A stretch of DNA of 64,000 bases from Hypericum androsaemum (lineage: Eukaryota > Streptophyta > Magnoliopsida > Malpighiales > Hypericaceae), in the NCBI GenBank assembly GCA_963995505.1, contig OZ023186.1:19413570-19477569 (forward strand), given 5' to 3'. The notes under the pieces were generated by a model. It had not been told where the DNA came from. It made no database searches and saw nothing but the letters and a program-made list of their open reading frames with translations. Within the stretch, counting starts at the first letter, position 1; every line of letters starts with the position of its first letter. The position numbers and the translations under genes are program-made. Positions 1 to 64,000 of this stretch are shown here, one piece after another.

Positions 1-1384
1 GACTTCCTGGGAAGCCAGATGCGGAGATGGCAGAACCTTCTGAAAGTGAAGAAAAAGATGATTCTGAAGAAGAATCCGAAGAAGACACTAAAAAGAAAAA
101 AGCTAAAAGATCTTCATCTAGAAAGAAGGGTTCCGCCGTTAAGCCTACAACCAGAAAAACCCCAGTTCCCAAGAAAACCAGTGCCTCCCCAAAAAGAACA
201 TCCAGAAGATCCTCATCAAAGCGCAACAAGGTTGATGATGACAGTGATGCTGCTCCAAAGGCTTCTTCCAAGAAAAGGGAAAGCGTATCAGCAATGAAGA
301 AGCCCTCGACACCAGCTAAATCTGCTGGAAGGGAGAAATCTGGTGAGAAATAGTTACTTAATCTCTAAGTATGGAATTGTTTTTTCATGCCTTTGAACCT
401 TGTGCCAGTTGTTCCCCTTGTCCTCTCAATTTATAGTTATATGGCCAAGGCCAAGTGGCTAAGATCTTATAATCACGTGTGTTGTGATTGAAGATGCTAA
501 ACCACGAGGCTATGTGGCTTTTATCTTATGATCACATGTGCTGTGATTGAAGATACTAAACCTCGTAAAACTTTCAAATTTATGCTTGTGCTATGTTGTT
601 GTTAGACAATAATCGCAGCTTGGTTTTGATTGTTCAGGTAAAAAAGATGCAAAAACAAAGGAGAAGGTTCCTGGAAAGGATAAATCCAGGCTCAGTGACA
701 AAGAGCTTAGAGATTCCATTTGTGAAATCCTCAAGGAAGTTGATTTCAATACGGTAAGATTTGCTCTCAACATTAGCTGTGATAAATTATGTTCACGAAT
801 ATTCTGATTTTTGCGTTCAAGTAGTCTGCTCTTATCTTATCCTTGTTTGCTTGGTCATTCAAATGTTTTATGGCATTGGACCCATTTTCCATCTTGCAAC
901 AGTTGCTATTGGTGATACTAGACAAGCCAAACTCCAATGGTTGCCTCGCTCCGCTCAATGTTCAATATTTCTTGAATCAGGAAACTGATTTTCTATTTCG
1001 TTGTGCAGGCAACCTTTACTGACATATTGAAGTTACTAGGTACGTGCTCTTTTGGTATAAAGTTTAGACGTCATTTCGTTACTAAGACTCTTATAGTATC
1101 TTGGCGACATTCCCCCCGACCATTCTCTTGATTCGCGATGGGAAAGCCATCACTCTTCAGACAGTTTTCGTGTGTGGAGTTCCACAATGACAACCCTAAC
1201 TTTGCTTCTGTGTAATCTTCCAGCTAAGAAGTACGACATGGACCTTACCCCTAGAAAGTCATCAATAAAGGCCATGATCCAACAAGAGCTAACAAAGCTA
1301 GCCGATGAGGCGGAGGAAGAGGACGGCGAATCCGATGCCGATAAAGACGAGAACCAGGCTGCTGGTAAAGAGGTTGAAGCCTGA
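1..1384 (+). CDS. DEK-domain chromatin-associated protein, 3' part
   Basis: Partial gene; the 5' end lies left of the window. Exons read 1-342, 638-753, 1009-1039 and 1224-1384 with matching phases and GT-AG introns. The first part is a low-complexity acidic and basic region rich in K, S, E and P (K/R-rich blocks typical of nuclear proteins). The last three exons encode a DEK C-terminal domain, starting SDKELRDSICEILKEVD and continuing through ATFTDILKLL and KKYDMDLTPRK to a short acidic tail. In the family this helical domain binds DNA or histones, and the proteins act in chromatin architecture. The stop is TGA at 1382-1384. I see no frame damage. The exact paralogue cannot be decided from this part. 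Confidence 0.88.
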
Positions 1385-3469
1385 AACACGTGATATGACT
1401 CGTGGAGAATAATGTTATAGCTGTTTTAATAGCTCTGTATGTGTTATTTTTACCCAACTCGTAGCGGCAGTTTGTAACATGTACTGATCCCTGTAGGGCC
1501 AACCGCTACCTTCTGTTAATTTAGATCGTAAGAAAACTGGATTAGGAATGAGGATAAGTACATCTGGATGCTTTTGTATAACTCGGATGTAGAAAAAATT
1601 GCATCTCTATGGATTGACCTCTCTAGAACTAGTTTCTCTTCAACTCATGCAAACACATATCGGTATTTTGCTTCTATGTGCAAAACAGGGGATAAGCTAA
1701 ACATGACCAATTTGTGCAATTGCCAAAAGGGTTGCTGCTTCTCTTCTCATGGAAGTAGGTAATGCACAAAAAAATGGAAGAGGGCAAAGCAGAGTGACCG
1801 AATCTGATGTTTCCCCTCGGGATGAGGAGGATCACAGATTGGCTATCGAGTCGATCTTGCCGGACATCAAATCAACACATCCACAGAAGGTAATCGGGTC
1901 GTAAAAGTCTCTCCATATTTGCGAAGAAGTTCAAGGTTCAAACTTTTCGGATCGACTTATCTGGAGTTGGCAAACAAAGAGACATACATCCCTTTGTTCA
2001 CAAAGCAAGTAGACAGAGAGCAAGGCGAAGCAAGACACGGAAACCTCGTCGATATGACAAATAAGAATTGTACTTCTTGGAATGGACTCAACTCTAAAAC
2101 TGCTTGGTAAAAGGTCATGAGTTGCATAGAGGGAGATGGGAAGAAAAGGGTCCTAGGGTTAAGGAGAGAGATCCATTTTAACGACCAAGAAAACCAAATG
2201 GGTTGAACCAAAGATGCACAAAATGAAAAAAAGCCGGATTGCATATAATCAAAATGGTATTTTTACAATTCCAGAGGCACTCAAAAAAATTGCCGTTGGA
2301 ATGATGAAACAAGGTCAGAGCAATTGTAAATTACGGACCAAATGGATTGGGTGAAAACAGATACAACAACCAACCATCAGAAAGACGACATATAACATCA
2401 TTTGTTCTATGGCCTACCACATAACAATCCAACAGTAAGTTCTAAATAATCTACTGCAGAAATTCCAAGATGTAACAGTTGACAAATATGGTTTATCAAG
2501 TGCTGGTTAAGAACATAAATAACAGCATCGCATACACAGTTTAAAAGGAAAAAGACCCTCTTCTATGTTTACGCCGGCAAACGAAGAAATGGATAGATTT
2601 ATCTTCCACCATTAAGTTGAGATCCTCCCGAGGAAATCCAGAGTTCTTCTGAACATTTACGATTCTTCAGATCATGTTTTCTTCAAGCTAACAAGTAAAA
2701 CAACTATATAAGAAGCAACTTTGGGTAAAGCAATGTCAAAATCTTCGGCCCATACATCTCATAGATTTACTGATAAGTGAAACTGAACCTTGTTGACCGA
2801 TATAATTCAATGTGCATGCATGCAGAACCACCGAGTTATACTTATACGACGAGACAGTATAAAAGGAAAGAAAAAAGACTGTACGGCTAGATTATGTCCA
2901 TTGGAGATTTGGGGTGCTAATGAAGCAGAGTAGCAAGTACCAGGATAAAGATCCTGAATTAAGTAATGATGCCAAGATGCAGGTAAATGCCTCAGGCAGT
3001 AAGATTCAGAGATGAACGAACAAAAAATACAAAAACCAAGCGCCAGCCTTCAAACCTATTCACGCTTTGCCACATTTGAATCTTATAGAGATCAAGAAAG
3101 ACTCCAATATCAAGGATACCGATATTTAAAGAAGAGAATTATAGTGCCCCGTTATGTTTATTTCCACCTTTGACCACTTCAGACTCGGGACTTGATAAAG
3201 TTTACCAAGCCACATGCATATTTAGCTTATCTGTTTTCCAAAGTACTCAAGACATTAAGTTCTCAAATTCACTTTCTCGCAGCAAAATTAGTGATACCAA
3301 TCGCGAATAATTTGGCAGCACAATAGTGTAGGAACTCACCTCCTTAACAAGCCGCGCATGAATATTTGGAAAGGAACTCCAGTCGACAAACTTAGAATCG
3401 TTGTTCAGTTGATCAACCCAAACTAGACGCTCCTCAGAAGTAAGTCTCCACTCACAAGCAACGTCAAGG
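1385..3469. other. Intergenic region between convergent genes
   Basis: This holds the 3' untranslated tail of the DEK gene (probably to about 1560) and the long 3' flank of the RRM gene on the other strand. Short open frames here show no recognisable protein. I see no transposon ends, RNA genes or repeats. Confidence 0.5.
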
Positions 3470-5557
3470 TCAGTCAGAAGTGAGCCTCCGTCTCTTCCCA
3501 TAGTCAGGATCCCTCGATCTGGAACGGTGATCATCCTCCTGTGACAATCTTGACTTGCTGTAACTCTTAGAAGATCGGCCCCTATCCCAGTCCCCATCAT
3601 GTTCACCATCACGATCTCGATATTTATGATTATCAGCATATTTGTCCCTGTCATCTCTGTGTCTGTCACGGTCCCTGTCCCGTTCACGGTCCCTTTCACG
3701 CTCACGATCCCGAGAGCGTCCTCTGTCCCTTTCATGTATTCGCTCTCGCTCCCTACCATCATCCCTATCATCTCGATGCCTTCTCTCTGACCAGTCATGA
3801 TCCTGACCACCAGCATCCTTTTCCCTAGGCATGTCTCTATCATATCCCACATCTCTGTCTTCGCGATACCTCCGATCAGAAGACCCAGACCAATCTCTTT
3901 CAGAAGCTCTATCTTTATCCTTCACTGAATGGCCTCCTCTATCATGGCTAACCTCACCGTACTGGTGATCAGATGCAGCTTCCTCCCCATAACTAGACTC
4001 CCCAGCTCTTCCACCACCGTGCTCTTCACCACCCCATCCTCCCATACTAGGATCTGGCCACATTCCCATATTAGGCCCATCAACAGTTCCGGGCATCATC
4101 CCCATGCCATTCATTGGCATCCCTCTACCAAAAAATGCCGGATTCACGTGAGGAGCTACTCCAGGCAACCCCATGCCCCCTACTGGAGGAAAGGACGACA
4201 GAAGCCCAGAAAATGGTGGAGCAGGACCTCCAGGAAATCCACCATAGTTCCCCATTCTTCCCATAGGTCCACCAAATGCAGGATCAAAACCCTGTCCCAT
4301 CATTGAATTTGGGTGCAATAGAGGCGGGGCAGCCCCCATTCCCTGGCCAAATCCACTTCCAGCATTCCCCATTATACCTCTACCACCCATCCCACCAGCA
4401 GCTCTATTCCTAATAGGTCCCATAGGCCCTCTGTTGCCCATTCCCTGTGGATTTCCTCTACCCCAATTGCCTCTCCCGTAACCTCTATTGTTCCCTTCTG
4501 CACCTTGGTAATTCGTACCTGTGGAAATAGCATTACCTGGAGCAGCAGCAGCAGCAGCCGGACCAGTGGCACCACCCGTTTTCGGCCCACTATCATTGCC
4601 CCCTCTCTTTGAACCAGCAGCCTGTGCCTGGTTCCTACTAATCTGAGCCTCACCCATCCGCTTGACACTGTAAGGAGACGCAAAAGCCACCACACAGGGC
4701 CTCCCATTAAACGGGTGCCCGTTCATCCCTTCCTTACAAGCGGCGGCAGCAGCGGAGTCATAAAACTCAACTTGACAGTACCCTTTCGATTTCCCACTAG
4801 CTTTCTCATCAAAGAACTTCACCTCCTTGACCTGGCCATACTTGGCCAGCTCCAACTCAAGCTCCGCATCCGTCGTCCACCAGTGCAAGTCCCCAACAAA
4901 CAAGACCGTCCCACCGCCACCACCATTATTCCCACCACCTCCTCCTCCAATGCCACTCCCAACACCAGCATTCCCAGCCATATTCCACGCTCCATTCACA
5001 TTCCTCTCCACGGGATTCTCATTAACCACTCCTCCACCATGTAACTGCTGGCCAGCAACCCCCTGAACACCACCGCCACTAAACCGACCCGGATTGCTAT
5101 TCCCAGCATTATTACTATTACTACTCACAGCATTACCAGCACTACTGGCGACCTTCTCCTCCGCCACGACGTTGCCCCTACCCGGACCCTGCCCTAACTC
5201 AACCCTAAGCCCCCCGGTCGTCCCACCCCTAAACCCTCCTCCACTCCCCTCCCCAGCAGGCCCCACCTTCTCCTCTACCTCCCGCGAATCAGCGCCATTA
5301 GTCTTACCAACACCATCACCCGCGGCGGAATGACGAAACCCTAGGTCGTCTTCCTCGCCTCGCTGGGGGGGATCGGTCCTTTTGTTAAGCGACTGGAGGA
5401 AACCCTCGCCGACATTGACGTCGTTGTAGAGATCCTCGTAGTCCTCCTCCTCCTCCTCTTCCACCTCCAGGAACCCCACGCCTTCGGCCACCGCGGAGAT
5501 CGCCTCGTCGCTGCGGTGGTGGCGGTGGGCCCCGCCTCCGTCCCCTTCCCCCTCCAT
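3470..5557 (-). CDS. RRM protein of the CFIm68/59 (CPSF6-like) type
   Basis: Single-exon frame of 695 residues. The start is the ATG at 5557; the open frame extends seven codons upstream but only to a TTG. There is an acidic N-terminus, then a G/N-rich stretch. One RRM follows at roughly residues 215-295, with RNP2 (VLFVGDL) and RNP1 (KSKGYCQVEF). Next come a G/M/P-rich middle and a C-terminal R/D/E/S-rich region of alternating charge. This order (one RRM, Pro/Gly-rich centre, RS/RD-like tail) is that of the large subunit of cleavage factor Im in pre-mRNA 3' processing, where the RRM helps CFIm25 bind UGUA and the charged tail binds SR-like partners. The molecular role is inferred from domain layout. 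As I recall, Arabidopsis has a similar gene beside its DEK gene. Confidence 0.85.
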   Translation of the reverse strand: MEGEGDGGGAHRHHRSDEAISAVAEGVGFLEVEEEEEEDYEDLYNDVNVGEGFLQSLNKRTDPPQRGEEDDLGFRHSAAGDGVGKTNGADSREVEEKVGPAGEGSGGGFRGGTTGGLRVELGQGPGRGNVVAEEKVASSAGNAVSSNSNNAGNSNPGRFSGGGVQGVAGQQLHGGGVVNENPVERNVNGAWNMAGNAGVGSGIGGGGGGNNGGGGGTVLFVGDLHWWTTDAELELELAKYGQVKEVKFFDEKASGKSKGYCQVEFYDSAAAAACKEGMNGHPFNGRPCVVAFASPYSVKRMGEAQISRNQAQAAGSKRGGNDSGPKTGGATGPAAAAAAPGNAISTGTNYQGAEGNNRGYGRGNWGRGNPQGMGNRGPMGPIRNRAAGGMGGRGIMGNAGSGFGQGMGAAPPLLHPNSMMGQGFDPAFGGPMGRMGNYGGFPGGPAPPFSGLLSSFPPVGGMGLPGVAPHVNPAFFGRGMPMNGMGMMPGTVDGPNMGMWPDPSMGGWGGEEHGGGRAGESSYGEEAASDHQYGEVSHDRGGHSVKDKDRASERDWSGSSDRRYREDRDVGYDRDMPREKDAGGQDHDWSERRHRDDRDDGRERERIHERDRGRSRDRERERDRERDRDRDRHRDDRDKYADNHKYRDRDGEHDGDWDRGRSSKSYSKSRLSQEDDHRSRSRDPDYGKRRRLTSD

Positions 5558-5660
5558 GGCCTCACCCCGCCCGCTCAATTAAGGTTTTGCAAACGACGCC
5601 GTTTGTAGGGGATAAGAAAGGGTAGAAATTGAAAGAGGAAAAGAAAGTTGGTTCCTTTAT

Positions 5661-5682
5661 GAGAGAGAGAGAGAGAGAGAGA
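5661..5682. repeat. (GA)n microsatellite in the RRM gene leader
   Basis: Eleven GA units lie about 105 bp upstream of the ATG of the minus-strand RRM gene, so they read as (TC)n on its coding strand. CT-rich tracts are common in plant 5' leaders and core promoters. The run is polymorphism-prone. Confidence 0.8.
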
Positions 5683-5720
5683 CAGAAACCCTAACCTGGA
5701 AACTGCGCGAGGGAACTGAA

Positions 5721-6692
5721 ATTTCTGGGACTTTCTATAGCGTGGGATGTTGCGGTTTGACTAATCTAAATTATAATCACTTATAATTTTTAAAAGAGAT
5801 GAAATTCTAAATTACGTTGTGATTAATTACATCCTTTGAGTTATGTTCCCACCGGCGCTTAAGCTTCACGTATTTATAATAGGATTTAGTTTAGGTAATA
5901 AAATGATTAAAAAATTGTGAAGTAGATTTCGAATTCAAGACTTCCTAATTTTTTTTATGGGAATGGAGAGGCAAATCCCGATATATAAATACGAAAGTAA
6001 AAATAAAGTTACATCCTAAATAAGTCATATCCGCTGGCTCATCGTTGTGATGACGATTACTACTCCTATATAACGCAGAATCCTCTGTTGAATTGCGACC
6101 ACCGACCTCATAAAAAAAAGAGCACCTCAACAAGTTCATAGATCAAAACCTCCTCGCATTTTCGTTATGGTCTCAAAGTTTGATCAAGAGTAGGATGCAT
6201 CGGGCAAGGGAAATTAAGCATCTTCACGTTACTGTGCCGAGGAAACACGGCCACAAACTTGGTGGCTTTGTCAATTATCTCTAAGGAAGCCGAGACCAAA
6301 GCCAAGCTGTAACACAAGGAAAGTAGTAGCCACTACTGACCAAAGGATCGATGTCGAGTTGACCTCGAAACCTAACTCAAGTAGTAAAAGAAGAGGTGAA
6401 GATATGAGATTCTAACCAGCACCAGGGTTCAAACCCGAAAAGCGTAAGAGCTACAAAGATGGTGATATTGATGATCATGGGACGGCGAATTGGTGCGTGA
6501 GAAAGAAAGTATGAAACTGCATGGCCAACCTATTACACAACTAGGAAGGAGTCATGAAATGAGAGCACAAGTGAGAATTCTAGAGCTAACAGCCTCTTCA
6601 AGCTAAATTTTTCCTTGTGACAATATGCTCAAGCGGTTTGGGATAGGACTTTAGTGTAAGATAAGTAGGAGAGTGTTTGGAGCAGAAGAAGA
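5721..6692. other. Intergenic region with LINE remnant
   Basis: AT-rich spacer between the RRM gene's 5' end and the 3' end of the TMEM18 gene. Apart from the LINE 3' fragment listed separately I see no gene. Confidence 0.5.
5942..6165 (-). mobile_element. LINE 3'-terminal fragment (family shared with three others here)
   Basis: The minus strand decodes a degraded tail with VGGRN and a terminal stretch giving CNFIFTFVFIYRDL. It matches in layout the 3' tails of the LINE pieces at 17553-18063 and 28557-28834, including the conserved 'atataaatacgaaagtaaaa' block near the 3' end. It is 5'-truncated with no intact coding capacity. I did not find a clear target-site duplication. Confidence 0.6.
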
Positions 6693-8680
6693 TCAATCCT
6701 CCTTTCGGGCTAGCCTGGCACGATGTCTTAGCTCGGCCCTTTTCCACTTGACGATCAGGTAGCACATGGAGAAGAGGGTGTTTATCTACAAGAGTCGAAG
6801 CAGGTGTCCAGTGAGCAGAATGTTGATAACTAATGAAAGCAGTTAGAAGAGTAGACAACAACCAAGCACTGACCAAAATGGCGATCGCAATGACGAGCAG
6901 AGGTCCCGACCAAAGTATTGAGAGGAAAAGACCGTTGGGATCAAAATAATTCTGGCCGGCAAAGCTCCTCCAGTTTTCACCCAGTGCTCGATTAAGCCTC
7001 TCCGCGAAGAATACACCAGCCACTACAAGAGACCACAGACTACATTAGATGTAGAATCAAGTTGATGCATTCATGTTACTATCTTGCAAAGGTTAATCTT
7101 TTCAGCAGCCAGAATGACATGCGGTTCAGCAAGTGGACTGCCTAAGCTACATTTTAAGACGATGTGGCTAAACAACGGATGCTCTATAACTCAACAAGCT
7201 TAGGTCTCAAGAACTGAAAGTTAGAAATGAGAAAGAGCATCGAATTACTATATAACAAAAATGACACTATGCATTCTCAGCTCGAAAATTGGATCTCCAG
7301 TTAGACAATGGAACCTCCAAAGCAGCATGCAATATCAGCTTCTAAATGTTGTTCCATGCTCATTCAGTTCCCAACATCACGAGAGAAAAAATCCACTGAA
7401 AATATAGCTACAACAAATCTCTATGCATGAGTTTCATCACATGTAAACTTTGGGCAAGTCTACGAACATTGAGGACATCTCCCACCTATATACTTATGGG
7501 ACATCTTCCGTTATTGATGACCATCGACAGCATAAAAAAAGAAAGCTGAAAGGTGTAATACACTAGTGAATTGACAAACAATTACAATTTGCCAATCTTC
7601 GCACTTCTAAGAAATTGAGGAACCTTCAAAATAAAATGTGCCAATGAGAGAAGCAGAAACCAAAAGATTTTGCGAAAGGGGGAGAAAATTGTTCATAGCT
7701 GCAGATGTTGCATACAAATATCAGTTGGCCATTACTAAGACAACAAAGCATTCATGCAACAGGGTGAAGAAGATTCCCCGTTATTACACACGTTTGGTCA
7801 AGTGTCAATCAGTTCAAATCCATCGCTGCAAAACTGATACCAACCCGGATCCTGAGTTCTCATTAATGAAGAGTGAAAGATCCTCTAACGGATCCACTTC
7901 TCTACTTAAGTTGAGCTCGCACTAGAACTTCGAAATAGTAAAGAATATAAAGGACTCGTTGCTTCCACTAATGAAAACGACCTACATTGTCCTATATCGT
8001 TAATCTTTATTTCGACCCCACTAATCAGAAGCACACAATCTATCACTGCATGACCAGATTTGCAACATTCTCCACTCCGAGCAAATATCAAACCAAGAAA
8101 CAAGCAAGAGCCAGCTTCACAGGCTCCAAAGAAATGAAAAGTTCATCAATATAGATTCTGGAATAGGCTCGCAAATTGCGTAAAAATCCGATCTTTAAAT
8201 TCACTCCCCACAAAAACACGTCGAAAGATCCAGGCAGAGTCAAAGAACACCATCAATTCATCAGTAAAACAAAATAGGAAAGGACTTACAAGCACAAAGG
8301 AACAAGAAGAACTGGAAGTTGACATGTTTCCTGGAGAGGATCACCACAACGAGAAACACCATATAGAATCCCATTAGCCCCATCAACCACGGTTCCTGCC
8401 TCCCCAAAACCAAAGGCAACATTTCATGTTAGATCAACGGGTAAGAGAGTTGTTTTAGTTTGACTAGAGATCTCGAGTTCGAGCCACCGAAGATAAGAGA
8501 GTTGGGAGGAAAGTTCCCTTCTTTAGGGTTTGGAGGTACCTTCCAGTCGACGGCGTGGAAGAAGCCCATGAAATTTTCGTAGGCGGGTCGGAAGCCGGAC
8601 CGGAGCTCCGAGGAGAGCTTCTGGACGAGATCCGACATCTGATCCAAGTGCTCCTCCATCGCTGTCCTCAGCTCTTCCAT
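6693..8680 (-). CDS. TMEM18 family nuclear-envelope membrane protein
   Basis: Four exons on the minus strand: 8680-8540, 8395-8290, 7022-6874 and 6785-6693. Phases agree and give 162 residues. The start is the ATG at 8680; the longer open frame begins with a TTG. The protein has an N-terminal amphipathic helix, then EPWLMGLMGFYMVFLVVVIL (membrane span 1), a second span around HVNFQFFLFLCALAGVFFAE, the family signature NYFDPNGLF followed by span 3, and a basic C-terminus (KWKRAELRHRARLARKED). In animals TMEM18 is a three-span inner nuclear membrane protein with a basic DNA-binding tail; a plant role is not established to my knowledge. No damage is seen. Confidence 0.92.
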
Positions 8681-10326
8681 TGTCTGGGCCCCACTCAACC
8701 CTGGTCAACGTGGTCGTGGCGGCGGTTACTCGCGGCTCCTTCCGGTAGAGGGAAATTAGACGGAGGGGGGAGAGAGAGTGGGGATTCTTCGATTAAAGCG
8801 AAAGAAACTACGAGACACAGAGAGACGGGTCTGCGCACATTGTCGAAACGAGTTGGTTCCGGAACCGATAACTTTTATGGTTCGGAATCGACCCGGTTCG
8901 ACTCAGATTCTGGATTTTAATGATATTATTTATCTTATTCTTTATTCAGAATGTTGATTATGGTTAAACAGCTTGGAATATTTGACAATTGCAGTGATGT
9001 GGGCCCTTCTAAGTGGTCTTATGGGCCTCTGGGCTTCCCTGGCTTGGGCCCTGTAAATAGGCTTTAGATTTACTTAGTATTATTGTGAATTTATTTTTCT
9101 TTCTTCTTTTTTTATTATCCTCAAATAATAATTTTGGTCATCATTGAACTGATATTATTGATTATTACTAGATATACAATAAATCTTTGGTAGTTTTTTT
9201 CTTTCTTTTTTCATGTAACAAATTTCAGTAATTGTGAATATATTTGGGTCTTTTTTGTTTAACAATTACCAGGATTGGTAAAAGTCCACTTACATACCCT
9301 GAGATTTCAACCTTTGACACACCAGTACTCTGTAGTTTTAATTTATCTCAGAAGTTTAATCTAATTATCAACCAAGTGATATTTGCTTAACTATAGTTAG
9401 ATTAATACATATTGGCATTCACGTCATTTGTACTACCACATGCTCCGCCACGTCATCCCATACACTACTAAGACAATGTCAAAGAGAATTTTTTAGCAAC
9501 AGCTGTGATATACGTCGAGCACTAATATCCTCTATTCACCCGAACAAACATCGAGATTCTCAAGTTCCAATATAAATTACGCATATACGTCGAGCTTTAA
9601 CGAAAAATACAACGTATAAGAGAACCGGAGCTAAAGTTGAGATTACCAGAACTTTCACGTGGATGCAATAACTCCCCGAACCCCTCGAACTTCTTCTCCG
9701 TTCAACTCTTTGTTTGCCTCGGCCTCAAACTTCCCGTCCCTTCAAATATCCGGAAAGAAGATGTATTAGCACCATATAAAACAAGAAGAGAGATCGAAAA
9801 GAGGCACTTACCAAAAAGAAATCGAAAAAGGAGGCAAGCGATAGGCGCACAAAAGGTGAAATCAATTTGATTACCAGAGAAGGAGGGAGTCAATTTGGTT
9901 ACGGGAACATTTTGGGTTAAACCAAAACTTCAGTAGGTATGCAGGAGCTAGAACATATCAGTTAGAGGGATCAATTATATTAAATATCTGTTTGTTGTTG
10001 AATAATTGGTATTTTTTTGGTTTATACTATATTGGAGCCGGGTGACACATTCGAAAGGTGACAAAATTCTCCTAACACTTAGTATTTAACAATGTTGAAA
10101 ACTCGAACTCGAGACTTCGGTTGATCTCAGCGCTTTTAGTGCTTGTTGGATAATTTTTTTTTTGAGGGTCTTGGATGAATAATTTGTAAGTTGCACTAAT
10201 TAGATGATTTATTTTATAGTTATGGATTAATTTGAAAAAACATGAAGAAGTTATGGATTAATTTGTAAATAGTGGCGGGGCAATTGCATCCCATACTAAA
10301 ACGTAGCTCCGCCCTCTTTCCTGTAG
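8681..10326. other. Spacer with relic of the AGP/TIC20 duplicated block
   Basis: 8905-8975 resembles 15995-16050, and 8999-9200 resembles 16975-17130 (the last codons and 3' flank of the arabinogalactan gene). 9900-9950 matches the TIC20 exon-1 donor region at 19570-19610, and 10200-10326 matches 19970-20055. So this spacer is the decayed partner of the 16-20.4 kb block: the AGP body and TIC20 exon 1 are missing and unrelated AT-rich sequence lies between. Confidence 0.6.
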
Positions 10327-10583
10327 GTACGTGAGATTCAACACGATGCACGCTATAGTCCTTGACGTGTTGCTGATTTTTCCTGATTTATTGGAGAGGA
10401 GCTTTAATCCGGGAGGTGGGTTAGGGCTAGGCTTGGTCATGAGCTTAGACAGTATTGTGTTCTTTTCTTGTATCTTTTGGTTTGTTTGATTTACGGGTCC
10501 AGTTCTTGTGCGTTGGGGCAGGTCTCTCGGTTGCCTATCGTTGCCGAGGCAGCCGAAAGACAGGTTCGTTGCTTGGGGCCAAA
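10327..10583 (+). pseudogene. TIC20-like pseudogene, last exon only (copy P)
   Basis: After a conserved acceptor (CTGTAG) the + strand reads YVRFNTMHAIVLDVLLIFPD, then LERSFNPGGG, as in TIC20 proteins of the chloroplast inner-envelope import channel. After IVF a 5-bp insertion shifts the frame and gives TGA within about ten codons. The downstream part (PIVAEAAERQ) is still readable in another frame. No exon 1 is present. It is non-functional and is the partner of the copy at 19415-20290. Confidence 0.82.
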
Positions 10584-11774
10584 TGTAATAATCGACTATG
10601 TGTTCGGTGTTCATTAGTGAAGCTTTGTTCAATTTATAAAGAAAGAAATTATAATTATTCTAGGCTTCTGTAGCATCAATTCCATTGTGTTCTTCATCAT
10701 CTTGTCAGGTTTAGCATCATCATCACCATGTACCTCCAACACTGTCTCTAGCTGTTGGTTCCCCTTCTCCCACAGCTATTTCGAAGGCAGATTTTGTAGC
10801 TTCAATTCCACCTCCTTCTTGACTGTCCTCTTCATCACAACATCATCATCACCCTTTACCTCCAACACTGTCTCTAGATGTTGGTTCTTCTTCCCCTCTA
10901 TCCTCTCCTCCTCCCCTGCCTCCTCCTCCTCTGACACTTTCTCCTCCTCCACCTCATCCTCCCACAACAACATTAAAATAAACAACAGCAGCGAAAGCCC
11001 CAATAGGAGGAGCCATCTGAGCGAGCTTTGAACTAGCGCCGCTGAGATGGCGGTGAGCACCCCTCCAAGCAAAAACAAGGTGGCCACGCGTTGCCATAGT
11101 CGAGTGTAAAGCAAAGAGTTGGCGTTGGGGGTGAGCCACGGTGAGAAGAAGAATGCGATGATGTGCAGCATCATTGCGGCTTCAAAATAGCGCTTGTCTT
11201 CGGCCGGCATCGCATTTTAGATGAGCACAGAAATCAGGCTGTAAGCTAATGAATCCGTCTTCAATGGGTTCAAAGGCTTAGTTGCCATCATCCTCTATAG
11301 GGAGGCGTCATGAGAGCTTGGAGTCTTGCCCTTCATGCTCTAGTGTTTGACTCTAGTATGAAATTAACAACCTTGGATATGTTTAATTTGCGATGATGAA
11401 AATTTCAAATAAAGTTACCCATCAAATGTCGTTAGTTTAATTTGAAGTAGAGAGTACAATTTAAATGTGACACCATTAAAAAAATATTTTGAGAAACATT
11501 TAGAACAAAAGGTGGAGATTCAACTCTAACAATCATGATTATTTATCGCTCAAATATGGATATTCGGATATTACTATCTGAAATATCCTAGTTAGTTTGT
11601 TGGAGCAACAGTAACAACATGTTGTTCACGAAAATAAAACTTTCAAGGTAAAAAAAAATATTTTTATTTCTAAAAGGCGCCCATTTATTTAGCTTTACTA
11701 ATCTACTTTTGTCTTTTTCTCCATAAATTTACTCATATATCTATTAAATTATGTCATTAGTATGAAGAAACACA
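10584..11774. repeat. Tandem segmental duplication, unit 1 (about 1.19 kb)
   Basis: Begins with the TIC20 3'-flank sequence (aatgtaataatcgactatg) and runs to the same sequence at 11775, where unit 2 starts. The two units are highly similar through 12848; unit 2 was later split by a TIR element and a SINE. Each unit carries one copy of the unrecognised membrane-protein gene on the minus strand. Confidence 0.85.
10776..11336 (-). pseudogene. Unrecognised membrane protein gene, copy 1 (two internal stops)
   Basis: The copy-2 start ATG is conserved at 11336, but the frame meets TAG soon after (SL*RMMATK) and TAA before MPAEDK. Translation could restart only at MPAEDK (ATG at 11210), giving 144 residues. 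These hold two or three hydrophobic spans (for example LHIIAFFFSPWL and WLLLLGLSLLLFILMLLW), an E-rich linker and a tail with NQHLETVLEVKGDDD. The tail reads through where copy 2 stops. I do not recognise the family. Probably a pseudogene; expression would be needed to say otherwise. Confidence 0.5.
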
Positions 11775-12072
11775 ATGTAATAATCGACTATGTGTTCTGT
11801 GTTCATTAGTGAAGCCTTGCTCAATTTATAAAGAAAGAAATTATAATTATTATAGGCTTTTGTGAGATCAATTCCATTGTGTTCTTCATCATCTTGCAAG
11901 GTTTAGCATCATCATCACCATGTATCTCCAACACTGTCTCTAGATGTTGGTTCCCCTTCTCCCACAGCTGTTTCGAAAGCGGCTTCTGTAGCTTCAATTT
12001 CACCATCACAACATCATCATCACCCTTTACCTCAAACACTGTCTCTAGATGTTGGTTCTCCTTCTCCCACAA

Positions 12073-12528
12073 TTATTTCTTCTTCCCCTTTATCCTCTCC
12101 TCCTCCCCCGCCTCCTCCTCCTCTGGCATTTTCTCCTCCTTCACTTCATCCTCCCACAACAACATTAAAATAAACAGCAGCAGCGAAAGTCCCAATAGGA
12201 GGAGCCATCTGAGCGAGCTTTGAACAAGCGCTGCTGAGATGGTGGTGAGCACCCCTCCAAGAAAAAACAAGGTGGCCACGCCTTGCCATAGTCGAGTGCA
12301 AAGCAATGAGTTAGCGTTGGGGGTGAGCCACGGTGAGAGGAAGAATGCGATGATGTGCAGCGGCATTGCGGCTTCAAAATAATGCTTGTCTTCGGCCGGC
12401 ATTGCATTCCGGATGAGCACAGAAATCAGGCTGTAAGCCGATGAACCCGTCTTCAATGGATTCAAAGGCTTAGTTGCCATCATCCTCCATAGGGAGGCGC
12501 CGTGAGAGCTTGGAGCCTTGCCCTTCAT
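12073..12528 (-). CDS. Unrecognised small membrane protein, copy 2
   Basis: Open frame of 151 residues from ATG 12528 to TAA 12073. It has a hydrophilic N-terminus (MKGKAPSSHG, RMMATKPLNPLK), then hydrophobic segments (YSLISVLI, LHIIAFFLSPWLTP, VATLFFLGGVLTTISAALV, WLLLLGLSLLLFILMLLW), and an acidic C-terminus (DEVKEEK, EEEEAGEEER). Three or four membrane spans are likely. Sequence just past the stop (11821-12072) is still open and encodes the duplicated QHLETV tail seen in copy 1, so the ancestral protein was probably longer. No known domain is recognised. Confidence 0.5.
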   Translation of the reverse strand: MKGKAPSSHGASLWRMMATKPLNPLKTGSSAYSLISVLIRNAMPAEDKHYFEAAMPLHIIAFFLSPWLTPNANSLLCTRLWQGVATLFFLGGVLTTISAALVQSSLRWLLLLGLSLLLFILMLLWEDEVKEEKMPEEEEAGEEERIKGKKK

Positions 12529-12853
12529 GCTCTAGTATTTGACTCTAGTATGAAATTAACAACCTTGGATATGTTTAATTTGCAATGATAAAAATTTCAA
12601 ATAAAGTTACCCATCAAATATCGTTAGCTTAATTTGAAGTAGAGAATACAATTTAAATGTAACACCATTGAAAAAATATTTTGAGAAATATTTAGAACAA
12701 AAGGTGGAGATTCAACTCCAACAATTATGATTATTTATCGCTCGAATATGGATATTCGGATATTACTATCTGAAATATCCAAGTTAGTTTGTTGGAGCAA
12801 CAGCAACAACATGTTGTTCACAAAAACAAAACTTTCAAGGTAAAAAAGAAAAT

Positions 12854-14324
12854 AGGGCAAATTATCCTCACGTCCCTGAGGTTTGGTCATCCTCCCCCTA
12901 GGGTCCCTGACTTTTGAAAAATGATTGTCCCGTCCCTAAGTTTTGATGATAATAGACTCTCAGGTCCCTGGCTGACGTCATCGGCTCTTTTTTCATTTTT
13001 GGTCATAGAAATGACCAAAATACCCTTAACCTTTGACCAAGAATACCAAAAACCAAAAATCAACTCAAAAATAAGATCAAACTAACCAAAATCAAGAACA
13101 CAACCAAGAACATCAAGAACAACAACAAAAATATCCAATTAACATCTCACTCAATAACATCCCAATTAAAAATTAAGAACACCTAATAAAATAAACAAGA
13201 ACCCAGAAATTAAGAACCTAGCCACTCAAGAGACATACACGGGCATGGAATATTTGCCGACACGCATCCACATTGGTTGATCAACAGTCAAACAAATTAA
13301 GATCAAACTCTAAACTCTAACCCAAAAGAGCAAAAACTAAAAAAATAAATAAACCATCGGAATCCAAACAAACAGCCCCACCAACCCATCATTACCAAGC
13401 TAGTAAAGATTCAATCTTTAATCGACAAACCTGAAATGGTAAACGCCAAGGCCGTGCTTGACCCCGAACTTGAACTCCCCGATGAAGCAGCTCCCATTGG
13501 AGCAAGTCTGGACCCCAACCCCGTGGCTCTGGCCGTTACACCACTCCCCCGCAAAGGAATCCCCCGTGTAGAACCTGTAAACCCCGTGCCCGTGCCTTAG
13601 CCCTCCCCTGTACTGGCCCCTGTACTTGCTCCCCTTGGCCCAGCTCTCGATCCCGAACCCGTCGTACCGGCCCTCGACCCAGTCCCCCTCATACCGCCTG
13701 TTGACGAAGAAGTTGTAGACCCCACTCCCATTGCACTCCCCCTTATGGAACTCACCCTCGTAATAGTCCCCGTTGCTGTAGAACTCGACCCCCTCGCGGA
13801 TGACCTCCGGAAGGGGGTTTCCCTTCTGGGTTTGGTCCCCGATGAACCACTGGACCGGCCGGGTGGTCTTCCCCCTGGTCGAACCCGGGTAAAGGTTGAA
13901 CTTTTTGGTCATGGAGCCCAGGTTCTGGTTAATTAAGAACCCAAAAATGGGATTTCTAGGTTCTTAATTTCTGGGTTCTTGTTTGTTTTATTGGGTGTTC
14001 TTAATTTTTAATTGGGATGTTATTGAGTGAGATGTTAATTGGATATTTTTGTTGTTGCTCTTGATGTTCTTGGTTGTGTTCTTGATTTTGGTTAGTTTGA
14101 TCTTATTTTTGGGTTAATTTTTAGTTTTTGGTGTTCTTGGTCAAAGGTTAAGGGTATTTTGGTCATTTCTATGATCAAAAATGAAAAAAAGAGTCGATAA
14201 CGTCAGCCAGGGACCTGAGAGTCTATTATCATCAAAACTTAGGGACGGGACAATCATTTTCCAAAAACCAGGGACCCTAGGGGGAGGGTGACCAAACCTC
14301 AGGGACGTGAGGGTAATTTACCCT
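12854..14324. mobile_element. TIR transposon (1471 bp, 368-bp inverted repeats) with captured gene fragment
   Basis: The termini read AGGGCAAATTATCCTCACG on the left and, reversed, AGGGTAAATTACCCTCACG on the right. The inverted repeats cover 12854-13221 and 13957-14324. The sequence AAAAT occurs directly outside both ends (12849-12853, 14325-14329), and the empty site in duplication unit 1 (about 11650) supports a simple insertion. It encodes no transposase, so it is non-autonomous. The central 735 bp is GC-rich and holds a MORN-repeat exon. Superfamily is uncertain: long TIRs plus gene capture suggest a Mutator-like or foldback element, but the visible target duplication is only 5 bp. Confidence 0.85.
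13431..13912 (-). pseudogene. Captured exon of a MORN-repeat protein gene
   Basis: The minus strand carries an open frame from ATG 13912 with five consecutive MORN repeats (YYEGEFHKGECNGSGVY, RYEGDWVEGRYDGFGI, KYRGQYRGGLRHGHGVY, then two more). It ends at an intact splice donor (TTCAG|GTTTGTCG at 13431/13430) followed by a stop at 13418. Such repeats occur in plant MORN proteins, including PIP-kinase-like and SET7/9-annotated ones. The exon lies wholly between the inverted repeats and is much more GC-rich than its surroundings, so it is a transduplicated fragment. About 160 residues would be made if transcribed. Confidence 0.83.
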
Positions 14325-14421
14325 AAAATATTTTTATTTCTAAAAGACGGACACTTATTTAGCTTGACTAATCTACTTTTGTCTTTTTCTCCATAAATTT
14401 ACTCAGATATCTATTAAATTA

Positions 14422-14529
14422 TTTTTTTTGAAAGAAAAATATTACACCTAGTTACAATGTCAATGATTGAACCCTTGACCTCCTAGAAGTTAAGCAACGC
14501 CTAAGCCGCTAGGCCAAATGCCTGTTGGC
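14422..14529 (-). mobile_element. tRNA-derived SINE (108 bp) with 15-bp target duplication
   Basis: On the minus strand the element starts GCCAACAGGCATTTGGCC, has an A-box-like TGGCCTAGCGG and a B-box-like GGTTCAATC, and ends in an oligo-A tail. ATATCTATTAAATTA flanks it exactly at 14407-14421 and 14530-14544. The orthologous spot in duplication unit 1 (about 11735) has a single copy of that 15-mer and no insert. Confidence 0.82.
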
Positions 14530-14617
14530 ATATCTATTAAATTATGTCATTAGTATAAAGAAACACAATGTAAAAAAGACTAACATTTTTAATATCTGCT
14601 ACTGATTTGCAGTATTT

Positions 14618-15034
14618 ATGGAGAATTCTTTAGTTGCTTGGAAAGCAAAGAAGCAAAACATGATTTCTATCTCTTTGTCAGAAGTTGAATCTCGAGCTCT
14701 AGCTTCTATATTCACTAAATTGCAATGGTTAAATTTTCTAATGGCTGGTTTTAGGATCAAACCTATTGGACCATCTGGGGTCTATTATGACAAAAGTCAG
14801 CCATCTATATTGCAGAAAATCCAGTATTCTATGAGCGTAGAAAATATATTGAGATCGACTGTCTTTTATTACTCAAAAAAGTACAGCAAGGTTTAATCAA
14901 GTTGTTGCATGTGCCTACTGATTTCTTAGTCTCCAAGCTTGGCATGATAGACATCCATGCTTCAGTTTGCGGGAGGATGATGGAGGAAGCTCAGGTTCCA
15001 TTACTTCCTGCAATGGCATCAGATGAAAACTAGT
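14618..15034 (+). pseudogene. Degenerate Ty1/copia RNase H and 3' pol fragment
   Basis: Decodes NSLVAWKAKKQNMISISLSE (copia RNase H region: SxxSWKSKKQ, then AEAEYRA-like), LQWLNFL, a frameshift, then ERRKYIEIDC, LLHVPTDFLVSKLGMIDIHA. The last motif is the usual copia polyprotein terminus. It is frameshifted and lacks the rest of pol; part of a 3' LTR may follow at 15035-15200 but I cannot delimit it. Confidence 0.75.
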
Positions 15035-16485
15035 GTAAGAAGAACACGGAGAAAGACCAAATGACAGGCTGAGTAACAGAGTTGTACATAAGCTCCGTGG
15101 CAAAATTGTACTATATATGAAATGTAGGGTCAGAGCTAAATCTAGCTCATCTACTATATATTTGATATCTGTAAATTCCAAAACTACAACTTTGTTTTTA
15201 CCCAATTAGAATTCCAGAATCTTCCAACTCCTCTCTCTTTGTTTTCCGCCATAACCGTTAACCGCCATTACTCCTCTGATCTAAGCTCCTATTTGACAGA
15301 ATATGATCTTGGCTTTGGATGCTGGTAACGTCATATACATCCACATTTTGTGGATGACTGAATATGATTAATCAGCTCGAAAATGAGGGTCCTAGGGTAG
15401 TTCTTCAATTCATGAACATGTTTTTCGTCGGAATTATTCTTTGGAATATCTTCAAGGATAGATTATGAATTAGTTTGTCATTTAGGTGATGGACCTTATT
15501 ATGAATTGTTCAATTCCTGATTTAAACTAAATAACAAGAATTGATATCATTTACAGTAAAAATTTTCTGAAGTGATATTATTAAAATCGATATAAAATTA
15601 TTTTAGAAAGGTTATGACATAATACATGTGCTTTGTGCTCTCATTTTTTTCTATTAGGAGCTGTTCATGTGAGCGGTACAGATCGCTAATGGAGTCGGTG
15701 GGACTCCATTTGGAGGAGGAGGAGAGGGAATGTCGCAAAGATAGAGGAGGATGAGAGGTTTGAACTTTGAACAACTATAAACAAATTAGTGATTGTTTTG
15801 TTATTTTGCCAACTTGCAACTTCGAAAAACTGAAATGACGTCATGTCCTAAAAAAATGTTGTTTTGACATGTAGAATCAAGAAAATTATCCGAGGCTTTA
15901 ATTTATTTTCACCCGTTTAATACTTTTAAACCAAATGGCACTCATGTAATTTTTACAATATTACACGTCCTAAAATGTACTTTTCTCTTAATCATATTAT
16001 TTGATCTTATTCTTTAATCAGAATGTTAATTATGACAGTTTGAAAATCGTAATTCAATAGTTTAATTTCGGATTCACAAATTTAATTAAACTAACTGCTC
16101 ATTTAAATCCAACATTTTGAATATTAGATCTTTTTTCGGTTCAATCGGTTTTGAAAATTAAAAGGACAAACCATATATTTTGTTTATTTTCTTTGATTTC
16201 TTATAAATTTGAACTTTAACTATTTGAAAAAATAAAAGAAAAATCAAATCAAACTTTCGAATATAATAAAATGCATGGTTTGGTTCAAGCGACCGATCGA
16301 CAACTGATTCAATTTTTTTTAATCTCATATTTAGAATCGAATTTTAGAATATGGTTGTATAGCCCTTAATTTTCTTACTAGACTCTAATGAGTATAATGT
16401 TTGATAAAGCAGCAGCGACCTCCTTCCCTCCAAAACCGACGACAAAACAGAGCTCTTCCTATTTCTGTCACACTCCTCCTCTTAC
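15035..16485. other. AT-rich spacer
   Basis: Possible copia LTR remnant at the left end and sequence homologous to 8905-8975 near 15995-16050. The last 100 bp is probably the promoter and leader of the AGP gene. No other gene is seen. Confidence 0.45.
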
Positions 16486-17025
16486 ATGAATAACATGTTA
16501 CCGCCTACCCTCCATCCCTTCTCTCTCTCTTTCTCACTCTCTCTCCTCTTCCTATTTCTCACTGTCGTTTCGATGATAAGCGCGTGCAACGTACACGCTG
16601 GCGACGACGCGGCCTCTGCCCCTTCCCAGGCTAATGCAACCGCCACGGCCCCTCCTTCGGTGGCGGCAAATGCACCATCCCCTAACTCCTCCCCGTCGTC
16701 TTCCTCCACTCCTCCCGTGGCGACCCCATCCTCATCTCTGTCCGCCACTCCAAAGACGTCCCCTTCATCGAATTCCCCGTCGAAGGCACCTGTCGCCAGT
16801 TCCCCGTCCGGGTCCAGGTCATCCCCGGCGTCGTCTTCGGAATCCTCCACACCGGAAAGTTTGCCTCCTGCACCGGAGGAGGGCACAACCCATGATGCAT
16901 CGCCGACGAGCTCCCCAGTGGCTTCTAGCCCGGCTGCTGATGATTCGGGCTCCAACACTGTAGGGAAAGGAACATGGGCCCTTCTAAGTGGCCTCATGGG
17001 CTTGGGTCCTTTAGATAGGTTTTAG
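16486..17025 (+). CDS. Arabinogalactan protein, atypical C-terminus
   Basis: 179 residues, intronless, ATG at 16486. An N-terminal signal peptide (FSLSFSLSLLFLFLTVVSMI) precedes about 120 residues almost entirely of P, S, A and T with many SP, AP and TP dipeptides, which plants hydroxylate and glycosylate with arabinogalactan at the cell surface. DDSGSN matches the GPI-attachment region of classical AGPs, but the following tail (WALLSGLMGLGPLDRF) is only weakly hydrophobic and ends in charged residues, so GPI anchoring is doubtful. The TGGGCCCTTCTAAGTGG segment encoding the tail recurs at 8999-9080. It could be a degenerating paralogue. Confidence 0.72.
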   Translation: MNNMLPPTLHPFSLSFSLSLLFLFLTVVSMISACNVHAGDDAASAPSQANATATAPPSVAANAPSPNSSPSSSSTPPVATPSSSLSATPKTSPSSNSPSKAPVASSPSGSRSSPASSSESSTPESLPPAPEEGTTHDASPTSSPVASSPAADDSGSNTVGKGTWALLSGLMGLGPLDRF

Positions 17026-17552
17026 ATTTACTAACAGTATTATTGTGATTTTAATTTCACCCACGATTTTTTGGTCATTGATCCGATGTTAGTCATTATT
17101 GTGGATTTTCCAGTTTTTTCTAATTTGGAATGAAACAAAATATATTTATTTGTTCAAAAGTATTAGCAAAAGTTGGGACCAAAACTTAACACTAAAATTT
17201 TATGAAACAGTATTAGTTATCACGATAGAAGAATTATTTAATTTAAACACTGAGTCCTACTCGAAACTGAGATATTTAATCAATTTAGAAATGTTATCGC
17301 ATATCACTTTATAAAAAAGGATAAATTACTCTCAGGTCCTCCGAATATAGTCACCCTACCCCTCGGATCCTTAGGTCTCAGAAAAATATTTTACCGTTCC
17401 CCGTGTTTGGTTTTGCCCTACTCCCGGGTCCCTGTCATCGGAAAATGTTATTTTCTTACCGAAATATGCCATTTTCTCGTGCGAATTCCCACTTAAAAAG
17501 GCAAAAATGTTCCTCCCACTTAAAACACAAAAAAATCTCTATTTCCTTCTCT

Positions 17553-18063
17553 CTTTTTTGTGGAAGAGGTGGGGTTATGCCCTTATATAAATACGAAAGA
17601 GTAAAATAAATACATCAGAGCATCAAACTAACCAAGACTCAGATACCTTTCTAGAGGGCCAGAAGGCACCTCATCGGCCTCAGAAATGGGATCTCCTCTT
17701 TCAAGGTTGCGGCCGCCGGCCTCAGTAAAACCCTCATGCAGTAAAAATTCAATGAAAAAATCTGCAAGAGGGAAAGAGCACCTCGACAAAATCAGAGTGA
17801 CTCGCCTTGACGTAGGAACCGCTGAACTTGACCCCTGTCCATCATCCCTAGCCGCACGAGTATAACGAGGGAGACTCACTCCACGCAAGTCATCAAGGTA
17901 CACCTCAACACAAAAGTCTAAGGGTACATCAGACACAACATGATCATACGAAATCTCCTGGGCATATTTGGAGAGAGCGTCTGCCACACGATTGCCCTCC
18001 CGCCAGGTATGCCGAGTATCGATCTCCCAGCTCCTCATCAACATCTCCTGCGCACGCAATGCG
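17553..18063 (-). mobile_element. 5'-truncated LINE fragment with RNase H remnant
   Basis: The minus strand reads ALRAQEMLMRSWEIDTRHTW, then REGNRVADALSKYAQEIS. This is the plant non-LTR RNase H C-terminal signature, followed by the tail frame ending EGFTEAGGRNLERGDPI. A 19-bp target duplication (AATCTCT-TTTCCTTCTCT with one mismatch) lies at 17534-17552 and 18064-18082. It sits inside the left inverted repeat of the 17318-19237 transposon and so is younger than it. Confidence 0.82.
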
Positions 18064-18606
18064 AATCTCTCTTTCCTTCTCTGTTCCCCTTCCTCCCACT
18101 TTATCTTCTTCCTCCAACCTCCAACCTCCAACCTTCAACCAAAACTCAAACCAAACCTTCTTAGTTAAAATCAAAACTAATTAGAAAGAAATAAAATTTG
18201 AAGAATCCTAATTCTAAAAATTTCAATTCTAATTAGAACAGCCAACAACAACCAATCAAACACACGAGAACTTTAATTAAATACCTAAGAGTAACCTTCA
18301 CAATTGCATTGTCAAGAAATTTTGGTAGCCATTGATTAATTAAACGTTGTGACACATCCAACACGAATTCCTCGTGGAGACAAAATCGACCCAAAATATT
18401 GGAATTGGGTTTTTTTTCCTTTCTTTTTCTTCGAGGAGCTGCCGGCGGCCAAGATATCATCAGCCAGTCTCCGACAAAGCCCGCACCTCCTGCCAGTCGC
18501 AGGTGGATGCGGCCTGAGGTGGAGAAGGGAGGAGACGCCCAACTGGGTTGGTCCTCTTGTGAAGTGGAGACGAAGAAGAAAAATTGAGGAGTCAAGAAGT
18601 GGTCCT

Positions 18607-18764
18607 CGGCCTCCTGGAGTTGCTAGTTCGACGAACTGCCCTCTCGTACTCGACGAACGCCAGGAAACGATCGTCGGCCTCCTAGAGTTGCTGGTTCGAT
18701 GAAACTACCCTCGGGTACTCGACAAACGTCAGGAAACGGTCGTTGGCCTCCTGGAGTTGCTAGT
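18607..18764. repeat. 68-69 bp tandem repeat, about 2.3 copies
   Basis: The block CGGCCTCCTGGAGTTGC recurs near 18607, 18675 and 18744, each followed by TCGACGAAC/CAGGAAACG-type sequence. It lies in the core of the TIR transposon. Confidence 0.75.
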
Positions 18765-19414
18765 TTTGATTGTCTATTTCCATGTCGAAGCTGAGGGGAA
18801 GCGTTAATTCTGGATGTCGAGGAGGAGAGGAAATGGAAATTAGGGTTCGATGTTCAGATTAGAAATTTTTAATTTTAAACAAATATTTAGATTTGTTTTG
18901 ATTCTTTCTAATATGTTTTGATGCTCATTAAAAATGTTTAGATTTATTTTTAAGGTTGAGTTTTAGTTTTGATTTTGGTTGAAGGTGGGAGGAAGAAGAT
19001 AAAGCAAGAGGAAGAAGGAGAAAGAAAGAAGGTTTTTTTTTTTGTTTTTTTAGTGGGAGGCATTTTAGTCTTTTCAAGTAGGCGTTATTCAGAGAAAATG
19101 ATATATTTCGGCAACAGTCAACAGGGACCCAGGAGTAGGATAAAACCAAACACGGGAGATGGTAAAATAATTTTCTAAAACCTAAGAACCCGAGGGGTAG
19201 GGTGACCATACCCAGGAATATGAGGGTAATTCTCCCTATAAAAAATCCATCTTGGTCGGTCTTGGCTTTCCAGTCAACACCAAAACGATGTAAACACAAA
19301 CCCCAATCGTCTTCTTCCGCTAACTTTTTTTATTGGACAACGAAAAAAAATTCTGTAATAAATAAAGGCCTACCAGCTCCGCAATATCTCTCTCTCTCCC
19401 CCAACCCAGAAACC

Positions 19415-20290
19415 ATGTCCCCTCTCCTCCTCCTCACTTCCCCACACAACCTCATCGCCCAGTACTTCCCCGTCCAGGCCCTCATCCAGCCGCTATTCCC
19501 GGCCATTAAGGTGTTTAACAGCTTCCCCTTTAATGGGTTCCTCGTCTTCCTCACCCTCTACTTCGTCGTGGTCAGGAACCAAAACTTCAGTAGGTATGCA
19601 GGAGCTTGAAAATTTAGCTTCGTTCGGCTAACTAATTCATGTTTGAGTTTACTAAGTTTTTAACACTAGTGTATTTCCACATACCGAATTCGATATCTCT
19701 AGTTTAGTTAGAACGAGTTCATATTATTGGCATATACTGTTTTGTGTGAGAACTTTAAGTACACATGTTTAATTTCCAACTACTTCCTAATTGGCGTACG
19801 ACAAGCTGGCATTATATTTTGAAATCATCAATATTAAATATTAAATATTTGTTTGCTGTTGAATAATTGGTATGTTTTTTGTTGCATTATATAGAATAAG
19901 ATTGGGACCATTCTGTTCAAAAGGGTTATTTACTTGGTACAAATGTCTGAATCAGTGAGGCGAATTTGAAAAAAATGAAGAAGTTATGGATTGATTTGTA
20001 AATTGTGGCGGGGCAATTGCATCACATACTAAAACGTAGCTTTCGTCCTCTGTAGGTACGTGAGGTTCAACACCATGCAGGCTGTAGTCCTTGACGTGTT
20101 GCTGATTTTTCCTGATTTATTGGAGAGGAGCTTTAATCCTGGAGGTGGGTTAGGGCTGGACTTGGTCATGAGCTTGGACGATACTGTGTTCTTGTATCTT
20201 TGTTTGATTTACGGGTCCAGTTCTTGTGCGTTGGGGCAGGTCCCTCGGTTGCCTATTGTTGCCGAGGCAGCCGAAAGACAGGTTCGTTGA
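19415..20290 (+). CDS. TIC20-like protein, N-terminally truncated (copy Q)
   Basis: Two exons, 19415-19593 and 20056-20290, phase-compatible, 137 residues. The conserved TIC20 core is clear: ALIQPLFPAIKVFNSFPFNG, FLVFLTLYFVVVRN, NFSRYVRFNTMQAVVLDVLL, LERSFNPGGG, PRLPIVAEAAERQ. TIC20 proteins form four-helix membrane subunits of the chloroplast inner-envelope translocon. Here the region before QYFPVQ (transit peptide and first helix) is replaced by a short unrelated start, and two residues are lost in the last helix (VFLYLCLIYG) compared with copy P. The 1.9-kb TIR transposon ends only 178 bp upstream. The reading frame is open, but function is doubtful; it may be a pseudogene. An upstream in-frame ATG exists at 19221, inside the transposon end. 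Confidence 0.7.
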
Positions 20291-20795
20291 TCCTTGAAGC
20301 CAAATGTAATAATGGACTATGTGTTGTGTTATGTGTTCATCACCGAAGCCTTATTCAATTTATAAAGAAAGAAATTGGTCTCGATGCTATGCGTCCGTTT
20401 GATTCGCTAGCCATCTTCGCTCTGATCTTACATTGCAGGGTACTAGTAAGTGAGCTGGAACATACCTTTTGAATCTGCAACACATTTTGCACATGAAATT
20501 GCTGTTTCTTTGCTTGCTTGTATGTGTTGTTATACGGAAACAGCTCCGATTGTGCAAGAAGTATGTTCTTGGGCTCCATCAGACAGTACTTTTGGATGCA
20601 ACGTCGGAACCACCGTTGATGCCAGATTAGTGCTGAGTACTTGAACTTGTGTGATGAGGATCAATACAACACCCATTGCCCTTGTTTCCTGCTGATTAGT
20701 GGCCTAACAATACACGCAAAGGCGAAATCGACCAGCTGGACTTGTACTCCATCAAGTTTCTGCAGCAACATTGATCTGGTTGACCCCTCCATGTC
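20291..20795 (+). other. TIC20 3' flank and unassigned sequence
   Basis: 20305-20375 matches the start of the tandem unit at 10584 (TIC20 3' flank). The remainder, up to the retrotransposon, has no recognisable coding or repeat signal. Confidence 0.45.
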
Positions 20796-21092
20796 TGTAA
20801 AGTCCAAGCCTTTAGCTAGGATTAATGGCGGAAACGTTGGAAGAAGAAGGGAGAGAGAGAGAGAGAGAAAGGAAGGAGAAGAGATAACTGTCTCTATTAG
20901 AATGTGGTAAAATTCAGAATAATCCTTTCAGCCATGTACAATTCTATCTATAATTCCCGGCCCAGGTACAGCATAAGCCCAATGGACCTCACAATACTAG
21001 AACCCAGCTACTTTACCCGCCTTTTATCAACTTTCCCGCGTCTTCCTCTTCATCCAATCAGTAAATGCCACGTCATCGATCCGTGCATTACA
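20796..21092 (-). repeat. 3' LTR of the gypsy element
   Basis: 297 bp with TG...CA ends. It contains a (GA)n run near 20849-20872, longer than in the other LTR. Confidence 0.9.
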
Positions 21093-21103
21093 ACTCCCCC
21101 TCT

Positions 21104-24100
21104 TCAACTAACCTTGTCCTCAAGGTTGTGAGCAGCAACAATCGATGGAAATTTAGTACAGACATCAGCTAAATCCTCCCAAGAATCATCATCAGTACTG
21201 AGATTGGTCCAAGACACCAAAACTTGATCAACCAACTGATTGCCCCTCTGCAATTTTCTCTCTGCAACAATCCTAGCAGGTTGAACATTGAATTCACCTT
21301 CTGTGTTCATAGTCGGCAGCTCAGGCATGACCACAGCAGTTGGTGGTAATCCTCTTTTTAGCAAAGAAACATGAAGATAGGATGAATTAAACTACTCCTG
21401 GGTAATGCTAACTTGTATGCCACTTTACCATATTTCTGCAGCACTTCATAGGGGCCATAAAACTTCGCTGACAGCTTAAGATTCCTTCTCATCGCCACAC
21501 TTGTTTGTCTATAGGGCTGCAGTTTTAGATACACCCAATCTCCCACCTCAAACTCTCGTTCAGATCTTCGCTTATCAGCTTGCACCATCATACGGCTTTG
21601 GGCTCGGAGCAAATTAGCAGCAATGACCTTCAATACAGCTACCCGGGCTGTGAGATAATCATCAACTGCAGCAATGGCACTCGATTGTGCGTGCCATCCA
21701 GGTAATTCAGGTGCAGCATAGCCATAAAGAGCTTCAAATGGTGTCATCTTGAGTGATTGATGATAGTTAGTGTTGTACCAATACTCAGCTAAAGCCAACC
21801 ACTGGAACCATAGCTTGGGTTTCTCAAAACAGTAGCACCTTAAGTAGGTCTCAAGACATCTATTCACCCTTTCTGTCTGGCCATCTCCTTGGGGATGATA
21901 TGCAGTAGTATGCTGAACTGTAGTTTCCAAGAGAGTGAAAAGTTCTTGCCAGAGTTTGCTTGTGAAAATCTTGTCTCTATCACACACCATAGTTCTGGGA
22001 ATTCCATGTAGCTTGCAGACCCCATCCACTAGTAATTTAGCCACTTGCAGAGCAGAGAAAGGATATGTTAATGCCAAGAAGTGACTGTACTTCGTGAACC
22101 TGTCTACAACCACTAGGATGACATCTTTCCCATGAGATTTTGGTAATCCCTCAATGAAATCCATTGAGATATCCTGCCATGCTTGCTGAGGGATAGGTAG
22201 AGGTTGTAATAGACCTGGAAAAGCCACATTCTCATCTTTACATTTCTTACAAACATCACATTGTGATACTGCAGCTTGTACTTCTCTCTTTAGTCCAGGC
22301 CAATAAAACAACTTCTGGATGCGTTCATAACTTCCCACCATTCCAGAATGACCACCAATTGCTGCCTTGTGCATTTCCTCTACTAAATGGGCTCTTAAAG
22401 GACCATAACTTCCCACATATATGCGTCCCTTAAATCTCAGTATTCCCTCAGTCAATTTATAATGTGGTTCTGCACCTTCATCCACCAACAACTTAGTCTG
22501 CAGCTTTTGAGCAAAAGCATCTTGCTGATAAGAGTCAATGATCTCCAAATGCCATTTAGGAAATATGACAGTGGTCGAGAGTAAGAGCAGCTCGCCTCGA
22601 GTCTGCAATTCTTCTTCAATATTCTTTCTGGATAAAGCATCAGCCGCAATATTTTCTTTTCCCTTTTTGTAGAGAATAGAAAAGTCCAGACCAAGCAGTT
22701 TCGAAATGGCTTTCTTCTGCAGACTTGTGTTCACTTTTTGTTCTAACAAATACTTGATGCTTGATTGATCTGTCTTGATGTAAAAGTGGCCGTTTTCCAG
22801 GTATGGTCTCCACTTATCCACTGCTGCTAACACGGCCAGTAACTCTTTCTCATAAATCGATCGCCCAGCATTTCTAGGACAAAAGGACTGACTCAGATAA
22901 GCCAAAGGTCTACCCTGCTGCATTAAAACTGCTCCCATTCCATCCTTACATGCATCAGTCTCCAATACAAAAGGTTGATGGAAATCAGGAAGAGCCAATA
23001 CGGGAGCTTCAGTCATGCTCTTTCTCAACTGATAGAAAGCTTGCTCTGCTGCAGAATTCCACACAAACCCACCCTAAACCCACCCTTCTTCAAGAGATTA
23101 TATAAGGGTCTACAGATTATACCATAATTCTTGATAAACTTTCTGTAATAACCTGTTAAACCCAGAAAGCTTCTCACATCGGCAACATTGCGAGGTAATT
23201 GCCAAGTGGCCATCGCCTCAATCTTAGCTGGATCAGTACTAACTCCTGCAGCATTTATAACATGCCCCAAGTACTCAATTTGACCTGCTCCAAATGCGCA
23301 CTTGCTCAATTTAGCAAAGAATTTATGCTTTCTGAATATTTCCAATGCCATTGTCAAGTGCCTAATGTGCTCCTCATAGTTCTTACTATATATTAGTATG
23401 TCATCGAAGAATACTAAGATAAAGTCTCTCAAATGTTCACCAAACACATCATTCATAAGAGCTTGAAAACTTGCTGGTGCATTTGTTAAACCAAATGGCA
23501 TTACCTTGAATTCGTAGTGACCATGGTGAGTTCTGAACGCTGTCTTTGGTATATCCTCCACTTTCATCCGTATTTGGTGATAACCAGACCTTAGATCAAG
23601 CTTTGAAAACACTGTTGCACCATGTAGCTCATCCAAAAGCTCATCGATCATGGGAATTGGGAACTTGTTCTTCACAGTTATATTATTCAACTATCTATAA
23701 TCGATACACATACGCCATGTTCCTTCCTTTTTCTTCACCAATAGGACAGGAGAAGCGAAAGGACTTCTGCTTGGTTATATAAAACCAGCTTGAAGTAATG
23801 CCTTAACCTGATCTTCAATCTCTGTTTTCTGGAAATAGGGATATCTGTAGGGCCTCTGACTAACAGGTTTTGCATCTGGGATCAATGTTATCTCATGATC
23901 AAACGTCCTGGAAGGAGGTAATTTAGTAGGCTCTTGGAATATATCATCAAACCTTGACAACAGCTTCTGCAATTCTGCCTGGAAACTGATATCTTTAGTC
24001 TTGATATACTGATTTTTCTTTCCTGGCACTTTCTCAACCACCTCAGCCAACCAAAAGATCTCTTCAACTTGACTCTCCACTCTTTTTTTTATTGCCTTAT

Positions 24101-25865
24101 GCAGTTGCTCACACCTCATATAATAACATTCTGCAGAAGTCAATTCTGTAGCATCCACTCTCATCACCTGCAACTTGTGCACATCATCTTCGGTCATTCC
24201 CTTAAGCACTGTCGATTTTCCATCCTTTTTTACAATGGCTTGCATTTTCCAGAAGTCAAACTCAACTGAGGTTCCAGGTTTCTCACCCTTCATCCAATCC
24301 GTGCCTAAAACCATATCATATCCACCAAGTTTCAAGATTCTCATGTCTCTATTGAACTTGTGGCCTCCCATCTCCCACTCAAATCCCTTACATTGGTCTT
24401 TACTCATCATCTTCTCACCATTGGCTACTGTAACAACAACTGGAGAGATTGAATTAGACTTAAGAGACAATGACTGCACCACATTGTCATCGATGAAGCT
24501 GAATGTGCTGCCTGAATCCAACAATACCAAGAGTGGTTTCTCCTTACTCTTGCCTTTCACTTTCAAAGTTCCACACTGAGTATTGTTGTCTACTTCAACA
24601 GCTTGTAAGGAAATGATTGCAGCTCCACTAAACCGTTTCTTATCCTCATTCAACTCCTCTTCACTATCCAATTCCTCATGTTCATCCCAAGTCAATGAGT
24701 TGAGAGTAGGTTTCTTCTTGTTAGCACAAACATGACCTCTAAACCAATTGTCCCCACATGTATAACAAGTTGGTTCCTTATTGACTGTTCTGGAATTATT
24801 ATTACTCACATTATTGCTACCACTACCACTCTTAGAGCTAGAAAAGCTGTTACTCCTACTTCCAGGTGAATAGTTAGTGTTCTTGCTATATGTGGCTCCT
24901 CTATTTTCACTTCCCACATTCCTGTAAAGCTGTCTGTGCTTGAACATGGCCGAAATTGCTGTTGCGTTCAACTTCGCTGATCGAATTGCTTCAGCTAACG
25001 ATGCGGGTCTAACAGCAGATACCATAGCGTTAATGTCCTCTTCCAAACCAGCCAAGAAACTTGAGGTAAAGTATTTCTCTGTTAACTGTCTATTCTCTAA
25101 CAGCATCAACCCTTTAAGCTCTTCAAACTTATTCACGTAATCTTCAACACTTCCAGTTTGCCTCAATTGATTAAATTCTTTTACTAAAGAATCATAACCC
25201 CTGTCACCAAATCTTAGATACAAGGCCTCAACAAATTCTTCCCATCTTGCCCTCCTATGATCCAAGATCCATGACAAGAACCAGATATCTGCCCTCTCAT
25301 CCAGGTAAAGGCTAGCTACATCAATTTTTTTCTCATCCGTGATTCGATTAACCCTAAAGTACTTTTCACATCTTCGCACCCAAGCCCTAGGGTTAATTCC
25401 ACAAAAGAAAGGAATATCAATCTTTAATGAACCAGGAATTACCTGCATAATTTCTTGACGCTCTACCGCGCGATGTCGCTGATTCATCTCAGGAATTCCT
25501 TCGAACCCGAGCCGTGAAACAACCGTTTCTAGCGAAGGTTGGCGTTGCGGACGACTCTCTTCAGCTCGCGACCCACTTGAATCACCATGGTAGCTTTCCT
25601 TCTGGGGACCCAGAGGGTTAGGAAGTAGAGGCGAATCTCGGTCAACCACTGGCGATTTCCCCATGGCGGTCATAAACGACTTTAGAGTGGCCTCCAGAGA
25701 GTTAAATCTCTCACGGTTGAGGTTTTCCATCGACTCCATTCGATCACGAAGCTCTTCGAACTGAGCTCGACGCTCGATGTTTTCCTCCTCTAGGATCCCA
25801 ACCTGATTCCTCAATTGTTGGTCGATTCCTTGATTTGGTTGTTCCATAGCTCTCTTACGAGTCAT
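21104..25865 (-). pseudogene. gag-pol of the gypsy element, broken by two stops and two frameshifts
   Basis: Starts at ATG 25865. Order on the minus strand: coiled-coil gag; retrotransposon gag core (WFLSWILDHRRARWEEF); zinc knuckle (CYTCGDNWFRGHVC); protease (LLDSGSTFSFID); RT (catalytic FFDD near 23420); RNase H (LETDACKDGMGAVLMQ); integrase (DFIEGLPKSHGKD, YHPQGDGQTERVN); chromo-like C-terminus (ARIVAERKL, DDDSWEDL). Breaks: TAA near 23776 and TAG near 23692, both readable as C-to-T changes of Gln codons; a 10-bp tandem duplication near 23070 that shifts the frame before RNase H; a 1-bp loss near 21360. It cannot produce a full polyprotein. Confidence 0.92.
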
Positions 25866-25902
25866 TAGCTTCTTAATCCGAGGACGAGAGGCTCTGATAC
25901 CA

Positions 25903-26197
25903 TGTAAAGTCCAAGCCTTTAGCTGGGATTAATAGCGGAAACGTTGGAAGAAGAAGGGAGAGAGAGAGAGAGAAAGGAAGGAGAAGAGATAACTGTCTCT
26001 ATTAGAATGTGGTAAAATTCAGAATAATCCTTTCAGCCATGTACAATTCTATCTATAATTCCTGGCCCAGGTACAGCATAAGCCCAATGGACCTCACAAT
26101 ACTAGAACCCAGCTACTTTACCCGCCTTTTATCAACTTTCCCGCGTCTTCCTCTTCATCCAATCAGTAAATGCCACGTCATCGATCCGTACATTACA
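25903..26197 (-). repeat. 5' LTR of the gypsy element
   Basis: 295 bp, nearly identical to the 3' LTR. The primer-binding site follows at its inner edge. Confidence 0.9.
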
Positions 26198-28525
26198 GTC
26201 GTGTGCATATCCATCATCACCATCGGCTCAGGGTTCCTTGTACCAGGCGCATACCAGTTCATCCACATGGGTATCAGCTATCCGAATGTGGCGTTTCAGA
26301 ATTGACTGCACTATTCCATGTCCTTTTGAAGCAACCAACAAGAGCAGCTTGGTTCTAGTTAGATTAGGCCATAGCACAGGATTAGGCTTCTTCCAGTTCT
26401 AGTACAGGTTGCCTGAATGACAAAATGGAGTCCGTTAGCGGATGATAAGCATTTGGGTGCATGAGTAGTCGGCTGTCGTGCAGATGTAATCAAGCTTGAG
26501 ATTTTGATGTTCCCATTGGATCCTTGACCATATTTTATGTTTCTCTGTCCATAACTGCGATGCTTCAAGACTTCAGGGGAGCATCTTATCCTCAAAGAAA
26601 GGCCAGGCATTTTTTTTTCTCTTTGAAATCTCGCATATTCAAGAGTCGAGGATTACCGGATCCTATTTTAGACGGTAACTCTCCTAATCCTAATGATGTT
26701 TTTTATGGACTTGAACACAATACCTCTTTGAGTGAATCCAGTTTCGAACAACTCCACTTCTATTTCTTCCACCGTTAAAGCTAAGCCCATTGGGCTTGCT
26801 CCAACTAGGTTATAGATTTCAGATAGAATATGGGCCAGGGTCGAATTAAACTAAAACCTCGTCTCCGAAGGCTCTTTGAAAAGAAAAAAAAGACCCCTTT
26901 TTTCATTCTTTTCTCTTTACTGAAATTACATGGTAACCAGATTGTTACACGAACAATTAATTTTTGCTTAACCTAGGTTGGTATAAATGAGCCACAAAAT
27001 TCTCCTAACCAATTTTTTTTATAGCCGTATATAGTTTGAACTCAATCTCTGATTAAACTATGATAATCTGTATCAATTGATCTACTAACTATGTATGGTT
27101 TTATTATTTTTAATTTTTCAAGAACTGATTATGAGGAAACTGTCGAGAAAAAATGGATTATGTGGATGTGGGAATGACGTTGTAGCTGTTGCCAACCCTA
27201 ACTATTCTAATTATAGCTCGATCGGATTCGAACCATTTGCTCATCAATGTAAATAGTTGTTGGAGGCCTAAACCGGAAGTTGTCGGTGGAAGGCATCGAC
27301 AGCGCATTCCCTGCCCCTCCCGTTGCTGGCTTCTTCTCTGACAAAAAGACCCCATCAGCTGCGCCGTCATGGGCCCCACAGATATTTCTATCGGTCTCCC
27401 GCCCAAGGTAACGTGTAGTTGTACTAATCAGCCTTCAAAGACGAGAGAATCTACCAATGTGCCCCTCTTCTCAAGGATGTTATTATGGTCATTGACTCAT
27501 TGGTCAATGGGCTTCTTGATAAGAAAATAAATTTTAGTTAAAATATTTAGAAACGAATAATCTCATTTGGTCAACTTCAGTTGAAGTAAGGTTGAAGAAG
27601 TAGTCGATGAAATTCAGGTGAATATTTGATTTATGCAGAAAAAATCAAGATAACGAATCTGAAAAATCGAGAGCGCACTAACATTGCGTGGGGCATTATT
27701 AAGGATTATTTTCCTCAATTATAGTAAATCCGATTCAGATTTGATTGTTGACTGCCGTCAACGAATCGATTGGATTGCTAATATATAGAAGATGTCATGA
27801 GATCGATAGTACATAATTGCTGCCAGATGTTTGGGCCCCGTACTTCCACAGATCTCTTACATTGTTCGGAGACCGGACGAAGCTTAGGTGAGATATGGAA
27901 TGGTAGACCATAGATAGATCGCTTGCTTGAGGGTGTGGTTTTGAGACAAAAAAATATCTTGAATTTGATGATTTGAATCATATCAAGTGTCGAATTGACC
28001 AATTTATAAAGTATCAGTGGCATCGTTGATAAATTCGTATCACTCGAACGATTGATAAAATATCAATATCGAACTTTTGTTGAAAACCTCTGAAATATAT
28101 CAGACAATTTAAATATAAAGTAATCAATTCACTAATTTTTTTAATAGATTCACTTGTTATTGGGTATTCACAAAAAATGAAAAGAGTACCTTAATTTATG
28201 ATCAAGTGATGCTTCATTCAACCATGTGACATGTTCCCCCAACTACTTTCACTTAATTCCAAACCGCCAGTTGACGCTAGTCGCGCATTGGTAATCGGCG
28301 ATGCCACATATGTCTACCTGCAAGATCTTGTCGTTAAATCTTTCTTTTCATCACCTATTTTTCAGTTGTAGTAGGTAAATTTAGAATCATAAAGTTGTTG
28401 ATAAAGACACTTTTGAGGTTTCACGGAAGATTTCGATTAAGCGAATGTTATGACAATATTAGCAAAGCCGACTTCAAAACAGGTAGGAAAATGTGTAATT
28501 CTGAATATTATATTTTGAAAAAAAC
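26198..28525. other. AT-rich intergenic region
   Basis: Short open frames only. 26198-26310 encodes a hydrophobic stretch (CISIITIGSGFLVPGAYQF) that could be a relic exon split from 20790 by the retrotransposon, but I cannot assign it. No repeats or RNA genes recognised. Confidence 0.4.
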
Positions 28526-28556
28526 TACCCTCTCACTCATAAGTATAATACCAGTT

Positions 28557-28834
28557 TTTTTTTTTGAAATAGTGGGTCAAACTCCTAAATATCAACTAAA
28601 ATAAGTACAAATACAGCAAAAAAGACATCATATCTAAAATTCGAACTCCTACCAACAGGATCGTGCAACACCTCATCCCGATGATTGCTATTACTAGTCT
28701 CAAAAAGGGTATTTTTTTTCTCGAAATTGCGGTCGCCGATCTCAGTAAAATACTCCCGCTCTAAAAATTTAATGAAAAAATTTGCAGGAAGAAAGGAGTA
28801 CCTCCCACCTTGACACTGAAACTGCAAAATCTGA
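28557..28834 (-). mobile_element. LINE 3' fragment in the FLA promoter, long target duplication
   Basis: The minus strand reads PANFFIKFLEREYFTEIGDRN, equivalent to the tail (FFIEFLLHEGFTEAGGRN) of the LINE at 17553-18063. An imperfect ~30-bp direct repeat (TACCCTC..ACTCATAAGTATAA.ACCAGTT) flanks it at 28526-28556 and 28835-28863. The insertion ends about 90 bp before the FLA start codon. Confidence 0.8.
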
Positions 28835-28954
28835 TACCCTCACTCATAAGTATAACACCAGTTCCACTCTTTCTCCTCCCACTTCCCAACTTCACTCTCT
28901 CTCTCTCTCCAAAAACCACTCCTCATACTCATCCCCTCCCTCCCACTCTCTAAA

Positions 28955-31392
28955 ATGCGGCTCCACCTGCTACTGGTTCTAGTAACCGCCGCCGGGGCGG
29001 AGGCGCACAACATCACGCGGCTGCTGTCCCACCACCCGGCATTCTCCACCTTCAACCAGTACCTAACCGAGACCCACCTTGCCGGCGAGATCAACCGCCG
29101 GACGACGATCACCGTCTGCGCCGTGGACAACGCCGCCATGTCCACCCTCCTGGCCTCCCGCCCCTCCATCTCCACCATCAAGAACGTCCTCTCCCTCCAC
29201 GTCCTCCTCGACTACTTCGGCGCCAAGAAGCTCCACCAGATCACCAACGGCACCGCCCTCGCCGCCACCCTCTTCCAGGCCACCGGCGACGCCCCCGATT
29301 CCGCCGGCTTCGTCAACATCACCGATTCCAAGGGCGGGAAGGTCGCCATGGGACCCCAAGACAACGGCGGGAAGCTCGACGTCTTCTATGTCAAGTCGCT
29401 CGAGGAGGTCCCTTACAATATTTCCGTTATCCAGGTATCAAATTCGAGTTCGAGTTCGGTTGGATATTTGAATTGAAACTTTTTGTATGTTAATTATGTT
29501 ATTCTTTTTCCAAAAAATGATTTTTCAGATTTTCATTTTTCTTATTTTTTACTATAGGGTGGGTTTGGCAGTTTTTCCACTTGATGGAAAATATTTCTAG
29601 GTACATTTGTAAGTGACCAATTTTTCAATTTTTTATAAGTAAAATTTTATTTATTAAAAAACCAGTCTCAGTAGTAAGGTCTCAAATTTACTATTTATTG
29701 CACTATATAGTGCTCATGAGCACATTTTATCTAGACAAACATAAGATAATAACTGATCTAAGAAGTAACAGAAATGAATTATCTTACAATTAATTCATCA
29801 ACAAATTTTAAGATTAATTGCCGATTTTTCAATTTTGTCCCTTTGTTTTTTTCCTCATGTACTGCATGTGGCAAGTTTTCCAATTTTAGGTTTCTGTAGA
29901 GCACTTACTATATTATTTTTAGGAAACAAACGGATACTTGTATATTAAATTAATTATTCTTATGGCAAAATAATATTTATATACATAATGAGCGCAGGTT
30001 AGCAAGATCTTCCCGTCTGCCGTGGCAGAGGCGCCGACGCCGGGGCCCAGTGAAGTGAACTTAACGGACATAATGTCGGCGCACGGTTGCAAGGTTTTCG
30101 CCGACACTCTGTTGGCTAACCATGAGGCCTCCAAGACCTACCAGGTATATATTTTTACAGTTTTATTATATTAAAATGATTATATTATAATTTTGGTATT
30201 TGTAAATTTAAACATCATAATAAAATTAGATATATTTAAAATTATCTCGATTTGACAGGTTTAATACGTTGGATTGGGAGACGAAAGTTCTAGGTCGTCT
30301 CCCAGTCCCTTTTTAAAAACATCGAGTATCTGAGTATCTGGCAACTTGGCGGGTTAGCTAGCTCTGGGCATTACTTTTATATTAATTTGTCCAAGCTCGG
30401 GAAGAAGTTTTTGATTTAGGCATACCGTAGAAATAAGGATAAATTAATTACCTAGTACAAAAGATGGACGGATAATTAATTATTTCCTATCCGTATTGAT
30501 ATTGGTCGGTTGGAATCATGTCACCGGCAAGAATATATAGCTCCGGAAAGAGTTGCATGCACCATTATTTAGTACTTGGGACCTCCTTGGTTAGTGGTCC
30601 TGGTACTTGCAATGCATGCGAAGTTTATTGTTCTCTTTATTAGTTCGAATTCAGGTTAGTCGGATCAATTAATGTTCGGATGTTTTCAAGTGCATCGAGT
30701 AAAATCTCAGTGCCAAAAAATAATATTCTTATGTGCATTCATTTTTCCTAATTTTTTTGGGTATGGGAAGTAATAATCAATGTTCCATTCCGGCATGTGA
30801 TGATCAGGACAATGTGGAGGGAGGATTGACGGTGTTTTGTCCGATGGATGATCCATTCAAAGCCTTCTTACCAAGGTACAAGAACTTGTCAGCCTCAGGG
30901 AAAGTGTCGCTCCTTGAATTCTTTGGTGTCCCTGTTTACCGGTCCCTAGAGTCCTTGAAGTCCAACAATGGAGTGATGAACACATTGGCCACTAATGGGG
31001 CTAACAAGTTCGATTTCACGGTGCAAAATGATGGCACGGTCGTGACGCTCAAGACCAAGAGCGTCACAGCCAAGATCACAGGGACTTTGATCGACGAGTA
31101 GCCGCTCGCGATATTCACCATTGACAAGGCCCTGCTTCCGAGAGAGTTGTTCAAGGATGCACCATCCCCTACCCCGGCCCCTGCGCCGGCACCAGAGGAG
31201 GTAGCGGATGCACCAAAGTCGCATAAACACCGTGCTCCAGAATCACCAGCCAATTCACCCGCTGACTCGCCAGACGGCGACGACGCTGACGACACTGCCA
31301 GTGATGACAATGCTGGTGTGAGGTGTGGTGGGGGAAGGATCGTGATCACCATGGTGTTGAGTTTGTTCTTGTGGCTTTTGTCGGTGTCCTAG
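28955..31392 (+). pseudogene. Fasciclin-like arabinogalactan protein (FLA1 type) with premature stop
   Basis: Exons 28955-29434, 29998-30144 and 30808-31392 share phase 0. The protein has a signal peptide, a first fasciclin domain (HNITRLLSHHPAFSTFN, TVCAVDNAAMSTLL), a Pro-rich AGP spacer (AEAPTPGPSEVN), a second fasciclin domain (NLTDIMSAHGCKVFADTL, GGLTVFCPMDDPF, VLLP-like LLPRELF), a second AGP region (PAPAPAPE) and a GPI-type hydrophobic tail. TAG at 31099-31101, where the family has Gln (DE-Q-PLAIFTIDK), truncates the product to 306 of 403 residues, removing the end of the second fasciclin domain, the AGP region and the anchor. Everything after the stop remains open and well conserved, so the lesion is recent or a base error. 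Confidence 0.88.
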
Positions 31393-32612
31393 TATGTTCA
31401 GTCCACGGTTCTCTTTCCGCTGTTAATTTTTTCTTACCCCTTTTGTTTTCACTTAGTTGATTGAGTGCAATTATTTTGGGGCTTTGTTTTGTATCTCGTG
31501 CTAGATGCTGTAGATTTTCATACAGATGATTGTCGACGTCTTTTCCAAGAGCTGAGGCTTTGCCCCAGAGAACTTGTTGCCATTTTATCATTTTCTTCTC
31601 GGAGCTTGGTTTTACTATTGGTGTTAGGTTATTCGTATTTAATCCAATACGCTAAAGACCAAATTATGTTAGATGAGTTTAATTCATTATAAATAATACT
31701 CGTTGACATCCTGAAGTAGTAGAGGAGGGAAATGTCTCCATTAGGGCCATTGTTTTAAAAAATATCTGAAAACTGACCCAAATTTTGATCCGACCTCTAG
31801 GTCAACCGATCTGACCGATCAAACTAAAACTTTTTATTTTAAATATATAGGTAAATAATATTTACCTTGAGAATTATTAATTCTCAGTATTTGCACCGGT
31901 CAAAAAAGTCCATGACAGAGTTAAACACTGGGCCCCATTAAAAAGCACTTGAAATCGCACACCTAAACTAAACATTACAACCCTCCTAAATTTTTCTTGA
32001 CCCAAAAAAAAAAACATTAACCTTATCCTCCTCCTCCATTTCTCTCTTTCTTCCCACGGGAGGACCCACCCTTCTCCTACTCCTTCATTTCTCTTTATTG
32101 GTACAACCTTATACTTGTACCAATAACCTTTCTCAAGACTTGCGGCTCTAGATCTTTAGTCTAAAAAAGGGGGGAAAAGATGGAAGAGAGCTAGGTTGCC
32201 GGAGGTCGGGGATGCCGCAGCGTCGCTTTTGGTTGGGTCGAGGTCGGGGGGAAAATTTAGGGCTTTTTGTGATTTTAATGTTTTTGGGCGAGATCCCCAT
32301 CTAAGTGTTCCTGTCTTTTGCCCAACCTAAAGATCCGGAATTTTTGGGGTCAATTTTTTGGTTCGATTGAAAAATATTCGGTTCGTTACGTGAGCGTACT
32401 TACCACTATTTTTGAGCCGATAAACTATGTTATTTGCGGTCGGACCACGTTTTAAAAACTATGGATTAGGGCAACAAAGGGGAAAAATATATGTACACTG
32501 TAACAATAATAGGAAAAGAGTGATCATATTTGCTTGGTTCGATGAAAAGACTTACGTTCGGACGCTAGGATGATCATACATGGAGGAGAAAGGGAACACA
32601 TGCTGGGGAAGA
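31393..32612. other. Intergenic region
   Basis: FLA 3' flank to about 31650, then AT-rich sequence. No gene, transposon ends or repeats recognised. Confidence 0.45.
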
Positions 32613-33020
32613 TCAAACAGCAATTGATAGAAGTAATAACACGAGTTGAATTGAAACCAGAGGCGAGCAGGAGACGACGGAGTTGTTCACATAGGGCTGA
32701 TATCCATAGGGATATGGAGGGGGGAAATTGCAGCACTGCGCCGGATATGGTGGGCAGTTGATCGGAGACGGTGGACCACTGTACACAGGATACCCGGAAG
32801 GAGGTGGAGGAGGTGATGCCCCACCGTATACCGGGTAGCCGTAAGGCGGCGGAGGCGGAGGAGCCAGCTGGTGGCATGGGTACTGGCAAATGCTGCAGTT
32901 GGTGCAAGCATTTGGTTCGACAGGCGTCGCATCCCTCGAGACTTCCCTCGGATCTGCAGAATCGAGGTAGATCACAGAAAGCCAAATTCCAATCAAGAGA
33001 ACCAAACGTGTTGCCCTCAT
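32613..33020 (-). CDS. Small secreted proline-rich (extensin-like) cell-wall protein
   Basis: 135 residues from ATG 33020; the frame is open upstream, but this ATG directly precedes the signal peptide (RLVLLIGIWLSVIYLDSA). A Cys cluster (NACTNCSICQYPC) follows, then Tyr-Pro-rich repeats (LAPPPPPPYGYPVYGG, SPPPPPSGYPVYSG), a second Cys pair (QCC) and a C-terminal hydrophobic tail (VSIQLVLLLLSIAV) that looks like a GPI-anchor signal. Such proteins are typically wall glycoproteins, here perhaps plasma-membrane anchored. The PxYGYPVYGG duplication is internal. Precise function unknown. Confidence 0.72.
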   Translation of the reverse strand: MRATRLVLLIGIWLSVIYLDSADPREVSRDATPVEPNACTNCSICQYPCHQLAPPPPPPYGYPVYGGASPPPPPSGYPVYSGPPSPINCPPYPAQCCNFPPPYPYGYQPYVNNSVVSCSPLVSIQLVLLLLSIAV

Positions 33021-33439
33021 GATTTTCCAGAGGCAGTAGAGGTTCTTGAAGATGGAGTTTGGGAGTGAAGAAAGAAACCTGACGATCTTATGGTTGGATA
33101 AACATTCCCTTGCTCTGGGTTGGAACTTACACATGGCAGACCACCTGTCTTGTTTATGGAGAGGTGGTCTACGAGATTAATGTGTGTGAGCAGACCCAGG
33201 GAGATGGAGACAAGAGAGCCATCAATGAGTAACAACAAAGATGCTGGTAGGAAGATGGAGATGTCGTGAAAGCATGTGCCTGGCAAATGATTATGACAAC
33301 AAGTAGTGTAGCTGCTATATTTAGCCTTGTTAGAATCTACGAGACTAACCCGCTCCGACACTATCTTAGAATAACTATATCAAGAAGGTAGATCTTCTAA
33401 CTTGTATTCAACATATCATCGCTGGAAATTCCGGCCGCG

Positions 33440-35381
33440 TCAACCATCAGGCATGGCAGCACCAGGGTTCTTTAGGTCTTGAGTGTTGGCAAACAGATAG
33501 CTAATCTGATCACCGGAGTTAGATTTTAAAGGAACCGGGGAGAATCCGGCGTAGTTCTTGTCAGCCTTTGCCAAGCATAACTCGATCGTGTACTTGAAAA
33601 CTTCTAGCTTTTTTACAATAGGTTGAGCTGCATATTCCTCGATTGGCATCCACTGCAGCATTAATACATAAGATCTCCGAGTCAGATCCAGAGGGATCTG
33701 CTATCCCCTGTCTATAACGCCGATATTCTCGTGACAAGATACAAACTTGGAGATGTATCCGAGATTAATCTCAACTTTCAGGACTCATAAGTTGATTAGG
33801 AAAAACTGATTATCTACTAGTGACAAGCTGAATCAGAGCAAGGTCAAGAAGCAAATAAAAATGAAGAGAACCAGGGATTTACCTGCGCCGCCTCAATCTC
33901 CTCGTCCTGCTTCTTGATGTCAAAGGATAATGGGCGCAGCATGCAGATGAAAAATAAATCCGACTTTCCGAAATATGCTTTGTGTGTTTGCCTTCAAATT
34001 CAAGAACAAAAACGTGACAAAGGATGGCAATACAGTGAACAAAGTTTGAAGAGAAACATCAATAGAGGCCTAACCTGAATGCTAAAACCTCCAGAAATTC
34101 TGTTTCGATCTGAGAAAGAAAAGGGAGTAGATCAAATGGAGATCTTTGCAACATGTTGAATCCAAACTCTGAGAAAGCATTCATCAATTAGGTAAACATA
34201 ACACATACTCCTGTTTCTTCTTTCACTTCTCGCATGGCTGCCAAAGGGATATCCTCTCCCTAAATGTTGAAGAGCCCATTAAAAAACTGTAGGAGTAACA
34301 CTACGGGTACCTTCTTTCTGATTAAAAGAAAATCTCACTCCAGACCCAATACCTCCTCAACTACTCCTGTGGGGATTTTCCACACACCTGTCCCTCGAAA
34401 ATACCCACTCTTTTCTTGAACTGCAAGCACCTAACAGCCAAGAGATAGGAAGCATAAAATACGCAACAACGACCAATCGCGATAAGTATGGAGACGAATA
34501 GAAACAGACATAAAAAGGACCAAATGGCAAGCGAGGATGGTAAATGCTTGAGTACCTCTCTCGAGTCATTCATGACGATAGCTCCAATGCCTACTCTATG
34601 TGAAGCATTTGCAGGAAGAGTGCTTGCAGTTTGTGGAATCCACTGGACAAGCATGAGGTAGTTTGGCTCAGCATGGTGGTACCAGAATCCTTCCTGTCAT
34701 TAACATTACAGGGGTACCCAGAAAAAGTCATCACTTTATCTTCACAATCACTCTTGTCAATGTTTGCAGCAACATGAGGAAGCACTATACTGATGTTAAT
34801 CCTATTAAGATCAATGACTAAAATGAATGATCTTAGCATTTGCTAGCATATACAAGTGAGTCATCGATGCATGCTAAACATGTTGATGGCTGTGACTCTC
34901 ATCCACAAGCAGCTACCTTAACTGCAGGCTCCACGAGATTTGCAAGCGAAATGGGCAGCTTAATCCAAACACCTCTCTTCCCCTGCAAAGACGAAGAAAG
35001 AAAAGTCAAAACTGGCAGAATTGAGCAACCGATGGCTAGCTCGACTGAACATTCCCCCATCTCGACAGGCCCATGGCACAAATAAATTCCATAAGTTGCT
35101 CCAAAACCTCGACGTGCCATGTTTAATCATCGGGGGATAACATAGAACCGGTTGTTTCAAACGCATCAAACGAGTGAACAATACGACCACAAAAGCAAAG
35201 ATCGGACAATAACGATGAGCACCTGCTGCTTCCACAGAGACATTGTTCTCCTAAGCATTTCAACAAACACATCGCGCTCCATTATTTCTCCCGTCATCTC
35301 CACGATAACACCTCCATGATCGTCATTATGCCAAGGGAGCAGCCTCAACCCGTCGGGCTGCCGGTTCTCCTCCACCGACAT
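33440..35381 (-). CDS. NUDIX hydrolase (plant NUDT2/NUDT10-like)
   Basis: Eight exons on the minus strand: 35381-35223, 34982-34917, 34693-34556, 34430-34353, 34259-34209, 34109-34075, 33991-33883, 33652-33440. All phases fit, giving 282 residues. The first ATG in frame is 35381; upstream codons reach a stop without another ATG. The protein has an N-terminal pre-nudix domain (DDHGGVIVEM, KRGVWIKLPI, EGFWYHHAEPNY) and a complete Nudix box (G-V-V-E-E-G-E-D-I, then REVKEETG, split between exons 4 and 5). The C-terminus carries FFICMLRPLSFDI and WMPIEEYAAQP. Plant relatives hydrolyse ADP-ribose or NADH and tune redox and stress responses. Substrate cannot be read from sequence. Confidence 0.93.
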
Positions 35382-36682
35382 GGCCTCCCCCGACAGTGGC
35401 ACCAACGGCCACCACACGCTAGATCTTCGCTCTCCCTCCAACCGCCACCACTCCTAATTACACCAAAAAATAATTGAAAAACTGAAAAAAAAAATAACCG
35501 CAAAGCATTAGCCATTCTCTTATTGATTCCAAATCCTAGTTCAAACTGAGTCGGAAAAAAAACCGAAACCTAATCGCAGCTACGAACCGTACGGTGGAAG
35601 CGTATTAAACAACACAACGGCTCGCCAAAAGTAAAATTTCTGCTTATTAATCATTAAAAAAAAAAAAGGAACAGAGGATTTTACCTGCTAATAATAAACT
35701 GCCGAGGATTAGCCGAGGAGTGTTGGTGGGAGCGAGGATTGGAGGAGGATTCAAGGCTCCGTGTATATATAATAATAAAGACGACGAAGCTGGCAACTGA
35801 GTTTATTAGTTTTTTTTTTTGGTACAAGTTGTATTTAATGTCGATATATTCTTTAATATTGATATGCTCTTAGAGAAAACAGAATTTGAAACTTTATGGT
35901 TAATCTATTTTATCAGTTGATCCAGACTTGTTGTTATCTAGATTTTAATTAGTTTGGTTTTGGTGCCAAATTTTAAGAATTTTGATTCTAGATTCTTGTT
36001 TGGTTTTCATACCTTAGAATCACATGTAATTTTAATTAAGTATATTAATTAATTAATGCGGTTGAAAATATTAATTAAGTATATATACTTGATCTTTAAG
36101 TTTTTAAATAGAAATAATTTGTATTAACTCACTTGAAGTTGTTTTAACAGTATATATTTAATTTATATCTAGATACAATAATCATTTTGGCTTAGTTTTA
36201 GATCTTACCCCTTTATTTTAGTCCGATTTAGTTCACAATTTTTCCTCTCGTTTAGTTTTGTTTTTTTGGATATTCAAAATCGGTTATTATCGCAAAGTCG
36301 AACAAGTTGGGAGTGCGATGGTGACCGGTAAACTACACCACAGCCTTCCCCACTACCGTTAAGTAGATTATTGCGCTTAACTTAAGATATTTTGTTGGTC
36401 GAAAATTTCAAAGCATAATTATACTGGAACCAACATTAACAACTTTTTTCTGACATTGTAACCTAAAAAGTAAAAACCTTGCATGGTTGGAGGAAGCTGG
36501 TGGTCTGACGTCTCTCAAGTGCGTTGGCTACAAGTGGGAATTAATGTGACAAGGTCCAAATCGTATTTCTAATTTCTGTCATCCTACTACGGTAGGTGGT
36601 CCAAAATAATAATTTTTGTTTTATACGTATTCAAATTCATCGGATCGACTAATTCAGATTCAGATGGAAGAATCGTTGGAAA
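35382..36682. other. NUDIX gene upstream region and AT-rich spacer
   Basis: Probably includes a 5' untranslated exon of the NUDIX gene (35440-35700 has splice-like pyrimidine and purine tracts). The rest is AT-rich with no recognised gene. Confidence 0.4.
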
Positions 36683-36797
36683 GTGACAAAGCTCTCCCAA
36701 CAATCATCTAATATTATTGCGTTAAAGATTCAAAGCCAAGACATAGTTAAGATAGAAAAAATAGTTGGAGATTCAGCATACTTAGCGGGAGGACAAC
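36683..36797 (+). mobile_element. LINE fragment, left part (split by gypsy insertion)
   Basis: Sequence ending ...GCATACTTAGCGGGAGGACAAC joins in register with CGACTGGCGGGTGCACTC at 53640 to give the LINE RNase H tail motif (REDNRLAGALSKYALEIS, compare REGNRVADALSKYAQEIS at 17553-18063). So this LINE copy predates the insertion of everything between. Confidence 0.75.
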
Positions 36798-38495
36798 TGT
36801 CACGACCCGAGACCGAGACAATCGCCACGCAACAGAGTTGCACAAGGCCAATTCTACTCTCTTTAAAAGCCTATAAAAATCTATCCTTCCATTCTCAAAC
36901 CCAGCCCATTTGTTAACTTGAAATGATCTTCCATATTTCCCGAAAAACAACGTTGCGAATTTGGGTGAGTTTCGCTACTCAATAAAGTTGTCCATACTTC
37001 CAATCGGAGGCTAGGCCTAAGCATTTTCAAAACTTTTGTTAGTTCAAACATCATACCTAAACAGTAACCAATACCGAACAATACCGAACATAACAGATTA
37101 ATATTAAAACAAGCCAGCTGCCTATTTCATTCACATCATACGGCAAGACTCAACTCAAAGCTCTCACTGAACGTGAACAACCAACAAACCATATATAACA
37201 TGTGTATGCAAATGTGACTCAATTATGTAGCGAATAATGATGAATGAAGACAAGAACTCCGGAGCCCTCCTAATGAGGCTATGTCATCGTTTTACCCCCA
37301 ACGACAGGGTCCTGGCACGTAACCCTGCCGTTATCGGGACCATCATATCACCCCCAATGGTAGGGTCCTGGCGTATTAATCCCCCGCCGTTATAGGGTCC
37401 AGACCTATTAATAACCTCACTAGGACCTACATGATTCAGACAATACAGAATACAATCCGCAGAATAGAACAAAACTCAATGCAGAACATAATCCCAGAAT
37501 CTCGCAATCCAACAACAATACCGAACACAACATAAACTCAGAATCTCAATACAGAAGAAGACAACATTGCAGAATAGAATCACCGTACAACTCAGAACCA
37601 AAACTTCTGAACATCCACAACCACCAACTCAACGCACAATTCAATTAATAAGTTAATGACACGAACCTGACAAAATCAATCCGTACACTTAAACTCAAGC
37701 CATCAAACTATTTAACAGAGGTCGTTTAATCCATCCAGCCGAGACCAATACCATGCACATAGCCAGTACTCTATCTCCCTATTCTCATCCGTTTAATTAA
37801 ATCACCAAACAATTCAATACTCAACCGCATGAATCAGAATCGGTAGAACCAAGAAATAGTACACAGTTCCCATCGCACATTGGAATCAATTAGTTTAATA
37901 ATCAATAAATTAAACTAGTACATGGCAACACCATAAAATCAATGCACAGTGGAATCAATAAATCATCATCGCACAAGTCACTTAATAACAATCAGAATAA
38001 GGACATCAAAATAGATTCTTTAATTGCTCGACCCAAATATAAAATTGAATTTAAACCAAAAATACCTCGAAGTAAGAACAACTTACCCGACTATTTAATT
38101 ACAATCCCTAGCTAGCGAAGATGTTTGATCTCTATTATTTCTTTCTTTAGTTGACCCTTCAATGCCCTACTCTTCATAGCCTCCAAGTTCTCCAGTGTAA
38201 GGCGAAAAAGTATTTAGCGGGGGCAGGAGAATTAGAAGGAGGAAATGTTTAACATTGAACGACACATGATAGAGAGAGGTGTCTAATTCTAATTCTACAT
38301 AGATAACTAACGACTCCTCCCACCCCACCTCCCTCAGAATTAGGACAGTTAGAGAATGAGGAAGACCGGGAGTTTGTTACGATCATGATTCCTTAGTGGC
38401 TGGCAATTTACCTAAAGGTCATTGGTTAACTAACTCGTTGTTACTTGCCTTAATTTGTTCCAAGTATTTTTATCCCTAAAATTTCGGGTTTTACA
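36798..38495 (-). repeat. Complete 3' LTR of the gypsy shell (1698 bp)
   Basis: 37173-38132 is repeated almost unchanged at 42154-43118, and 38133-38495 is repeated at 53271-53634. Confidence 0.85.
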
Positions 38496-38916
38496 TCCTT
38501 TCCCTCTCAAAAGAAGTTTGGTCCCCAAACTTCAACCATTGTTAGACGACCTCATGTACATCTTTTCTTCTTTCCTAACCTTGTCGCTACTAACGTGTTC
38601 TACGACTCTTACATTACTAGATGGTTGATACTAGATACTAGATGGTTGATACTAGATACTAGATGGTTGCTTTTACAGCATTAAGCTTGACTTAAGTCGT
38701 TGTTCATGCTTAAGGTAATCTAATGCGCTAGCTACTAATATCCCTTAATTCAGATCCTTTTTTTTTCAAGCAACTAGATGGGTTGTGGCTCTAATTATTT
38801 TAGCTTCATATATAGAACTTCCTGGATCTATATGACATACAAATATTTTTTTTTAAAGGTATAATCAATATTACTACGAAAAAAGTAACACCATGAGAAT
38901 CAAAAGTATAGATTTT

Positions 38917-38953
<37 letters not shown>

Positions 38954-39833
38954 CACCTAAGGCGAAGCACCTAGAAACTCCTAAGACGAGTTCCTGAACC
39001 CAAAAACGTACGGTGATCAAACTCCCTAAAAGTGGTAGAAAACTTGCACCCTTCAAAACGAAATGGATGCGGCTTTAATATCCATATAAATCTACTCCTT
39101 GACACACCTTTAGTTTTACCATAATGACAACTTATCATTTCAAGAAAAGAAAAATTAAATACACAAGTAAGAGTTTTTTTTTCTTTTTCGTATAAACCTA
39201 CCTAAAAGACAATTAAGTGAAGAACCAAATTTTATTATTCCTTTAATGTAGTAAGTGAATATCACATATATTGTTATGTCTAAAACCATTGACAATCATA
39301 AGCACAATAGAAGCTAGTGACAATAGTCCTATATTCCCAAATTCCTCTTTAATGTAAAAACCCAACGCTAAATACAATAAACACATATCAATACGAAACT
39401 TCATAGCAGTTACTACCACTAACACATATCAATACGAAACTTCATAACAGTTACTATAAGCATACTTCCGGATGCACAATAGAAACAATGTTATTGTTTA
39501 TCACTAATTACAACAGTAAGAAGAAGATTAAAAAAAGAATTACAAGGCGACAACAATTGCCTTGCTAATAGGAGTAAAGCAAAGCAAGATCCTCTAAAAT
39601 AATAGGAACCAAAGAACTACAGTTACCTATGGGGTAATCTGGTACCTATGGGATTATCTCTTTCATGTACACTTTGGTAAACTTTTTGGTAAGAATACAA
39701 TACTTTACTTATCAAAACAAAAATTACTTATCAAAACAAAAATTACCTATGCGATGAAATATATCCTACATGAATGGAGGAGCTAATGCTCTCCTGAAGT
39801 AGAACAAAGTCCTAGAACCATCTAGAAAACCTT
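38496..39833. other. Residual gypsy interior and simple repeats
   Basis: Contains the polypurine tract, a 21-bp tandem repeat (38615-38669, about 2.6 copies), a (TA)16 run at 38921-38952, and a 42-bp direct repeat around 39379-39460. No coding potential is recognised. Confidence 0.6.
38921..38952. repeat. (TA)16 microsatellite
   Basis: An uninterrupted TA run, likely to vary in length between individuals. Confidence 0.9.
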
Positions 39834-42156
39834 TGTTAGGAATTCAGCAACCAAGAGAACAAAAACGCGCAAAGAACACAGAACAAGAGAATTACGTGGT
39901 TCGGCCTAATGCCTACTTCCACGGAGAGAAAGGAGAACTTTTATTGATGAGTTTCCGAGCCACAAAGCCATACAAAACCTTAGGGTAACATGTCTTTATA
40001 TAGAGACAAACCCTTGGTGTACAAGTAACCTATCTAGGTCTAATTAGGAGTCCAAAATCTAGTCAGAATAGGAATAGGAATAGGAAATAAGTCTTTCCTA
40101 TTTCTCGCCATCCCAACAATCCCCACCTTGGCGAGAAATCATCTCGTGGAAGAACCATGAAGCTCCACCCGAACTTCAACAAACTCCACCTTGACAAAAT
40201 ACCGCCCCATGAAGAACCATGAGATCTTGCAAAACCAATCCAACTCCACCGACTCCATCTCGGACCATAGATAACTGCATCAATAAGACCATCTCAACTT
40301 TCTCTTCACCTTTTGTTCAATCACTTGGAGCTAGCCCCCAAGCTCGAGCTTCTGAGCTTGCTTGGCCTATTCTCTCCAACCTCCATCGAACTCCAACTAG
40401 CAAGTCCACCTGCTGAAGCAAACTTGTGACCAATAGATGCGCTCTCTATTTTTCGGTCAACCCCATGCTCCGCAACCTCGAACTGCTTCTCCGCTGGACC
40501 TTCTTGCCTCATACCAATGCTACATGCCATAGCATACAAAGGGCAACCTTTTGTTCCACCAAGTAGAACCCTCGACATGCCACGAACTCCACCGTTCGGC
40601 CTTGAGTGAGATACCTGATTCACCCGTGGTGCTACCAACGGCTTCGTATTCCTCATGCAAAATCTACCAAACACTTTTGACGTGCACGTCCTTTTAGACA
40701 ACCATAGAGAGAACTTGCTAACTTTGTCTTTGCGAATCTCAACTCTACTCAAACCATTCATGTCAAGCTTTTGCTCCATCACACAAGAGCTTTTCTCCCC
40801 TCTATCAGAACCCAACGAGGTGACTCCACCTACAACCGTGTTCCCCACTAACCTGTAGGTGTTTCTAGCATTCCTTTCACCCTTCATCACCACCACAGCA
40901 TCCTTCTCCACTTCCATTAGCCCGCCTACAATATTATAGTTGTACCCACTATAATCCAAGGCTCCTAACGAGATCAAATTCCTCTCCAACTTTGGAACAT
41001 GCCTAACTCCACACAATTTTCTCTCAACACCATCCCACATCTTAATTCGGATATCACCTATGCCAGCAATTCTACAAGTAGAACCATCACCCATAGTCAC
41101 CATACCTGAATCAACGAACTTGTAGGTGTCGAACCACCCTCTCTTGGGCGTCATGTGGAAAGAGCAAGCGCTATCCAAAATCCAGGAAACAGAATGCTTT
41201 GGACTTGACAAAACAGAAAGGAGATCACCATCCGACCCGTCCGAATGTGAGGCCACATTCACGGAACCTGATCTTTTTTTCTCGCGATCCCGAGTTCTTC
41301 TTGGATAATCCTTCTTCACGTGCCCTTTTTCTCCGCACTCGAAGCAATTTCCTTTGAACCTCCTTGACCACGACTTGGATCCCTTCCCGTCTTTTGCTCC
41401 ACTACGATTACCATGGCTACCCCTCACAACCAGCCCTTCCGCTTGTTCATCGCCATTTTTTCTTCTTTGATGAAACCCTAGCAGAGCACTTGTGATATCT
41501 TCCAACACCAGGGACTCCTTCCCCCAAGTTAGAGTTGTAACCAAATTTTCGTAGAAGCCAGGTAAAGAATTCAGCAGCAACAATGCCTTGTCTTCTTCCT
41601 CGAACTTCACATCAACCTTTCTCAAGTCACTCACAAGTTGACTGAAACCATTAATGTGTTGGCTCAAATCCGAGCCCTCATTCATCTTGAGCCCGTACAA
41701 TCTTTGCTTAAGATAAAGCTTGTTCGACAAAGACTTAGACATATACCTTGCCTCCAATTTCTTCCATACCTCAGCTGGTGACTCCTCATCCATGACGTGA
41801 TACATCACATCATCCGCCAAGCACAAGTGAATTGTCGCCACCGCCTTGGCCCCCATCTCCTTCCACTCTTGCTCCTCCATCTTTTCGGGCTTCTTCTCCG
41901 AGAGCGCGATGACCATCCCTTGTTGCACGAGGAGATCCTTGACACGCCTTTGCCATAACCCGAAATTCGAAGAACCATCGAATTTCACAAGAGCAAACTT
42001 CGCGCCGTCCGTCATCCTCCAACCCAAGCTCTTGATACCAATTGTTAAGAATTCAGCAACTAGAGAACAAGATCGCACAAAGAACACGGAACAAGAGAAT
42101 TACGTGGTTCGGCCTAATGCCTACATCCACGGGGAGAAAGGAGAACTTTTATTGAA
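39834..42156 (-). mobile_element. Ty1/copia derivative with gag and protease only
   Basis: The left (3') LTR at 39834-40118 is complete (285 bp, TGTTAGG...CCCAACA), with a purine-rich tract just inside. The right (5') LTR at 42043-42156 keeps only its inner 114 bp. The primer site (TTGGTATCAAGAGC on the minus strand) abuts it. Integrase, RT and RNase H are absent. The right LTR is fused to the gypsy LTR at 42153-42155 with a TGA shared by both partners, consistent with a microhomology-mediated deletion. Confidence 0.86.
40321..42015 (-). CDS. Copia gag-protease protein with unusual C-terminal extension
   Basis: 564 residues, ATG at 42015 close to the primer-binding site. Gag begins MTDGAKFALVKFDGSSNFGLW; UBN2-type gag core follows (KLYLKQRLYGLKMNEGSDL, GFSQLVSDLRKV); zinc knuckle CFECGEKGHVKKD (final Cys is Tyr, YPRR); protease WILDSACSFHMTP and GAG-pre-integrase-like RLVGNTVVG. 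After about residue 400 the sequence no longer matches copia pol and ends without integrase. Such gag-only elements can be mobilised in trans. The altered knuckle suggests decay. Confidence 0.82.
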   Translation of the reverse strand: MTDGAKFALVKFDGSSNFGLWQRRVKDLLVQQGMVIALSEKKPEKMEEQEWKEMGAKAVATIHLCLADDVMYHVMDEESPAEVWKKLEARYMSKSLSNKLYLKQRLYGLKMNEGSDLSQHINGFSQLVSDLRKVDVKFEEEDKALLLLNSLPGFYENLVTTLTWGKESLVLEDITSALLGFHQRRKNGDEQAEGLVVRGSHGNRSGAKDGKGSKSWSRRFKGNCFECGEKGHVKKDYPRRTRDREKKRSGSVNVASHSDGSDGDLLSVLSSPKHSVSWILDSACSFHMTPKRGWFDTYKFVDSGMVTMGDGSTCRIAGIGDIRIKMWDGVERKLCGVRHVPKLERNLISLGALDYSGYNYNIVGGLMEVEKDAVVVMKGERNARNTYRLVGNTVVGGVTSLGSDRGEKSSCVMEQKLDMNGLSRVEIRKDKVSKFSLWLSKRTCTSKVFGRFCMRNTKPLVAPRVNQVSHSRPNGGVRGMSRVLLGGTKGCPLYAMACSIGMRQEGPAEKQFEVAEHGVDRKIESASIGHKFASAGGLASWSSMEVGENRPSKLRSSSLGASSK

Positions 42157-43126
42157 CAACCACCAAACCATATATAATATGTGTATGCAAATGTGACTCA
42201 ATTATGCAGCGAATAATGATGAATGAAGACAAGAACTCCGGAGCCCTCCTAATGAGGCTATGTCATCGTTTTACCCCCAAGGACAGGGTCCTGGCACGTA
42301 ACCCCGCCGTTATCGGGACCATCCTGTCACCCCCAATGGTAGGGTCCTGGCGTATTAACCCCCCGCCGTTATAGGGTCCAGACCTATTAATAACCTCACT
42401 AGGACCTACATGATTCAGACAATACAGAATACAATCCGCAGAATAGAACAAAACTCAATGCAGAACATAATCCCAGAATCTCGCAATCCAACAACAATAC
42501 CGAACACAACATAAACTCAGAATCTCAATACAGAAGAAGACAACATTGCAGAATAGAATCACCGTACAACTCAGAACCAAAACTTCTGAACATCCACAAC
42601 CACCAACTCAACGCACAATTCAATTAATAAGTTAATGACACGAACCTGACAAAATCAATCCGTACACTTAAACTCAAGCCATCAAACTATTTAACAGAGG
42701 TCGTTTAATCCATCCAGCCGAGACCAATTCCATGCACATAGCCAGTACTCTATCTCCCTATTCTCATCCGTTTAATTAAATCACCAAACAATTCAATACT
42801 CAACCGCATGAATCAGAATCGGTAGAACCAAGAAATAGTACACAGTTCCCATCGCACATTGGAATCAATTAGTTTAATAATCAATAAATTAAACTAGTAC
42901 ATGGCAACACCATAAAATCAATGCACAGTGGAATCAATAAATCATCATCGCACAAGTCACTTAATAACAATCAGAATAAGGACATCAAAATAGATTCTTT
43001 AATTGCTCGACCCAAATATAAAATTGAATTTAAACCAAAAGCACCTCGAATTGAAAGTAAGAACAACTTACCCAACTATTTAATTACAATCCCTAGCTAG
43101 CGAAGATGTTTGATCTCTATTATTTC
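42154..43126 (-). repeat. Gypsy 5' LTR, truncated left portion
   Basis: Matches 37173-38140 closely. It lacks the LTR-terminal 375 bp (equivalent to 36798-37172), lost in the same deletion that truncated the copia LTR. It continues at 53263 on the other side of the Mutator-like element. Confidence 0.85.
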
Positions 43127-43357
43127 GGGTTTTTTTTCTGAATGGTGTTACTATTCACCCTTTTTTGTGAAAAAAGCGTCCGATTTGAAAGTATTGCGGG
43201 GACGGTGTCCACGTGGTACGGACGCCGAAAAAAGTCGGATCTTGGACCAAGATCCGACTTTTTTTGTCGGATGACCAAGATCCGACTTTTTTAGTCGGAT
43301 GATATATCCGACTAAAAAAGTCGGATCTTGGTCCAAGATCCGACCGTTTTTCTCGGA
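43127..43357 (+). repeat. Left terminal inverted repeat of the Mutator-like element
   Basis: Pairs with 53033-53262 on the opposite strand. It includes the outermost part of the GTCGGATCTTGG palindrome array. Confidence 0.85.
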
Positions 43358-43484
43358 TCTTGGTCGATAGGCCATATCCGAAATCTGAATAGGAGATTTC
43401 GGATATGACCAAGATCCGACATTTTTTGTCGAATTTATCATATTGGTCCAAGATCCGACTTTTTTGGTCGGATCTTGGTCGATC
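43228..43484. repeat. Left subterminal palindrome array (GTCGGATCTTGG/CCAAGATCCGAC)
   Basis: Around eight head-to-head and head-to-tail occurrences of GTCGGATCTTGG or its complement, separated by T- or A-rich spacers. The mirror array lies at 52893-53160. Such clustered subterminal motifs are plausible transposase-binding sites. Confidence 0.8.
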
Positions 43485-43492
43485 ATATTGCC

Positions 43493-43578
43493 TATATAAT
43501 GGATACCTCGCAGAAGCCTTTTGTCATCCATACGAAGACGTCCTGCATACCACCATAGAAGACCCTGCCCAAAACCAG
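43493..43578 (+). promoter_or_regulatory. Probable TATA box and non-coding first exon of the transposase gene
   Basis: CCTATATAATGG (TATA at 43493-43500) lies directly inside the palindrome array. About 30 bp on, a leader exon would begin and end at ACCAG|GTAAAT (43578/43579). The matching acceptor TTGTAG is at 44147-44152, eight bases before the transposase ATG. Confidence 0.55.
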
Positions 43579-43605
43579 GTAAATTAATTTACTTTAATAT
43601 TTTGG

Positions 43606-43835
43606 TATATATGTAGAGTTTGTTCATTAATTAAAAATAATTAGTATATTTTAGCTTTGAAATTATTAATTGTTTCTATTTTTTGAGTGTGATATCTGAT
43701 TGTTTAAAATTTTGTGGGTGTATATATGTAGAGTTTGTTCATTAATTAAAAATAATTAGTATATGTTAGCTTTTGAAATTATTAATTCCTTATATTTTTT
43801 GAGTGTGATATCTGATTGTTTAAAATTTTGTGGGT
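43606..43835. repeat. 115-bp tandem duplication in the leader intron
   Basis: TATATATGTAGAGTTTGTTC begins both units (43606 and 43721), with few differences through the GTGGGTGT end. Confidence 0.85.
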
Positions 43836-43869
43836 GTGCGAATTTTATAAACTGACCAACCCCAATGGC

Positions 43870-43946
43870 CAGACCGGTTTAATGAGTCGGAATGGTCGGG
43901 TCGGTCAGACCGGTCGGGTCGGTCGGACCGGTCCGACCGGTCAGAT
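43870..43946. repeat. Left ACCGGTC/GGTCGG subterminal cluster
   Basis: Repeated GACCGGT and GGTCGG motifs in the leader intron; the counterpart is at 52070-52232 near the other end. Confidence 0.75.
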
Positions 43947-44160
43947 TGTGAATTTTTTCTTGGTAAATTCCGGATGGTCGAGTACAAAAAGTGACCACCC
44001 TGCCAGTCCGATTAAATTTCATCTGGTTCTTAAGGTGGTCTCGGACCAAAAAATTGATGGAGAAGAATGTATGTTTATATGATATTTTCGTTAATATAAA
44101 TTATGTTTTGTGTTGCTAATATAGAATTGCATACTGTTTTCTTTTGTTGTAGTATTCATA

Positions 44161-46836
44161 ATGGCTAACCGGGTTATAAGAATAAAGTTGAAATACGATG
44201 GAGTAATTTTCAACAACAATGAAACCGGTTTTGATTACCAAGGTGGTAGGAAAGAGAAGTTGAAGTTTCATGCAGCATTTGTTAGATACAATATCTTGGG
44301 GAAAAAAGTTAACGAAAAGATCCCAATAGGTCCAAATGAAGAATTTGGGCCATTGATATTTAGATGTCCATTTGGAAGAGGACAATTTGGTCCAATGTTT
44401 ATTAACGACGATGAAGATGTTAGGATAATGCTGGAGACCATGATTAACTTCTTTGGACCAATGGTGAAGGAGATTAAGCTTACAATCATTGTGGAAAAGA
44501 GGGTTAATAATTACAACCCGTTTGTCGTTGAAGCTGGTACGTCAACGGGGATGGATGTTGCTCATGAACCAATATTTGATTGGTTTGAAAATGATCCTAG
44601 AGAGACGGGTCCATATGCCACATACAATTTTGATCGTGAAGACGAAGCAGAAGAAGTAGAAGACGAAGACGAAGCAGAAGAAGACGAAAATGAAGCAGAA
44701 GAAGACGAAGATGAAGAAGAAGTAGTAGAAGAAGAGGAACAACAATACCGAGAACAACAATACGGTGAACTCGCTCTAACTGATCCCGGTGAACAATCAT
44801 CGATGACTGTTTATGGTGAAGAATGGGATTGCGACCGAGCAATAGATGGAAGTTGTTCTGGTTTGTTGAAAGAGGGTACGATTTGGAAGAGCAAATTTGA
44901 TGCAAAGAGGGAGATCGAGGCGTTCGTAATGAACGATGGGCGTGAGTTTGTCCGAAAAGAAACAAGGCCAGAAACTTTTTCTGTGAAGTGTAAAAAATGG
45001 GAGACTGATGATTGCAAATGGGAGATCCGTGTCTCACAGGAAAGAAGGGGCACACTTTTCAGTCCATGGAAAATCGTGAAACACACCTACCCACATACCT
45101 GTGGTCGCCTACGAAAGTCGCAGGATCATAAACAACTCACTTCTGCTTTCATTGCACAAATTATTAAGAAACGAGTAGAGGAACAACCAGAAATTCGTGT
45201 GGCCACTTTAAGGTCAGAGATCCACGACCATATGAAGTTTAGACCCTCGTATACGAAGACTTGGTGGGCAAAAGAGAAGGCGTTTCAAGATTTATGGGGG
45301 GATTGGCAAGAATCTTACAATCGCCTTTCGCAATGGTTTGCAGCATGCAAGGCAAATAATCCTGGAACTGTTGTTGAATGGGAATATTATCACACCCTCC
45401 CTGGTTACGTGGAAGCACTAATTCCTGGAACAAAGATCTTTAAGCGAGTTTTTTGGAGCTTCAAGCCTTGCATTGAAGCTTTCAAACATTGCATGCCTGT
45501 CTTGGAGATTGATGGAACGTTCTTGTATGGAAAATACAAGCATGTCCTCCTGATCGCCACTGCAATTGATGGTAATAATGCTATAATTCCAATAGCATTT
45601 GCTCTGGTAGAGGGTGAGAACACGGATAGTTGGCCGTGGTTCATGAAACAAGTCCGGAAGTACGTCACGCCTGGCCGACATGGAATATGTGTTATTTCTG
45701 ATCGACATGCTGGCATATTAAAGGCAATGAATACGGAGTATGGTTGGGGAGAAGACAGTGATACCGCCCATCGATATTGTCTTCGACACGTAGCAAGCAA
45801 TCTTAACAAACACTTCAAAAACGACGCCATGAGGAATGTCATGGAGATTGCAGGTGACATGCACAAATGTTTTGTAGTCTAAAACTATTTTACAAGTTGT
45901 TACTCCACATTTAATATTTTTACTATGTTGGTTGTAGGAATGCAAGCTCAACTGTGGAAGTTGGAAGCTAACATGCGAGAAATATGGAATGTCGACCAGG
46001 AGGTCTTCAACTGGATGTATGAACAGGAATTGCCCAAGTGGAGCTTAGCGTGGGATGGCGGACGCCGATATGGTAACATGACGATAAATTTTGCCGAGTG
46101 CGTAAATATGATCTTCAAAAAAGTTCGTCGTTTACCGGTGACGGCCTTGGTGGCAGAGACATTTAACAAGCTAACCGAATATTTTGAAGAGAGATCAACT
46201 AAGTGTATGAAAGAGAGCTGTACTGGCAAAATATTGATGTCACAGAGGCTCCTAAACAGGTTGGAGCGGTGGGAGGGAAAGGCTAATGTACATAGAGTGC
46301 GAGTTTCTGACAGTACAGTTGGATCGTACGAAGTTCGCACTGGGTACGATATGAGAAGACAAAAGGGGGACAGAAAGCATTCAGTTAATGTTTCCACAGG
46401 ATTTTGTGGCTGCGGCAAATTCCAGGCTTACCACTATCCGTGCTCACATGTGATGGCGTGTTGTACTGAACTTGGCATCGATTACAAGATATTTGTGGAT
46501 AAGTATTATCGCCTGGAAACCACACAAGCTTGCTACCAACTGAAGTTTGTTCCTCTGGGAAATCCTAAATATTGGCCGTATCCTGAAGATCCTACGGTTG
46601 TAAGGCTCATTCCAGATGAAAGATTAGCGAGGGGTAGAGGACAGCCACGGAAGCGCATACATAATGAAATGGATACAGTGCCTTTCGTCCGCTGTACGCT
46701 CTGTAAAACAAGGGGTCACACAAAAGCCAATTGTACTAATATAAGAGCAGTTGCGGCGGCAAGAGCGGCTAAAGCAGCTAAAGCGGCAGCTGTATCCGTA
46801 GGGGCAAGTACGAGTAGACGCCGTCGTGGACGTTGA
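44161..46836 (+). CDS. MURA-type Mutator transposase
   Basis: Exons 44161-45853 and 45938-46836 give 863 residues. The N-terminus (RIKLKYDGVIFNN) resembles the PB1-like domain of plant MULE transposases, followed by a long acidic D/E linker (about residues 155-205). The MuDR DNA-binding domain follows (WKSKFDAKREIEAFVM, WEIRVSQ, HTC). The MULE transposase core has LEIDGTFLYGKYKHVLL with the first catalytic Asp, then IPIAFALVEGENTDSW and ICVISDRHAGILKA with the second Asp. The SWIM zinc finger is CGCGKFQAYHYPCSHVMACC and a terminal CCHC knuckle is CTLCKTRGHTKANC. All signature residues I can check are present. It would bind the element ends and catalyse cut-and-paste transposition. Confidence 0.93.
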
Positions 46837-47014
46837 ATTGTAATTAATTTTGAACTGAAAGGATTGTACTTTGTAATATTTTGTGAAACTCTATGTGGGT
46901 TGTGTTGAGTTTCTTTGTAACAGTCTGAAGTTTAAGTTACTCTATCTTAGCAGAATAATGACGCATTACACATTTTATGTATATATTTATTGTCATAATT
47001 GTTCAGGTGTGCCA

Positions 47015-48748
47015 ATGAGGAGAAGTGGCAAAGAGCCAATCGCACATGATGACGAAGAGCCGGAGCATCCTCAAATCGATTGGAATGCTCTATGTGGTTC
47101 TAAGTTTGGGTATATTTTCAAACGATTACAGAGGCCATCCAACGATAGATCAGAAGTCCCTCCTCAGAAACCTACCAAAAGCAACTGTTATTACAAGCTT
47201 GTCAAGCGAGATCCAGAACCGTGGAGTAGAGCCATGGACTTTCTGACAGTTGAAGGTATTCCGTATTTCTATATTGGATCACATAATATTTTTATTAAAT
47301 TTTAATTTATTTTACAGGGATGATGATAGGAACCTGTTTTAAAGGGACAAGTATTCAGAGCTTCAAAAATACCTATAGTGGTACTACAGTTATGTCGGTA
47401 AGAAATTTTACATTATCCTTTAATTTGAGTTAGCATCATAGTCAATTTTATAACAAGTATTTTGTATTTGCTTGTAGATGGTTGTAGAGGTGACCCGTTT
47501 TCAGCGTGTCGGAATTGGCGCACTTGCGACATTAAAGGTACAATTAAAAAAATTTTATTTATTCTTACATATTTATGTTATGTGAGAAAATTTTTAAACT
47601 TTTAATATATTACAGGATTCTACAGGCAGTATTACTGGTACCATAAATGACTCTACCGGTCTTGTTGAAGCTGGATGTGTGTTGTATCTTAAAAATGTGA
47701 GCATATCCTTTTTTTTCTCAATAGTCCCAGATAGTTGTTTACTGATTTTCTGGTTCTTCAACAGGTAAAAGTTGACTCGTCCCCATACCAGAACAACAAA
47801 TTATTTAGCATTACTGAAGAGAACGTGGTCATAGTGTTCAAGAAAAATGGAGAATCTGATGAAGATTCCCAAGAACAAACTCGTCCAGCACCATCCTATG
47901 ATGGTCGTCGTCCTTATCCTCCAGCACCATATCCTAAGGGACGTGGTGCCGATTTGAAGGCACTATATGGCTCAGAGGCCTTTGAGTGGCTCCAAGAACA
48001 AAAGAGGTTAGAGCTGCATAAAAAGGAAGCTGAAGCTAAATCAGCCCTTCGAAGGAAAGCCATACGAGCTGAAGCAGACCGCAAAGCCAATGACATTTTC
48101 AACAATGAACCATGGACAACAGCTATTGAATTTGTTCTATCTCACGGTATTACGAAAATACTTATACATACTTGTTACTTACATTTATGGAGTATCTAAT
48201 TTTTAAATTTTTTAGGTTTGATGTATGGAGCTAACGTTGATGGAGTATCTATTGAGGATGTAAAAACAATCTCTGAAAGCATCACAATTCCACAGGTAAC
48301 ATTTGTACATATATGAAAATTTTGCAATTTGCAAGTAATGTTATTGTTAACTAAGAGACTTGCAGATGGTTCTGTACGTGAAAAAGAAGAAACATGTATA
48401 CGGCAATAGTTTCCGAGCAGTTTTTCAGGTATTATAATATAATATATTATTTATTTCTTAATCATATTTTTTAATTATCAAAGACTTCATATCTATAAAT
48501 TTATGAAGGATCCTACTGGCGAAATCACGGGGAGTTTACAAGACATTGAGAGTACCTACTGTGATGGATGTGTGTTGCTAGTGAAAGATGTAAGCTTATA
48601 TTATCATTACATCGTCGTCAGTAAATTATTTTAATATAATCATTGACCTAATTACGTATTTTTTGAACAGATTTATGTCTCGTATGAAGAAAATCGAATA
48701 CATTTCAGTGTTGATCACGAGAATGTTAAACGAGTTTTCAAGGAATAG
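47015..48748 (+). CDS. Transposon-borne protein with two HROB-like OB-fold modules
   Basis: Nine exons: 47015-47255, 47318-47397, 47478-47537, 47616-47696, 47765-48146, 48216-48295, 48366-48428, 48509-48589, 48671-48748. Phases all fit, giving 381 residues. Two copies of one module use the same exon pattern. Module 1: VVEVTRFQRVGIGALATLKD, STGSITGTINDSTG, VEAGCVLYLKNVKV, FSITEENVVIVF. Module 2: MVLYVKKKKHVYGNSFRAVF, DPTGEITGSLQD, CDGCVLLVKDIYV, IHFSVDHENVKRVF. The DxTGxIxGxI / GxVLxLK / L.IT..NVV pattern is that of the HROB OB-fold family (recombination-associated single-strand-DNA-binding-like proteins). A charged K/E/A-rich helix links them. The start could lie further upstream in a spliced exon. 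A role in repair or end protection during transposition is inference. Confidence 0.8.
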
Positions 48749-49046
48749 TGGCAAATATGTCCCTACCGGGAATTCTGATGAGAATTGTGACAACGTGTTG
48801 AGAAACATAAAGACATTTTTTTTATCTGTTATTTCATATTGTTGTCATCCTATTTTAGTATTGCACTTCTTAGTTTTGTCATGTCGTATTTCCTTATACC
48901 GTACTTTGTTTAATATCTTGACGGCATACTTATCTAGAAAGGTATAACGTTTGAAAAGTTTCGAGAACTAAAACACAAATCATAAAAAAAGTGAAGTTAA
49001 TACAGTCATAAAAGCATCCAACGAATGTCTAGTACAGAAGCATAAA

Positions 49047-51896
49047 CTACTTCTTCTTCTTCTGAGGCTTCTCCTTTTGATGCTTATCTGCGTGAGCATT
49101 CGCCTTCCCCTTTCCCTTTCCAGGCACATTCAGGTGTCCTCCTGTAAAACATCGCACACCAGCCTCTCTAGCTCCCCGATTAGGCTGACGCCGGACCAGA
49201 GGTATTTCTTCATCCTCAAAATCGGTTGGATCGTCAAATGAAGAGTCACCACTACCATGAGTTGTAGTATCACGTGGCGAAGTCCTATTATAAAATATCA
49301 TACAAATTTATCAAAATCAACAAATTATGTTATCAACACAATAAAGCCATACAATCAATTCAAAATTTTTAAATAAAATTCATAATTTACACACACCAAA
49401 TTGTAGAGAACCAACCTCTGTGTAGGTGTCTCAAATAGTTGGGATGTCTGTACACCAGACCGGGTCAAACCAAAACTGGACTGCGTGTCGGACGTATGAG
49501 CCCCAGTTTGGGGCCAACCAAATATATTTTCCCTGAATAATGGATGAGCAGCGGAGGGGGCGACGCCGAAACCCGATCTGGAAGGGCCCAGTCCGTAAGA
49601 AAACGGCTGCACAGACCTAGCTGCTGTTGTACCGTCTCCAATGAGAACACCCCTAATAACAAACCCAAAAATTTATATAATAATGAAATCAAAACAATTG
49701 AACATATTGTAATAAAATTCATAATTAATACCACACATTAAGATAAACAAATACCTCTGCCCAGGGGGAGTAAACAGCTGGGAATGCGGCACCCCAGTGT
49801 GGGCTAGGCTGTAACTCGAGTGCTGGTGGGACGGCTGGGAAGCGGAGCCAGGGGTGCCAAAATCTGTGTGCTGGGAGAATGGATGAGAGGCGGAGGTATC
49901 CATGCTGAGAGACGTCACTGTGTTTGCTGGAATCTGCGATCTCGACCGATAATCTTCCCAGACCATGGGCTCCACTTGATAACCAGGTACGAGCTCAGGC
50001 CGGGGTATTGGTTGCCGCTTGTTGAAAAGGGTGGTTTTGCATCTCACGACAGATACCCTCTCTGATTGAGGAAGATCGTATGTCATGTGCTCCGCCAGTC
50101 CCACAGGTGCCTGGCTGTCGCGGAGACCTAGGTACCGTCTTTGCTCGCCGGCGAACCCAAGTGCAATCTGCGACAAATTCTGAATTTCTGAAATGTCTGA
50201 AGACCTGTGGCGTATATGCTCAACAACATCCGCCTACAAATAAAATTTTATTATCATTAGCATTGTGGAACATCGCTATTAAAATTAAAATAGACAACAT
50301 CTTTATTTAACATAGCTAAATTGACTTACACTCATGTGTAACATTGCGCTAGCAGGGCTGATGAATCGCCGAGTAATCTTCCTGTACAAATCCATATATC
50401 CATCATGATAATGGATATACAGCGATGTAGGTACTCCGTGATACACATATCTTGTCCGAAATTCCACCCAGATCTTCACATGGCCTTCGTAAATAGCATT
50501 CCAATTTTGGCCAGCCTGACCCCGACCATCCACCGCACTATGTGTCGCCTCATCGATCTCAGGGCTAGCCGGAATACCCTGGAGTAATCCGAACTGTCGT
50601 AACACCCGATCAGGATAATGCCACTCCACATGTAAAAAGCATATCAACGGGACTCGTGCCAACCATAAGCCACAATCACGATGGCATATTGTCGGGAGAT
50701 TGCTAAGAATCTCGTCGTTATACGGCATCCATACAACCTGTAACAAATGCACACAGTCGTAGCTCGTCCAAATGGTCATGGTTATATGTATGCAACACAG
50801 TATGATTTAAGTCAAAACTATTCATTAAAATTTAATAAACAAATTACTTACATCTGATTCTCTAAGCTCATCCAACCTGCGTCTGTAAACAGATACGGTT
50901 GTTATTTTTTTGCTGGCCGCTCTGTTAAATTTTCCACTCCACTTGCACAGTGACATAAAAATATCACGTCAATTCTATAAGATTAATCAGCGGCTACAGC
51001 GCATTAAGTAATAATTTGTACCTGATGCCCAGTGCTTGCCCAGGTTGTTGCACTGCCGGATTTAACAAAACCGGACGATTTGGGATGATCTGTTCCCAAG
51101 CCCACATACATATTAGCGTCATCGCCCCGGCAATAAGTGAACGTGTCGAGCTTGTGGCTCTACATAAATGGCTGTACGTGTGTGACAAACACGCACTACC
51201 CCAGCTGTAAGAACCAATTGCCTCTACATTCTCTAGAAGTGGCAACCAGTATGTGTTCACCCTGGCATCACTAGACTCGGGAAAAAGAATGCATCCGATA
51301 AGTCGCAATATGTTCGCTCGAACATATCGTTTTACGACCTCATCACCAGTATCAATTGGGATAGTAGCAGGGTCAAAATGGTCCTCGAACCATTTAAGGG
51401 CAATTTGGTTTTTCCAAACCATTCCAGGGGTATCTGCCGGGTTACTGCCAAATAGGCGTACGCAGAACTCGTGCCAATCAGGAGGTGTCTGCAACCCTGT
51501 TACTGGGTGACCATCGATAGGAAGCCCGAACAACACAGCAATGTCCTGAAGAGTAACTGTCATCTCACCCACAGGCATATGGAACGTATGGGTCTCCGGC
51601 CGCCACCGCTCCACCAAGGCTGTAACAAATGCTGTTTCGAGAACGACCCAGCCAATACACCACACATCCCAGAAACCTGCCTCCTTCATATAGGCTATAA
51701 AGGCCTCGTTCTGCACATGAGACACCGTCCATTTCCGTCGGTGTATCTTCAACAATGTGTCCTGATTATCGTTAATCCCTTCACGAACCTCACGGTTCCA
51801 CACGTCCTGAGAACGGTGCACATCCTGGTGCACTAATACCGACGTATCTAAGGGTCCTCCATTCCCTAGAAGATGCCCGTATGGCTGTGCATCCAT
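49047..51896 (-). CDS. Plant mobile domain (PMD) protein of the Mutator-like element
   Basis: Six exons on the minus strand: 51896-51022, 50936-50852, 50737-50330, 50233-49755, 49652-49416, 49284-49047; 773 residues, phases consistent. The N-terminal two thirds is a plant mobile domain: WDVWCIGWVVLETAFVTALV, ERWRPETHTFHMPVGEMTVT, LQDIAVLFGLPIDGHPV, CLSHTYSHLCRAT, LICMWAWEQI, VVWMPYN. This domain is shared by MAIL1/MAIN proteins and by transposon-encoded relatives. The C-terminal third is S/G/Q-rich, built from two related exons each ending LF(E)TPxQR, with a basic KKKK terminus. The gene converges on the OB-fold gene with about 300 bp between stops. Confidence 0.87.
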
Positions 51897-52069
51897 ATCT
51901 AAACAACACAATAGACATATTAGAACATTATATACCAATATATTAACAAACTTAGCAAATCCAACAATGTTAAACATTGAACAATTAGAACATTAATCAA
52001 AAAATTAATTAAAATAGCGTTATTACAGACCATATTACGGTCACATTGTTTAACGGTCAAACCACTCGG

Positions 52070-52232
52070 ACCTTATTTTGGTCAAACTGGCCGGCCGGAC
52101 CATCTTTCGGTCAAACCGGTCGGACCATCTTTCGGTCAAACCGGTCGGACCATTTTTCGGTCAATTTGGTCTGATCAATTTTTTGGCCAGACCGGTCAGA
52201 CCGAAATTTTGGTCGCACCATTCGGACCAAAT
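52070..52232. repeat. Right ACCGGTCGGACC subterminal cluster
   Basis: Five or more repeats of the form CGGTCAAACCGGTCGGACC at about 25-bp spacing, opposite in orientation to the left cluster. They lie just upstream of the PMD gene and so may act as its promoter elements as well. Confidence 0.78.
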
Positions 52233-52426
52233 TTTTTTTAACCAATTATCTATAAATTACAATTAACCAACATCAACAATTAACATCCCTCAAAAATAAA
52301 AAATTATCAACAATTAACCAATTAACTAACAACAACAATTAACCAATTAACTAACATTCACAATTAACTAATTAAAAAATTAACTAATTAAAAAATTTAC
52401 CTAATACGACGTCGGGGGCCGGACCG

Positions 52427-52860
52427 AGAGGCGGACGAGCGGGGAGCGGGGAGCGGGGAGCGGGGGCAGGGAGCGGGGGCGGGGAGCGGGGGCGGGGGCG
52501 GGGAGCGGGGGCGGGGGCGGGGAGCGGGGAGCGGGGGCAAGGAGCGGGGAGCGGGGGCGGCGAGCGGGGAGCGGGGAGCGGGGGGCGGGGGCGGGGGGCG
52601 GGGAGCGGGGAGCGGGGGAGGGGGCGGGGGCGGGGGCGGGGAGCGGGGAGCGGGGGCAAGGAGCGGGGAGCGGGGGCGGCGAGCGGGGAGCGGGGAGCGG
52701 GGGGCGGGGGCGGGGGGCGGGGAGCGGGGGCGGGGGGCGGGGGCGGGGGCGGGGAGCGGGGAGCGGGGAGCGGGGGCGGGGAGCGGGAGCGGGAGCGGGG
52801 AGCGGCGAGCAGGGAGCGGCGAGGCGAGCGGGGAGCGGCGAGGCGAGCGGGACAGACGGG
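52427..52860. repeat. G-rich minisatellite (GGGAGC / GGGGGC units)
   Basis: About 430 bp made almost only of GGGAGCG and GGGGGCG units on the + strand, with a larger internal duplication (52530-52620 resembles 52650-52740). Dense runs of three to five G make G-quadruplexes likely. Open frames over it are artefacts of composition. Confidence 0.9.
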
Positions 52861-52892
52861 AAGGCGATATCGGGGACGGGAGTGTGAGCGAC

Positions 52893-53160
52893 GGAAAAAG
52901 TCGGATTTTGGTGTTTATATGGACCGAAATCCGACTTTTTTTGTTGGATCTTGTTATAGTTGGATCTCGATATCCTTCGGAAATCCACTTTATACCGGAC
53001 CAAGATCCGACAAAAAAAGTCGGATCTTGGTCATCCGACAACGGTCGGATCTTGGACCAAGATCCGACTTTTTTAGTCGGATATATCATCCGAGAAAAAC
53101 GGTCGGATCTTGGTCATCCGACAAAAAAAGTCAGATCTTGGTCCAAGATCCGACTTTTTT
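52893..53160. repeat. Right subterminal palindrome array
   Basis: Mirror of 43228-43484 with the same GTCGGATCTTGG/CCAAGATCCGAC units and similar spacers. Confidence 0.8.
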
Positions 53161-53262
53161 CGGCGTCCGTGCCACGTGGACACCGTCCCCGCAATACTTT
53201 CAAATCGGACGCTTTTTTTCACAAAAAAGGGTGAATAGTAACACCATTCAGAAAAAAAACCC
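53033..53262 (-). repeat. Right terminal inverted repeat of the Mutator-like element
   Basis: Complement of 43127-43357 with only scattered mismatches. Confidence 0.85.
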
Positions 53263-53634
53263 ATTATTTCTTTCTTTAGTTGACCCTTCAATGCCCTACT
53301 CTTCATAGCCTCCAAGTTCTCCAGTGTAAGGCGGAAAAGTATTTAGAGGGGGCAGGGGAATTAGAAGGAGGAAATGTTCAACATTGAACGACACATGATA
53401 GAGAGAGGTGTCTAATTCTAATTCTACATAGATAACTAACGACTCCTCCCACCCCACCTCCCTCAGAATTAGGACAGTTAAGAGTTCCTTTTAAATGAGG
53501 AAGACCGGGAGTTTGTTACGACCATGATTCCTTAGTGGCTGGCAATTTACCTAAAGGTCATTGGTTAACTAACTCGTTGTTACTTGCCTTAATTTGTTCC
53601 AAGTATTTTTATCCATAAAATTTCGGGTTTTACA
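53263..53634 (-). repeat. Gypsy 5' LTR, outer portion
   Basis: Continuation of the LTR interrupted at 43126; matches 38133-38495, with a small insertion near 53480 (AAGAGTTCCTTTTAA). Confidence 0.85.
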
Positions 53635-54016
53635 ACAACCGACTGGCGGGTGCACTCTCCAAGTATGCTTTGGAGATTTCCTTGGATTATTTTATTTTTG
53701 ATATCCCTTAGCTTCTTGTTTGGAGATTTACATTGACTTACGAGGTATTAGCCTCCCTAGGTGTACGCGCTTGACTAGGGGTGATCCTTCCCCCAGGGTC
53801 TATTTAGATGGTGACAGCGCAAGACCAAGTTTTGCGACATACCAAACGCCAAGGGGGATTTTTCTTCCCGAGGTACTCTTTCCCTCTCACGGATTTTTCC
53901 TACTGGATTTTTCCGTGAAAGGGTTTTAACGAGCTCGACGGTCGCAACCTCAAAGGCCGAGAGGGAGCCCTGCACTAAGTAGATTTTATTATTGGCGGTT
54001 TCGTTTATATATAGGT
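53635..54016 (+). mobile_element. LINE fragment, right part with 3' end
   Basis: Continues the RNase H tail (ALSKYALEIS) and then the degenerate LINE 3' tail, with stops. It ends near the 'cgtttatatataggt' block equivalent to the other LINE 3' ends here. Confidence 0.75.
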
Positions 54017-54394
54017 ACGATTTACCCCTCCCATTCCAGAAAAAAGATAGAAAAAATAGGTTTTTTTTTTCCTACCTTGGTTGCGCGACGGCCGACGGAT
54101 GTGGTGGGCCAGCCCAACTGGAATGTGCGGTGTGACGTCATTGATTTCGGGCGACGTGATTGGGCCCAATCCGTACAGATCTCATTTGTTAGGCCCAGCC
54201 CACTACACCAAAGCTTCGTTTTCCGGTTTCCTTCCGGATCCCAAAAGTAATTTTGAAAACCGAAATCCCGCGCTCTCGTTCCCCGACGAAAAAAAATCCC
54301 CAATCGCGGAGATGAACCGGCACCCCCGTGACTGGTGAAAAAGGAGGAAGGAGCCAAGGAGACGAGGTGGAGGTGGAGGTGGAGGCGGAGGACG
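54017..54394 (+). promoter_or_regulatory. Promoter and leader of the INCENP/WYRD gene
   Basis: Short upstream region bounded by the LINE remnant. It contains a perfect TGACGTCA (CRE/as-1 type bZIP site) at 54133-54140 and two GGGCCCA/GGCCCA boxes (about 54162 and 54193), the latter frequent in promoters of growth and cell-cycle genes. No clear TATA box. Confidence 0.45.
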
Positions 54395-57300
54395 ATGGCG
54401 TCGACGACGAGGGAGAAGCTGATGAGGCAGATAATGGAGAGGAAGAGGAGGACGGTAGAGGCGGTGAAGCAGCAGATCCAGGAGTTCGACCACTACCTTT
54501 CCTCCCTCTGCATCCTCCGTGGCCTCCCTCCTCCTTCCCTTTCCTCTTCCCGTAATCTCCTCGCCTTTTCTTCGTTTTGTTGATTTTCTTCTCGAAGCTG
54601 CTTTCTGTACCTGTAGTTCGTCGCGAGCCCTAGGGTTTACTTGCACAAACGAGCACGGAACTTCTTCGAGGCATTTTTTTTGTTTGCCTATAGCTGAATT
54701 CGTTTAGGATCCGGTGAAGAATTTATTCTTCTTGATAATTTGGTGCTTTTAGGTATTCAATTGTTTTGGCCGAAAATAGGATTTTGCTCGTTATTCTTCT
54801 TGTTGCTTTTCTTCTCGAAGCTGCTTTCTGCACTTGTAGTTCGTCGCGAGCCCTAGGGTTGTCTGGCACAAACGAGGATGGAACTTCTTCGAGTCAGTTT
54901 TTTTGTTTGCCTGGAGCTCAATTTGTTTTGGATCCGGTGATGAATTTTTTCTTCTTGATAATTTGGTGCCTTTAGGTATTCAATTGTTTTGGATGTAAAA
55001 TAGGATTTTGCTAGTTGTTCTTCTTGTTGATTTTCTTCTCAAAGCTGCTTTCTCTTTTTGCTATTCGTCTTGAGCCCTAGCGTTTGTTTCTTCCCTAGAG
55101 CTGAATTTGTCAAGCACACTGTGATGGATGTTGTCTTACTGATAATTTGGCGCTGTTCGGTATCAAATTACTTGGCTGCAAGTAGGATATTGCTCGTTTA
55201 TTTGTGTTCAAGTATGTATAGTTTATGAATTTGAGGATTATTTGGAACTTGATGCTAGTTAATGAATTGCTTGTGGTTACAAGTTGTATCTGATTGTGGA
55301 TTTTTTGTGCCTCGATTTGATTCACTCTTTCCTTGTCGCATGTTGCTGGAATGCGAATTTTTGCAGAGTTGAACAAAGAGGAGCTTATATCAGAGGTTTT
55401 ACTACCTGGTCCATACACTAACCCTTATACTGGTGGTCAGAACTCTTTTCACCAAATGCTTGTCCCCGATGCTCTGTTCCGGGGCGTGGAAGATTCTTCT
55501 TTCAGGGATGTTAGTGCTTTGAATAGAGGTGTTGCTGCAAGCGATAGATTGTCTGTTTCACCACAGCTTCCTGCCGCTGAGTGCGCATTGTATGAGTTTT
55601 CTGGGGCAGGTGGAGCTGCTGCTTCTCCTCGGGAGTGTAGAGATGTCTTGGTCCCTGATAGTCATTCCAAATCATTGGCAAGGATTGAAAGATCCAAGTC
55701 CAGGCAGAAGGCTCTTAAGCTTCGGAATAGTACAAAGGCAGCAAAAACATGCTCACGGGATTTACAAGATGTTCGTGGGAGCCGTGGTCAGATTCTAGAA
55801 GCTCGTACTGACTCCTTGCAGCATGACCATCCCAGTGACCTGAGGTTGGTCAAATCTGTTAGCACAAGTGATAGGATTTGCACAGGAAATGATGAAAACA
55901 TAGCTGGTGGAACTTTGGCTAAAGAGCAATTTGGTGATGAGAGAAGTGCAACATCACAGAGTAGTGACAAAATGAATGATTCTCAGGATGGCGCTGGAAA
56001 CTCGAGTGACTTGCCTTATATTTCAAAAGAAGAACGTGATAGAGAGATGACATACAGATTGAAATATCAGTCTGGATGTGCTGATGCATTATGTGAAACT
56101 GTGAATCATTCTTCTGTTGCGGCAGGTGCAAGTAGTCCGGCAGAAGATATAACAGGTGGCGACTGCAACAAGAAGTCTTCAAATGTAAATTCTGCTCTTC
56201 CAATGAGAAGTTTTGGACTGCCATCCAGTGGCGAGAAGGGAAGCCTTGATATGGAATATGCATGGTCTGGTGACAAGGATTTCATGCGACCCAGATTCTC
56301 TACTCATGAATCATCTCAGCAGCCAGATAATGTTAACCAGCCGGGGAGATGGGCCATACCTTCTCATATCGTGCCTAGTGGAAGTAATGGAGCAAGGATG
56401 ATGACCGGAGACATCAGCATTGAAGGTGGTGATGTTTTCCCTGAGATAATTACAAGAACAAGAAGCTCTTCCCAGCAATCTGATAATACAAGGGAACACT
56501 CAAAGTTGGATTCCTCTTGTAGTTATGACAAAGAAGAATATATTGACAATGTGAAGCACCTGTCCCACAATGGTGGCGATTCCAGAAATAAGAGCAGATC
56601 CGGTGATTTTAACAGAAGTTGCAGGCTGGGGTTACGAACTTCTGTTTTTCAGGGAAGCAAAGGGAGAAATACTTCTTATGAAAATGGATTAGAAAGACCT
56701 AACAGTTTCCATCAGCAACATAGCAGTGCTGGTGCATCTTTGATGGAAAATGGATCTCGTTGTGTCTCACTTGAGGCAAACGCCAGGGAACTGTGGCAGG
56801 CACCTTCGCAAAGTTCGGTTAGAGGAAAAGATGGATACCAGGAAGCCTTAGTTTCTGATTCTAAAGTATCTCTTCAGTTTGATAGCAGGAATATTGTAGA
56901 AAGTGAAAACTGTGATGCAATTCAAGCCGTGACTAAGAGAGATTCAGAAAGGTCGGTTCAAAATGGGGTTACTTCTGGTACTAACTTAACTGGTCCCTGC
57001 CTTGGAGTAGAAATGATAGACACAAAGTCTACCACAAACAGTGTTGTGCTTGTCAATCCCAAGGAGCTTAATTTTGATGATGAAGAAGAGCCAACTTTGA
57101 CGGAGATGGGTGATTCCATTGTGAACAACAGCCAAGACAAGCCTAACTTGTGGATTGAGGACGCTTTGCTGGAGCAGAAGCAACTGTCTAGGGAAACTCA
57201 TAAGGAAGCTAAAGAATCATCTGAAAATGAAGTAGGAAACTGTGCCATTTCTCTAGAACCAGGTACGGGCAAGGCTGACCAACTTGACACTTATTCGTGC

Positions 57301-60300
57301 GTTTCTAAGTATCAAAATGCGGCTGGACACTCTCTGGACTCATTGCATCAGTGCATCCAGATTAAGATTACTAACAGTAATGAACCACAATCGGGTTCTC
57401 CGATCCTGAAGACAAATCAATGTCAGCTTATACGCAGAGATCCAGTGAGTATATCTTTAATGTGTTCAAATTTAAATCAAGTGCTTGGAGGTTTTCTTCG
57501 CTTAGATAATTTTGTTCATGCCAGGTAGTTGATGCTAATAGACTTGATCATGGAAAGGGACTCGTAAAATGTGAGAATCAGAATGATGAGCAACCTATGT
57601 TAGAACCAGAGGTTTTGTCACCTGCGGAGCAGCTTGAACAGGTACCCTCTTAAATATGCGACCTTGCAGTCTGAAAGTTAATTTGGGAAAATATTATCAA
57701 TAGTTCATATATCAGATTAGCATGATAACCAAACAAACTGGGATAACAACTGTTACAACCTGCTGATATGAGGCTAAGTTAGCTGATTTTTGTGTTCAAT
57801 GACACAGGTGGGACTGCATCAGGAAATGATGGAACAAAATGCGAGTAATGCCTCCATTTTGCTTCATGATCAAGTAGCAGAATGTCCAGTTTTAAGTTCA
57901 GTCTTACCATCATCTAAAGTTTCTCAAGTTTGGTTAGAGAAAGGTGAAATGACTGATTCATCTGGTATTATCTTCAGTGACAGAGGGCTACCTGTCGAAA
58001 AAGAAAGTTCAGAGTTGCATCAACACACAGATAGATTGTCCCTACCAACTATGGAACTGTTGACGTTTGTTGACAAGTCCGTGCATGGGTGGAAGTCTGA
58101 TCTTTTAGAAGCTAAGAATATGGAATGTGGTTCAAGTTATTCTCCACTTTGTGAACCCACCAAAGGAATATCTCCTGATCAAAATATGCCAGAGTTTGAA
58201 GGTTTTGTCTTGGAAACAAATGAGGCACAGGAACACATTTCTCTCGATGGCGTTGACTTTAACAAATTGGACCTTCCAAGCAATGTACTGGAACGTGCAA
58301 GTGTGCTGGAGCGGCTCTGCAAATCAGCTTGTATGAATACGCCGATTTCCGACTTTTCAAGTACATATAAGTTGCACCATGAACAGAAACCGTACCAATC
58401 TCTTCCTAATATTGTTTTAGGGGGCATGCAGCTGAGGAACACACTTGGTATGTGTGTTCCTGGAGAGGAGATTGATGCTGATAACAGTTCCTTGACTAAA
58501 GAAATCAACTGTAATTCCCATGAGGTGGCCCTCCCCGAGCTCCAACCGTCTTCTGCTTTTAAATATGCTCAGGAGACTAAGAAACCATATATGTCCCCTG
58601 TGAGAAAGGTTTGGGATGGAATCATAATGAAGTCTGGCAGTTCGGGAAAACGTGCAAGTTCAGCTACAGACCTCCCCTGCATCAACGAAGAAAACGAGTC
58701 AGATGAGGCTTTTGACACATGTGAGGAAGGGCATGCGCTTGACATGGCCAATGTGTTAGTCAAAAGGGATCCTCTGGCTGTTATTACTGCGGATTCAAAT
58801 CTTCCAACATCAGTTTGCGAAAATGAGTTACCTTATGACAGATGCAGTGATGCTTCCATAAACATCGACCCTAAATCATGTAGCAAGGCCAATTTAAGGC
58901 CTCAAAACTACAGCAACAAAGGAGGACTTGCACAAACTGAGAAAGAGAATCAGATTGCATCAATGCGATTAAGTGGTATTAAAAGGGCCAACAACTCCCT
59001 CCAGCAAAGGGTCACCAAGGCGAAGTTATCTGAGAAGACTGGTTTGAGAGGAGCTCGTAGTACTTTGGAGGAGTCGAAACCTAACAACATTGTGTCAAAT
59101 GTTACTTCTTTCATCCCACTTGTGCAAAAAAGACAGGCACAGCCAGTTGTTGCAGGTGATATTTGAACCCTTTCTTTCGATTTAAGCACAATTTCTATCT
59201 GTCAATCATCTAATGTTGGATACAGTCAGTATTGCTTACGCCTCTGGCATGAAGATCTGGACCTGGATTTGGTTCACTTATTTCTTTGCCAACATGTTGC
59301 ATAGACCTCACCTACTCCAAATTTGCTGTTTCATCTGTGAATGCATCATAGTCCATATGCTGAATTTGCCTATATCATCCGGATATCTGTGTTGTAGGTT
59401 TTGATGACTTCTTCTAGATCCCATGTACTCTAAATTTGTTGCATCTGTGTTCAAATCTAAATTGCCTTCATCATTTCGGATTGTTGTCCTTTCAGTTTTG
59501 TTGACGTCTTTCACCAGCTGCTTTCTACTGTCTACAGGGAAGAGGGAAGTGAAAGTGAAGGCCCTGGAGGCTGCTGAAGCTGCAAAGCGGTTAGCAGAGA
59601 AAAAAGAGATTGAACGAAGGATGAAGAAAGAGGCCTTGAAGCTGGACAAAGAGAAAAAAGGAGAGGAACGGAGGAAAAATGAAGCTGTTATGGCTGCAAA
59701 AAGGCAGCGGGAAGAAGAGGAACGGAGGAAACATGAAGCTGATATGGCTGCAAGAAAAAGGCAAAGGGGAGAAGATGAAAGGAAGGAGAAGGAGAGAAAA
59801 AGGCAGAGGGAAGAAGAAGAAAGGAAGGAGAAGGAGAGAAAAAGAAAGCGCGTTGAAAAACCTAAAAAGCAGGTAGAACTTGATGGAAAATCTTCCGCTA
59901 GGAAGAAGTAAAAGAAATAAGAAAAACACTCCAACAAGGCATAACACGTTGTGCTTTCCAATCAATTGAGCTTAGTCTTCAGGTTTTCTTGTTCATCAGT
60001 TTAGCTGACTAAAAACGTGATGTATAATACTTCAGGATGCCAGAACGTCCAAGCAGAAGCGGCCAGAAGAAGAACCAAGACTGTGTGAGAAGATAGGAAA
60101 GGTGAAGGGAGACAAAACCCTTGATAAAGTGCCGGAGTATCAACTCGCTAATACCATCACATTCGCTGATGCTACCTCAAAAGCAAGCACTACTGTTACA
60201 AAGAAGAAACATTTGAACGATTATGGTGATAATTCGCAGGTAGATGCTTTAGCAGGGTTCCTGTAATTTTAGATTTTTGTGCCCGGCCTCCAATTCGAAT

Positions 60301-61059
60301 TTCCTCTTCTTCTAGATGGGCGGACCTCAAGTTCTCTGAAGTTCATTTGCCTTAAGTTATCATCTTTCATCCTTGAGCTTATTTGAAGTATTCTTCTCAA
60401 TTCCCTAGAGTCTAACATTGATAATGGACTCCCATGTTATAATTGCTTTTGCTCGTACTTAAGACTACTTAACCTGTTTCAGGTATCAAGCAACCATTAT
60501 GAGGCAATCAAAATCAACAGGTCAACTCCTGACATCAATCGAGAACCTTCATATGAGATTTCTCCCTACAAATGTTCAGATGATGAAGACGACGACGACG
60601 AAGACGACAAACCAAACTATAAATTCGTTCCTGCATGGGCCAGGTGTGTGCCTCTACTCATCTTCTTGAAAGCATGTTGCTTCGTAAACTTCCTATTACA
60701 AGCAAGTGAGTGTCAGCATGGCATATACCTTTGCTTCTGGTCACTGTTGTTCTGTTGAATTACCTTGAACCACAATAAGCTAGCTATTCATAAGCTTTCT
60801 GCTTGTTGATTGCAGTAGAAGTGCCGTGGCTCTGATTCTTTCTTCCCAGAAGAAGATCGACCCGGAAACAGTTTTCCCCCCTGGTAGCTTTTGCAACATC
60901 GATGAAGGTAATCTTCTTCAATGCAAACAATTTCTGATTCACTGAATCTACCCTCTGATATGTAATCTGAAGTTTCTAAATGGTTATGCAGTGCTAATGC
61001 CGAGAAGGCTTCAGAAAAATACTAGGCGTAGCCGGCAAAGCAATGCAGTTCCTAGGTGA
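54395..61059 (+). CDS. WYR: Inner centromere protein INCENP (plant WYRD)
   Basis: Nine exons: 54395-54551, 55367-57444, 57525-57641, 57808-59155, 59538-59872, 60036-60239, 60483-60643, 60816-60907, 60992-61059; 1519 residues with all phases matching. The N-terminus (REKLMRQIMERKRRTVEAVK) resembles the short conserved INCENP head for centromere and CPC partner binding. The long middle is Ser-rich, acidic and disordered. Exon 5 is a single-alpha-helix-like K/E/R region (KEIERRMKKEALKLDKEKKG). The C-terminal IN-box (NYKFVPAWARSSAVALILSS, then IDPETVFPP) and terminal RRLQKNTRRSR bind and activate Aurora kinase. It acts in the chromosomal passenger complex in mitosis and meiosis. I start at ATG 54395; the longer frame begins at a GTG. 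Confidence 0.9.
54577..55200 (+). repeat. Tandem triplication (~224 bp) inside WYRD intron 1
   Basis: TTTTCTTCTCGAAGCTGCTT recurs at about 54584, 54807 and 55031, each followed by GAGCCCTAG and then TTGATAATTTGG/GGTATTCAA-type sequence. The third unit is more diverged. This expands the first intron to 815 bp. Confidence 0.82.
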
Positions 61060-61833
61060 TACAACCGCCCTTCGGCCTCTTCTATTTTTTGGATGCGGAG
61101 GCCTTTAGCAGTAAGAGGTTAGTCTTCCGAGTCCTCTGTTCTCTTGGACACAAGCATGCATGTCCTTGAATGTTACTTTTGTCACTTGTGTTGCCGTAGG
61201 ACTAATCACAATAAGCAAGAACTCCCTCGGCCAGCCTGTTTGTGCATTGGACGTGTGCATGGCGAGCATGGATTTTGTGTTTTCAATTATTGCAATCTCT
61301 GTCCAGAACATGTTTAAATTTCGTGTTTAATTTCGTGGCTGTAATAAGGCAAATTAAATGCCAATTAGTGGAGGTTAAAGAGGAGGTTCCGGACAGGAGG
61401 AGTGTGAGAAGGCTCGCCATAACTCCCACCTTAACTCCCGCCTTCTATTTGTATCTCGCGAAGGGAAATAATGGACAGACAATTTTTATCCAAAAACAAA
61501 CACGAGTAAGTGAATTGAGAGCGCTGCGTGCGTGAGAGAGGTCTACCTTGGCCATTGGTTGGCTGCTTGTGGACTCAAGCACACCTTCCATCTTGTTTCG
61601 GAAGATTCAAGTGGAAGTGTCTATTATTTTATTTCACGCTTCCATTGTGCTACATCAAGTGGTATCAAAGCTGTTGAGTGAAATCCATCTCAGCTTCTAC
61701 GTGGAGATTGAGTGCATGTTATCACCCGGTGAGTTGCGAGAGACCCCATCTACGAGCCGATCCACAAGACTTCGTGATCTCCTGATCTAAGTCTCATTTT
61801 TAACCACCTAGCACCACCAAAAGTCGATGCACT
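61060..61833 (+). other. WYRD 3' flank, then LTR and leader of a gypsy element
   Basis: The WYRD 3' untranslated region probably reaches about 61300. An LTR end is likely near 61654 (..GCTACA) because a primer-binding-site-like TGGTATCAAAGC follows at 61660-61671. The LTR start cannot be fixed without its partner, which lies outside the window. Confidence 0.55.
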
Positions 61834-64000
61834 ATGGCCGACCCTAATGACATCCCAAGACCCGACATGAATCAGAGATTCACTCAAATGGAGGCGGTAA
61901 TTCAGGCAATCCTTACACGCCTGGACAACCTTGCGGTGCAACCACCCGTAGGGCAACCCCCTCCAGCTGAGGTACGTAATGATCAAAGAGAGGAAGAGGA
62001 GGATGTAGATTCTGATGCTACCCTTAATGTGAGAAGGGGAGGGAGAGGGTTGAGGGGACAAGGTAGAGGAGGTGGTAGACATGGTGATCTAGGACGTGCT
62101 CCTGGAAGAGAAGCCTATAGGGAGGGTTATGAGCGTGGAGAAGCGTATCGAAGGGTGGATCGCCCTTTTAAGATGAACATCGAGAAGTTCTTTGGTGATG
62201 TTGATGTTGAGGGGTTCCTGAATTGGCTAGACTCCGTTGAGAAGTATTTCGACTGTATGGACCTTACAGAGGAGCAGAAGGTCAGTTATGTAGCCTTCAA
62301 ACTTGAGTCTGGAGCCGCTGTTTGGTGGAGAAAGGAGCAAGAGATGAGGAGGAGAAGAGGAGATCGACCAATCAGAGACTGGCCTACAATGGAACAGGCA
62401 CTTCGTGAAAGGTTTCTCCCTGTTGATTATCACCAAACCTTGTACACAAAGTTCCTGACTTGCACTCAAGGGACTAGAACTGTGGAAGAATATGTCTCTG
62501 AGTTTATGAGGTTGGCATCTGGTAATGACATAGAAGAGAACGAGGATCAGATGATAGCACGTTTTGTTGAAGGTCTGAGTTACGAGATCAAAGGTAGGAT
62601 GGAGTTTGACACCTTCCTGTTCTTCAACGATGCTTGTGCGAAGGCAAGAAAAATAGGTGGTGCCTTAAAGAAAAAGAAAGCAACATCTTCTCGTTTTTCA
62701 GGACCTGGCCAGACATCCACCTATGCAAGAGGAGGTGCGGCGAAGAATGCACCCCAAGCATCCGAGTCCAGACCCCCTCCAAGCAAGCCTGCCCCCGTGG
62801 TGGAACAAAGAAAGGGAAAGGAGGTAGCCACAACCTCATCAATCCGATGTTTCAAATGCAATGAAATGGGCCACAAGTCTAGTGATTGCCCTAAACGCAA
62901 GTTTACACAACTTTGCGAGAAGGAAGATTCGGACGAGGAGAAGGAAGGGGCGTTCTTGTGTGCACCCGTGGACGAGGATGACGAAGAGGAGGAAATCTCT
63001 GAAGGAGAAGAGTATTGCGGGGTCATACAGAAAGTGGCATTGACCGCAACCAAGAGAGATGACTCCCAACGTAATAACTTGTTTCGCACGAGTTGTCATG
63101 TTGGGAAAGTTGTGTGTGAAGTGATAATAGATGGAGGCAGCCAGGAGAACTTTGTGAGTAGCAAGACAGTGGAGAAGCTTGGCTTGAAGACCTCGCCACA
63201 CCCCACTCCATATTCCATTGGATGGGTCAGATCCGGAGGTGGAATCAAGGTCAACTCGAGGTGCACTGTCCCGATCACAATTGGGAAGTATTCTGACCAA
63301 GTTGTATGTGATGTCCTTGAGATGGATGCGTGCAACATCCTATTACGCAGACCTTGGGAGTTTGATAATAAGGTCGTGCATCGAGGCGAAGAAAACACGT
63401 ACGAGGTCAGAAAAGGAGGAGAGAAGTTTACCTTGTTGCCAAAGAAGCCTAAGCACATGAAGGGGCAAACAAACAGTGCCATGCAGCTCGTATCTTTGGT
63501 GACCTCTTTGCACGAGATGGTGAACTACACGCGAGAAGTAGGCTGTTTTCATGTGCTTATTATGACAAATCCTCCAGCAAAGGATGATGGAGGCTTGGAG
63601 TCTCTCCCTGAAGTGGTGCTGGAGTTATTTGAGCTCTTTCCAGAGCTCGTGGATGAAAGCTTGCAAAAGGGGCTACCACCCTTGCGTGACATCCAGCACC
63701 AAATTGACCTTATACCTGGCGCAACCCTTCCAAACTTGCCACACTACCGGATGAGTCCTAAGGAGAACCAAATTCTCCGAGAGCAAGTGCAAGAGTTACT
63801 GGACAAGGGCTATGTGCAAGAAAGCCTAAGCCCGTGCGGTGTGCCAGCCTTGCTCGTACCAAAGAAGGACGGCACTTGGAGGATGTGCATCGACAGCAGG
63901 GCGATCAACAAGATTACCATTGGGTACAGATTTCCCATCCCTCGCCTCGATGACATGATGGATAATTTAAGTGGTGCAACCATATTCTCCAAGATTGACC
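61655..64000 (+). mobile_element. Ty3/gypsy element, 5' internal part (runs off the window)
   Basis: Primer site, gag, protease and the first RT motifs are present and open; the rest lies to the right. Confidence 0.88.
61834..64000 (+). CDS. gag-pol of gypsy element, partial (3' end outside)
   Basis: An uninterrupted frame of 722 codons from ATG 61834 to the window edge. The N-terminus is charged with an R/G-rich patch (RGGRGLRGQGRGGGR). Gag core: FFGDVDVEGFLNWLDSVEKY, GAAVWWRKEQE, FLPVDYHQTLY. Zinc knuckle CFKCNEMGHKSSDC. An aspartic protease follows, in which the usual DSG reads IIDGGSQENFVS. Then the RT start (PCGVPALLVPKKDGTWRMCI, INKITIGYRFPIPRLDDMMD). No stop or frameshift in the visible part, suggesting a young copy. 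Confidence 0.88.
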   Translation, partial: MADPNDIPRPDMNQRFTQMEAVIQAILTRLDNLAVQPPVGQPPPAEVRNDQREEEEDVDSDATLNVRRGGRGLRGQGRGGGRHGDLGRAPGREAYREGYERGEAYRRVDRPFKMNIEKFFGDVDVEGFLNWLDSVEKYFDCMDLTEEQKVSYVAFKLESGAAVWWRKEQEMRRRRGDRPIRDWPTMEQALRERFLPVDYHQTLYTKFLTCTQGTRTVEEYVSEFMRLASGNDIEENEDQMIARFVEGLSYEIKGRMEFDTFLFFNDACAKARKIGGALKKKKATSSRFSGPGQTSTYARGGAAKNAPQASESRPPPSKPAPVVEQRKGKEVATTSSIRCFKCNEMGHKSSDCPKRKFTQLCEKEDSDEEKEGAFLCAPVDEDDEEEEISEGEEYCGVIQKVALTATKRDDSQRNNLFRTSCHVGKVVCEVIIDGGSQENFVSSKTVEKLGLKTSPHPTPYSIGWVRSGGGIKVNSRCTVPITIGKYSDQVVCDVLEMDACNILLRRPWEFDNKVVHRGEENTYEVRKGGEKFTLLPKKPKHMKGQTNSAMQLVSLVTSLHEMVNYTREVGCFHVLIMTNPPAKDDGGLESLPEVVLELFELFPELVDESLQKGLPPLRDIQHQIDLIPGATLPNLPHYRMSPKENQILREQVQELLDKGYVQESLSPCGVPALLVPKKDGTWRMCIDSRAINKITIGYRFPIPRLDDMMDNLSGATIFSKID

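What the first reader, a model, noticed from the sequence alone, without database searches (positions are those of the whole stretch)
43127..53262. Complete three-gene Mutator-like element with precise ends
Seen: 8-bp target duplication ATTATTTC, ~230-bp inverted repeats, an empty site preserved in the sister LTR at about 38132, and three multi-exon genes with no stops or phase breaks (863, 381 and 773 residues). Known: MULEs usually carry mudrA and sometimes captured genes; plant mobile domains are known in some MULEs. Inference: transposase, OB-fold protein and PMD protein form a functional module of one transposon lineage, with the OB-fold and PMD proteins as accessory factors. I do not know of a described MULE with this trio.
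Basis: partly seen in the sequence, partly recalled or inferred. Interest (0 to 1): 0.88.

Follow-up and report, generated by a model that had tools for sequence, protein, structure and literature searches.

The report
Three-gene Mutator-like plant transposon
This is a complete, recently inserted plant DNA transposon of the Mutator type that carries, besides its transposase, a DNA-repair-like OB-fold gene and a plant-mobile-domain gene; related elements in the same genome keep these genes under selection, so the two extra genes look like working parts rather than accidental passengers.

Summary
Window 43127-53262 is a 10,136-bp Mutator-like element (MULE) with an exact 8-bp target duplication, inverted repeats of about 220 bp, an empty site in the sister LTR and three clean multi-exon genes (863, 381, 768 residues). 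In the same 385-Mb genome, 14 of 20 fetched sister copies carry all three genes at full length; 6 are internal deletions. Of 142 listed transposase places, 108 have the OB gene just downstream. Two diverged relatives keep transposase, half of the OB gene and antisense PMD. Between families all three genes are constrained alike (dN/dS 0.25-0.36; 20 neutral simulations gave 0.63-1.34). Already known: antisense PMD genes are common in plant MULEs. Not found in print by my searches: the OB protein, a two-domain relative of HROB/MCM8IP (PF15072). A model of the PMD domain has one significant PDB match, VANC21, the DNA-binding anti-silencing protein of another MULE. Best mechanism: transposase, plus a VANC-like anti-silencing or end-binding factor, plus a single-strand or repair factor. 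These functions are inferred; expression was not tested, and only one genome was examined.

The parts
43119..43126 (.). left target-site duplication ATTATTTC
53263..53270 (.). right target-site duplication ATTATTTC
38134..38141 (.). empty target site in the sister LTR
43127..43348 (+). left terminal inverted repeat (outer 49 bp identical to the right arm)
53040..53262 (-). right terminal inverted repeat
43234..43476 (.). left subterminal array, 8 copies of AAGATCCGAC on both strands
   Evidence: motif kept in 16 of 16 sister copies
53002..53154 (.). right subterminal array, 6 copies of AAGATCCGAC on both strands
44161..46836 (+). transposase gene, exons 44161-45853 and 45938-46836, 863 aa; DDE residues present, SWIM finger, CCHC knuckle (by eye)
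47015..48748 (+). HROB-like OB-fold gene, 9 exons, 381 aa, two OB domains
49047..51896 (-). plant mobile domain gene, 6 exons (51896-51022, 50921-50852, 50737-50330, 50233-49755, 49652-49416, 49284-49047), 768 aa
52420..52895 (.). G-rich simple-repeat array between the PMD gene and the right arm; function unknown
   Evidence: covered at 96% or more in 18 of 20 fetched copies

Best explanation
A young, potentially autonomous copy of a high-copy MULE family whose three genes form an inherited module. Shown: the element and its ends, a transposase with its catalytic residues, the same three genes in many sister copies and in two diverged relatives, and purifying selection on all three genes between families. 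Inferred: the transposase cuts and inserts the element. The PMD protein, whose domain is predicted to share the fold of the DNA-binding anti-silencing protein VANC21, binds the element's own repeats (the family-specific subterminal arrays are candidates) and keeps the element transcribable or helps assemble its ends. The HROB-like OB protein binds single-stranded DNA at excision or insertion intermediates and couples them to host gap repair (RPA, MCM8-9), which favours copy gain.
Against: No expression, binding or transposition data. Variants within the young burst are near-neutral. The relatives each hold only half of the OB protein, so two OB domains are not shown to be needed. Both relatives contain stops. 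34 of 142 transposase places lack a listed OB exon. A shared fold shows no function; helical models can reach middling Z by chance (note). The motif arrays might instead bind the transposase.
Confidence: 0.6

Rival explanations
1. One-off capture: OB and PMD were picked up by one master element, Pack-MULE style, and the burst merely copied them without function.
For: Near-neutral variants within the burst and frequent internal deletions (6 of 20).
Against: The genes recur in two diverged relatives with dN/dS 0.25-0.36, like the transposase.
Confidence: 0.07
2. The PMD protein acts mainly as an end-binding or transposition cofactor, not as an anti-silencing factor.
For: Motif arrays lie in the subterminal regions of both ends, where transposition complexes assemble; a DNA-binding fold fits either role.
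Against: The VANC21 match is to a known anti-silencing protein (PMC5735166, passages), and Ikeda et al. proposed anti-silencing for MULE-borne PMDs (PMC5418596, passages).
Confidence: 0.3
3. The OB protein is a direct transposition cofactor (a helper like MURB of MuDR, which is needed for insertion) and does not act through MCM8-9.
For: MURB is described as crucial for MuDR insertion (PMC9168764, passage). OB lies on the transposase strand directly downstream of it. Single-domain forms exist in L047 and L049.
Against: Both OB domains match the HROB family (E 4.9e-8 and 9.5e-7, the second just under Pfam's cut-off), whose human member activates MCM8-9 (PMC7290032, abstract and passages).
Confidence: 0.35

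Closest known systems
Plant MULE groups with antisense PMD: MUDR, MUDRAVI2, MDR, MULE-Monocots, MULE-Solanaceae_1 (Dupeyron et al. 2019, PMC6446971; table rows and passages seen)
   Same: MULE transposase with SWIM finger, long terminal inverted repeats, PMD gene in antisense
   Different: no OB/HROB gene is named in the rows seen; MULE-Solanaceae_1 lists an 'unknown ORF and PMD (antisens)' that could be the same gene; here the duplication is 8 bp, mostly 9 bp there
VANDAL / Hiun elements with VANA, VANB, VANC (PMC5735166, passages)
   Same: three-gene MULE; its accessory protein VANC21 has the closest solved fold to the PMD domain
   Different: VANDALs largely lack long inverted repeats (PMC6446971, passage); PMD and VANC21 are only 10% identical over the aligned residues; VANB was not compared with the OB gene
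HROB / MCM8IP (PF15072)
   Same: OB-fold family, both halves of the protein match
   Different: the host protein is described with one OB-fold in an otherwise largely disordered protein (PMC11675949, passages); the element's protein has 381 aa and two OB domains
MuDR of maize (mudrA and mudrB; as described in PMC9168764, passages)
   Same: transposase plus a helper gene
   Different: the helper of MuDR is opposite in orientation; whether MURB resembles OB or PMD was not tested

Membership tests
Mutator-like elements (MULE) | MULE-type DDE transposase | tested here: met
   PF10551 E 9.9e-19; D451 and D514 invariant in 6 aligned proteins, third acidic residue (in NFAEC) shared with the 4 relatives that have a residue there (read by eye)
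Mutator-like elements (MULE) | target duplication of 8-11 bp (range from PMC6446971, passage) | tested here: met
   8 bp exact in the window, L047 and L048. Of 16 sister copies: 8 bp exact in 5 by script and L017 by eye; 9 bp in L012; one mismatch or extra base in L015, L018, L020; none in L019, L027; right flank not covered in L011, L016, L023, L025
Mutator-like elements (MULE) | terminal inverted repeats | tested here: met
   49 bp identical, about 220 bp in all
PMD-bearing MULEs | PMD gene inside the element, often antisense | tested here: met
   PF10536 E 3.6e-48, minus strand
VANDAL | absent or short degenerate terminal inverted repeats | tested here: not met
   about 220-bp repeats; some members of the VANDAL group do have repeats (PMC6446971, passage)
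VANC proteins | VANC fold and sequence | tested here: inconclusive
VANC proteins | sequence-specific loss of methylation at own family | not testable with these tools
   needs expression and bisulfite data
HROB | PF15072 OB domain above cut-off | tested here: met
   58.6 bits against 30.8 for the whole protein; halves 33.3 and 29.1 bits
HROB | binding and activation of MCM8-9, RPA binding | not testable with these tools
   biochemistry needed
Pack-MULE | no transposase; carries host-gene fragments | tested here: not met
   intact transposase and full-length extra genes

The most novel reading that the evidence does not exclude
Plant PMD proteins and VANC anti-silencing proteins belong to one DNA-binding superfamily at home in MULEs. 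In this lineage the PMD protein reads a family-specific subterminal code (AAGATCCGAC here, CAGATCGAA in the sister family) to undo silencing or assemble transposon ends, while an element-borne HROB-like protein recruits the MCM8-9 repair pathway so that excision gaps are refilled and the element gains copies. Host silencing proteins such as MAIN and MAIL1 would then be domesticated kin of a transposon's own anti-silencing factor.
Probability: 0.3. Interest if true: 0.85.

Novelty: new variant of a known kind. Interest (0 to 1): 0.63.

Why it matters
PMD genes in MULEs have been known for years without a function. A fold match to VANC21 suggests a concrete, testable one and may join two lines of plant silencing research (MAIN/MAIL1 and VANC). 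A DNA transposon that conserves a relative of an MCM8-9 activator would be an unusual case of a transposon carrying its own repair-coupling factor, and bears on how cut-and-paste elements gain copies. Many young copies and diverged relatives in one genome make comparative and functional tests possible.

Tried and rejected
Protein-database search with the OB protein: none of 2337 candidates at E 0.001. The transposase and PMD searches gave plant and metagenome proteins without genomic context (34 proteins; 856, best 120 listed), so co-occurrence in other species was not tested. A 21-base terminal motif was absent from viral and prokaryote contigs. PDB sequence searches: no match for OB; for PMD 4 chance-level hits, best E 0.15.

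N/S of variants among 15 young copies: shared variants TNP 9N/2S/1 stop, OB 3N/1S, PMD 4N/8S/1 stop; singletons TNP 53N/24S, OB 35N/13S, PMD 72N/27S, close to neutral expectation. Too young to test; replaced by between-family dN/dS.

PMD pairing by Pfam hits: 51 of 142 transposase places, a lower bound, since only 117 of 858 candidates were scored and full-length PMD genes of fetched copies (e.g. L013, L014) are missing from that list. Of the 117 PMD hits, 45 have listed transposase and OB nearby, 7 OB only, 5 transposase only, 60 neither. The 60 include the 8-gene cluster on C8, the PMD-only L048 and L047, which does carry the other genes but too diverged for my lists; the rest were not examined.

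The Pfam HROB search of the genome (for a host HROB gene), the PMD-exon search and the terminus search (asked once) did not complete, so the origin of the OB gene and a full census are open. Literature: no paper joining HROB or OB-fold with MULEs (open-licence PMC only, terms as given there); the VANC-PMD search was swamped by vancomycin papers, so whether a PMD-VANC kinship is in print is open. Babu et al. 2006 is not held. In the transposase list two pieces at C19:8912707 were counted as one (143 matches, 142 places); from the 150 OB matches I dropped six second pieces of the same gene before counting.

Full report
What is there. The element at 43127-53262 is bounded by an exact 8-bp duplication and inverted repeats whose outer 49 bp are identical. 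It interrupts one LTR of an LTR retrotransposon; the sister LTR keeps the empty site, and the two LTRs differ at 18 of about 1322 aligned positions, so at a commonly used plant rate (1.3e-8 per site and year, recalled) the insertion is younger than roughly half a million years. The three gene models are free of stops and frameshifts. Pfam names them MULE transposase with SWIM finger, HROB OB-fold protein and plant mobile domain protein; both halves of the OB protein match HROB, the second just below the cut-off.

Is it a one-off? The transposase second exon has 143 matches, the first 111 rows at 89% identity or more. I fetched the 20 copies ranking next after the window: 14 of 20 have all three genes over their full length in the same order; 6 (L021, L024, L026, L028, L029, L030) lack parts of OB, PMD or both. 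Of 15 aligned full copies, the window's included, 3 have all three genes free of stops, frameshifts and lost splice sites. Across the genome, 108 of 142 transposase places have the OB linker exon downstream on the same strand within 6 kb, 93 of the first 111. PMD counts from the family search are a lower bound, 51 of 142. Of 16 further copies whose ends were examined, 6 have an exact 8-bp duplication (one read by eye), 1 has 9 bp, 3 have one mismatch or extra base, 2 have none and 4 had no right flank in hand.

Age and selection. Coding sequences of the 15 copies differ by 0.6-0.8% on average, introns by 0.6-0.9%, and variants inside this burst look near-neutral: too young and star-like to test selection. 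Other hits led to older relatives. L047 is an element of about 8.5 kb with its own inverted repeats and an exact 8-bp duplication. It carries transposase (65% identity in the core stretch; 56% over 768 codons), the first half of the OB protein (52% over its first 88 residues) and PMD (60% over residues 49-292), in the same order and orientation. L049 carries transposase, the second half of the OB protein and PMD; no inverted repeats of 40 bp or more were found in its 10 kb. Maximum-likelihood dN/dS between the window and these relatives is 0.28-0.36 for the three genes, and 0.25-0.29 between the relatives for transposase and PMD (OB had only 5 shared codons); likelihood-ratio statistics against 1 run from 21 to 105. 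The same extraction applied to 20 neutrally simulated genes gave 0.63-1.34. Both relatives contain stops, so part of their history is probably neutral decay and the constraint on living elements stronger. OB and PMD are thus about as constrained as the transposase.

A deletion derivative of the L047 family, L048 (about 3.5 kb, 90% identical), keeps only PMD between its ends, with an exact 8-bp duplication, so PMD can travel without the transposase.

Known and new. Antisense PMD genes in plant MULEs are established (PMC6446971, table rows), and the PMD-MULE link is credited to Babu et al. 2006 (as cited in PMC9289625, passages). I found no report of a HROB-type gene in a MULE, which cover open-licence PMC papers only; an 'unknown ORF' beside antisense PMD in MULE-Solanaceae_1 may be the same gene. 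A PMD-VANC fold kinship may or may not be in print (one search was uninformative).

Limits. No expression, small-RNA, methylation or binding data; one genome; two older relatives, each with half of the OB gene; host HROB, a PMD census and a terminus census not obtained because the genome search stopped answering.

Noticed in passing
L048 (G000:C5:18156500-18166499), 5959-9492: PMD-only element of about 3.5 kb with inverted repeats, 8-bp duplication GTAGGCTG and L047-type subterminal motifs; a deletion derivative of the sister family.
   Followed up: partly
L001-L008 (G000 contig C8, 16.59-16.67 Mb): Cluster of eight single-frame PMD genes (full-length domain match, open frames of 717-864 aa, no stops); MULE-arm-like DNA lies near one of them (L007, 78% identity).
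   Followed up: no
window 52420-52895: Long G-rich simple-repeat array upstream of the PMD gene, covered at 96% or more in 18 of 20 fetched copies.
   Followed up: no
window 49416-50233: The two C-terminal PMD exons end in similar peptides (GVPHSQLFTPPGQR and GVQTSQLFETPTQR), suggesting an exon duplication.
   Followed up: no
window 37174-42452 and on to about 53634: LTR retrotransposon with LTRs of about 1.32 kb, 1.4% apart, hosting the element; a 115-bp stretch just before the second LTR is repeated at 39833-39947 (92%).
   Followed up: partly
window 54550-55169: Imperfect direct repeats spaced about 223 bp apart, two or three units 72-91% alike.
   Followed up: no
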